The notes under the pieces were generated by a model. It saw nothing but the letters and a program-made list of their open reading frames with translations. It was not told where the DNA came from and ran no database searches. This document shows, in pieces, positions 1 to 37,485 of a stretch of 37,485 nucleotides of DNA; the first letter of the stretch is position 1, and every line of letters begins with the position of its first letter. Source of the stretch: Deltaproteobacteria bacterium (GTDB taxonomy: Bacteria > Myxococcota_A > Polyangia > JAAYKL01); assembly GCA_030591725.1 (NCBI GenBank), contig JAUVAN010000005.1, positions 1-37,485 of the forward strand. The letters run 5' to 3'. The translations under genes were made by a program, and so were the position numbers.

Positions 1-105
1 AACTCTGTACTGACACTGCGTGGTCTATATCTGAGTGAGAGATTGGAGCTATTCTGGAGCAACATGAACAAACAACGAAAACCGGCATTTCAGATGGCCG
101 CGTGA
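1..105 (+). CDS. C-terminal end of an unidentified protein (5' end outside window)
   Basis: Frame 1 is open from the first base to a TGA at 103-105 and gives 34 residues, including LSERLELFWSNMNKQRKP. The frame is too short to assign. The basic and aromatic composition could suit the end of a transposase or another DNA-binding protein, but that is a guess. It converges on the minus-strand lipoprotein ending at 147, leaving about 40 bases between the two stops. No domain is visible and the open frame could be chance. Confidence 0.3.
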   Translation, partial: NSVLTLRGLYLSERLELFWSNMNKQRKPAFQMAA

Positions 106-146
106 TCCGGGAGCGTTCCAGACCCCCCTTCACATCACTCGCTTTT

Positions 147-662
147 TCAGGGAACGGCGCAGCCGGTTTCGCGAATCAGTTTGAAGACACCGAAGAGCGC
201 AGGGGGGGAGTCGCTATCTTCACAGTCCTCGTCACCTTCCTCGCACAGATCGATTTGGGGTCGCATAACACGAACCTCGACCTCCTCGTTCTCCATCAGA
301 GAGATGACTACCGTGGCGGGCGCGCCGTCGGAAGTCGCGACGTACAACAGGTAGTTGCGAATCCTCCCGTGCGGAAACTGAAACAGGGAAAGTGAATCGT
401 GCGCGAGCTGTTCCATCTGGCTGATGTTGGCGTCATCGAAGATCCCGTCGCTTGTCCACAGAACGCCGGCGGTTCCCCGTCCATCCGCGAGAGCGTCCGT
501 GTCCAGGGTGAGCGACAGCTTCACTCCCGGCTCGAAACCGGCTCTCACAAACGACGCGTCCACAATGATCCCCCGGTAGCACTCGCCCACCTTGGTTGAG
601 AACGAGCCCACGTCCGTACACGCCGCGCACAGGAGGACCGTGGATAGCAGTATTGATCTCAT
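147..662 (-). CDS. putative small lipoprotein, function unknown
   Basis: The product is about 171 residues from an ATG at 662. A longer frame exists upstream, but only this start gives a clean lipoprotein signal: MRSILLSTVLLCAAC, with lipobox LCAAC and lipidated Cys at residue 15. The mature part has few cysteines apart from a C-terminal cluster and an acidic stretch (EEGDEDCEDSD), then ends GCAVP. The rest alternates beta-type segments, as expected for a soluble exported domain. No family is recognised. It lies 32 bases downstream of the COG3581-type gene on the same strand and may be the last gene of that run. Export and lipidation follow from the motif; the function is unknown. Confidence 0.7.
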   Translation of the reverse strand: MRSILLSTVLLCAACTDVGSFSTKVGECYRGIIVDASFVRAGFEPGVKLSLTLDTDALADGRGTAGVLWTSDGIFDDANISQMEQLAHDSLSLFQFPHGRIRNYLLYVATSDGAPATVVISLMENEEVEVRVMRPQIDLCEEGDEDCEDSDSPPALFGVFKLIRETGCAVP

Positions 663-694
663 CTTAATCACATGGAAAAGCCTAGCAGCGTCAG

Positions 695-1783
695 TCAGGA
701 TCGGCAACCGATACTGGTGCGCATCTTGATCATGTCAACGAACGTCTCGAGCCGGGTGGAGAAACCCTCCTCGCCGGTCTGCTCGTCGAGGCTGATGTGG
801 AGATAGGGAACATTTCTACGAGCCAGGTACGGTTCGATGACCTGGCGCACGGAGGTCTCCGGCAGACAGGTGAACGGGTACAGATGAAGGATGCCGTCCA
901 TCCGGTCCGCAAACTCCACCGCGTGCGCGACCGAGAGCAGCGAATCCCCGCCTCCCGGCGCCTTGAAAAACCTGTGCGCCTTCTCGAGGAGCTTCGCCTG
1001 GGTCTTGTAGTAGAGTCTCGTAACCACGGACATGAACATGTACTCCGAGATCGGGGAGACCACCTCGATGCCCATATGGTTCAAACGCTCGATGATCCGG
1101 CGGTTCGTGAACTCATCGATGCAGGCGTATGACTCTCCGATGATCCCTATCCTGGGCAGCGGCACCGAGCGATCCTGAAGCAGTGCGCGCAAACGACGGA
1201 CACCGCGCCGACCGAGCCGGATGATCGCGAAGGTCCCGTGGGTGCGGTCCAGCTCCCCGATCAGCTCGTTGAACAACCCGGTTGCGGCGGATTTATCAAG
1301 GGCGTACGGACGGGTCTCCAGCAGGGCCTCACGCCAGCGCTCGATGACCTTGAGCTTGTACATGAACTTCCAGAAACCCAGAAATGTACGGGGGGTGTAC
1401 GTCCAGGAATCCCGGTACGGCGATTCCTCCCTCAATAGACCGTACAGGCTTGCCCGGATGCTCCCGCTGACCACGTGCGCCTTGAAGCGACGCCCCTCGC
1501 GCACGAGGATCTCACGCTGAGCCGCCTGGTACATGGCGAGGCGGCATATGCCCTTACCGCCGAAGAACACAATGGTGTCGGCGCCCTTGTCCAGCGCGCT
1601 CAAACAATCGGCAAGCGCCAGGCGAAACGGGTAACAACAATACTCGGGGGACAGGCGCCGGGTACGAACCAACCCATCGAGCCCGGGGCGATCGGGATCT
1701 ACCCAGTCGTGCCCCAGCTCCCTCGCGAGGGTCTTCATGGCCACGCCGAGGAATCCGATCTGCGAGGTGGAGATCTTCAGCAC
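695..1783 (-). CDS. acyl-CoA dehydratase activase-related protein (COG3581-like)
   Basis: A 362-residue soluble protein resembling the 2-hydroxyacyl-CoA dehydratase/activase-associated family (COG3581 type). It has scattered conserved cysteines in short motifs: SPEYCCYPF near residue 47, GGKGICR near 75, GESYACIDEF near 217 and PFTCLPE near 305. The C-terminal LDEQTGEEGFSTRLETFVD is the signature shared with the DUF2229 partner. Such cysteines are expected to hold an Fe-S cluster. The start is a GTG preceded by a GGGGGGAG tract. The frame overlaps the upstream COG3580-type gene by 7 bases, so the two are translationally coupled and probably form a complex. The ASKHA-type ATPase activase that often accompanies or fuses to these proteins is not in the window. 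The substrate is unknown. Confidence 0.75.
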   Translation of the reverse strand: MLKISTSQIGFLGVAMKTLARELGHDWVDPDRPGLDGLVRTRRLSPEYCCYPFRLALADCLSALDKGADTIVFFGGKGICRLAMYQAAQREILVREGRRFKAHVVSGSIRASLYGLLREESPYRDSWTYTPRTFLGFWKFMYKLKVIERWREALLETRPYALDKSAATGLFNELIGELDRTHGTFAIIRLGRRGVRRLRALLQDRSVPLPRIGIIGESYACIDEFTNRRIIERLNHMGIEVVSPISEYMFMSVVTRLYYKTQAKLLEKAHRFFKAPGGGDSLLSVAHAVEFADRMDGILHLYPFTCLPETSVRQVIEPYLARRNVPYLHISLDEQTGEEGFSTRLETFVDMIKMRTSIGCRS

Positions 1784-2754
1784 GACGCTCCCCCCGTTTC
1801 CTTCCGGTGGCGCGCCACGTCGACGAAGGTTCCAAGGCGGGTGGCGAGTCCCTCCGCTGATGTCTGCTCGTCGAGAATGAGCCTGAGCACGGGAACGTCC
1901 GCCCCCGCGTTTCTCAGGCGGTAGAGCATGGTCTCCGCGCCGTAGGAATCGGGTCCACAGGCGAAATAGGTCAACAGCACGATGCCGTCCACGCCCCTCG
2001 CCAGGTGGTATTCGATGGAACGAGCCGTGTGGACATTCGATTCGTAGTACATGTCCTTCTCGAGGGCGCAGATCCCGGCGGGCATGGGAGAAGGAGAGTG
2101 AACCACGGAAGCACCCAACTTCTTCAGCTGCCGAGCCACGCCCATCCCGAGAAACGGATCCCGCTCGGCGTACAGGTGACCCAGGACGGCGATGGTCACA
2201 TCGGCGGTCCGGGCTGGATCGCCCCCGTCCTCCTCCAGGTTACCTCTGCGCCACGCCGCCTTTATTCGATCCCTGGACTCGGGGCACCAGGCGTCCAGCT
2301 CGACGAGCATCGGCTCGCAAACATCAACCAGGTGTCGCTCCATGGTGTCTCGCTTCGAGTGGTGCAGATCCACGTACGGCGCGATAACGTGGATCTCCGG
2401 AAAGGACTGCTCGATCAGGTCCGGCAGCAGGTGAAACTTGGGGCACAGGTTCCTGCCCTTGGCCAGTGAGATGAGTCGGGGCACGAGAACCGTGTCCACT
2501 TCATCGAGGAGAAGCGACTCCACGTGCCCGAAGAAGGTCTTCAGTGGAAAACACACCTCGTCGATGCACCGTTTGAGGCCCATCTCCAGGGTGCGCGCGT
2601 TGCTCGGGCCTGAAACGACCACCTCGAAACCATGGGCGCCAAGGAGATCGTCGAAGAACACACGAAGCTCGTCGAAGGCGAGGGCGCGGGGAACACCTAT
2701 CCTGTTTCCCTTTGGATGGATTCTTCGCGTCGGAGGATCGGCCTGATAGCGCAT
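1777..2754 (-). CDS. acyl-CoA dehydratase activase-related protein (DUF2229/COG3580-like)
   Basis: A 325-residue protein whose N-terminus (NRIGVPRALAFDEL) and cysteine motif KRCIDEVCFPLK (near residue 65) match the DUF2229/COG3580 family, as do FACGPDS (near 270) and LDEQTSAEGLATRLGTFVD (near 300). The shared C-terminal signature with the next gene marks the two as distant paralogues. Family knowledge links them to 2-hydroxyacyl-CoA dehydratase activation and Fe-S proteins, usually in anaerobes, but their biochemical role is not settled. The ATG at 2754 lacks a strong ribosome-binding site. The gene follows the Lcl-domain lipoprotein by 36 bases on the same strand and overlaps the downstream partner. 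Confidence 0.75.
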   Translation of the reverse strand: MRYQADPPTRRIHPKGNRIGVPRALAFDELRVFFDDLLGAHGFEVVVSGPSNARTLEMGLKRCIDEVCFPLKTFFGHVESLLLDEVDTVLVPRLISLAKGRNLCPKFHLLPDLIEQSFPEIHVIAPYVDLHHSKRDTMERHLVDVCEPMLVELDAWCPESRDRIKAAWRRGNLEEDGGDPARTADVTIAVLGHLYAERDPFLGMGVARQLKKLGASVVHSPSPMPAGICALEKDMYYESNVHTARSIEYHLARGVDGIVLLTYFACGPDSYGAETMLYRLRNAGADVPVLRLILDEQTSAEGLATRLGTFVDVARHRKETGGASC

Positions 2755-2790
2755 CTTGAAATGTTGTTCCCTAGATGTACGAGCCGGGCG

Positions 2791-3468
2791 TCAACTTACG
2801 TCGCGCACGCAGCGTACTGCATATATCCCGCCGGCGTTGATGATGCTGACATCACCGCTATCGAAGGCCGCGACCCACGCGTTGCCACCGCTGCCGGAGG
2901 ACGACCAGTAACCGCCGACCTCCGTACCGAGCACGCTCGTGCATGTCGCGCTCTGGGCACACGAATCACAAGCGTGGTGGCTTCCCACCATGCTGCAGTT
3001 GCCCAACAGCTCCAGAATCTCGTCCAGTGTGGGAAGCCGGAACTCCGCGCCCATTATATCCTCGCAATAGTTCACCCCCGGATTGACCGGATCGCAGATA
3101 ATTGTATCCGCGCCGGTCGCGCCACACCAATCCATCGTTGGTTTGGTGCCCTCGCAGGTGTCAGTCACCATCGTCTGTTCGAGCGGACAGAGGCTCCAGC
3201 ACAGGGTGGTGCCAGGCTGGTACGCCTCGGTCGCCTCATCACAGAGATCCCCGTAAGTGTCAGTGTCGGGCCCGGAGTCGGGGCCCGCGTCCATATCGGA
3301 GTCCGTGTCCGTATCGGAGTCGGTATCAGAGTCGGTATCGGTATCAGAGTCAGAGTCGGAGTCGCTGTCGGTATCCGCAGATGCCGCATTGTCATCGTTG
3401 CACCCCCCATTACCCATGAGGAGCATCGCCGCCAGGACGAACAGAAACGTTATTTTCAGGGTGTTCAC
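2791..3468 (-). CDS. lipoprotein with Asp/Ser/Thr repeat linker and Lcl C-terminal (DUF1566-like) domain
   Basis: I place the start at a GTG (3468) behind an AAAGGA site. The frame extends upstream, but this start begins a signal peptide (VNTLKITFLFVLAAMLLMGNGGC) with a lipobox-like GNGGC. After the lipidated Cys comes a tract of about 35 residues almost entirely of Asp, Ser and Thr (DTDSDTDSDT...), a flexible surface stalk. The C-terminal part carries RLPTLDEILELL, GGYWSSS and YAVRCVRD, the signature of Lcl/DUF1566 domains found on bacterial surface proteins. Eight or more cysteines suggest disulphides outside the cytoplasm. Its function could be adhesion or surface display; no substrate can be named. 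Confidence 0.75.
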   Translation of the reverse strand: MNTLKITFLFVLAAMLLMGNGGCNDDNAASADTDSDSDSDSDTDTDSDTDSDTDTDSDMDAGPDSGPDTDTYGDLCDEATEAYQPGTTLCWSLCPLEQTMVTDTCEGTKPTMDWCGATGADTIICDPVNPGVNYCEDIMGAEFRLPTLDEILELLGNCSMVGSHHACDSCAQSATCTSVLGTEVGGYWSSSGSGGNAWVAAFDSGDVSIINAGGIYAVRCVRDVS

Positions 3469-3611
3469 TACTTTGATTCCTTTCAATACCGGACTACACG
3501 CCATGACGCACATTCCGTACAATGATGTGTCAAAATTAGCATGATTATTGTTCAGCGACAAAATAGCCCGTCCAATCGTCCGGAACAAAACATGCTATCA
3601 TGGGAGTCATG

Positions 3612-4538
3612 ATGATACATAAATTGACATGGAAAACCTGGGTGCTCGGAGCTGCGCTCAGCCTGGCGGCGTCGGGCTGCAACGGGCTGGGCTCGGATGC
3701 CGAAAAGCAAGATCAGGCGGAGCAGCTGGCCGCCTGTCGAGGCAATGCCACGGATGAGGAGCTGCAAGAGAACATCCTCATAACCGAGGAGTACGCGCTG
3801 GGCGTCGCCGCCGACCTTACTTACAGCTGGCAACCGGTGCTCTTCGCTCTCGACTTCATGTTCTTGTGGGCACAGACTCTGGGCGCCGTCCCCTCGACCG
3901 AGCCGGTGGGCTGGACTTTTGACGAGGGCACCTACCGTTACGGATCGGACACCGCGGCCATCGAGATGCGCGTATTCCTCTCGGAGGAATTCGAGTACGG
4001 CCCCGCCGGGACACAGGTGACGGAGAATATCCTCGCCCTCGACTCCTACCTCGCAGGAGCGGTGATCGAGGCGGGCACCGATGCGGGCACGGTCACCATC
4101 ACCTTTGACGAGCCGGGCCCCTTAGCCGAGCTCCTGGGCCTCGGCGCCACGCCAACGAGCCCACTCACACTCAACGAGGTCGATCGAGAACAGGCCCTGG
4201 AGCTGCTGAGCACGCTCGCCCTCGAGACGGACTACGTGGCCTACGGCGTGACCAAATCGACGACGGTTGACTACCACGCGGTCTCGCCCCCAAGCACAAT
4301 CGCTTCGATTTCGCAAGATGGCCCATTGCCGGTCGAGATCGTCGAAGTCAACGCCACTCGCGACCTCTTCGACCAGGTTCTCTCCACGGTGAGCTGGGAG
4401 GTCGAGCGGAAGGGTGCCGACGTCGACGGCTACACCACCTTCACCGTGAGCGGAGGCTACTTCCCCTACGGCGGTCGCATCGACTTCAGGGACGAGTTCG
4501 GACTGGTGATCGCCGAGCGCGAACTCTACTGTCTCTGA
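3612..4538 (+). CDS. putative lipoprotein, function unknown
   Basis: About 308 residues. Three ATGs lie close together (3600, 3609, 3612). The GGGAG at 3602-3606 is best spaced for 3612, giving the signal peptide MIHKLTWKTWVLGAALSLAASGC with lipobox ASGC. The mature protein is acidic and beta-rich, with a possible long helix early (AEKQDQAEQLAACRGNATDEELQ), and ends in LYCL. No known domain is recognised. It stands divergently from the Lcl lipoprotein across a 140-base gap that must hold both promoters. A soluble lipoprotein at the periplasmic face is the likely location. Confidence 0.7.
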   Translation: MIHKLTWKTWVLGAALSLAASGCNGLGSDAEKQDQAEQLAACRGNATDEELQENILITEEYALGVAADLTYSWQPVLFALDFMFLWAQTLGAVPSTEPVGWTFDEGTYRYGSDTAAIEMRVFLSEEFEYGPAGTQVTENILALDSYLAGAVIEAGTDAGTVTITFDEPGPLAELLGLGATPTSPLTLNEVDREQALELLSTLALETDYVAYGVTKSTTVDYHAVSPPSTIASISQDGPLPVEIVEVNATRDLFDQVLSTVSWEVERKGADVDGYTTFTVSGGYFPYGGRIDFRDEFGLVIAERELYCL

Positions 4539-4669
4539 GAAGACGAGCCACCTTCCGGGATTCTTTTCATCATTTGCCCGGATACCCTGTCCCTGATAAA
4601 TTGAAATGTTGTATTGTATTCATTCCGTGGTTTGATGAAGATCAATTATGTAGAAAGAGAAGGCTCTCA

Positions 4670-5032
4670 ATGTCGATCACTTTGATCTTGCTTGTAATTT
4701 CCGTGGTTTGTTGGTTTGTAGCTACGATCCTGCACATAGTCATGCTGGTGCATGGGTTCAAGACCTCCATCAAGTGGGGCCTGATCTGCCTCCTGGTTCC
4801 CCTTGGTAGCCTGGTTTTTGCGTTCAGGCAGTTCGGGGGCGGCAAACGCAGGATCGCCGCGTTCGTGTTCCTGCTGACAATTGTAGGCGGGGGCGTTTGC
4901 GCGGGAGTGGCGTCCTATCAGACTGCGCGCGCAGCGATCGGAAGCGCGGAGGCGGCCGCTCAAGGAATGAAGGAAGCTGAAATTCAGATCCAGGATCTCG
5001 AGAACCTGGAGGATCTGCAGCTCGACCTGTAA
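4670..5032 (+). CDS. small inner-membrane protein, about three transmembrane segments
   Basis: 120 residues from ATG 4670, preceded by a purine-rich AGAAAGAGAAGG. A longer frame from 4574 lacks a site and would place a charged stretch before the first membrane segment. Hydrophobic segments are at roughly residues 3-27, 35-50 and 60-80 (ITLILLVISVVCWFV; WGLICLLVPLGSLVFAF; IAAFVFLLTIVGGGVCAGV). The C-terminal 35 residues are Ala- and Glu-rich and probably helical (EAAAQGMKEAEIQIQDLENLEDLQLDL). It lies just upstream of the TGA-interrupted frame and the chemosensory operon, on the same strand with only 9 bases between. It may be the first gene of that transcript. No function can be named. Confidence 0.65.
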   Translation: MSITLILLVISVVCWFVATILHIVMLVHGFKTSIKWGLICLLVPLGSLVFAFRQFGGGKRRIAAFVFLLTIVGGGVCAGVASYQTARAAIGSAEAAAQGMKEAEIQIQDLENLEDLQLDL

Positions 5033-5041
5033 AGAAGAAGA

Positions 5042-5257
5042 ATGGGCAAGATGTCGAATCGAGGATTCACAGTAATGATGACGATCCTCCTCACAACGGT
5101 GGGTGCGGCCGCAGGGATCGGGTTGTCGTTTGTGTTGAAACAGGCCGGATCCACCTGAGGGCTGCTCTGCTCACCGGTAGTTGCCGGTGTTTTCGGAGGG
5201 TTCATGGGCGGCTCCATCGGGAGTGGTATCAAGAGGGGCAACAAGGAGTCCGCGTGA
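5042..5257 (+). pseudogene. two-TM glycine-zipper small protein with an in-frame TGA
   Basis: A frame of 71 codons runs from ATG 5042 to a TGA at 5255-5257, but codon 39 is TGA (5156-5158). The part before it reads MGKMSNRGFTVMMTILLTTV... and forms one membrane segment. The part after it (VVAGVFGGFMGGSIGSGIKRG) forms a second, glycine-zipper-like segment. The terminal TGA overlaps the GTG start of cheY as GTGA, the same coupling used between other genes of this operon, which suggests the downstream half was or is translated. A single-base change (TGG to TGA, or CGA to TGA) would explain it. It could be a fresh pseudogene, a sequencing error, readthrough, or a genuine 38-residue peptide. Other genes here use TGA as a normal stop. 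Confidence 0.5.
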
Positions 5258-5640
5258 CCGCAAGGCTGCTGATAGTCGACGACTCGCGGGCTATGAGAGC
5301 ATACGTACGCGGTTCCCTGCGCGGTTTCGTGGACTGCGAAATCGACGAAGCATCCTCCGGCTTCGAGGCCCTGAGACTCCTTCCGCGCAAGGACTATAAG
5401 TTGGTGATAACCGATATCAATATGCCCGACATCAACGGGCTGGAGCTAGTCAAATTCGTGCGTGCTTCCGAACGACATCGAGACGTTCCCATAATCATTA
5501 TTTCCACCCATTCGTCTAAGCAAGATCAGAAGAAGGCTCTCGAACTCGGCGCCAGCGTCTTTCTTCCAAAGCCCTTCACACCGCCGGACATCATCGACGT
5601 CGTGGCGCGCCTCATCGAAGAGAAGGGCGGCGAGTCATGA
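5254..5640 (+). CDS. cheY: CheY-like single-domain response regulator
   Basis: A 128-residue receiver domain alone. The acidic pair is D9/D10 (LLIVDDS), the phosphoacceptor is D54 in VITDINMPDINGLE, the switch Ser/Thr is near S84 (IIIIST), and the conserved Lys is K106 (FLPKPF). Length and motifs match CheY. The start is GTG, overlapping the upstream frame's TGA as GTGA. The stop overlaps the cheA start as ATGA, so this is the first recognised signalling gene of the operon. It should accept phosphate from the CheA encoded next. With no output domain, it acts by binding a partner, which need not be a flagellar switch since no flagellar gene is present. Confidence 0.9.
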   Translation: MTARLLIVDDSRAMRAYVRGSLRGFVDCEIDEASSGFEALRLLPRKDYKLVITDINMPDINGLELVKFVRASERHRDVPIIIISTHSSKQDQKKALELGASVFLPKPFTPPDIIDVVARLIEEKGGES

Positions 5641-7820
5641 GCAAGAGCTCGCAGGGCAACAAGGCGATAAAGGAGTTTCTGGCCGAAGCACAGGAGTTCG
5701 TCGAATCGCTGAGCCGAAATCTCATTGAAATCGACAAGGCCATCAAGACCGGCGAGCCGGATCCTGACATGGTCAACGAGGTGTTCAGGGGATGGCATAC
5801 CCTCAAGGGTTTGTCCTCTACCTTCGGCGTGGAACCCCTGTCCCTGCTCGCCCACGACGAGGAGAGCCTGCTGGACGATATCCGTCTTGGCAGGAAAGCC
5901 TTCACGCCCCAGATCCTCGATTCCCTGTTTGAGAGCATCGAGGAAGTGACCAAGATTCTCGGCATTATCAACGAATCCGGGGATATCAAGGCGACCGGCT
6001 ACAGTGACGATCGCACAAAAACGACCCCGGGACAGTCCCCGGATTCCGGCCAGGCATCCGGCCATGGCAAAGAAGACGACGTGCCCGTCATCGACCCAAA
6101 GAACCTGATCGACGCCGAGGTGCTCGAGGTCCTCACGGAGTTCGAGGAGCATCGCCTGAAGATCAACCTGCAGCAAGGTCAGGCCATCTACAAGATGCGA
6201 ATCGGCTTCTCGCTGATGTCAATCGATCAGGAACTCGAAGATATCAAGGGCAGGCTCAGGCCCATAGGAGAGGTCATCACCTACCTCCCCTCCTCCGAGA
6301 GTAACGATCCGGATATACTCGATATCGATGTCCTTCTGGCGCTTCACCAGTCCCGGGACAACCTGGAGGCCGCGCTCGATGGAGTCGAGGCTGAAATCAG
6401 CACGCTCGTTCCCGGCCGGTACACGCCAAAGGTCGCGTCGGACACTATTATCCCGGCCCCTCCAACCGCCGAACAACTATCGGATTCATCGGAAACAGGC
6501 ATTGACGTCGCGGCAGCCTCTGAAATCGAGAGTCCGGGAATATCCGAGCGTGGCCTGGTGCAGAACCAGAAGGAACAGCCGCTCAGCCTGCGATCGGTCA
6601 GCCAGTCGGTGCGTGTCGACATCGGCAAGCTGGACCATCTCATGAATGTGGTGGGCGAGCTGAATATCATTCGAAATACGATAACGAAGATCAGCGACGA
6701 GTTGCGCTCCGTGAGCGAGCAACGTGAGCTGGCAATCGAACTTCACCGGGTGTCCCGTGGCTTTGATCGACGATTGGCCGAGATGCAGGAGGGGATCCTC
6801 GAAGTGAGAATGGTGCCCGTGAGCCAGATGTTCGATCGGCTCTCGCGCATGACCCGCAAGATGTCGAGAAATATTGGAAAGGAGATCAATCTGGTGATCT
6901 CCGGCACGGATACGGAGGTGGACAAGCTTATCATCGAAGAATTGTCCGATCCGGTGATGCACATCATTCGCAACGCCATCGATCACGGAATCGAAGATGC
7001 CGGCGAGAGGCGCTCCGTCGGGAAGCCGGAGTTTGGAACCGTCGCATTGACTGCGTACCAGAAGGGCAATCACATCCTCATTGAGGTGGAGGATGATGGC
7101 GCAGGGATCGACGGAGAAAAGATATTGGAGGTGGCGGTCGCCAACGGCTTCCTGTCGAAGGAAGCAGCCGCGTCACTATCCGAGCGAGAAGTCCTGAACC
7201 TGATTTTCCTGCCCGGCGTCACAACCACGGCCAAGGCCAACGAGCTGTCGGGGAGAGGCGTGGGAATGGATGTTGTGAAAACGAACATCTCTGCGCTGAG
7301 CGGCGTGGTCGAAGTCCAGTCCGAGCTGGGGATCGGAACGAAGTTCACCATAACCATGCCGGTCACACTGGCGATCATCCCCGCCCTGCTGGTCTCCGTG
7401 GACGAGAACACCTTCGCGGTGCCGCTCAACACCGTAGCCGAGGCGCTGACGATTTCCGGAGCGGACGTGAACAAGGTGATGGGGTTGGAAACCTTCACCC
7501 TGCGGGGACAGACCCTGCCCCTGTGTCGCATGGACGGCTTCTTCGGAAGGCCGCGCCACAACGCGATACCGAAGGGCTCCCGGTTGCTGGTAGCCTCCCT
7601 CGGGCAACGACGACTTGGCCTGGTGGTCGATGAATTGTTGGGTCAGCAGGATGTGGTCATCAAACCGCTCGGCCAGAGCCTGGATGAAACCAGGTTCTTT
7701 GCGGGAGCAACCGACCTGGGGGATCAGAAACTGTCACTCGTGATCGACACGGCCTCCGTCATAGAAGAGTTCTTCACCTCAGGTGAAGATTTCACGCAAC
7801 CGGCGGCGCCGGCGGAGTAG
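5637..7820 (+). CDS. cheA: chemotaxis histidine kinase CheA
   Basis: 727 residues with the full CheA order. The HPt domain has phosphorylatable H54 in RGWHTLKG. A middle domain (residues ~155-265, LTEFEEHRL...GEVITYLPS) resembles the one found in deltaproteobacterial CheA/FrzE-like kinases. A low-complexity linker precedes the dimerisation domain (~320-370, VRVDIGKLDHLMNVVGELN). The ATPase has an N box around N446 (HIIRNAIDHG), G1 around D487 (EDDGAGID) and a GRGVGMDVV motif near 540. The CheW-like regulatory domain spans ~575-715. All catalytic boxes look intact. Coupling to cheY is by ATGA overlap, and cheW follows after 3 bases. It autophosphorylates at H54 and should donate to CheY and to CheB. 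Confidence 0.95.
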   Translation: MSKSSQGNKAIKEFLAEAQEFVESLSRNLIEIDKAIKTGEPDPDMVNEVFRGWHTLKGLSSTFGVEPLSLLAHDEESLLDDIRLGRKAFTPQILDSLFESIEEVTKILGIINESGDIKATGYSDDRTKTTPGQSPDSGQASGHGKEDDVPVIDPKNLIDAEVLEVLTEFEEHRLKINLQQGQAIYKMRIGFSLMSIDQELEDIKGRLRPIGEVITYLPSSESNDPDILDIDVLLALHQSRDNLEAALDGVEAEISTLVPGRYTPKVASDTIIPAPPTAEQLSDSSETGIDVAAASEIESPGISERGLVQNQKEQPLSLRSVSQSVRVDIGKLDHLMNVVGELNIIRNTITKISDELRSVSEQRELAIELHRVSRGFDRRLAEMQEGILEVRMVPVSQMFDRLSRMTRKMSRNIGKEINLVISGTDTEVDKLIIEELSDPVMHIIRNAIDHGIEDAGERRSVGKPEFGTVALTAYQKGNHILIEVEDDGAGIDGEKILEVAVANGFLSKEAAASLSEREVLNLIFLPGVTTTAKANELSGRGVGMDVVKTNISALSGVVEVQSELGIGTKFTITMPVTLAIIPALLVSVDENTFAVPLNTVAEALTISGADVNKVMGLETFTLRGQTLPLCRMDGFFGRPRHNAIPKGSRLLVASLGQRRLGLVVDELLGQQDVVIKPLGQSLDETRFFAGATDLGDQKLSLVIDTASVIEEFFTSGEDFTQPAAPAE

Positions 7821-7823
7821 AGC

Positions 7824-8339
7824 ATGAGCAACTCGATAGTCATCCCGGACATGGCAAAGCTGAACGCTGAAAGCAAAAACTCTGTCACCGACGGCAAGGA
7901 AAGCGACGTAATGCTCGTTTTCCTGGGATTCACCCTCGGAGATGAAGAGTTCGGAGTGGATCTCCACCTGGTCAAGCAGATCGTCATACCTCCACCGGTC
8001 ACGTGGGTGCCTCGGGTACAACCGCATATCCTGGGTGTGATCTCGATTCGGGGCAATGTCGTCACGCTGATCGACACGCGGCGGCTCATGGGGTTCGAGG
8101 TGTCTGAACAGCACAACTCTGCCCGGGTGCTGCTTGTGGATGTGCGTGATGAGAGGATCGGCCTGCTGGTGGACGCGATTACCCAGGTGCGCCGGGTGCC
8201 GGTCCAGGCCTTCGAGGAATCGCCGGATCTCGACGAGGGAACCATGACCGATCACGTGGTGGGAATCATACGACCTGATAAACAGACCCAGGTGACCATC
8301 ATCGACCTGAAGGAGATCTTGCTGGAGGCAATGAGATGA
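7824..8339 (+). CDS. cheW: CheW coupling protein (first copy)
   Basis: 171 residues. A CheW domain starts after a ~30-residue N-terminal tail: FLGFTLGDEEFGVDLHLVKQI, PRVQPHILGVISIRGNVVTLIDTRRLMG, ARVLLVDVRDERIGLLVDAI. These are the usual CheW strands and hydrophobic core. GGAG sits six bases before the ATG. The product normally joins CheA to chemoreceptor tips at the inner membrane. It is followed by a second, more divergent CheW overlapping by ATGA. Two CheW proteins in one operon suggest either two receptor classes or array-lattice roles that differ between the copies. Confidence 0.9.
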   Translation: MSNSIVIPDMAKLNAESKNSVTDGKESDVMLVFLGFTLGDEEFGVDLHLVKQIVIPPPVTWVPRVQPHILGVISIRGNVVTLIDTRRLMGFEVSEQHNSARVLLVDVRDERIGLLVDAITQVRRVPVQAFEESPDLDEGTMTDHVVGIIRPDKQTQVTIIDLKEILLEAMR

Positions 8340-8842
8340 AGCCCGATACGTTTGCCAGGCTGCGCGAGTCAGCACACAGGGACAAGGATCGCAAGGCGGT
8401 GGAGTTCCACGTGGAAGAGATACGGTGCTGTGTGGACATCATGCGGGTGCGCGAGATAGTCAGTCCGGGAAAGACGGTGCCCATTCCGTCCGCTCCGCAC
8501 TGGGTGATTGGCGCCACGGATCACCGGGAGTCGGTTGTTCCGGTGACGGATCTTCGCTTGCGCCTGGGCCTGGAACCTTTCGAGTCACCCAGCGCCAGAT
8601 GGATCATCGTGGACGCGGGCGGGATGGACATGGCCTTGCTGGTGGACGCGGTCCATGGCGTGGTTACGGTTTCCGTCGACATTGAGAGGGAGCGGCACCC
8701 GGTGATGGACAACACCGATGTCACATGGGTCAGTTCGGTCTACAGTACGCCAGACGGGCTGATCTTCGAATTGGACCTGGACGCCATGTTCGATACCCGG
8801 AGAGATCGCGAAGACCGACCGGAAAACGGAAAGACCACTTGA
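8336..8842 (+). CDS. cheW: CheW-like coupling protein (second copy, divergent)
   Basis: 168 residues, starting in an ATGA overlap with the first cheW. It has CheW-type segments: VEFHVEEIRCCVDIMRVREIV, HWVIGATDHRESVVPVTDLRLRLGL, WIIVDAGGMDMALLVDAVHGVV. The usual RG of the 'NLRG' turn is replaced by TDHRES, and the strand sequence is unlike the first copy, so this is not a recent duplicate. Its C-terminal ~40 residues are acidic and basic mixed. Its stop overlaps the TTG start proposed for the HEAT-repeat gene, so the two are probably made together, and a CheW2-HEAT interaction is a reasonable inference. Confidence 0.85.
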   Translation: MKPDTFARLRESAHRDKDRKAVEFHVEEIRCCVDIMRVREIVSPGKTVPIPSAPHWVIGATDHRESVVPVTDLRLRLGLEPFESPSARWIIVDAGGMDMALLVDAVHGVVTVSVDIERERHPVMDNTDVTWVSSVYSTPDGLIFELDLDAMFDTRRDREDRPENGKTT

Positions 8843-10833
8843 CCGACGTCATGAAAAAATTGGCCCGGAGGATAGCCGACTCCAGCCCCGAGGTGAGGCG
8901 ACGGGCAGTTCGGGAGCTCGGCGCCATCCCGATGAAGGATTCAATAGACCTGATTCTCGTCGCCCTTGCGGACGACGATTGGCGCGTGAGAAAGGAAACC
9001 GTCTCCGTGCTTTCGGACGTGCCCTGTGACTCGGATGTCGTGGGACGACTCGTGGAAGCGCTCGTGCAGAACGATAACGTGGGCCTTCGCAACGCATCCG
9101 CAGAAGCACTCGCCACGATGGGAGGCGACGCAGTCACCATTCTGAGCGACCGCATGGGGTCCCTTGGCGCACAAGACAGAAAAGTCGCTCTCGAGGTCAT
9201 CGGCCGATCCGGGGATCCGCGCTCCGGGGACATGCTCATCTCCCACCTGAAAGATCCGGACGCCAACGTCCGCGTCTGCACGGCGGAGTTACTGGGGGAG
9301 CAAGGAGGCGGGGAGGCCCTGGACGCCCTGATGGAATGCGTCGACAAGAGTGACTACCTGCTCACCCTGGCCGCGCTGCAATCTCTCAACAAGCTGGGAG
9401 CCCGCATTCCCTGGCGGAAACTGGAGGATCTCTCCGATGATCCGATCCTCGGCTCGGAGATCCTGTTCGCCATGGGAAGAAGCGCACAGCCGGAGGCGGC
9501 GAGCATCATCGTCAAAAACATTCCCGAAGAGCCTGCGGCGGTTCGCTCCCTCGAGCTTCTGCATGGTGACTCCAACAGGACCGCAAAGGCTGTCGAGCTG
9601 GCCCTCAAGAACGCCGATGAGATTGTCCACGAGACACTCGCGGCCATCGTATCCCAGGAAGAAACCATCGATCAGCGGGCCGCCGTACGTTGCCTCATGT
9701 GGTCCAGGAGAATCGAGAGCTTGCCCTTGCTCGTGAGCCTGGTCAGTGACGAGACCATGCATCGCGTCATCGTGGAGGGCCTGTCCGACTGGGGAGAGCC
9801 GGCCTTTGCGGCGCTGGAGGAGATGCTTCCCACACTGGACGGGCGACCATTGGCGTCCGTTGTTGGTTTGCTGGCCAGAATCCTCGATGAGGAACAGGGC
9901 AGGAGCAAGGCCGCTCTTTTCATAGCATACCTGCACTCATCCAATATCGCAGTGGCAACAGCAGCGGCCGGCGCCGTCGCTCGATTTGGAAATGAGGGGG
10001 TGATTCCACGGCTCATCGAGATGTCGGCCTTCGAGGATAAGCGGGTTAGACGCGCAGCAGGACACGCGCTGGTTCAGGTGGGTTGCCGGGTTCCCGGGGC
10101 GGTCCGGGACAGGTTGTTGCAGATGGAGATTACCGGCCTCGGCGGAATCGAGATCTGCCGCGTATTCGAGGTCGTGGGTCGCCCCGAAGATACAAGTGCT
10201 CTGGCCGGCGCCCTGAGCTCGCCGATACCCGAGCTTCGAAGAGCCTCGCTGAGCTCTCTCGCTGCAATCGCAGGCAGCGCGGCGGTCGACACCATCTCTC
10301 TGGCGATGACCGACGAGGATATGGGGGTGAGGATGGCTGCCGCGTTCGCGCTCGCCAGAATCGGCCCGGCGGCGGCGGAAACCATCGTCTCGGCGATTCA
10401 CACCACGCAGGGGCCCCTGAAGGCCGCGCTCGTACGGGCGCTCGGGCGCGTGGGTCACATCGAGGCGCCGGCCATCCTCAAGGGTCTCTGTCGCGAGTCG
10501 TCCGAGGTGGCCATGGCGGCCCTCGAGGCCATGCGGAACCTGGAGCTCGCTCCTGGTGAATTACAATACGAGATACTCAACCACGACGACTCCGAAGTGG
10601 TCAAAAAGGCCCTTTTGTTTCTCGGTTCAGCAGTTTCGGGACAACGGATCGTGGCCCTTCTGAAACACCCTGCCTGGGACGTCCGGCTCGCCGCCGTGGA
10701 TCGTCTGTCCTTTGGCGAGTACAGGGATCCTGAAATATCGGTCGAGCTCGAAGCGAGACTACGCGATGAGAAAGACGATCTCGTGAGGGCAGCCATAGAA
10801 CATGCCCTCGAGGAAAGGAAAGGGGTGAAGTAG
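8839..10833 (+). CDS. HEAT-repeat scaffold protein in chemosensory operon
   Basis: About 664 residues. I choose TTG 8839, which overlaps the cheW stop as TTGA and has GGAAAG five bases before it; ATG 8851 is the alternative. Longer upstream extensions lie inside cheW. The protein is an alpha solenoid of roughly 30-residue HEAT/PBS-lyase-like repeats throughout: SSPEVRRRAVRELGAI, DDWRVRKETVSVLSDV, DPDANVRVCTAELLGEQGGGEALDALM, DEDMGVRMAAAFALARIGPAAAETI, HPAWDVRLAAVDRLSFG. No signal peptide or membrane segment is visible. HEAT solenoids bind proteins, so it may replace or assist receptors in feeding CheA, or act as an output target. Similar HEAT proteins occur in some Myxococcus Che clusters. 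No enzymatic residues are visible. Confidence 0.85.
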   Translation: MTDVMKKLARRIADSSPEVRRRAVRELGAIPMKDSIDLILVALADDDWRVRKETVSVLSDVPCDSDVVGRLVEALVQNDNVGLRNASAEALATMGGDAVTILSDRMGSLGAQDRKVALEVIGRSGDPRSGDMLISHLKDPDANVRVCTAELLGEQGGGEALDALMECVDKSDYLLTLAALQSLNKLGARIPWRKLEDLSDDPILGSEILFAMGRSAQPEAASIIVKNIPEEPAAVRSLELLHGDSNRTAKAVELALKNADEIVHETLAAIVSQEETIDQRAAVRCLMWSRRIESLPLLVSLVSDETMHRVIVEGLSDWGEPAFAALEEMLPTLDGRPLASVVGLLARILDEEQGRSKAALFIAYLHSSNIAVATAAAGAVARFGNEGVIPRLIEMSAFEDKRVRRAAGHALVQVGCRVPGAVRDRLLQMEITGLGGIEICRVFEVVGRPEDTSALAGALSSPIPELRRASLSSLAAIAGSAAVDTISLAMTDEDMGVRMAAAFALARIGPAAAETIVSAIHTTQGPLKAALVRALGRVGHIEAPAILKGLCRESSEVAMAALEAMRNLELAPGELQYEILNHDDSEVVKKALLFLGSAVSGQRIVALLKHPAWDVRLAAVDRLSFGEYRDPEISVELEARLRDEKDDLVRAAIEHALEERKGVK

Positions 10834-10836
10834 AAC

Positions 10837-11700
10837 GTGCGCCTGGGCGATCCAGTAATACCCCTTTCGCTGGAGCGGTTCCGCCTGTTGCGGGATCTGA
10901 TCAACAGGCGATTCGGGATCTTCTTCTCCGATGACGACCGGTACCTGGTCGAGAGCAGGTTGTCGGAGCGGCTGATCCACCTGGATCTGCTGTCTTTTGA
11001 CGACTACTACCACTACCTTCAGTATCACCAGGACGGAGAGCATGAACTGGAGCGCGGCGCCGAGATCCTCACCACCAACGAGACCTATTTTTTTCGCGAG
11101 GAATATCAGCTGAAGGCGTTCTCACAGGAGATCCTGCCGGAGTTGCACGAAAGGTTGATCAACAAGCGTCGCATGATGATCTGGTCGGCGGGTTGTTCCT
11201 CCGGGGAGGAGGCCTACACCATTGCCATGCTCGTGCGCGACTCGGGCCTGTTCCATGGTTGGGACGTACGGATCTTCGGCAGCGACATCAGCGCCAGAAT
11301 GCTCGCCAAGGCCCGCCGCGGCATATTCGGAACCTCTGCCTTCCGCGCCACGTCGGAGGATCTTCAGCGCAGACACTTCAACCCGGCGCAGGGCAGCCTC
11401 CAGGTAAACGAAGACATCCGGGTTCTGTGCCACTTCGGCCGGTTGAACCTGCTCGACGAGGAAAAGATCATCTTCGTTGGTCGGGCCGACGTGGTGCTGT
11501 GCCGCAACGTGCTCATCTACTTTGACAAACGCTCCAAGAGCCGCGCCCTTTCGATCATATACGACCGCCTGAACGATGATGGATATCTGCTCCTGGGCCA
11601 CACCGAATCACTCCTCAACCTTTCAACGGCGTTCGAACTCGTTCACCTTCGAAACGATCTGGTATATCGACGGCCAAAGGCGGGTAGCGATGGTTTCTAG
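10837..11700 (+). CDS. cheR: chemotaxis protein methyltransferase CheR
   Basis: 287 residues from GTG 10837. The N-terminal helical domain (FRLLRDLINRRFGIFF...RLSERL) is followed by NETYFFRE, the family hallmark near residue 88. The SAM-binding WSAGCSSGEEAYTIAML lies near 115, and VLCRNVLIYFDKRSKSR near 220. The length equals a bare CheR without TPR extension. It methylates glutamates of receptor signalling domains using SAM. Its presence implies that methyl-accepting receptors exist elsewhere in the genome, since none is encoded here. The end overlaps cheB by 11 bases, matching the usual CheR/CheB pairing. Confidence 0.93.
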   Translation: MRLGDPVIPLSLERFRLLRDLINRRFGIFFSDDDRYLVESRLSERLIHLDLLSFDDYYHYLQYHQDGEHELERGAEILTTNETYFFREEYQLKAFSQEILPELHERLINKRRMMIWSAGCSSGEEAYTIAMLVRDSGLFHGWDVRIFGSDISARMLAKARRGIFGTSAFRATSEDLQRRHFNPAQGSLQVNEDIRVLCHFGRLNLLDEEKIIFVGRADVVLCRNVLIYFDKRSKSRALSIIYDRLNDDGYLLLGHTESLLNLSTAFELVHLRNDLVYRRPKAGSDGF

Positions 11701-12796
11701 CCGCATTCTGAAGGTGCTGATAATCGACGACTCGGCGTACAACCGCCGGGTCATCGCGGACTTCGTCGAGGAGATCCCCGAGGCAATTGTCGTCGGCAAG
11801 GCCAGTGACGGTCAGGAAGGGCTGCAGATGGCCCTTAACGAACACCCGGACGTCATCACCCTCGACCTGGAGATGCCCAGAATGGACGGCTTCTCCTTTC
11901 TGAGGCTGATAATGTCGAACCAGCCGACGCCGGTAATTGTGATCAGCTCCCATTCCGACAAGGAGAACGTATTTCGAGCGTTGGAGCTCGGCGCGCTCGA
12001 CTTCGTGGCCAAACCGAGCCATCGCGCGACGCCGGAGATCCTCGAACTGAAGGACGAGGTGATCAACAAGATCCGCATGGCGGGGCAACTCAAGCCAACC
12101 TCCTTGCATCGGTTGAATTCCTATGCTCCGGCCGATCTCTCCGCCAGCGGCGCATTTCCGGTGATCGACATCGACAACGCCGAAACCTTCGACCCCGGCA
12201 TGGAGCCTCACGCGAAAAAGGTGGTCGTCATGGCGGCGTCCACCGGGGGACCGCCCTGCATCATGCAGATCCTGAGTTCGCTCCCGGCAGACCTGCCGGT
12301 CTCGATACTTGTCGCCCAGCACATGCCACCCAAGTTCACCACAACCTTTTCCGAGCGCCTCGATCGACAGTGCGCCATGAGAGTAATGGAGCTGACCCTG
12401 GTTGAAATGGCCCGCAAGGGAGTGATCTATATCTGCCCGGGTGACAAGAATCTGGAGCTGACACCCGGTTTATCCGGCACCATTATCACGGCCGTCCAGC
12501 CAAAATCGACGGACCGTTACGTGCCCTCCGCCGACTACCTCTTCAGAAGCGCGGCGAGCGCACTTCGAAAAAACGTGATGGCTGTGGTGCTGACCGGCAT
12601 GGGAGACGACGGGGCGAACGGGTCGGTCGCGGTGGCCTCGGTCGGCGGTCCAGTTCTCGTAGAATCCGTTGACACTGCGGTGGTGGACGGCATGCCGCAA
12701 GCTGTGCTTCGGACCGGAACACCCGCGATGGAGGAACCGCTCGAGCGCATCGCCCAGAAGATTGTACAATTTGCACATTCACCGGATGGAGATTAG
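11690..12796 (+). CDS. cheB: chemotaxis response regulator protein-glutamate methylesterase CheB
   Basis: 368 residues from ATG 11690. The frame is open further upstream, but that part lies inside cheR. The receiver domain has D13/D14 and phosphoacceptor D59 (ITLDLEMPRMDG). The linker is followed by a methylesterase domain with catalytic S184 (AASTGGPP), H211 (VAQHMPP) and D306 (GMGDDG). All three look intact. It should demethylate or deamidate receptors when phosphorylated by CheA. It is the last soluble Che protein before the PEGA lipoprotein, which follows after 25 bases with its own strong ribosome-binding site. Confidence 0.95.
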   Translation: MVSSRILKVLIIDDSAYNRRVIADFVEEIPEAIVVGKASDGQEGLQMALNEHPDVITLDLEMPRMDGFSFLRLIMSNQPTPVIVISSHSDKENVFRALELGALDFVAKPSHRATPEILELKDEVINKIRMAGQLKPTSLHRLNSYAPADLSASGAFPVIDIDNAETFDPGMEPHAKKVVVMAASTGGPPCIMQILSSLPADLPVSILVAQHMPPKFTTTFSERLDRQCAMRVMELTLVEMARKGVIYICPGDKNLELTPGLSGTIITAVQPKSTDRYVPSADYLFRSAASALRKNVMAVVLTGMGDDGANGSVAVASVGGPVLVESVDTAVVDGMPQAVLRTGTPAMEEPLERIAQKIVQFAHSPDGD

Positions 12797-12821
12797 ACAC
12801 CGGGTTTTCAAGGAGGAAAAT

Positions 12822-13541
12822 ATGTTTCGATCCATAGTTCTTGCAATTCTCGCGTCGGCTCTACTATGCGCGTGCTCCAACGATTCCGAGGTTCCCCAGG
12901 CGGTGGCCATGACGGCGTCTGCGCCTGCTGCGGACAAGGAAGTCCTGATCGCCAGCCAACCTTCCGAAGCGACAGTGGTCTTGAAGGGTGCAAAGGTCGG
13001 AGCAACTCCCATGAAGCTTCTGGTCAGAGGTGACACCAACATCATCCTCGAAAAGGAAGGCTATGTGCAGCAGGCCCTGATGATCACGCCGAATAGCGAG
13101 CCCAACCTGGTGGTGACCCTCGTGCCCCTCGATGGCGTGGCGACCGCACAGGACGGCGACGAGGAAGCGGAACAGGAAGAGGCCGCCTCCGGCACTGCCA
13201 AAAAGAAGAAGAGCACCAAGAAGAAGACCGGAGGGAAAGACCCGGCCCCATCGACCGATACCGGCGAAGAGGAAGAAAAAGAAGTAGTGGCGCCTTCCCC
13301 GCCTTCGCCGAGCCCGGAACCCAAGACAAAGAAACCGTCCTACAATACGATGGCGCAGATCAAGAAGGCCATTCGGGAAGGCAAGATCACTAAGGCCGAG
13401 TTCAGAAAGTACCAGGCGGAGATCCGGCGCAAGCGCGCTGTAGAGATTGATACCGCCAAGAAGGCCTATCAACAGGGCCAGCTCACCAAGGCCCAGTACA
13501 AGGAAAAGATCAGGAGTATCAAGCTCAAATACGAGGGTTAG
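12822..13541 (+). CDS. lipoprotein with PEGA-like and two SHOCT-like segments
   Basis: 239 residues from ATG 12822, with AAGGAGG at 12810-12816. A longer upstream frame overlaps cheB and has no site. The signal peptide ends LLCAC, giving a lipoprotein. Residues ~45-100 form a PEGA-like beta domain (LIASQPSEATVVLKGAKVG...LEKEGY). A Lys/Glu/Pro-rich linker of about 65 residues follows (KKKKSTKKK). The C-terminus has two related SHOCT-like helices: AIREGKITKAEFRKYQAEI and AYQQGQLTKAQYKEKIRSI. PEGA domains often sit near cell-wall or carbohydrate ligands. Its coupling to the Che genes suggests an envelope part of the same system, but it could be an independent gene read through from the operon. 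Its stop overlaps the convergent radical SAM gene's stop. Confidence 0.75.
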   Translation: MFRSIVLAILASALLCACSNDSEVPQAVAMTASAPAADKEVLIASQPSEATVVLKGAKVGATPMKLLVRGDTNIILEKEGYVQQALMITPNSEPNLVVTLVPLDGVATAQDGDEEAEQEEAASGTAKKKKSTKKKTGGKDPAPSTDTGEEEEKEVVAPSPPSPSPEPKTKKPSYNTMAQIKKAIREGKITKAEFRKYQAEIRRKRAVEIDTAKKAYQQGQLTKAQYKEKIRSIKLKYEG

Positions 13542-14671
13542 AAGAGCGCCAGCTGTGCCATGTTCCTTTCCTTGAGCCTGCCGTCGAAGAGCATATATGG
13601 AGCTGCGGTGCGCCATCTCGGCGTAATGCGCTTGAGCACATCCAGCTCGCAAATTCGCGAAATTCTCCGCCGTTCCAGAATTCGATCGGCAGCTATGGGA
13701 CCAAGGCCGGGGACACGCAACAACTCCCGTCGTTCGACATCGTTGATCTCCATTGGAAACACCTCGGGGTGGCGACCGGCCCATATCGTCTTGGGATCTT
13801 CGGCCAGGGACAAGTTCTCCTCTTCATCAAAGATGATGTCATCGATCTCGAACTCGTATTTCCGAAACAGAAAATCCACCTGATAGAGCCTGTGCTCTCG
13901 CATGGCCGGTATCGGAGCAGCGCCTTCCAGTGGGGTTCCTGACACGGGCTGAAACGCCGAGAAGTATCCCCTTGCCAGGTTGGCCTCTTCGTAGCTTTCC
14001 CACAACGTGGAGATGGTCTCCTTGTCTTGTTCGCCTGCGGCGCCGACAACAAACTGCGTGGTCTGTGACTTGCACCGCAAGCCCTCACGGCCCAGGTTGT
14101 CGCCGATGAACCGCATCGTGCCCTTCAGCTGATCGTGAAAGCTCTTCCCCGGCGCGATCGCCGCGAGACGCTCCTCGTTGGGCGCCTCCAGGTTGACGGA
14201 CACGCGGTTGGCGAGCTCCATCGCCCGTTCGATCTGTGCCTCTTGCGCCCCGGGGATGATCTTGAGGTGAATGTATCCGAAGAAGCGATGCCTGAACCGT
14301 ACTCGTTCCACCGTGGCCAACATGCGATCCATTGTGGCCGTGGGGCTGCCCATGATGGCGGACGACAGGAACAAGCCTCCCACCAGCCGGGCACGAACCA
14401 TCTTCATGAACTCCCGCGCGAGGTCATCCGGCGAGAAGCATATTCGCGGTCCCCTTCCGCCGTTGCGCTCGACGCAGTAGGTGCAATTGCGCTCGCATCC
14501 CGACGACTGCAGCACCTTGAGTACCGGCATGGTTTGTCCGTTTGGGAGCGCCGCGGGATAGATCCACAGGCCGTCGTCCCCAAGGGAGCGCTTCTGAGAA
14601 CCTCCGCAAGCACATGAAAGATCAAACTGCGCCGCCTGCGCCAGCGCCTGCAATTTGTCCCGCGTGTTCAT
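13538..14671 (-). CDS. radical SAM protein of the UDG-linked putative DNA repair family
   Basis: 377 residues from ATG 14671. The frame is open to 14710, but MNTRDKLQALAQAAQFDLSC matches the family start. The radical SAM motif CERNCTYC (CX3CX2C) is near residue 80. Family features follow: GGLFLSSAI, GYIHLKIIPGA, NRVSVNLEAPNEERLAAIAP. The C-terminus has a helix-hairpin-helix region (LLRVPGLGPIAADRILERRRI). This matches the 'putative DNA modification/repair radical SAM protein' family, which is usually encoded next to a uracil-DNA-glycosylase-like partner. No such partner lies in this window, which is unusual. It is expected to bind SAM and a [4Fe-4S] cluster; the reaction is not established. 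Confidence 0.85.
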   Translation of the reverse strand: MNTRDKLQALAQAAQFDLSCACGGSQKRSLGDDGLWIYPAALPNGQTMPVLKVLQSSGCERNCTYCVERNGGRGPRICFSPDDLAREFMKMVRARLVGGLFLSSAIMGSPTATMDRMLATVERVRFRHRFFGYIHLKIIPGAQEAQIERAMELANRVSVNLEAPNEERLAAIAPGKSFHDQLKGTMRFIGDNLGREGLRCKSQTTQFVVGAAGEQDKETISTLWESYEEANLARGYFSAFQPVSGTPLEGAAPIPAMREHRLYQVDFLFRKYEFEIDDIIFDEEENLSLAEDPKTIWAGRHPEVFPMEINDVERRELLRVPGLGPIAADRILERRRISRICELDVLKRITPRWRTAAPYMLFDGRLKERNMAQLALF

Positions 14672-14773
14672 CCCGACAAAGTACTGAACAACCGTACAGG
14701 TGTCAAACAAACGACCGTGTCGAGCCTATAAAATATGCCCGGTGTGATACAACCAGATCAACTGGAGGAAAAA

Positions 14774-15205
14774 ATGGCCGTAACAGGAATGTTTTTAAAA
14801 GGAAATTTCGCGCATGTCGTCACGCTCACGGGAACCCAGACCAGGCACGATCTGATTGACCGGGACTTCAAGAACATGGAGCTTGGGAAGAATCCGACGC
14901 AAGAAGACGTTGCCGCAATCCGCGACAATATCTTGAAGTACACCGAGAAGAACGGCATCACTCAAATCGTGCTGAACCGACGGGTCACCGCCGGACAGAT
15001 GGCAGGGGCCTCGGGCACGTTTTTGTGGGAGGGGATTCTCCTTGTTGTGAGCCCCGTACCGCTGAAATTTGTCCACGCCGCAACCATCCGCGCCACTAAT
15101 AAAAAAAAGGGCGAGCTCAAGACGCTCAAGTCCAAGAACCCCGAAGAGAACATCGCGTTTGACAAGGCATATGATTTCGCCTTCGAGGGACTTGAAGAGC
15201 GCTAG
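14774..15205 (+). CDS. DUF3010-like protein
   Basis: 143 residues from ATG 14774, with GGAGG just upstream (the frame extends to 14735 without a site). The N-terminus MFLKGNFAHVVTLTG and the later QIVLNRRVTAGQMAGASGTFLWEGIL resemble DUF3010, a family of about 140 residues with an RNase-H-like fold. The TGxTD/DRDFKNMEL region fits the family's second motif. No signal peptide is seen, so it is cytosolic. Its function is unknown in the family. It is divergent from the radical SAM gene and stands 49 bases before a lipoprotein, so shared regulation is unclear. Confidence 0.6.
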   Translation: MAVTGMFLKGNFAHVVTLTGTQTRHDLIDRDFKNMELGKNPTQEDVAAIRDNILKYTEKNGITQIVLNRRVTAGQMAGASGTFLWEGILLVVSPVPLKFVHAATIRATNKKKGELKTLKSKNPEENIAFDKAYDFAFEGLEER

Positions 15206-15254
15206 CCCCATGAAAAATTTATCCGTGGAAAATGGCACCCTGAAAAGGGGACAA

Positions 15255-15542
15255 ATGACCCGAATTCACGTTTTGATTGCTGCTGCCTGTCTCACTACCG
15301 CCCTCGCCGGGTGCGAGGACGAGGGATACTGCTATTACAATTGCCCGGACGAATCCACGAAGATCTGCGGCCTGGAGATCATGGACGAGGATGACAAGCC
15401 AAAGTGCGAGGAATTGGCTATCAGCCAGTGCGTAAAGAATCCGGGGCATCTTGAAGACTGGGACGGGGACGTCATACATCAGCTATTGGTCTGCGCCTCC
15501 GGTGACGTCTGCGGTCTTCCCGACTGGTGTCTGCCGGAGTGA
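15255..15542 (+). CDS. small cysteine-rich lipoprotein
   Basis: 95 residues from ATG 15255, with AAAGGGG upstream. The signal peptide MTRIHVLIAAACLTTALAGC has a textbook lipobox (LAGC). The short mature part is acidic and holds nine further cysteines (CYYNC, KICGLE, KCEELAISQC, VCASGDVCGLPDWC), suggesting disulphides after export. Another start at 15210 is possible but would lengthen the pre-signal part. It resembles the short cysteine-rich lipoproteins common in Myxococcota. No ligand or activity is evident. Confidence 0.6.
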   Translation: MTRIHVLIAAACLTTALAGCEDEGYCYYNCPDESTKICGLEIMDEDDKPKCEELAISQCVKNPGHLEDWDGDVIHQLLVCASGDVCGLPDWCLPE

Positions 15543-15620
15543 AAACCGGAGTTTCATTAAAATGGTGAACGGTTCAACCTTCCCAGGTGTATATTGAACA
15601 GGTAACTTGTGGAGGATGTC

Positions 15621-15944
15621 ATGAAACTTGTGCTCATTTTACTTGTTTTGGTTTCCCTTGGATTCGTTTCCGGTTGTGGCAACGGCGATGTCTACAACAG
15701 CTACGGGGGGATCGACGATCTGGAGATAACCGCCACCCAGTGCCAGGACGGCCTGGACAACGACAGGGACGGGTATATCGACTGCGACGATCTGGACTGC
15801 CAGGGATATGTTTTCTGCTCAGGCGGCGACGGAGATACCGACACGGATTCGGACACTGACACGGAATCCGCCGCGGACACCGATTCCGAAACCGACACGG
15901 ATCCGGACGCCGGTGGTGGGGACGCGGGCGACGGAGGGGTCTAG
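15621..15944 (+). CDS. small lipoprotein with acidic repeat and DxDxDG calcium-like motif
   Basis: 107 residues from ATG 15621 with GGAGG a few bases upstream. The signal peptide ends FVSGC. The mature part has CQDGLDNDRDGYIDCDDLDC, the Asp-rich, Cys-flanked motif typical of Myxococcota surface proteins and related to calcium-binding thrombospondin type 3 repeats. The C-terminal ~45 residues are a low-complexity tract of Asp, Thr, Ser and Gly (DTDSDTDTES...) with no folded domain after it. The stop is one base from the convergent minus-strand gene. It looks like a truncated version of the longer stalked lipoproteins, or a free surface decoration. Function unknown. Confidence 0.65.
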   Translation: MKLVLILLVLVSLGFVSGCGNGDVYNSYGGIDDLEITATQCQDGLDNDRDGYIDCDDLDCQGYVFCSGGDGDTDTDSDTDTESAADTDSETDTDPDAGGGDAGDGGV

Positions 15945-15945
15945 T

Positions 15946-16167
15946 TCAGGTGCGGGTGGATCCATCTCCGTCGGAGGAGACTGCTTCTAGCCCCATGCTG
16001 ATCACCTTTTCAAGGGCCTCGTCATACGCCGACCGACTGTTCTTGAGGATATAGACGGCCAGGCGATCCGCAATGTTTTTACGCATCATGACCGGAACCC
16101 TGACAGGCCCGAATCCCATTTCCTCGGTGTCGATGATATCATCCATTTGCGAATAACTGTCCCACAT
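15946..16167 (-). CDS. small hypothetical protein
   Basis: 73 residues, start at ATG 16167; a second ATG at 16146 is possible. The sequence is soluble and has a motif-like core VRVPVMMRKNIADRLAVYILKNSRSAYDEALEKVISMGLEAV, which could be a ribbon-helix-helix-like or helical fold, but I do not recognise it. It follows the RDD gene by 36 bases on the same strand and might be cotranscribed. The C-terminus is charged and disordered. Supported mainly by position and codon-like composition. Confidence 0.45.
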   Translation of the reverse strand: MWDSYSQMDDIIDTEEMGFGPVRVPVMMRKNIADRLAVYILKNSRSAYDEALEKVISMGLEAVSSDGDGSTRT

Positions 16168-16203
16168 TCCCGGGTCACCGCAAAATTATCAGCATTGTGG
16201 ATG

Positions 16204-17805
16204 TCAGTTTCGGGGGGTTGCCTCGTGAACGACGACGGTGCCCGCCGCGAGATCCCCTATCCGCTGGCGCTTTTCGGTGAGGGCGATCAGCAGAATGCCC
16301 AGAAGGAAATTGAACATGCTGTCCACCAGGTACTTGAGCATGTTTCGAAGCAGGGCGCGCCCGAGCCCGCAGGGATTCAGGTCCACATGAAGCACCCGTA
16401 TCCGCGCGAGGCGCTTGCCCGGGGTCATGCCCGAGCGGCTCTCCATGATGCTGAAGAGCGCGATCCACACGATCATCCATACGGACGCCACGCCGAAAAA
16501 CTTTAACATGTCCACGAGCCCCGACAGACCGTGCTCCTCTATATCGAATGGGTTGGATTCCACCAATAGAAACCACCCCGCGACCACCGGACCCAGAATT
16601 ATCAGGGAATCCACCATGGTTGCGGCGCCTCTCCTGGCAAGGGACGCTAGCACGAGATCGCCGTGTTCCGTATGAAGCTCGGCCAGCTTGTACCGACGCA
16701 TCCAGCCGGAGATCATGAGCCCCACGATCAGGGCCATGATCGCGCCGACAGCGTTGCCCAGCCAGGAGCCGCCCCCTCCGGCCTGCGCCGCGATCAACCC
16801 ACTTTGCGACAGCCTGGTCTTCTTCACCATCTCCCCGTCACGAACATCGAAGATCGTTATGGAGCCGGGCATGCCCTCGGTGGCGATGAGCAACCTCCCG
16901 GGATCGCCCGTGGGATAGGCTCCCATCCGGGAAATTATCCCGGACGAGACTTCGAAGAATTTCTCGAAGCTCTCGCCCTCCTTGCGAAACCCCTCGATCT
17001 TCTGCTGGAAAATGTCCTCGCTGAGGGTGATGAGCACCGGTTTCCCGTCCAGCACCACTGCGGTCCACACCATGGCGTACTTGCCCATCTTCACGGCGAA
17101 CGGCAGGGTCTCTATGGGTTGTGTCGCGAACCCGGACAGCCCTTCCCTGTAGTGGATCCCCTCCTCTCCCCGGGCGAACACCATGGGGCCGGATGGGGTA
17201 TCGAGTATATCGAGTTTGAAGAAGTTGAGATTGTCACCACTCCCCGTCGGCAGGTCTTTCACCTCGGACGTCTTCCACGCGCCGTCAGTAAAGACAAGCT
17301 GTTCCAGTCGATCGCCCTCGATCTCGAACATGGACGGTCGGCCGGAAAGGAGAAAGGCCTCGGACGTGTAGCCCAACCTCCGGTCAACCCGCACGGGCAC
17401 GGTGCCCCCGGCCGACATGGCCGCCACCACATCGGATCCGACGATCCAGAGCGTCTCGTCCGTGGCGAGCAGCTGGGGGTCCAGGACCGGTGGGAGCTTC
17501 GCCTCATCCGGCGGATCTTCGGAGTCGGGGGCCCATTTTAGCAGCTGCGTGTGGACGGGATCATCGGGGTTCAGAGCGACCCCTGAATCCGCGACCAGCC
17601 AGACGGCCCCCTTCCAGAAGGCGCCCCTCGAAGGATCGATGCTTCTGCCGCCCAGGTTCTGCCCCATGACAGTGTGGATTGTCATGAACATGGCGATGAT
17701 GGGGATGGCGATCTGCACGAACGCTGCAACACCCACCGAGAAGCCGGCCTTTTTGATAAAGGCGGTCTTGGCGGCAGGCGATACGTAACCTTTCGGTGTC
17801 TCCAT
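16204..17805 (-). CDS. RDD family membrane protein with large N-terminal extension
   Basis: 533 residues. One N-terminal membrane segment (residues ~18-45, VGVAAFVQIAIPIIAMFMT) is followed by ~310 residues of beta-rich, probably extracytoplasmic sequence. Then comes another hydrophobic segment (~350-372) and an RDD domain (~385-530), which has R-D-type motifs, SLARRGAATMVDSLIIL, MTPGKRLARIRVL and KRQRIGDLAAGTVVV. RDD proteins are often transporter-like (ion or metabolite); the substrate here is unknown. The extension is unlike the usual short RDD proteins and looks like a beta-propeller-type sensor (VLDPQLLATDETLWIVGSD). It is divergent from tex. Confidence 0.75.
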   Translation of the reverse strand: METPKGYVSPAAKTAFIKKAGFSVGVAAFVQIAIPIIAMFMTIHTVMGQNLGGRSIDPSRGAFWKGAVWLVADSGVALNPDDPVHTQLLKWAPDSEDPPDEAKLPPVLDPQLLATDETLWIVGSDVVAAMSAGGTVPVRVDRRLGYTSEAFLLSGRPSMFEIEGDRLEQLVFTDGAWKTSEVKDLPTGSGDNLNFFKLDILDTPSGPMVFARGEEGIHYREGLSGFATQPIETLPFAVKMGKYAMVWTAVVLDGKPVLITLSEDIFQQKIEGFRKEGESFEKFFEVSSGIISRMGAYPTGDPGRLLIATEGMPGSITIFDVRDGEMVKKTRLSQSGLIAAQAGGGGSWLGNAVGAIMALIVGLMISGWMRRYKLAELHTEHGDLVLASLARRGAATMVDSLIILGPVVAGWFLLVESNPFDIEEHGLSGLVDMLKFFGVASVWMIVWIALFSIMESRSGMTPGKRLARIRVLHVDLNPCGLGRALLRNMLKYLVDSMFNFLLGILLIALTEKRQRIGDLAAGTVVVHEATPRN

Positions 17806-17912
17806 CAGTTCACTTTATCCTAATAAATCCGTCGATGGAAAACGAAAACGGGTTGCGGCAGTTGCGGCTGATGGGTAAGTTTTCTCCTTGCTGAAACTGG
17901 AGGTGTTCGTCA

Positions 17913-20201
17913 ATGACGCAGACAATCGAGTTCAATCCCGTTCCCTTCATCTCAAAGGAGCTGCAACTGCCCGGCTCGAGCGTGGAGGCGGTGGTGAAGC
18001 TGCTCAACGACGGGAACACTGTGCCCTTCATAGCGCGCTACAGAAAAGAGGCCACTGGCAGTCTCGATGAGATCCAGATTCGGGCTATCGAAGAGCGCGC
18101 CACGTACCTGGAGGAACTGGAGAAAAGAAGACAGGCGATATTGTCCTCCATAGAGGAGCAGGGAAAGCTCACCGACGAGCTGAAGGCGAAGATCCTCCAG
18201 TGTCAGGTGAAGTCAACCCTCGAGGATCTCTATCTACCGTACAAGAAGAAACGCCGAACGAGGGCGACCGTCGCAAAGGAAAAGGGGCTGGAGCCGTTGG
18301 CCTTGCGCATCGCGTCGCAGCCGAAGGATGGAGATCCCATTGCGGAGGCGGCTCAATTCATCGACGACGAGAAGGGCGTCGAGGACGCGGAGGCGGCGCT
18401 GGCCGGCGCGCGGGATATCGTCGCGGATATGGCGGCCTCGACCGCCGATGTTCGAGCGGTGGTCAGGGAGGCGTTTGCGCACGATGGGGTTCTGGTTTCG
18501 AAGGTCGTCGATAAAAAGAAGGAAGAGGGCAAAAAGTTCAAGGACTACTTCGATTACCGCGAGCCAATCGCGTCGATGCCGTCTCATCGTTTCCTGGCGG
18601 TTCGGCGGGGTGAGCGCGAGGGAGTGTTGAAGACCGGAGTTTCGGTGAACGGCGAGCGGCTCATCGAGAACATTCTGGATTTGATGGGCTTCAATGAGAA
18701 TTCTCCGTTCTGCGGTCAGATGCGCGACGCGATCGAGGACGGCTACAAGAGGCTCATCTCGACCAGCGTCGAGAGCGACATCCGAATAGACCTGAAGCTC
18801 TTGGCGGACAGGGACGCGGTGAACGTGTTCGCCAGAAATCTCCGGGCGCTGCTGCTGGCGGCTCCGCTGGGAGGAAAACCCGTCATCGGCGTGGATCCGG
18901 GCTTGCGCACGGGGTGCAAGTGCGCCGCAGTGGATGCGACCGGGACCTTCTGTGGGAACATGACCTTCAACATCGTTCAGGGCGACAGAGCGGCGAAAGC
19001 GGGGCGAGAGGAGCTCCTTGGCTTCGTCAAGAAGAACGCTCCCGTTGCAATCGCCGTGGGGAATGGAACCGGGGGCAGGGAAACCGAGAAGTTCGTGGTG
19101 GAGTCCCTGAAATCGGTGGGTGATACGAAGACGATGGTGGTGCAGGTCAGCGAGGCGGGGGCGAGTGTTTACAGCGCTTCGGAGCTGGCCGGGAAGGAAT
19201 TCCCCCAGCTGGATTTGACGGTTCGCGGAGCCATCTCGATTGCCCGGAGGCTCCAGGATCCGCTGGCGGAGCTGGTGAAGATCGAACCCAGGGCGATAGG
19301 AGTGGGCCAGTACCAGCACGACGTTCATCAACCGTTGCTCGGGAAGAAGCTCGAAGAGGTTGTCGAGAGCTGCGTCAACGGTGTCGGAGTAGATCTGAAC
19401 ACCACGAGCGCTCCATTGCTCGCGAGGGTGGCCGGCATAGGGCCGAAGATCGCACAGAATATTATCGAGTTCAGGAAGGACAACGGAGAGTTCAGGAGCA
19501 GGCGGCAGCTTCTGAAAGTCAAGAAGCTCGGCCGCAAGGCGTTTGAACAGGCGGCTGGATTCTTGAGAATTCGCTCCGGGGAGAATCCCCTGGACGCGTC
19601 GGCTGTTCATCCGGAGCGATATGAGCTGGTTGAAGAGATCGCAGTGGACATGGGGGTTGAGCTGTCCACGCTCGTCGGGGACGAGGAATTGTCCGATCGG
19701 ATAGACATCAAAAGGTACGTGGGAGACACAGTGGGTGAGCCCACTTTGCGGGATATCGTCGACGAGCTGAAGAAACCCGGGCGTGATCCACGGGACGAAT
19801 TCGAGCCGCCGGCGTTCCGTGATGATATCAACGCCCTGGAAGATCTCCAGCAGGGGATGGAGCTGGAAGGCGTGGTTACCAACGTAACCAACTTCGGCGC
19901 GTTCGTGGATGTGGGTGTGCATCGGGACGGGCTGGTTCACATCTCCCAGCTCGCCGATCGGTTCGTCAAGGATCCAAACGACATCGTCAAGGTGGGTGAC
20001 AAGATCAAGGTTCGCGTGATGGAAGTAGATCTCGAGCGCGGGAGGATCTCATTCACCGCCAAGACCGGCGCGCCTCCCCAACAGTCGAGCGGCCGTCCCC
20101 GGGAAGACAGGCGTCCAACCGATACCCAGGGACCCGACAAGGGCAAAGAAAAGAAGGCGCAGTTCTCTCACAATCCCTTCGCCAACCTGTTGAAAAAGTA
20201 G
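17913..20201 (+). CDS. tex: Tex transcription accessory protein
   Basis: 762 residues, close to the family length. Order seen: N-terminal helical domain with KRRTRATVAKEKGLEPLA (~110-135), a YqgF/RNase-H-like domain beginning GVDPGLRTGCKCAAVD (~330), helix-hairpin-helix segments LARVAGIGPKIAQNIIEFR and LLKVKKLGRKAFEQAAGFL (~505-555), and an S1 domain (~647-718, EGVVTNVTNFGAFVDVG...ISFTAK). A basic tail (KGKEKKAQFSHNPFANLLKK) follows the S1 domain. GGAGGTG precedes the ATG. Tex binds RNA and affects transcription and stress tolerance in other bacteria. Complete and intact. Confidence 0.95.
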   Translation: MTQTIEFNPVPFISKELQLPGSSVEAVVKLLNDGNTVPFIARYRKEATGSLDEIQIRAIEERATYLEELEKRRQAILSSIEEQGKLTDELKAKILQCQVKSTLEDLYLPYKKKRRTRATVAKEKGLEPLALRIASQPKDGDPIAEAAQFIDDEKGVEDAEAALAGARDIVADMAASTADVRAVVREAFAHDGVLVSKVVDKKKEEGKKFKDYFDYREPIASMPSHRFLAVRRGEREGVLKTGVSVNGERLIENILDLMGFNENSPFCGQMRDAIEDGYKRLISTSVESDIRIDLKLLADRDAVNVFARNLRALLLAAPLGGKPVIGVDPGLRTGCKCAAVDATGTFCGNMTFNIVQGDRAAKAGREELLGFVKKNAPVAIAVGNGTGGRETEKFVVESLKSVGDTKTMVVQVSEAGASVYSASELAGKEFPQLDLTVRGAISIARRLQDPLAELVKIEPRAIGVGQYQHDVHQPLLGKKLEEVVESCVNGVGVDLNTTSAPLLARVAGIGPKIAQNIIEFRKDNGEFRSRRQLLKVKKLGRKAFEQAAGFLRIRSGENPLDASAVHPERYELVEEIAVDMGVELSTLVGDEELSDRIDIKRYVGDTVGEPTLRDIVDELKKPGRDPRDEFEPPAFRDDINALEDLQQGMELEGVVTNVTNFGAFVDVGVHRDGLVHISQLADRFVKDPNDIVKVGDKIKVRVMEVDLERGRISFTAKTGAPPQQSSGRPREDRRPTDTQGPDKGKEKKAQFSHNPFANLLKK

Positions 20202-20204
20202 GTG

Positions 20205-20220
20205 CAACCCCCCGTGGTTG
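20205..20220 (+). other. small hairpin in convergent tex/kinase gap
   Basis: CAACC (20205-20209) pairs with GGTTG (20216-20220) around a CCCCGT loop, just after the tex stop. No T run follows, so it is not a convincing intrinsic terminator. A second weak hairpin overlaps the kinase 3' end near 20233-20253. The gap is only 39 bases and holds nothing else. Confidence 0.25.
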
Positions 20221-20240
20221 TCCTGTCATCGACTTGGGGT

Positions 20241-21629
20241 TCAAATATAACCCAGGAAATATGCTGCGGCCGCGCTGCCTGCGATCGCCAGAACGATTCC
20301 GGCGACGATCAACCCGATCCTGCCCGCTCTTCCATCGGAGCCCGCCGTCCCGTCGAGACGCACTGATCCGACCAAGACCGACTGGCTCGGATCCCGGCGG
20401 GCCGTGCCTGGCGAGGCCGGATCGAACTCGTCCGCAAGCGGAGGCTCGGGCGGAATGGACTTCGCCTGCTCGAACATCTCGTCCACGAGATCGTCGTCGT
20501 CGTCGTCGTATTCCTCGGCCAGCAATGAGGCGGTGATGGGGTTCTCCTTGAGCGAGAACCCTACTCCGGTGGAGCCGTCCACGGGAATGGCGGGAATGGA
20601 ATCCCTGCGCGAAATGGGGTCGTGCAGATCCATCAGCTGGGCCAGCTGTCGTTCGCGTTCACGGCGCTGGGCCATGAGGCTCTCGCCGAAGTTGTCCATC
20701 AGAAAGTTGGAGAACCGCAGGTGTGAGATTACCTGGCCGGACAGGTGCATGTAGTCATCGAGGGCCTGGATGAATTCCTGCCCGCTCTGAAAACGATCGT
20801 CCGGATTTTTGGAAAGCGCCTTTTGAACTATCCGGGAGAGCATCTCGAATTCGGGGAACTCCCGATCGACGAGGGGCGGTATCTGCGCCGCTTTCGCCCG
20901 GCGGAGGGTCTCGTCCTCATCCTTTGTCTTGTACAGGCGTCTTCCGGACAGGAGCTCCCACATGAGGATCCCCGCGGCGAAGAGATCGGCACGACAGTCG
21001 ATCTCCTTTCCCGCCACGTGCTCGGGCGCCATGTAGGCGACCTTGCCCTTCAGGTGGTACTCGTCCAGGTGGTGCTCGGCCCCCACATTATCGAGGGCAA
21101 CCTTGGCGATTCCGAAATCGCACAGCTTGACGTCCCCCTCGCTGGAGATCAGCACGTTGGTGGGTGACACGTCCCTGTGGATGATGCCCAGAAGTTTACC
21201 GTTGTCGTCGTTCAGCCGGTGGGCGTAGTCGAGTCCCCGCAACGCCTCGATGATGATATAGACCGCGAACTGGAGCGGCAGGGAGATCTTGGCGCGAGAC
21301 AGCAAGCCGAGGAGCCGGTTCAGGTCGACGCCCTCCACATACTCCATGGCGATGTAGAACTGCCCGTCGATCTGACCGAGCTCGTTGGTCTGGACCACAT
21401 TGGCGTGGGAGAGCCGGGCACACAGCTTGGCCTCCTTGATGAGCATCTCGCAAAAACTCGCGTCCTCGTTGAGGTGGGGCAGGATGCGTTTGATGACGCA
21501 GAGGCGCTCCGTTCCAAGGCTCGTGTAGGTCTTGGAAAGGAAAATCTCGGCCATCCCACCCTTGCCGATGAGATCGAACAGGTAGTACGGACCAAATTGA
21601 GAAGGAAGGTCTGGAGTAGTATCGATCAC
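20241..21629 (-). CDS. Ser/Thr protein kinase, PknB-like, with C-terminal TM anchor
   Basis: 462 residues. The kinase domain spans ~12-290: glycine loop IGKGGMAEIF, Lys K47 (CVIKRIL), Glu E66, catalytic D153 in HRDVSPTN, DFG D171, APEHVAG, and the D-x-W-like SGRRL region. The HRDVSP form replaces HRDLKP and is a frequent Myxococcota variant; the catalytic Asp is intact. A low-complexity acidic linker (~385-435, DDDDDLVDEM) leads to a C-terminal membrane segment (GLIVAGIVLAIAGSAAAAYFLGYI). It is likely a type II-like kinase with its catalytic domain in the cytoplasm. No sensor domain is seen. It stands head-to-head with the mazEF operon. Confidence 0.93.
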   Translation of the reverse strand: MIDTTPDLPSQFGPYYLFDLIGKGGMAEIFLSKTYTSLGTERLCVIKRILPHLNEDASFCEMLIKEAKLCARLSHANVVQTNELGQIDGQFYIAMEYVEGVDLNRLLGLLSRAKISLPLQFAVYIIIEALRGLDYAHRLNDDNGKLLGIIHRDVSPTNVLISSEGDVKLCDFGIAKVALDNVGAEHHLDEYHLKGKVAYMAPEHVAGKEIDCRADLFAAGILMWELLSGRRLYKTKDEDETLRRAKAAQIPPLVDREFPEFEMLSRIVQKALSKNPDDRFQSGQEFIQALDDYMHLSGQVISHLRFSNFLMDNFGESLMAQRRERERQLAQLMDLHDPISRRDSIPAIPVDGSTGVGFSLKENPITASLLAEEYDDDDDDLVDEMFEQAKSIPPEPPLADEFDPASPGTARRDPSQSVLVGSVRLDGTAGSDGRAGRIGLIVAGIVLAIAGSAAAAYFLGYI

Positions 21630-21687
21630 GGAAAGGATACTCGCGCTTTAGGCTTTTTCCGTCAAGCGGGTGAGGGAGGTGGATCGT

Positions 21688-21716
21688 TTGCAATCTACAA
21701 CACACTGCGGTATGAT
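21688..21716 (+). promoter_or_regulatory. candidate sigma70-type promoter of mazEF, with flanking inverted repeat
   Basis: TTGCAA (21688-21693), 17-base spacer, TATGAT (21711-21716; five of six to consensus). The antitoxin ATG is at 21743, after AAGGAG at 21731-21736. An imperfect inverted repeat, TTGCAAT (21688-21694) and ATTGTAA (21719-21725), brackets the promoter and could be an operator bound by the antitoxin, as is usual for such pairs. Autoregulation is inferred, not shown. Confidence 0.6.
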
Positions 21717-21742
21717 GAATTGTAATACCCAAGGAGAAAGAG

Positions 21743-21985
21743 ATGAGTACCGCAAAGATCGCTATCACAATTGAAGAAAACTTGCTGGGCAAGCTTGATC
21801 GCCTGGTCAAGGCGCATGTTTTTCCAAATCGCAGTAAAGCGATTCAGGAAGCTGTGTCAGACAAGCTGGCAAGAATGGACCATCGACGCCTTGCCCAGGA
21901 GTGTTCAAAACTCGACAAGAGCTTCGAGCAGGCCATGGCGGAAGAAGGGCTGAACTCGGAGATTGATTCATGGCCAGAATATTGA
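21743..21985 (+). CDS. ribbon-helix-helix antitoxin of MazEF-type pair
   Basis: 80 residues. The N-terminal strand [19 protein letters not shown] and helix pair [16 protein letters not shown] are a ribbon-helix-helix (CopG-like) DNA-binding fold. The C-terminal half ([16 protein letters not shown]) is the acidic region that would wrap and block the toxin; the terminal WPEY is common in this antitoxin type. A good ribosome-binding site (AAGGAG) precedes the ATG. The gene overlaps the toxin by 16 bases, the normal antitoxin-first order. It should bind its own promoter and neutralise MazF. Confidence 0.88.
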
Positions 21986-22308
21986 GAGGTGATATTGTCT
22001 GGGCCGATCTGAACCCGACCAAAGGGCACGAGCAGGCAGGTTTGCGCCCTGTTTTGATTCTGAGTCAGGACGTCTTCAATGAACGCTCCGGCACCGTCAT
22101 CGCTGTAGCCCTCACAAGCCGGCCACAACGGGCCGGGTTTCCTCTCAATCTGGAAATGGACAGCCCCAAGCTTCCAAAGCGATCGTGGGCCAAGATCAGC
22201 CAGATTCGTACGCTCTCGGTCCAAAGACTAAGAAAAAAACTTGGCCGGGCTTCTGCCGAGGAGCTTGCGCTTGTCATCGAAGGACTCAATGAGATAATCG
22301 GGGGATAA
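21970..22308 (+). CDS. mazF: MazF-type endoribonuclease toxin
   Basis: 112 residues with the MazF/PemK signature: [27 protein letters not shown], then VIAVALTSR and the C-terminal [21 protein letters not shown]. The conserved Arg of RPVLIL and the Thr/Ser of ALTS are the expected catalytic-site residues. It should cleave mRNA at short sequences when freed from the antitoxin. The start codon lies within the antitoxin gene, so expression is coupled. The pair sits between two minus-strand genes and may be a small acquired module, but base usage does not look foreign. Confidence 0.92.
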
Positions 22309-22340
22309 CACCGCCCGCTTCCATCCGTCCCCCGGTACAG

Positions 22341-24974
22341 TCAAGCGCTTGTGGTTTTCTCGAAGGTCAGTTTCTCTCCGTCCCCTTCGATGACAAGTCG
22401 ATCTCCCCGAGTGACGTCATTGGAGAGCACCATCTTTGCGACCGGGCCCTCGATCAGCCGCTGGATGGTGCGCCGCATGGGACGGGCGCCGAGCTCCGGG
22501 TCGAAGCCGCCGGCCGCGATCAGCGTGTCGACGACGCCTTCCCCGACCTCCAGGGACACTCCCTTTTCGGTCTCCAGCTGTTTTGAGAGTCCGTTCAGCA
22601 TGAGCATGGCGATCTCGCCGACCTCGGGCCTGGTCAACGGCGCGAAAACCAGGGGCTCGTCGATCCGGTTCCACAACTCCGGCGCAAGCGCTTCCCGGGC
22701 GGCGCCGAGAATGGACTCACAGATCCTGTCCCCGTCGGGCTCGGGCTCGTCTTCACCGGCGCTGAAGCCCACCCGCCGCCTGGGGGCCGAGAGGTTCCTC
22801 ATATCGGAACCGAGGTTGCTCGTCATGACGATGACTGTGTTTTCAAAAACGATGGTGCGTCCCTTGCCGTCGGTCAGACGACCGTAGTCGAGGACCTGGA
22901 GCAGGACCTGCAACACATCCCGGTGGGCTTTCTCGATCTCGTCGAGAAGGATCAGACAGTAGGGGCGCTTTCTTACCGCCTCTGTGAACTGCCCACCGTC
23001 CTCGTGCCCCACGTACCCGGGCGGCGCCCCGATCATTCGGGCCACGGCGTGAGCTTCTGAAAACTCGGTCATGTCCAGGCGTATCATGGAGTCGCTGTCC
23101 GTGAAGAGCAGGTCCGCGAGTGCTTTTGCGGTTTCGGTCTTGCCCACACCGGTCGGTCCGAGGAAGAGCAGCGACCCAATGGGGCGCCCCGATCTGAAAC
23201 CGGCGGCGTTGCGGCGCAGCGTCTCTCCGAGCGCATCGAGAACATGGCGATGGCCGATGATACGTTCGGCCAGATCCGATTCCAGGTTGAGCAGACGATC
23301 ATGGTCGCTTGTACTCAGACGCTTTGCCGGAACGCCGATCTGCTCGGCCAGAACATCGGCGATATCCTCGTCGGACACCAGACCGGCATGGGATCTGCGA
23401 ACCCTGGCTCCCGCCAGATCCAGCAACGCGAGCGCCTTGTCCGGCAGCGCGCGGTCGTGCACGTATCTGGACGACAGTTTTACTGCCGCCGTGAGCGCCT
23501 CCGGGGTGTATGAGAGCTGATGGTGTTCGGCGTAGGACGGCGCCGCACCTTCGATTATCCGCACTGCCTCGTCGTGGTCCGGCTCGTCGATCTCGATGAC
23601 CGTGAAGCGCCGGGCGAGGGCTGGATCCGATTCCACATGGTGGGAGTACTCTTCGCTGGTGGTGGCCGCGATACAGGGCATCTCTCCGCGACCGAGGGAC
23701 ACCTTGAGATCCTGGACGGCCTCAGCGCCATCCGAGGAAGCCAGGAGTGCGTGTATCTCATCAAAGAACAGGACCACCCGCCCGTTGGAGCGAATGACTT
23801 CCTCCCGCAGGGCATCAAACCGCTCGGACAGGGCGCCCCTCAGAGATGTTCCCGAAAGCAGGTCTCCTGACCTGACCTCCAGCAGGATGCGGTCCTCGAG
23901 TCCGGGGGCCTCTCCTTTCACGAGCTTGCAGGCAAGACCCTCGACGATCGCAGTCTTTCCGACCCCGGGGGCTCCCACCAGACAGGGGCTGTTGGCCCGC
24001 CGCTTGTTTAGCACGTCGGCGATCCGTTCCATCTCGCGTTCGCGGCCGATGATCTCCTCGACATGGCCCCTTGCGGCGTCGGCCGTGATGTTTCGCCCGA
24101 TGGCGGCCAGGGTTGGAAATTCGGATGGAGACAGATCGAATCGCGAGAGCGGATCGGAGCCGAAAAGAACCGGTTCAGGGGTGATCGGGACTGCCCGGTG
24201 TCTGGGCTGCACCTCAGGTGGAGCGCTTTCAACGGGAGCCACCGAAGCCTGGTTGCCATTTTTGGATTCGGATCTCAGGGCTCTCGTTTTCTGCTGGGCC
24301 TGCTCGAGGGAGCTTCCCATATTTGAAGGAGGACGCCGCTGCGAGAGGCCCGGGAGTTCCGGTTGCCCGCAAGCGGGTTTCCCTTGTCGGCGATTCTGCG
24401 CGACGGGCTCGGATTGCAACGGAGAAGTTTTCAGTTGATCCGGAAGGGGAAGGGACTCGCGATTGAAGTCTCCTCCCGGACGCGCAACGGTGTCGTTGCC
24501 GACGGGGGACCCGTGTTCCCGGGTCAGGCTGGTGGTCATGTTGCGAAGCGCCTGATTTCTTATCACATCAACATTCAGCCCCCCCTCCAGGAGGATCAGA
24601 TGTCCCTCGCAGCGCCGGACTGTCGCAATTGCGGCGAGCACATGGATCGCGGAAGGTGTGTTGACTCCCAGAGAATCCGCATACTTGTTCGCCTTTTCAA
24701 TTACTTCATCAACGATTTCGGATGGTTCCGGCTCTGAATTGCGAATTGCGTTGCGGAGTTTGGTCTCTGTCAGGCCTCTCAGAGTGAGGGTCCTCGCAGC
24801 CGCGCCGGTGCCGGTGAGGATGGCCAGCAGGAGGTAACCGGTACTCATCTCCCCGTTTCCATTGCGGGCAAAATCGGCGGCCCGATTCAGCACTTCCTGG
24901 ATTGTTCCGGATGTCGCGATGCTCATATTCTTCAATAAATCCAAACTCTTACGAACTTCCAAGGAGTATGCCAT
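22341..24974 (-). CDS. ClpA/ClpC-like double AAA+ ATPase
   Basis: 877 residues from ATG 24974 (a TTG lies six bases upstream). A Clp N domain (~1-145, two related helical repeats) precedes a ~130-residue Pro/Gln/Ser-rich linker. D1 has Walker A GAPGVGKTAIVEG (~333), Walker B FFDEIHAL and an Arg finger in ALARRF. No coiled-coil M domain lies between D1 and D2, unlike ClpB. D2 has Walker A GPTGVGKTETAKAL (~603) and Walker B ILLDEIEKAH. A VGF motif (RRRVGFSAG) sits where ClpA/ClpC carry the IGF/IGL ClpP-binding loop, suggesting ClpP coupling, though the Val is atypical. No clpP or clpS is nearby. It is a protein unfoldase; substrates are unknown. Confidence 0.9.
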   Translation of the reverse strand: MAYSLEVRKSLDLLKNMSIATSGTIQEVLNRAADFARNGNGEMSTGYLLLAILTGTGAAARTLTLRGLTETKLRNAIRNSEPEPSEIVDEVIEKANKYADSLGVNTPSAIHVLAAIATVRRCEGHLILLEGGLNVDVIRNQALRNMTTSLTREHGSPVGNDTVARPGGDFNRESLPLPDQLKTSPLQSEPVAQNRRQGKPACGQPELPGLSQRRPPSNMGSSLEQAQQKTRALRSESKNGNQASVAPVESAPPEVQPRHRAVPITPEPVLFGSDPLSRFDLSPSEFPTLAAIGRNITADAARGHVEEIIGREREMERIADVLNKRRANSPCLVGAPGVGKTAIVEGLACKLVKGEAPGLEDRILLEVRSGDLLSGTSLRGALSERFDALREEVIRSNGRVVLFFDEIHALLASSDGAEAVQDLKVSLGRGEMPCIAATTSEEYSHHVESDPALARRFTVIEIDEPDHDEAVRIIEGAAPSYAEHHQLSYTPEALTAAVKLSSRYVHDRALPDKALALLDLAGARVRRSHAGLVSDEDIADVLAEQIGVPAKRLSTSDHDRLLNLESDLAERIIGHRHVLDALGETLRRNAAGFRSGRPIGSLLFLGPTGVGKTETAKALADLLFTDSDSMIRLDMTEFSEAHAVARMIGAPPGYVGHEDGGQFTEAVRKRPYCLILLDEIEKAHRDVLQVLLQVLDYGRLTDGKGRTIVFENTVIVMTSNLGSDMRNLSAPRRRVGFSAGEDEPEPDGDRICESILGAAREALAPELWNRIDEPLVFAPLTRPEVGEIAMLMLNGLSKQLETEKGVSLEVGEGVVDTLIAAGGFDPELGARPMRRTIQRLIEGPVAKMVLSNDVTRGDRLVIEGDGEKLTFEKTTSA

Positions 24975-25125
24975 AACCAATTGTACCGGGCAAATTTTTG
25001 GTCTTTTTTTTGCCGGAGCGAGCCGATCCGGCCTCCGCCTTGGTCTATTATTAATATTGAACTAAACTGAGAATATGCTGGGGATGTGTGCGTCAAAAAC
25101 AAATGAGTATCAAAGGAGAATCCAC

Positions 25126-25776
25126 ATGAGGAAGTCAGTAGTCGGACGTATCGCCATTCTCGTCGCAATGTTATTTTTCCTTGGCGGGGTCAGCGAAGTG
25201 CTGGCGCGCAAAGTAGAAGATATTTTCGCAGGGAAGGTCCTCTTGCTGAAGAAGCGTCCGCCAAGTTATTTCAAGTCAAAGGGCGGGTTTGTCGGCTACC
25301 TGCGATCCAACTCGGTCAAGACGGTCCACGCCGACAGGGAGAACATATGGAAATTCGAAACCATGGCGTTCTTCAGGCGCCCCCTCGGCGATTATGAGGT
25401 CGAGATGGTGTTCTACGACATAAAAAGCGGAAAGAGCGACAGCCAGCGCCGCTTCGTCGATTCCTACACACAGTACACCCAGGATCGAAACACGCGCATC
25501 CTGTCCGGGAAGGCCAACCTCACTCGCCCGAGTTTCGACGCCAATAAGCGCTACATGATAGTGGTCCAGTCCCACGGAAGGGATCTCGCAAAAGGCTTCT
25601 TCAACACCAAGGGCGTCACCCAGGCATCGCTCGACCAGCAAAAAAGGGTGGAGCACACGATGAAGGAGATGGAAAAATCCATGGCGGACCTCCAGAAGAA
25701 GGTCAAGGAGCAGGAGGAGGCGGAGGCCAAGAAGAACGCCGAGAAAGATAAAGCCGCTTCAGACGATTTGTTCTAA
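25126..25776 (+). CDS. exported protein with C-terminal coiled coil
   Basis: 216 residues from ATG 25126, with AAAGGAG seven bases upstream. The longer frame from 25075 is unlikely. A Sec signal peptide (MRKSVVGRIAILVAMLFFLGGVSEVLA) ends with cleavage after VLA. The mature domain (KVEDIFAGKVLLLKKRPPSYFKSKGGFVGYLRSN...) includes beta-type segments and FYDIKSGKSDSQRRFVDSYT. The C-terminal ~45 residues are a charged coiled coil (MKEMEKSMADLQKKVKEQEEAEAKK). No family is recognised. It lies between clp and dnaJ on the plus strand but has its own start. It is probably periplasmic; function unknown. Confidence 0.65.
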   Translation: MRKSVVGRIAILVAMLFFLGGVSEVLARKVEDIFAGKVLLLKKRPPSYFKSKGGFVGYLRSNSVKTVHADRENIWKFETMAFFRRPLGDYEVEMVFYDIKSGKSDSQRRFVDSYTQYTQDRNTRILSGKANLTRPSFDANKRYMIVVQSHGRDLAKGFFNTKGVTQASLDQQKRVEHTMKEMEKSMADLQKKVKEQEEAEAKKNAEKDKAASDDLF

Positions 25777-25816
25777 CTTTTTTCCGCAATTTGCCCGTGA
25801 TTACCTATCCAGGATC

Positions 25817-25844
25817 TTGACATTTCAGATATGAACCTTACACG
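25817..25844 (+). promoter_or_regulatory. candidate promoter upstream of dnaJ
   Basis: TTGACA (25817-25822) is a perfect -35. The best -10 at 16-base spacing is TACACG (25839-25844), which is weak. The start codon (25860) would follow a leader of about ten bases, and no ribosome-binding site is seen. No CIRCE element or clear sigma32 site was found in this gap. Confidence 0.35.
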
Positions 25845-25859
25845 GTTTGTAAACGATTC

Positions 25860-26930
25860 ATGAATACCAAAAGAGATTATTACGAAATTCTAGGCGTACC
25901 GCTCGACGCCGACTCAAAGCAGATCAAGCAGGCGTACAGGCGTCTGGCAATGAAGTTACACCCGGACAGGAACCCGGACAATTCTGAAGCAGAGGACCTC
26001 TTCAAGGAGGCCGCCGAGGCCTACGATGTCCTTTCCAACCCGGAAAAGCGGGAAATCTACGATCGTTTTGGACATGAAGGGCTGCAGGGGCAGGCCGGAT
26101 TCACCGGGGTCGACGATATTTTCTCGCATTTCGGTGATATCTTCTCCGATTTTTTCGGAGGCGACATTTTTGGAGGACGTCGCACATCCCGCCCGCCGAG
26201 ACCGCCGAGGGGGGCTGATCTTCGTTACGATCTGTCCCTGAGCTTTGAAGATGCCTTCAGGGGCATCAAGAAGAAGATCGATCTGGTTCAGCTGCGAAGT
26301 TGCGGCCGCTGCGAAGGAAAAGGATCGGAACCAGGAACCACTCCCGAGACCTGCAGCACCTGCCACGGTCACGGACAGGTGATCCAGCGCACGGGGTTCA
26401 TGACCATCGCCACTCCCTGCCCCTCCTGTCTGGGCCGAGGCATCATAATCACCACACCCTGCGAAGAATGCGAGGGTACCGGACGAGCGGCGTACGACCG
26501 CACCGTTACCGTCACTGTGCCCCCGGGGGTGGACACGGGCATGAGGTTGCGGCTCGCCGGAGAGGGGGAGCACCCCGATGACCCGGGTGATCCTGGAGAT
26601 CTCTATGTGTTCATCGATGTGGAACCCCATCAACTGTTGGTGCGAAACGGAAATGATCTCGAGTACACGGTTTCCATTCCATATACCCGGGCGATCCTGG
26701 GCTTCTCCATCGAGGTGGAGATCATCGACGAGACGGTGGAGGTTGAACTGCCTCCGGGGACCCAACCCGGGGACAGGATCCGCGTCAGCGGTAAGGGTGT
26801 CCCGTTCGTGGGCGGAAAAGGGCGCGGTGAACTGATCGTGAACGTGAAGGTCGTGCTTCCAATTGAAATAGGCGAAGAGGAGCGCACCCTTCTCGACAAG
26901 CTGGATCATCTGACAAACGGCGGCAGGTAA
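25860..26930 (+). CDS. dnaJ: chaperone DnaJ
   Basis: 356 residues. The J domain holds HPD at residues 34-36 (KLHPDRN). A Gly/Phe-rich region (~75-120, [16 protein letters not shown]) follows, then four zinc-finger CXXCXGXG motifs: [32 protein letters not shown]. The C-terminal substrate-binding domains ([25 protein letters not shown]) follow. The order is that of a full class I DnaJ. It stimulates DnaK ATPase and delivers substrates. No dnaK or grpE lies in the window, so it is an orphan copy by position. Confidence 0.93.
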
Positions 26931-26940
26931 CCGCACGGCA

Positions 26941-27200
26941 CTCTGATATGGTCTGCATGGACTCGTGAAAGCCCTGCACGATACTCTGATGTGGTCTGCA
27001 TAGACTCGTGAAAGCCCAGTACGTCAGTGGAGTAAGCCATGCACAGCACACCCAATCAGTCCGCATAGTACTTTGATATGGCCTACATGCACTGGAGTAA
27101 ACCCTGCGCAGTGGTCGAGAAAGCTCTGCAAGGCAGCGGAGTAGGGTCTGCATGCACCGGAGTGAGGCATGCGCGGTGGTATTACGTGGTCTGCGTGCCC
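26941..27200. repeat. eroded direct-repeat array, ~43-nt period
   Basis: Copies of a unit like CTGATATGGTCTGCATGGAC are visible at about 26943, 26986, 27073 and 27143, with a degraded copy near 27045 and another trace near 27186. Spacing is about 43 bases (87 between the second and the copy two periods on). Other shared parts are ACTCGTGAAAGCCC and GGAGTAAGCC. Divergence between copies makes it old. It begins eleven bases after the dnaJ stop and shows no open frame that looks like a gene. Confidence 0.6.
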
Positions 27201-27289
27201 AAGGGCCAACAAGAGTCCCAGTCCAAGGGCCAACAAGAGTCCCAAGGGCCAACAAGAGTCCCAGTCCAAGGGCCAACAAGAGTCCCAGT
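27199..27289. repeat. 24-bp tandem repeat, four copies
   Basis: The unit CCAAGGGCCAACAAGAGTCCCAGT occurs at 27199-27222, 27223-27240 (truncated), 27242-27265 and 27266-27289. The units are nearly identical, so the array is young. The final unit runs directly into the left inverted repeat of the transposase element, which shares CAAGAGTCCCAGT. Confidence 0.85.
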
Positions 27290-27304
27290 CTTTAGATCCC
27301 TCTG
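27277..27304. repeat. left terminal inverted repeat of transposase element
   Basis: The first 18 bases, CAAGAGTCCCAGTCTTTA, are the exact reverse complement of 28534-28551. The next block, TCCCTCTG, also matches (28525-28532), with GA in place of a T between the two blocks. It starts inside the last unit of the 24-bp tandem array. Confidence 0.8.
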
Positions 27305-27511
27305 TTCGCAAACGGGCTCAGATGGCCCCTGACTCGAGAAAATCGACTTCTCTTAGACGCGAATCTCTGCGTTTTCGAAGAGGGGTGTGCCGGAAGCACT
27401 GCAGTTGCGGTCATTGGAGAGAAAAGATGGTTTTTCAGGCGCAGCGGTCCATCTCGAGGGAGGTTCTCGCGGAAAGAGTCGGTAATCTGGTGAGCCGTCA
27501 GGCCCGCGAGG

Positions 27512-28441
27512 TCAGCACAATTGCAGCAGCGGCGGTCTGAAGGAGCCCGAAGGAAACTCCACGTCTCGTACCCCTTTCAACCACATTCCGGATGCATACC
27601 AGAAACGGTCCAGAAATGACCGCCAACTTTCCCTGTACTCGTTTGCCGCTTCAACACTGGAAGCGTGACACAAGGGCTGGCGGGTTCGCGGCTTCCTCGT
27701 TTTGGGGCGGTCCCGATGGTCAACCTTAGCCAGCTTCGTCGGCCCCATTTCTCTTCGGCCGTCCCGCTCTCGCTCGACTCGACAACTCTGCTCTATCTCG
27801 CGAACCCGCCGTCGAAAAAGCGCCTGACGCTTGTGCGTTGGTAGATGCTCCCACGATGGAATCGGAGATAATTCGACCGTCACGGTTTTCGTGAACGCCT
27901 CCCGCGATTTGCGACTCCTGTCTCCTCCTGCCCGGTGCCACGCTGTGCGGTCCAGATATGTAAAGGTCTCGACTCGCCCCGTCGCCAACTGCTCGTATGA
28001 CGAGAATCCCTTCCAGTGGGACACGCGGTCCACGAGTCCGTCCTTGACGGGATTGGTCACCGCGTACAGAAGTTGCTGCTCCAGGCTGAAGTCATCGATG
28101 GCTTCGTCCGTACGATTTCTGGTGGAGAAGAGGGGACCCTCCCGTTCGAGATACCGGTTGATCTCGCGAGCGACCAGCGAGTTGAAGAGTTGGTCAAACC
28201 TGACGAGGTTTTCCAGATGCTCCGTGCTGCCGGAAATTGGGGCCATGCCGTCTTGCTTGTGATTTATATTGAAGTCGAGCCAGTAGAGTTTGACCGGATA
28301 CTTCTTCTGGGCCCGCCCCGCGCAAGCGCCGATGATGTTTCTTACGGTTGCGTCGGGTTTGAAGAAGAACTGTCGATCAACTGTGCGTTGTGTTTCGCAG
28401 TACACAGCATCGGGTTTGAGCCATCTTGGTCGTTTTGCCAT
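27512..28441 (-). CDS. Y1 (IS200-like) transposase-family protein with altered HUH motif
   Basis: 309 residues from ATG 28441, behind AAAGGAGG. The N-terminus (MAKRPRWLKPDAVYCETQRTV), the start of a strand-HUH segment (YWLDFNINHKQDG) and the tyrosine helix YAVTNPVKDGLVDRVSHW with Y126 match the IS200-like Y1 transposase/RAYT-like family. In relatives the NH is followed by a hydrophobic residue and a second His; here it reads H61-K62-Q63, so the second metal-binding His is missing. The C-terminal ~120 residues are basic and probably disordered. It may be inactive or divergent. It lies inside the inverted-repeat-bounded element. Confidence 0.7.
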   Translation of the reverse strand: MAKRPRWLKPDAVYCETQRTVDRQFFFKPDATVRNIIGACAGRAQKKYPVKLYWLDFNINHKQDGMAPISGSTEHLENLVRFDQLFNSLVAREINRYLEREGPLFSTRNRTDEAIDDFSLEQQLLYAVTNPVKDGLVDRVSHWKGFSSYEQLATGRVETFTYLDRTAWHRAGGDRSRKSREAFTKTVTVELSPIPSWEHLPTHKRQALFRRRVREIEQSCRVERERDGRREMGPTKLAKVDHRDRPKTRKPRTRQPLCHASSVEAANEYRESWRSFLDRFWYASGMWLKGVRDVEFPSGSFRPPLLQLC

Positions 28442-28524
28442 GGGGCCTCCTTTACCCCTGTAATCGGTCGTTTGCGCCGGGAGTTGCCGAAAATCGTCCA
28501 AAACGGGTGAAAATGAGGCAAAAT

Positions 28525-28551
28525 CAGAGGGAATAAAGACTGGGACTCTTG
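28525..28551. repeat. right terminal inverted repeat of transposase element
   Basis: The bases 28534-28551 read TAAAGACTGGGACTCTTG, the exact reverse complement of 27277-27294. CAGAGGGA (28525-28532) extends the match to the left copy. Its outer end merges into the 14-bp tandem repeat. Confidence 0.8.
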
Positions 28552-28572
28552 TGAGCGGACTCTTGTGAGCGG
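28545..28572. repeat. 14-bp tandem duplication at element's right edge
   Basis: ACTCTTGTGAGCGG occurs twice without a gap, at 28545-28558 and 28559-28572. Its core, read on the other strand, is ACAAGAGT, the same core amplified in the 24-bp units at the left edge. Confidence 0.8.
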
Positions 28573-28757
28573 GCTACGGGGACGACAGCATCTTCGCGTT
28601 CGGTTGCAAGGATTACTACTTTGACGGTGATCAGTGGTGGGATATGACCGACTACCTTTACGAACAAGGCATGCACCTGGGTGGTGAAATCTGGGGAACC
28701 AGCCTTCAGAACAACTATGTTGTGGGAGGGTTCGTTTATCGTCTCAGTTGCCAATAA
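28572..28757 (+). pseudogene. C-terminal remnant of beta-propeller-like protein (copy 1)
   Basis: An open frame without a start codon begins right at the element's right-hand repeats and ends TAA at 28755-28757. It reads ...DDSIFAFGCKDYYFDGDQW...GGEIWGTSLQNNYVVGGFVYRLSCQ. The pattern of IFAFG, a YFDG turn and IWGTS resembles the repeated blades of Myxococcota beta-propeller lipoproteins (VWGxSxxDVFAVG). The 5' part is missing, apparently lost with the mobile element's arrival. It matches copy 2 and shares its end (Y-x-x-SCQ-stop). Confidence 0.6.
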
Positions 28758-28780
28758 CTACCGCGAACCCTGCCGCCGAC

Positions 28781-28933
28781 AAAATCTTCGCCGTCGGCAC
28801 CAAGAGTTATTATTACAATGGGGCCGAATGGTTGGAGATAAAAGATATAGCCATTGGCAATGATGTCTGGGGCGCGAGCGCCGAGGAAACCTGGGTGGCT
28901 TCGGGTTTCATGTACAAGGTCAGTTGTCAGTAA
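28781..28933 (+). pseudogene. C-terminal remnant of beta-propeller-like protein (copy 2)
   Basis: In another frame, just after copy 1, the sequence reads KIFAVGTKSYYYNGAEWLEIKD...NDVWGASAEETWVASGFMYKVSCQ and stops at 28931-28933. It aligns along its length with copy 1: IFAVG with IFAFG, YYYNG with YYFDG, VWGAS with IWGTS, and Y-x-x-SCQ-stop. A TTG-started frame from 28748 is possible but has no site. The two are tandem 3' ends of paralogous genes. Confidence 0.6.
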
Positions 28934-28988
28934 ACGAATAATCCTCAAAACACCGAGTGTTCGACCTTGCGTAAGGCAGCCATGTGAC

Positions 28989-29006
28989 CGCCGGCTCTTG
29001 CCGGCG
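28989..29006. other. GC-rich hairpin downstream of remnants
   Basis: CGCCGG (28989-28994) and CCGGCG (29001-29006) form a perfect six-base stem around CTCTTG. No T run follows. It could be part of a factor-dependent terminator for the old genes, or chance. Confidence 0.3.
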
Positions 29007-29028
29007 AAATAGACCCCACCTCTTGACC

Positions 29029-29057
29029 TTGCGAGGTGCTTTTCTAATTAGTACAAT
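29029..29057 (+). promoter_or_regulatory. candidate promoter of the seven-gene signalling operon
   Basis: TTGCGA (29029-29034), a 17-base spacer and TACAAT (29052-29057; five of six to consensus). The first ATG of the operon is at 29107, with AAGGGCAAG upstream of it. The following genes are spaced by overlaps or up to 3 bases, so this may drive all seven. Confidence 0.55.
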
Positions 29058-29106
29058 GCGCCGACAAAGAAGTCGTTTTCGATAGTCACCGCGCAAGGGC
29101 AAGTTA

Positions 29107-30423
29107 ATGAAGTCATCAGTGTGTACTCACAAGACCGCAAACGAGAGCCTGCGATCGGGAGATTCCCTGCGTGCGCTTCGCATCGTGGGGCCTATGCTCG
29201 AGAACAACCCGTCCGATCTCACAGCCTGGAAGATCGGGGCGCTCGCGTTGATTGCGCGTGGCGACTTGAGACCGGGAGTAAAGAACCTGAAAAGCGTGGC
29301 CCTCGCGATGGCCGAGGAAAGAAATCCGATCCAGGCCATCGCCACGGCGAAGGAAATACAGGATCTGGGCCAGGATCCCGGAGACCTGATCTCCGCTATT
29401 GCGCAAATCTACGGATCGGAATCGGACAGAATCGAGGAGGTGGAGATCCCACCGCCACCGCTGCCCAGCAAACTGGATATGGAACCGTGGGGGGGCGACC
29501 TGGACGACGAACAAGTCGTCTCCAGGGCCGGGGACGCCATGGCCATGGCCTGGGGCGCCGCGCTCACACTCCCGGATCGGGGCATCCGGTTGCCCTACAT
29601 ACCCCTCTTATCCGCCCTTGGCACTTCGGATTTCGAGCACCTCACAAACGCGCTCGTCCGTCAGGTGGTCGAGGAGCAGGAGATCATCGTCGAGCAGGGC
29701 ACAACCGGAGACGCCATGTACATAGTGGCACAAGGATCGGTTGTGGTGATGCATCATCCCGCAAGCGGCGACCCGGTAGAGCTGGCTCGCCTGGGTCCCG
29801 GGGCGTTTTTCGGAGAGATGGCTCTGGTCTCCTCCACCACGCGGGCGGCGACGGTGCGCGCGAGCGAGCGAACTGTCCTTTTACGAGCGGACAAGACCGA
29901 GATGGAGCATCTGACCGAACGCTTTGCGAAAACCGGGGACGTACTGGTAGCGTTTTGCCACGCCCGGATGCTCGAAAACCTCATGCGCGTATCTCCGGTG
30001 CTCAAGCCGGTTCCCCCCAAGCGCAGGCCGGATGTGATCTCCAAATTCAACACGGATTACAGGAGCGAGGGCGAGGTGATCATCAAACAGGACAGCGACG
30101 GTCCCGGGCTGTTCCTGATCGTATCCGGAGGAGTCCGGGTGAGCAAGATCGAAGATAATGAAGACGTGGTTCTCGCCAACCTGGGCCCCGGAGATCTCTT
30201 CGGCGAGATCTCACTGCTCATGAGGAAACCTTCCACGGCGACGGTGACGGCAGATCAAAACACGGCGTTGTTGTTCTTGCCACGAACTGAGTTCGAATCA
30301 GCCACTGCAGAGTTCCCCGAATTTCTAAAGGGTGTGTACGACATCGCCGTGAACAGGGATATGCGCAACAATTCAATAATGGGACTCCCGGCGCAGGACG
30401 CGGACGGTCTCATACTTGTGTAA
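29107..30423 (+). CDS. tandem cyclic-nucleotide-binding (CRP-like) domain protein
   Basis: 438 residues without a DNA-binding domain. Residues ~10-110 are helical and TPR-like (LRSGDSLRALRIVGPMLENNPSDL). Two cNMP-binding domains follow: ~168-265 with the phosphate-binding cassette GAFFGEMALVSSTTRAATV (R246), and ~300-410 with GDLFGEISLLMRKPSTATV, where the expected Arg is S376. The first site looks competent for cAMP/cGMP binding; the second lacks the key Arg. It is the first gene of the operon and probably a cytosolic sensor of a second messenger for the proteins that follow. No cyclase is nearby. The output mode is unknown. Confidence 0.88.
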   Translation: MKSSVCTHKTANESLRSGDSLRALRIVGPMLENNPSDLTAWKIGALALIARGDLRPGVKNLKSVALAMAEERNPIQAIATAKEIQDLGQDPGDLISAIAQIYGSESDRIEEVEIPPPPLPSKLDMEPWGGDLDDEQVVSRAGDAMAMAWGAALTLPDRGIRLPYIPLLSALGTSDFEHLTNALVRQVVEEQEIIVEQGTTGDAMYIVAQGSVVVMHHPASGDPVELARLGPGAFFGEMALVSSTTRAATVRASERTVLLRADKTEMEHLTERFAKTGDVLVAFCHARMLENLMRVSPVLKPVPPKRRPDVISKFNTDYRSEGEVIIKQDSDGPGLFLIVSGGVRVSKIEDNEDVVLANLGPGDLFGEISLLMRKPSTATVTADQNTALLFLPRTEFESATAEFPEFLKGVYDIAVNRDMRNNSIMGLPAQDADGLILV

Positions 30424-30426
30424 GCC

Positions 30427-31062
30427 ATGAAGAATATTAATCAGGGACCACCATTGATATTATCTTTGTTGCTCGCGCTCGCGGGCGTGGGCGGGCTCGC
30501 CACGGCGATTGTGCTGGTGCCTTCCATGGTGCGGCAGTTTGCCGCCGCCCGAAACACGGCCCCCTCACCGGTTGTCCACAAAACGGTGAAGATCGCGGAT
30601 TCCTTCCCCGAGCCGGTCGAGACGGTCAACGCCGTACAGACAAAAGAGGTCGAGGAGAAGGTCGAGGAGAAAGTCGAAGAGAAGGTCGAGGAGAAAGCCG
30701 AAGAGAAAGTCGAGGAGAAAGTCGAAGAGAAAGTCGAGGAGGAGAATCCCGCGGCTGCTTCGGTAACTCAATGGACCATCGAACTCGATCCGGGAAACTA
30801 CGAGATTATAAAAGGGGGTGAAGCAGCGGTAGATGCGATCGGGCACTTCCTCACGACGAACGAGGACGCCAGGGTAAAGCTCACGGGAGTCAATCACCTC
30901 AGCAAGAGCTCAAAACGCTCGAAGCAGGCGGCCCGGATCATCAAGGAGAAGATCATCAGGGATGTGGGAATCGCGAGACAACGGGTCTCCATTGCGGGAA
31001 CGCAGGACCCCGAGGTGACGGGCCTCCTGGTGCGCGCCAAGATCCTGGGGGGGGGGCGATGA
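30427..31062 (+). CDS. membrane-anchored protein with VEEK repeat and OmpA-like C-terminal domain
   Basis: 211 residues. An N-terminal membrane segment (LILSLLLALAGVGGLATAIVLV) is followed by a spacer and about eight VEEK tetrapeptides (nt 30646-30744, 12-base period), which would form a rigid charged helix. The C-terminus (ARVKLTGVNHLSKSSKRSKQAARII...RQRVSIAGTQ) has the pattern of a divergent OmpA/MotB-like peptidoglycan-binding domain, though some key residues are not obvious. It follows the cNMP gene by 3 bases and overlaps the next by 4. It is likely an envelope-spanning spacer. Confidence 0.7.
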   Translation: MKNINQGPPLILSLLLALAGVGGLATAIVLVPSMVRQFAAARNTAPSPVVHKTVKIADSFPEPVETVNAVQTKEVEEKVEEKVEEKVEEKAEEKVEEKVEEKVEEENPAAASVTQWTIELDPGNYEIIKGGEAAVDAIGHFLTTNEDARVKLTGVNHLSKSSKRSKQAARIIKEKIIRDVGIARQRVSIAGTQDPEVTGLLVRAKILGGGR

Positions 31063-31772
31063 CATTTCTATTCGTAATGATGATACTGGCCGTTTTTCTC
31101 GGCGGGGTTCTCCTGTGGCTATCGGGATTGACCGTCGGCCTCCGCTCCAGCTCCGAGTTGCCGGACAACAAGTTGCCGGACAACAAGGAACTCGTGAAGC
31201 TTCGAGGGGACAGGGACAAGCTTGCGGTCGAGGCTGCTCGGGTCGTCGAGGAAATGGAGCGTGTAGAAAACGAGCTGACCATGGCCGCAGAAGAGATGAA
31301 GCGCCTCAGGGACGAGAACGAGGCGTTGAAATCCAATGGCGCCCCCAAAAAGACCGGATCGTCACCCCCCAAGCCGCCGCCGTTACCACCCAAGCCGCCG
31401 CCATTACCCGCCGTGGCCTCCACATCGGAAATACCCGACAGCGAGGAACTCGACTCGGCGCAGGCCCAGCTGGACCTCGAAAAGGTGGCCCATCGAAGAA
31501 CCCTGGACGAACTCGCGGCGATCAAGAACCTTCTCGAAATGAAGATAGCCGAGGACCTTGACCCGGCAGGGGGCACTGGACCGCAACGTGATCGATACAG
31601 CGCTGGTTTCAAGACCATGTCCATTGACAACAGGAGCCAATCCGTATCCGGCACAGATCACGATCGCTTGCGGCAGTCGTTCGATCAGACTGTTCGCGAG
31701 AAGGATCGCCTCGAAACGGAACTGGCCCGTACACAACAGGAATTACAACTCCTGAAGATGCGACAAAAATGA
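31059..31772 (+). CDS. coiled-coil membrane protein, function unknown
   Basis: 237 residues. One N-terminal membrane segment (FLFVMMILAVFLGGVLLWLSGLTVGL) is followed by a long coiled coil (~50-92, KELVKLRGDRDKLAVEAARV). A proline-rich hinge (PPKPPPLPPKPPPLP, ~103-118) and further coiled coil (DSAQAQLDLEKVAHRRTLDELAAIKNLL; then RQSFDQTVREKDRLETELARTQQ) follow. Two small in-frame duplications are visible: LPDNK twice (31157-31187) and PPKPPPLP twice. Start and stop overlap neighbours as ATGA. The architecture suggests a bitopic scaffold for the operon's complex; no family is recognised. Confidence 0.7.
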   Translation: MTFLFVMMILAVFLGGVLLWLSGLTVGLRSSSELPDNKLPDNKELVKLRGDRDKLAVEAARVVEEMERVENELTMAAEEMKRLRDENEALKSNGAPKKTGSSPPKPPPLPPKPPPLPAVASTSEIPDSEELDSAQAQLDLEKVAHRRTLDELAAIKNLLEMKIAEDLDPAGGTGPQRDRYSAGFKTMSIDNRSQSVSGTDHDRLRQSFDQTVREKDRLETELARTQQELQLLKMRQK

Positions 31773-32065
31773 GCATACGAGCATACGAAAGAAGTGACCT
31801 GCCAATCGAGAAGAAGTTGCCCTCACTGGGAAAACGATTTCCATGCCTGGCAGGAGCCCGTGGTCTCGATCCGTGGGATTCCACTGAATTTCACGCGTGG
31901 GTGTCCCAACAGGAAAATGGGGGGAGCGCTTACCACGCCGGTCACCTGTTGCTGAACCTGTCCGGTGACGGCCCCTGGGAACCGTTCGACATCCTGGCGG
32001 CCAGACAGGTGTGGGCGCCGGACGACAGGCAGATCTTCATCAATTGGATAAAGGTATGGCAGTAA
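31769..32065 (+). CDS. 98-residue orphan protein
   Basis: 98 residues, starting in an ATGA overlap with the coiled-coil gene and ending just before the acyltransferase ATG (TAA-ATG). It has no signal peptide or membrane segment. Visible features are a basic N-terminus, a Trp-containing middle (DPWDSTEFHAWVSQQ) and a C-terminal pattern GPWEPFDILAARQVWAPDDRQIFINWIKVW. I do not recognise it. Its preservation in such a tight operon indicates a real gene. It could be a small adaptor for the acyltransferase or a kinase. Confidence 0.55.
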   Translation: MSIRAYERSDLPIEKKLPSLGKRFPCLAGARGLDPWDSTEFHAWVSQQENGGSAYHAGHLLLNLSGDGPWEPFDILAARQVWAPDDRQIFINWIKVWQ

Positions 32066-32962
32066 ATGCCCCTGCCGCCCCTGAAGAACCCCTCCAGACC
32101 ACTCACCATTATTCGCGGTATTGCACTGGGGGTGCCGGCGGCGCTGTTTCTCCTGGTGACGCTGTTGACCGTCAACTGCATCCAGGTGATGTTTCTGATC
32201 ATCGCGCCATTTTCCAGGAGAACCTATCTGCGCTTGAACAGATGGGCCGCAAATTGGTGGTTTGGGTTGTGCGTAAAAGTGGGCCGGGTAGTACACGGGG
32301 TCAAATTGGAACTGACCGGCGATCCTGTTCGAACCGGGGAAAATGCGGTGCTGGTGGTGAACCATCAGGAGATGACCGACATTGCATTTCTCTTCATGGT
32401 CGCGCTGGAAGGAGAACGACTGGGCGATCTGAAGTGGTTTGTGAAGGACGCGATCAAATATGTTCCGGGAGTCGGCTGGGGCCTATTTCTGCTGGACAAT
32501 CTGTTCGTGAAACGCCGCTGGGCTGCTGACAAGGATTCGATCGAGGCTGTCTTCGCGCGACTGAAACGCAACGAGATCCCGTTCTGGCTGGTTCTCTTCG
32601 CTGAGGGGACCAGGGTAACCGAAGAAAAACTGGTTCGCAGTCGACGGATCGCTTCGAAGAAAAACATGAAGCCTCTGTCGCACCTGCTTATGCCCCACAC
32701 AAAGGGATTTGTCGCATCCCTGCAAGGGTTGGGAGATCGACTCGACGCGGTATACGACATCACCATCGCATACGAGAAGGGTGTGCCCACCCTGGGCCAG
32801 TACATCGTTGGCTTTGTGGAGAGGGCTCACATTCACGTGAAGCGATTCGACGCGAAAGAGCTTCCTGCCGGAAATCAGGCTCTCTCCTTGTGGTTGAACC
32901 AACGCTTCGAGGACAAGGATGCCCTGCTGGACGAGTTCTTCTCACGGGGCGCGTTTCAATGA
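32066..32962 (+). CDS. 1-acyl-sn-glycerol-3-phosphate acyltransferase-like (PlsC family)
   Basis: 298 residues. The acyltransferase motif I is NHQEMTD (N99-H100...D105), the variant NHX4D, and motif III is FAEGTR (E180-R183). N-terminal hydrophobic segments (LGVPAALFLLVTLLTVNCI) anchor it to the inner membrane. Family members transfer acyl chains to lysophosphatidic acid, or to other lipids in divergent branches. Its place between signalling genes is unusual: membrane-lipid tailoring might be the output or a support role. The ATG directly follows a TAA; the end overlaps the histidine kinase. Confidence 0.85.
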   Translation: MPLPPLKNPSRPLTIIRGIALGVPAALFLLVTLLTVNCIQVMFLIIAPFSRRTYLRLNRWAANWWFGLCVKVGRVVHGVKLELTGDPVRTGENAVLVVNHQEMTDIAFLFMVALEGERLGDLKWFVKDAIKYVPGVGWGLFLLDNLFVKRRWAADKDSIEAVFARLKRNEIPFWLVLFAEGTRVTEEKLVRSRRIASKKNMKPLSHLLMPHTKGFVASLQGLGDRLDAVYDITIAYEKGVPTLGQYIVGFVERAHIHVKRFDAKELPAGNQALSLWLNQRFEDKDALLDEFFSRGAFQ

Positions 32963-35130
32963 ATCTATTCGTCTTGCTGCCACTGTTATCGTTCGTCGCG
33001 CTCATATTCGTATGGTCATTCGTCTTCGGGCAGCGGCGAAAAGATCCTGTCAACAACGCCTACCTGATCTTCACCGGTACAGGCGCGACATGGCTTGGCC
33101 TGGAGCTTTTACTGTACGTGCCAGGATTGTCGGGCTACGAGCACTTGCTGCTACACGCGGTCATCCCGTTCTGGATGATGACCGGATTCCTCTTTTTGAA
33201 CTTTACCTACAAGCTCATCGATCGAAGGCCGGACTTGATGTACTGGCTGATACTGGCCGGAACGATGGTGGGAATCGGAACCGACCTGTTCACCAACTGC
33301 ATACTGACAGGTCACACGAGCCACTACTGGGGCGTGGCAGACGGGAGGAACCCGATACCACATATCCTGGTGTGCATTCCCAACGTTGCAGGTGGAGCCC
33401 TGGGCCTCCTGTTGATCTTGCTGGATCACGGAAAGATCAACGATGGCGACAGGAAGGCCGCCTATCTGTCCATACTCCTTGGCGGTGCCACAACGCTCAC
33501 AGCCATGGTTTCCATGAACATCATCATACCCGACTTCTTCGAGGTCGACTATTTGCCCCGCTACGGATCCTCGGCCCTGGTGGTGTTCTCGCTCATCATC
33601 TACCGTGCAGTGATCAAGTATCGATTCATGACGATGACCGTGGATCAGGTGGCAGAAGAACTCTTCGAGGACATGCGGGACGGCGTAGTGCTCGTTGACG
33701 GGCAGGGGACGATCACCCGGACCAATAGCGCGATACAGAGCATGTTCGGCCTGGACCCTCATCATGTGGAGGGGATGAACCTGGACGAACTGATACCACG
33801 AGTCGATCCGGCCGACGACGACGGGGACGCTCGGTTGGAGGTTAACAGGGGCGGGGTTGTCAGGATCTATTCCGTCGCCAGGTCCAACGAGACTCAAGGG
33901 GAGCTGGCACACGGAAAGATTCTGATCGTCCGGGACGAGACCGAGGAGATCGAGGCTCAGGAGATCTTGAAAAGGGACAAGGACGAACTCGAGGTCATGG
34001 TGCTGCGCAGAACCGAGGAGTCCCTTCAGGCCCAGCGTATGGAGGCCATCGGATTGCTCACAGGCGGGGTTGCCCACGACTTCAACAACCTGCTCACTGC
34101 CGTCATGGGGTTCGCGACGGCCGCGAGGGACGATCTGGCCGAGTCGGACCCGATCCGCGAGGACATGGAGGAGGTGGTGCTGGCGACAAGACGCGCCCGG
34201 GATATCATCGGCCAGATGATCTCCATCAGCTCCACCACAGAGATCGAACCCAGACAGGTAGCCGTGCCCGGTCTTCTGGACGAGGTTCTCAACCTCCTGG
34301 AGGCTTCCACACCCGAATCCATCAAGATCCGGCGGGACTACGGCAGCGAAAAAATGCACGTGATGGCGGATATCACCGGACTTCACCAGGTGATCATGAA
34401 TATCGGCACCAACGCATTACACGCCATGGAGGAGTCGGGCGGAACCCTCAGCGTCGGCCTGACCCGCGTGGATTCGAATGTGTGCATAACCATGGCCGAC
34501 ACGGGTGAGGGGATCGCAAAAAACATAATCGATCAGATTTTCGTCCCGTTCTTCACCACCAGGCAGAGCAAGAAGGGATCCGGCCTCGGCCTTGCCATGG
34601 TCCTGAACATCATTCAAAAGCACCGGGGAACCATAGACGTCACCTCGGAGGAGGGGAAGGGCGCCACCTTCAAGATCTACCTTCCCTGGATCGACAAGAA
34701 CGATGGCGGATCCAGGACGGAAGACTTCTCTATTGCCGGAGGAAGCGAGCGAATTCTCCTGCTCGACGACAAGGAGCAGGTGCTCAGGGTGGAAAAGCGC
34801 ATGCTCGAACCTCTTGGCTACCGGGTGACGACCTTCTCCGAACCTCAACAGGCCATCGAGGCCATACGGAAAAATAAGGGCTCCTTCGATCTTGTGGTCA
34901 CGGATCTCTCAATGCCCGACATGTCCGGGATCGAGTTCGGCGAACAGGTTCTTCAAATGTGTCCCGATCTTCCGATCATCCTGGTCTCTGGAAACCTGCG
35001 GGAGGACGACAAGGCACGGGCTCTTGAGATTGGTTTCGGCGCAGCCCTGTCCAAGCCTCTGCCCAAGGCCGTACTGGCATCCAACATCCGTGCGCTCCTT
35101 CAAGAAAAAAAACGAGGGAGTAGACCATGA
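32959..35130 (+). CDS. 7TM-type hybrid histidine kinase (PAS, HisKA, HATPase, receiver)
   Basis: 723 residues from ATG 32959 (ATGA overlap with the acyltransferase). The N-terminus is a ~220-residue multi-membrane region resembling the 7TM histidine kinase sensor type. A PAS domain (~240-330, RDGVVLVDGQGTITRTN) follows, then HisKA with H373 ([16 protein letters not shown]). The ATPase has intact FVPFFTTRQ and GSGLGLAM motifs. A C-terminal receiver carries D649 (VVTDLSMPDMSG). It is an active-looking kinase able to phosphorylate itself and its own receiver. No separate response regulator is in the operon. Confidence 0.9.
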   Translation: MNLFVLLPLLSFVALIFVWSFVFGQRRKDPVNNAYLIFTGTGATWLGLELLLYVPGLSGYEHLLLHAVIPFWMMTGFLFLNFTYKLIDRRPDLMYWLILAGTMVGIGTDLFTNCILTGHTSHYWGVADGRNPIPHILVCIPNVAGGALGLLLILLDHGKINDGDRKAAYLSILLGGATTLTAMVSMNIIIPDFFEVDYLPRYGSSALVVFSLIIYRAVIKYRFMTMTVDQVAEELFEDMRDGVVLVDGQGTITRTNSAIQSMFGLDPHHVEGMNLDELIPRVDPADDDGDARLEVNRGGVVRIYSVARSNETQGELAHGKILIVRDETEEIEAQEILKRDKDELEVMVLRRTEESLQAQRMEAIGLLTGGVAHDFNNLLTAVMGFATAARDDLAESDPIREDMEEVVLATRRARDIIGQMISISSTTEIEPRQVAVPGLLDEVLNLLEASTPESIKIRRDYGSEKMHVMADITGLHQVIMNIGTNALHAMEESGGTLSVGLTRVDSNVCITMADTGEGIAKNIIDQIFVPFFTTRQSKKGSGLGLAMVLNIIQKHRGTIDVTSEEGKGATFKIYLPWIDKNDGGSRTEDFSIAGGSERILLLDDKEQVLRVEKRMLEPLGYRVTTFSEPQQAIEAIRKNKGSFDLVVTDLSMPDMSGIEFGEQVLQMCPDLPIILVSGNLREDDKARALEIGFGAALSKPLPKAVLASNIRALLQEKKRGSRP

Positions 35131-36932
35131 GGTTAATGGCGCTCATTCACTTCGCTGCCCTGGCGAGTTTTCTGTTCCTCTTTGCGACTCTCCACGCTCA
35201 GAGGGGAAGATCGGATCCCGCCGGCAGAAGCCTGCGGGTGTTTCTGGCAAACATGGCCACGTGGGTGCTTCTGGAGATCTTCCTCTATTTCCCAATGTCC
35301 GTGGGCCTGGAGGGTATTGTCTACCGGGCCATGGCCGTGTGCTGGATTCCGTCGTCCTTCTGGTTTCTTCGGTTCGTCTACCGCTTGCTCAAGATAAAAA
35401 CCGACTGGATCTACTTTCTCTTCGCGGGTATCTCCCTGGTCGGCGTACTTGTCTACGTCACGACGGATCTGGGATTGGCCGGGATAAAATACGGGGAGTG
35501 GGGAACCTCGGATATCTCCACCGAGCATTTCATTTTCTTTTCGGCGATTCCCCTGACGACCGGCATGATGGTAGTTGTGCTCTCCATTCGTCAATCCTAT
35601 TTGTCCAATGTAACCATCATCCGCAAATCCTTGAGAATAATCGCCTCGGGAGTGCTCCTCGTGTTGGCCACCTCGGCATCGCTCGAGATCATGATCTTTT
35701 TCACCGATGGAATCTGGAGCACTGTCAGGTTGAGCTCGTGCACGTCGCTTCTTCTTATTCCCTTTGTGATATACGCCGCAAAAAAATTCGACTTCCTGTC
35801 CGGCGGGATGGTGCGCGTGGCCGAGGAGATCTTCGAGGATATCCGTGACGGCATCGTTCTGGTGGATCGAAATAGTCTGATACAACGAGTCAACCCGGCC
35901 GCTCAATCCATGCTCGGCGTCACCGCGAATACGGCCGAGGGATCTGAGGTAGATGCGATCTTGCAAAACTGGAGTTCCCTCAAGGAAAAGAAAAACGGGG
36001 AGATGACCGTTCGCGACCGAACTCGGAGCGATAGATTCCTGTCCATATCCGTCTCGATCGTCACGTCTCATTCCGCTCACCGGGGCTGGATAGTTCTGAT
36101 ACGGGATTTGACGGAGCAAAAAAGCGCCCGCGAAGTGCTCCAGCGCTCATTCAAAGAGCTGGAAGCGGAGATCGAGAGCCGGACCGAAGAGATCAGGCGT
36201 ACCCGACGAATGGAAGCCATCGGAACCATGACCGGCGGCATCGCCCATGACTTCAATAACCTGCTCACTGCGATCATCGGGTTCACCTCGGCCGCCAGAG
36301 AGGACCTGCCCGTGGAGCACAAGATCCAGAGAGACCTCAACGAGGTCCTCACCGCCGCCAACAAGGCTCGGGACATCGTCGATCAAATGCTCGAGCTCGG
36401 AAGACACTCGGACCCCCAACGGGAGATGATCGAAATAGGCCCCTTCGTGGAGCGGGTGTTGACCCTCGTCGAGTCATTCCTGCCCGCCCCCATATCCCTG
36501 AAGCGGCAGCTTCTAAAGGACGAAGCCTTCGTTATGGGAGATCCAACCCAACTCCACCAGGCGATCATGAACCTGTGCACTAATGGCTATCAGTCGATGA
36601 AAGAGACCGGAGGGGAACTGGTCGTGTCCGTCAGGATCATCGGGCTTTCAACCGGGGCGGGCAGCTCCCGAAGACCCCTGGAGCCCGGACAATCCGTCCG
36701 CATCTCGGTAGCCGACACGGGACCCGGCATCGACCGTGATATGCTGGATCGCGTCTTCGAACCCACCGGGACTACCAATTCGGATAGCAGTGAAGTAGGC
36801 ATGGCCATGGCCATGCGTATAGCGCGGGAACACAACGGCACCATAATGATCGATAGCGAAAAGGGTCGGGGTTCCATCTTTTCCCTGTTGTTACCGATCG
36901 TCGCTGCTGACAAAGCCTCTAATCGCCGATGA
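35127..36932 (+). CDS. 7TM-type histidine kinase, paralogue with degenerate ATP lid, no receiver
   Basis: 601 residues. It is a tandem paralogue of the preceding kinase: the same multi-membrane N-terminus and the shared junction [17 protein letters not shown], then PAS and HisKA with H374 ([16 protein letters not shown]). The ATPase keeps the N box ([10 protein letters not shown]) and D box (VADTGPGID), but the F and lid regions are [19 protein letters not shown] instead of FxPFFTT...GxGLGL. It lacks the receiver. It may be a weak or dead kinase, a phosphatase, or a heterodimer partner. It starts in an ATGA overlap; its end overlaps the convergent yjbQ gene. Confidence 0.85.
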
Positions 36933-37338
36933 TCTTGATCAACACTCGTTTTCTACGACGTCCGTCGAACTCGCCGTAGAAGATCTGCTCCCACGGCCCG
37001 AGATCCAGACGACCTTCGGTGATGGCAACCACGACCTCCCGGCCCATCACCTGACGCTTGAGATGCGCGTCACCGTTGTCCTCACCGGTCCGGTTGTGCC
37101 GGTATCGATCGATCGGCTCGTGGGGAGCCAACCCCTCGAGCCAGTCGTCGTAGTCGCGGATGAGCCCCGACTCATCATCGTTGATGTAAACGCTGGCAGT
37201 GATGTGCATGGCGTTCGTCAGGCAGAGCCCTTCTGCGACACCGCTCTCGTCCACCGCCGCCTGCACCTTGTCGGTGATGTTGATATAATCCCGCCTTGTC
37301 TCCACCTGGAACCACAGTTCTTTTCTCAGGCTCTTCAT
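36919..37338 (-). CDS. YjbQ/UPF0047 family protein
   Basis: 139 residues from ATG 37338, with AAAGGAGAGG upstream (a longer frame to 37386 is unlikely). It carries the family motifs [34 protein letters not shown] and [14 protein letters not shown]. The family is widespread and small; weak thiamine-phosphate-synthase-like activity has been reported for members, but the physiological role is unsettled. Its 3' end overlaps the histidine kinase by 14 bases. It lies 51 bases after the partial kinase on the same strand and could be cotranscribed. Confidence 0.9.
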
Positions 37339-37389
37339 AACCTCTCCTTTGCCGGCTTGTGAGATATGCTCTCTTTTTAATATCAAAAC

Positions 37390-37485
37390 TCAGGCGTTTT
37401 CTGCCATGGAGATCTCCCTGAGGGCCGTGGCGACCTCTTCCATGGTGCCTATTCGTTTCTGGGGATCCTTGGCCAGCATCTGATC
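37390..37485 (-). CDS. C-terminal end of Ser/Thr protein kinase (5' end outside window)
   Basis: A minus-strand frame entering from the window edge ends at TGA 37390-37392 and reads QMLAKDPQKRIGTMEEVATALREISMAENA. The LAKDPQKR pattern is the conserved final helix of Ser/Thr kinase domains, so this is probably a kinase whose protein ends almost immediately after the catalytic domain. Further domains lie upstream, outside the window. It would be the second kinase of this kind here. Confidence 0.65.
   Translation of the reverse strand, partial: DQMLAKDPQKRIGTMEEVATALREISMAENA

Follow-up and report, generated by a model that had tools for sequence, protein, structure and literature searches.

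Genes at the locus

The window (the whole stretch of 37,485 nucleotides analysed here) contains a frame at 5042-5257 that translates as MGKMSNRGFTVMMTILLTTVGAAAGIGLSFVLKQAGST*GLLCSPVVAGVFGGFMGGSIGSGIKRGNKESA*, that is, 38 codons, a TGA at codon 39, 32 more codons and a terminal TGA. The frame had originally been described as a single unit of 71 codons with TGA at codon 39, and translation of 5042-5257 confirmed this description. The features of the locus are collected in Table 1. The product of the gene immediately upstream exceeds the cut-off of no Pfam family; this gene adjoins the interrupted frame in all three members of the genus. On the other side, the terminal TGA shares the four bases GTGA with the start of a cheY-like gene. 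The original prediction had held this overlap to be hard to explain unless the second half is translated. The overlap is present in the window's genus, but other relatives have a gap at this place or no cheY neighbour, and it proved not to be the main argument.

Table 1. Coordinates of features at the locus (window positions, except for the helices, which are given as residues)
Feature	Position	Strand	Details
Gene for a hydrophobic protein of 120 aa	4670..5032	+	Ends 9 bases ahead of the start of the selenoprotein gene
Predicted selenoprotein gene, 71 codons	5042..5257	+	ATG at 5042, stop TGA 5255-5257; from homologue alignments
Predicted Sec-encoding UGA, codon 39	5156..5158	+	Column of the conserved Cys of Cys-containing homologues
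Codon for Cys43, +4 partner of Sec39 (UxxxC)	5168..5170	+	Kept in 13/13 Sec members of the window's clade
Probable bacterial SECIS element	5159..5203	+	Fits the SECIS model of PMC13188914; covariation
Upper hairpin of the probable SECIS element	5172-5189		Stem 5172-5178/5183-5189, loop AGUU 5179-5182, 20 nt after the UGA
Lower stem of the probable SECIS element	5159-5169/5194-5203	+	Beneath the upper hairpin
Predicted helices of the putative selenoprotein	residues 7-34, 45-63		Connecting loop bears Sec39 and Cys43; AlphaFold2 model
cheY-like response regulator gene (PF00072)	5254..5640	+	GTG 5254-5256 overlaps the selenoprotein stop (GTGA)
cheA (Hpt, H-kinase_dim, HATPase_c, CheW domains)	5637..7820	+	Domain matches
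Two cheW genes	7824-8339, 8336-8842	+	Come after cheA

Elsewhere in the window, an open frame on the minus strand (2791-3588) encodes a long Asp-Ser/Asp-Thr repeat, and comparable repeats are found in frames close to selB in L116 (2856-3737, 3-551, minus strand). A large repeat protein, HEAT-like by eye, is encoded on the plus strand at 8725-10833, between cheW and cheR in the che operon. Two adjacent frames on the minus strand (695-2754) have translations that look alike at their ends and may resemble proteins related to acyl-CoA dehydratase activases.

Conservation of the internal TGA and of the sequence beyond it

Searched with the 71-residue frame carrying X at position 39, as the original prediction had called for, 59 related genomes yielded clear homologues in 10, which belong to three families (G000-G003, G006, G007, G009, G030, G038 and G046). 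Each homologue contains one internal TGA, kept at the identical codon within the common motif U-x-[LI]-x-C-[SN]-P, and no relative ending at codon 38 was found among the homologues recovered. Wider profile searches, covering 379 genomes of the phylum and 318 of the class, led to an alignment of about 95 members, from which duplicates, off-target matches and a few truncated members were left out. Among the 95 aligned homologues, the codon-39 column holds TGA in 32, a cysteine codon (TGC or TGT) in 62 and CGA in one, and TGG (Trp) in none; these counts carry a slight bias towards TGA, the profile having been built and searched with TGA read as Cys, and any TAA or TAG at this position would escape local alignment. 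In comparative analysis, a position that switches between Cys and UGA and never holds Trp is the usual mark of selenocysteine. For brevity, homologues with TGA at this column are referred to below as Sec forms and those with a cysteine codon as Cys forms.

The genome is a fragmented MAG of 513 contigs and TGA is one base away from TGG, TGC and CGA, circumstances in which a recent nonsense mutation or a sequencing or assembly error in an ordinary gene, both entertained originally, might be suspected. The presence of the same TGA in independent assemblies from several genera and families, always at the Cys column, rules out a mutation private to this genome as well as an assembly error, and together with purifying selection on the downstream half it leaves these explanations with a negligible probability. 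In genome G321, a TGA paralogue with an intact hairpin occurs alongside a close paralogue that has CGA and a partly broken stem (L133, C60; L186/L154, C114), as if one of the two copies had lost its Sec site.

The part of the frame past the TGA is under purifying selection. In three pairs within the genus, dN/dS of this part is about 0.18, 0.06 and 0.15, values that derive from one to three nonsynonymous differences per pair, and in every pair nonsynonymous divergence is lower downstream of the TGA than ahead of it, with a clear difference in two of them. Conserved residues of the downstream half form the pattern CxPxxxGxxG. Translation of the second half, as had been proposed from the cheY overlap, is thus borne out by selection on its codons. 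A standard-code gene caller stops at UGA-39 and an in-frame ATG is present in the second half, as would be expected if UGA-39 were a true stop behind a 38-residue, one-helix peptide, with the sequence beyond it either a relic or a second peptide that has its own start. Such an intended short peptide, another of the options first listed, is contradicted by the conservation of CxPxxxGxxG, by the stronger nonsynonymous conservation of the downstream half and by the Cys homologues, which are single proteins running uninterrupted across the codon-39 point; we regard it as extremely improbable.

The downstream hairpin and the selenocysteine machinery

The hairpin CACCGG-TAGTTG-CCGGTG, reported originally to start 13 bases past the TGA, was found as described at 5172-5189. 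Counting the U.G closing pair, it consists of a stem of 7 bp and a loop of four nucleotides, AGUU. The 51 nt from the internal TGA fold at -21.7 kcal/mol (z = -2.97), with one of 200 shuffles equally stable, and the 51 nt past the terminal TGA give an unremarkable fold (z = -0.77). The bacterial SECIS model of PMC13188914 comprises an apical loop of 3-9 nt, a stem of 4-16 bp, a G in the first two loop positions, a distance of 16-37 nt between UGA and loop, and a minimum free energy <= -7.5 kcal/mol. With its 7-bp stem, AGUU loop, distance of 20 nt and energy of -10.5 kcal/mol, the hairpin of the window lies within all of these limits. Applied mechanically, the same model accepts 21 of 32 Sec genes and only 4 of 64 Cys genes (Fisher p ~1e-9, a descriptive figure because related genes are treated as independent). 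Within the Sec genes, it accepts all 13 in which the partner cysteine follows the Sec codon (UxxxC) and 8 of the 19 in which it precedes it (CxxxU). Since many CxxxU genes fail this simple test of a contiguous stem, their SECIS elements may carry bulged stems. The CxxxU genes form a second Sec clade among the relatives of DUF6132 (L226, L229-L232, L235-L243, L245-L248), mostly from group f12.

Part of the palindrome is dictated by codons for P-V-V-[AT]-G in GC-rich DNA, and it is regenerated in 3-13% of synonymous reshuffles per gene, so that the hairpin in a single gene is weak evidence and the case rests on conservation. In a set of 13 Sec sequences (12 of the UxxxC clade and L137), changes on both sides occur in four of the seven stem pairs. 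The covariation score is 0.381, compared with a mean of 0.159 for shuffled alignments, none of 500 shuffles reaches it, and shifting the stem partners by 1-3 columns abolishes the pairing. A search of Rfam at the hairpin returned no RNA family. From its form and covariation, the hairpin at 5172-5189 is probably a SECIS element.

Hairpins downstream of a stop codon can also serve programmed readthrough; generic readthrough, or reassignment of UGA, for example to Trp, would give a full-length product that contains no selenium. Both are very improbable, as the codon-39 column holds only TGY, TGA and one CGA and never TGG, the hairpin conforms to the published SECIS model for bacteria and is mostly absent from Cys homologues, and the presence of the gene tracks that of the Sec machinery. 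Furthermore, the selenoprotein gene and cheY both terminate in TGA, which indicates that UGA is still a stop here and counts against reassignment. Of the readthrough suggested originally, only the SECIS/SelB-directed insertion of selenocysteine survives, a reading that had been hinted at, without being named, through the proposal to look for selA, selB and selC.

The MAG itself contains selB (350 bits together with its neighbour in the frame), a tRNA-Sec with anticodon TCA and selD (376 bits), and selA was not found in it (86% complete, 513 contigs), which leaves this genome alone without one required gene. Within the genus, selA is full-length in G001 (456 bits) and present as a fragment in G002. 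Seven genomes of the host family contain the gene together with tRNA-Sec, and seven lack both. Among the 59 relatives, tRNA-Sec or selA was detected in all 14 genomes with a Sec gene and in 16 of the 45 others (p = 1.7e-5). Two genomes, G003 (C30, C421, C441) and G007 (C97, C114), each have two full selA and two strong tRNA-Sec genes, and in G007 each selA shares its contig with a tRNA-Sec; this doubling reflects either duplicated Sec machinery or contamination.

On the basis of these comparisons, the 71-residue product very probably carries selenocysteine at position 39, a conclusion that we infer from sequence as regards the physical presence of Sec in the protein. The probable SECIS hairpin at 5172-5189 would direct SelB and tRNA-Sec(UCA) to decode UGA-39, and UGA-72, which has no such hairpin, would terminate translation.

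Structure, gene neighbours and possible function

An AlphaFold2 model of low confidence, built with 12 sequences (mean pLDDT 64.8), places Sec39 and Cys43 in a loop, residues 35-44, between two helices. From the basic residues at its two ends, the protein may have its termini in the cytoplasm and the loop facing outward, an assignment weakened by a Lys/Arg near the loop. A search of the PDB with a profile of the family gave nothing significant. The partner cysteine was counted in 96 rows, which include one more truncated Cys member (L221): 13 Sec proteins have it at +4 and none at -4 (UxxxC), 19 have it at -4 and none at +4 (CxxxU), and 61 Cys proteins have it at -5. This partner residue is the strongest clue to function: a single cysteine, placed either before or after the site, suggests a selenenylsulfide or disulfide that forms reversibly. 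In a tree of 52 columns, in which the deep forks remain open, the Sec forms fall into two supported groups (100/99 and 100/100), and the starred branches force at least three changes.

The gene lies directly upstream of cheY-cheA in G000-G003 and G009, which represent three genera of one family, and this arrangement is compatible with a chemosensory-specific role, in which the selenoprotein, its Sec decoding accepted, would feed redox signals from the membrane into the downstream CheY/CheA cluster. We consider this role rather unlikely, as the same protein is encoded in unrelated places without che neighbours in G006, G007, G030, G038 and G046 and its Cys relatives tend to lie near genes for thioredoxin and CcdA/DsbD. 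Moreover, among 80 scanned loci with cheY homologues the gene turned up in three relatives that were already known and nowhere else, which indicates that it is not a general part of the cheY cluster. Cys forms commonly have a thioredoxin gene ahead of them (a cluster of 16 loci) or a CcdA/DsbD gene, sometimes fused to thioredoxin, behind them (a cluster of 9 loci), with a few of either kind on the other side or strand. These neighbours were seen for Cys forms and not for Sec forms; G002, of the window's genus, has both a Sec gene and a thioredoxin-linked Cys paralogue (L212).

The association of the Cys relatives with thioredoxin and CcdA/DsbD genes makes a membrane thiol/selenol redox role likely, and, as the Sec gene occurs without che genes in several relatives, we infer that a general function in membrane thiol redox is more likely than a chemotaxis-specific one. 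Sec39 and Cys43, in the short loop between the helices, would probably form a reversible selenenylsulfide, which may pass electrons between partners of the thioredoxin/CcdA type and some substrate at the membrane surface. Such a redox relay, with its chemistry, partners and loop orientation deduced indirectly, appears moderately probable. It is conceivable, though doubtful, that a membrane selenol/thiol relay arose at least twice in the DUF6132 family with mirror-image partner cysteines (UxxxC and CxxxU) and that one branch was recruited into a chemosensory operon as a redox input to CheY/CheA.

Relation to known families

Scans of Pfam and NCBIfam with hmmscan gave nothing over cut-off for the window protein, which has no match to PF19628 (DUF6132; cut-off 23.2 bits) at E <= 1. 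The link to DUF6132 was obtained only through profile searches and Cys relatives. Searching with a profile built on the Sec family brings up DUF6132 members that hmmscan places in PF19628 over cut-off, the Cys members L134 and L135 exceed this cut-off (Cys relatives score 37.2 and 31.9 bits), and the Sec members stay under it, as do the bridging sequences L226 (11.9 bits) and L131 (10.7 bits). In the joint 52-column tree with DUF6132 relatives the Sec clade is supported at 100/99, with deep forks open. By these sequence relationships, the window protein is a putative Sec-containing relative of DUF6132, though under the Pfam cut-off. DUF6132 proteins are small two-helix membrane proteins to which no function has been assigned, and they share with the window protein two glycine-rich hydrophobic segments and a loop Cys, six residues ahead of a conserved Pro, that aligns with the predicted Sec. 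The window protein differs in having Sec in place of this Cys, a partner Cys at +4 rather than -5 and no thioredoxin/CcdA neighbour.

Neither DUF6132 nor a similar family is present in the 2026 catalogue of 119 prokaryotic selenoprotein families (PMC13188914), NCBIfam has no match over cut-off for either Sec clade, and a search of open-access journal papers found nothing relevant on this selenoprotein family. We thus appear to be dealing with a selenoprotein family that is in neither that catalogue nor the curated family libraries, and its type is unusual: a two-helix membrane protein of 71 residues. For DUF6132, these observations provide a testable active site, because the residue replaced by selenium is pinpointed and the partner Cys has switched sides between clades; this switch between the two Sec clades constitutes a natural experiment. 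As standard gene calling stops at UGA, further small membrane selenoproteins may go missed.

With the SECIS/SelB-dependent bacterial selenoproteins (119 families, PMC13188914), the window gene shares an in-frame UGA, Cys homologues, a probable SECIS element whose loop lies 20 nt from the UGA and has a G within its first two nucleotides, a nearby partner Cys, and selB, selC and selD in the genome. Most characterised selenoprotein families have a thioredoxin-like fold (PMC13188914), in contrast to the 71-residue membrane hairpin predicted here. The selenoprotein TsoA, listed as NCBIfam family NF045695 in the table of PMC13188914, has, judging by the name of its LULAxC motif alone, the same UxxxC spacing, but the window protein has no match to NF045695 at E <= 1 in NCBIfam scans. 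The proposed decoding mechanism is the canonical SelB/SECIS one.

Follow-up and report, generated by a model that had tools for sequence, protein, structure and literature searches.

A seven-gene run that probably arose by joining a chaperone-linked membrane module, an acyltransferase gene and a sensor kinase pair in one genus of Myxococcota

In the window, which is the whole 37,485-nucleotide stretch analysed and an entire contig of a metagenome-assembled genome of 4.13 Mb and 86% completeness, seven genes, A to G, form a run that was probably produced when three older modules were joined head to tail in this genus alone, a reading to which we assign a probability of about 0.6. F and G would act as a heteromer and A to D as a membrane assembly; the operon would then be a case of an older membrane module, linked to chaperones, taking over a regulatory pair. 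Its feature of wider interest is this kinase pair, with active-site loss that is reciprocal in some relatives. The family sample consisted of 14 genomes, including three of the window genus (the window genome, G001 and G002); these three represent a single lineage of uncultured Myxococcota and the full A-G join counts as one observation (n=1). No described system with this composition was found in a limited literature search.

The seven open reading frames, all on the forward strand, were confirmed at the coordinates of the initial annotation, and its parts list was upheld by Pfam for A, E, F and G and by fold for B. A (29107..30423) has a TPR-like N-terminus followed by two cNMP-binding domains. 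B (30427..31062) contains one transmembrane helix, a linker of VEEK repeats and a C-terminal OmpA-fold domain, and C (31059..31772) is a bitopic protein with one N-terminal transmembrane helix followed by a coiled-coil, proline-rich tail. D (31769..32065) is an all-helical orphan of 98 residues and E (32066..32962) a YihG-like lysophosphatidic-acid acyltransferase. F (32959..35130), the first kinase of the pair, has a 7TM-PAS-HisKA-HATPase-REC architecture and G (35127..36932), the second one, a 7TM-PAS-HisKA-HATPase architecture. The start of F is the ATG at 32959, the GTG at 32890 being an upstream extension. As had been reported before, no response regulator with DNA-binding or enzymatic output was present within the seven genes.

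The junctions measured +3 bases (A-B), -4 (B-C), -4 (C-D), 0 (D-E), -4 (E-F) and -4 (F-G), as previously counted, and all six were the same in G001 and G002. Between the species of the genus, each of the seven genes showed a dN/dS of 0.12-0.44, which indicates purifying selection. Upstream of A, a promoter-like site (TTGCGA-17-TACAAT, 29029..29057, forward strand) was kept in the three species of the genus; as one such site was found for 1.0 expected by chance, the match taken alone is at chance level. It was considered doubtful that the co-localisation is incidental, with A-D, E and F-G sharing a convenient promoter and being otherwise functionally unlinked: the join is confined to one lineage and the modules stand alone elsewhere, as this explanation would have it, but the 0 and -4 junctions at D-E and E-F have survived a synonymous divergence of about 0.2-0.5 within the genus.

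The operon did not originally start at A; the ancestral first gene, a type I zinc-finger DnaJ (25860..26930, forward strand; Pfam DnaJ, DnaJ_CXXCXGXG and DnaJ_C), had been overlooked. In the gene neighbourhoods of G001 and G002, the order is DnaJ-A-B-C-D-E-F-G, and the gap between DnaJ and A is 104-128 bp in the sister species. In the window genome only, an insertion of about 2.08 kb (26937..29018) separates the two genes. When the window was compared with G002 by blastn, the match ended at 26936 (L018 6864) and restarted at 29019 (L018 6873), so that the flanks of the insertion sit 8 bases apart in G002. Inside the insertion lies a transposon-like element (27276..28552, reverse strand), in which a REP-associated tyrosine transposase-like gene (27512-28501; NCBIfam REP_Tyr_transpos, E 3e-7, under the family cut-off) is located between perfect 19-nt inverted repeats (27276-27294 and 28534-28552). 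Two sets of 43-nt direct repeats were also observed at 26933-27307, on the 5' border of both the insertion and this element. Since the promoter-like site is located 3' of the insertion and is conserved in the genus, transcription of A-G would still be possible. The window genome has two type I DnaJ genes, in line with the family rule of two copies per genome. A ClpB/Hsp100-like AAA+ gene (22341-24980, reverse strand) was noticed near DnaJ, in a position kept in G001 and G002.

DnaJ-A-B-C-D is a unit of the Myxococcota family to which the window belongs. Outside the genus, A-B-C-D are contiguous in five of the 11 other family members: the unit is preceded by DnaJ and followed by unrelated genes in G004, G012 and G013, lies at a contig end in G005 and is without the upstream DnaJ in G010. 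Partial forms were found in the other genomes, namely DnaJ-B-C in G008, DnaJ-A in G011, A alone in G003, and A followed by a zinc-ribbon gene in G006 and, with DnaJ in front, in G007 and G009; in G007, B-C and D are located elsewhere. In total, DnaJ is found immediately 5' of A in eight genomes (G001, G002, G004, G007, G009, G011, G012 and G013) and 5' of B-C in G008, and there is none beside A in G003, G006 and G010. The TFIIB-type zinc-ribbon genes 3' of A (L092 6282-6590 in G007, L093 3183-3500 in G009 and L091 7341-7691 in G006), of which the L092 copy gave a Pfam match, suggest that this small protein is an alternative partner of A where B-C are absent or elsewhere.

The neighbourhoods also give a lead as to the physiological context. 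An A relative in G157 adjoins genes that we take, by reading rather than by profile, to be hrcA-, grpE- and dnaK-like, and another in G207 is near a gene that we take on the same basis to be FKBP-like. Taken together with DnaJ, the ClpB-like gene and the tolerance role of Myxococcus xanthus CbpB, a protein with two cAMP-binding domains connected with temperature and osmotic tolerance by the title cited in PMC10313047, these neighbours may link A-B-C-D to proteostasis or envelope stress. No paper on cNMP and DnaJ in Myxococcota was found in the limited literature search.

The two cNMP domains of A lie in tandem (Pfam, 142.5 bits), and PKA regulatory subunits were among its best solved-structure matches. 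Site 1 is intact (FGEMALVSSTTRAATV), whereas site 2 is devoid of the phosphate-binding Arg (FGEISLLMRKPSTATV); A has the tandem domains of the PKA-regulatory-subunit type but not its Arg in both cassettes. A motif alignment revealed that the Arg of site 2 is missing in all orthologues and that the closer ones have a canonical site 1. Furthermore, in genus g4 (G005, G012 and G013), both cassettes of A have been lost and A-B-C-D is retained. A class III cyclase was found in 13 of the 14 family genomes, the window genome having one, and a phylum-wide search detected only two strong A relatives outside the family. Of the cyclic-nucleotide sensing proposed initially, one intact site remains: such sensing by A is possible in the window genus, to judge from its motifs, and cannot be the constant role of A-B-C-D. 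Because genus g4 keeps these four genes without either cassette, a scaffold would be a better common denominator for A than cNMP sensing.

B was a difficult case, its OmpA-like domain not being detected by Pfam; searches by Pfam and by sequence against the PDB gave chance hits alone, and its identity was solved by the fold, the AlphaFold model matching OprF/OmpA/Pal (Foldseek E 2e-6). In OmpA-like domains (PF00691), a conserved Asp and a conserved Arg bind diaminopimelate. At the corresponding positions of the OmpA motif, by alignment, the homologues of B carry Asn/His and Ala/Gly instead of Asp/Arg. The earlier idea of an envelope anchor is weakened by this loss, even though the OmpA fold itself stands. 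The number of VEEK repeats in the linker differs between species, and a segment of another gene region of the window genome (L171 5368-5463) is 80-84% identical to this repeat at the DNA level. The 10 genomes (of 14) that encode B are also those that encode C, and the two genes are adjacent every time, B thus being a degenerate OmpA-fold protein always paired with a coiled-coil protein.

D is a family-restricted helical orphan: of the 14 genomes in the family, 12 encode it (the window genome and 11 relatives), and the search that covered 25 genomes from outside the family detected it in 0 of them. AlphaFold predicts a confident five-helix fold (pLDDT 92.7), for which the fold search returned no PDB match and no viral match. 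A wider homology search detected weak relatives in G384 and G121, whose surroundings are unrelated and offer no clue to function; two of the three in G384 (L128 and L131, the other being L129) lie near a gene which, by reading only, we take to be CsrA-like.

E is a late and nearly genus-restricted addition to the run: apart from the window genus, a lone relative with 46% identity was found, in G009. The protein contains the Acyltransferase and Acyltransf_C domains of Pfam and the motifs NHQEMTD (HX4D) and FAEGTR, and scored 98.5 bits against the YihG-type LPAAT model NF058536, under the equivalog cut-off of 260. The catalytic motifs are consistent with the lipid-modifying output proposed by the initial annotation, which is thereby attached to E, a latecomer, and to no other gene.

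F-G is an older, separate two-gene kinase pair. F-like sensors are widespread in the family, and F-G-like pairs occur apart from A-D in G004, G005, G010, G012 and G013, with a divergent pair of this type in G009. G422, which belongs to another family, carries an F-G-like pair which likewise overlaps by 4 bases and shares the long/short architecture, with no A-D beside it. The Pfam domains are PAS-HisKA-HATPase-REC for F and PAS-HisKA-HATPase for G, and hydropathy gave seven transmembrane peaks for F and six for G. HisKA_7TM (PF16927) did not match F; among 19 relatives aligned over the sensor region it matched five (best 2e-12), and the second kinase of G422 reached 25.8 bits for a cut-off of 28.6. 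In the full-length tree of the family data, the second genes, including G, formed one clade (100/99.8) and the first genes, including F, another (94/93). Both were recovered when more distant kinases were added (91/97 for the second genes and 98/95 for the first), the second gene of G422 then falling outside the second-gene clade. G was unplaced in a tree of the sensor region only and placed by the full-length data.

The two members of the pair differ in their active sites. All catalytic motifs of F are intact; G retains the His, and the G2 box (SSEVGMA) and the F box (FEPTGTT) of its ATP lid are degenerate. A two-residue lid deletion with an altered G2 box was found in seven of eight second genes and in none of eight first genes, all of which contain the GxGxG lid. 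The carriers of the deletion are the second genes of G004, G005, G010 and G012 and those of the window genus, where the change is most extreme; the second kinases of G009 and G422 are without it. The HATPase_c scores did not overlap, being 77-94 bits for the eight first genes and 40-65 bits for seven second genes. Conversely, G004 and G010, which represent two genera, have first genes in which the phosphoacceptor His is replaced by Ala or Ser and the receiver is absent; HisKA was undetected in these two first genes only and was present in their second genes. A single event may account for the missing His in both G004 and G010. The first gene of G010 is located at a contig start and has in-frame stops in its upstream part.

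The degenerate boxes of G might be taken as those of a decaying gene heading for loss rather than of a functional partner. This is very improbable, as its dN/dS is 0.25-0.33 over about 600 codons, its reading frame is intact in three species and the second genes of four other genomes have similar lid changes. The initial annotation was right in recognising a kinase pair, of which G is a lid-damaged partner and not a second complete kinase. Histidine kinases are mostly regarded as homodimers. From their sequences, F and G probably act as one heteromeric kinase. The split of His and ATP functions between partners is visible at the sequence level in G004 and G010, whereas the F of the window has both; since F is complete in the window species, it may not need G, for which the most fitting description would then be a partner with a damaged lid, or a modulator. 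A tentative further reading, possible rather than probable, is that F-G relatives represent a naturally evolving heteromeric kinase at several stages, operon-fused in one genus to a cNMP/DnaJ assembly and an acyltransferase. The graded reciprocal active-site loss across relatives offers a natural series for testing the origin of obligate kinase heteromers.

The initial annotation had viewed the run as a single system, and within the genus this has some support: order and junctions are kept and a degree of functional coupling is likely. Outside the genus, the modules are separate. It had also proposed that genes scattered in relatives would make the operon incidental; E is almost always absent there and F-G lies on other contigs, but A-B-C-D stay together in the five genomes mentioned above. 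A single integrated membrane-state sensor, in which an envelope scaffold would receive both cNMP and kinase signals and lipid acylation would be the output, its parts having been lost or dispersed in other lineages, would agree with the constancy of order and junctions in three species and with the purifying selection on all genes. We judge it unlikely, because the modules are unlinked outside the genus with E nearly absent there, the A-B-C-D runs stop at D with unrelated genes next to them, and the F-G-like pair of another family has no adjoining A-D.

In the preferred reading, that of a join of older modules, the cellular function of the run can be outlined from its sequence as follows. F and G, two membrane sensors, would assemble as a heteromer; the ATP domain of F would phosphorylate its own His and also that of G, the phosphate would leave through the receiver of F or an unlinked regulator, and G would tune or gate F. 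With less certainty, A-B-C-D would form a membrane-attached assembly with links to the DnaJ/DnaK chaperones and to stress from heat or osmolarity, and A would chiefly be a scaffold, still able in the window genus to bind a single cyclic nucleotide (probably cAMP). There, the transcript of A-D would also carry the acyltransferase and the kinase pair, so that the A-D assembly would be produced along with the proteins for membrane sensing and for the acyl-chain remodelling of phospholipids.

Several known systems resemble parts of the run. CbpB of M. xanthus is, like A, a tandem-cNMP protein of the Myxococcota phylum; as far as its title tells, it differs from A, which has a TPR-like N-terminus and a degenerate site 2 and whose operon includes DnaJ and membrane proteins. 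The PilZ-DnaK chaperones of M. xanthus (PMC10313047) also associate a second-messenger-binding domain with the Hsp70 system in Myxococcota, but there the c-di-GMP-binding PilZ is fused to DnaK, whereas A is a cNMP protein encoded beside DnaJ. B has the same fold as the C-terminal domain of OmpA, OprF and Pal, its homologues being without the peptidoglycan-binding Asp and Arg. E shares with the YihG-type LPAAT (PMC7277886) the Acyltransferase and C-terminal domains and the HX4D and EGTR motifs; loss of YihG in E. coli alters acyl composition and flagellation (PMC7277886). For the kinases, CheA3/CheA4 of Rhodobacter sphaeroides (PMC3591291) similarly place catalysis and phosphoacceptor on partner proteins, a likeness that is strongest for the G004 and G010 pairs. 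CheA3 and CheA4 are soluble, CheA-type proteins with whole domains missing; in contrast, F and G are full-length, multi-transmembrane PAS kinases with motif-level loss, and the F of the window is complete. The window itself carries a chemosensory-type cluster (5254-12796) with a receiver, CheA, two CheW, a 702-residue HEAT-repeat protein, CheR and CheB, and with no chemoreceptor among the genes scanned. The pseudokinases of the ChrS/HrrS and DivL cases (PMC9491836) likewise pair a kinase whose ATP site does not work with an active paralogue; the ChrS case came from laboratory evolution, whereas the asymmetry of F-G is natural, old and located in an overlapping gene pair.
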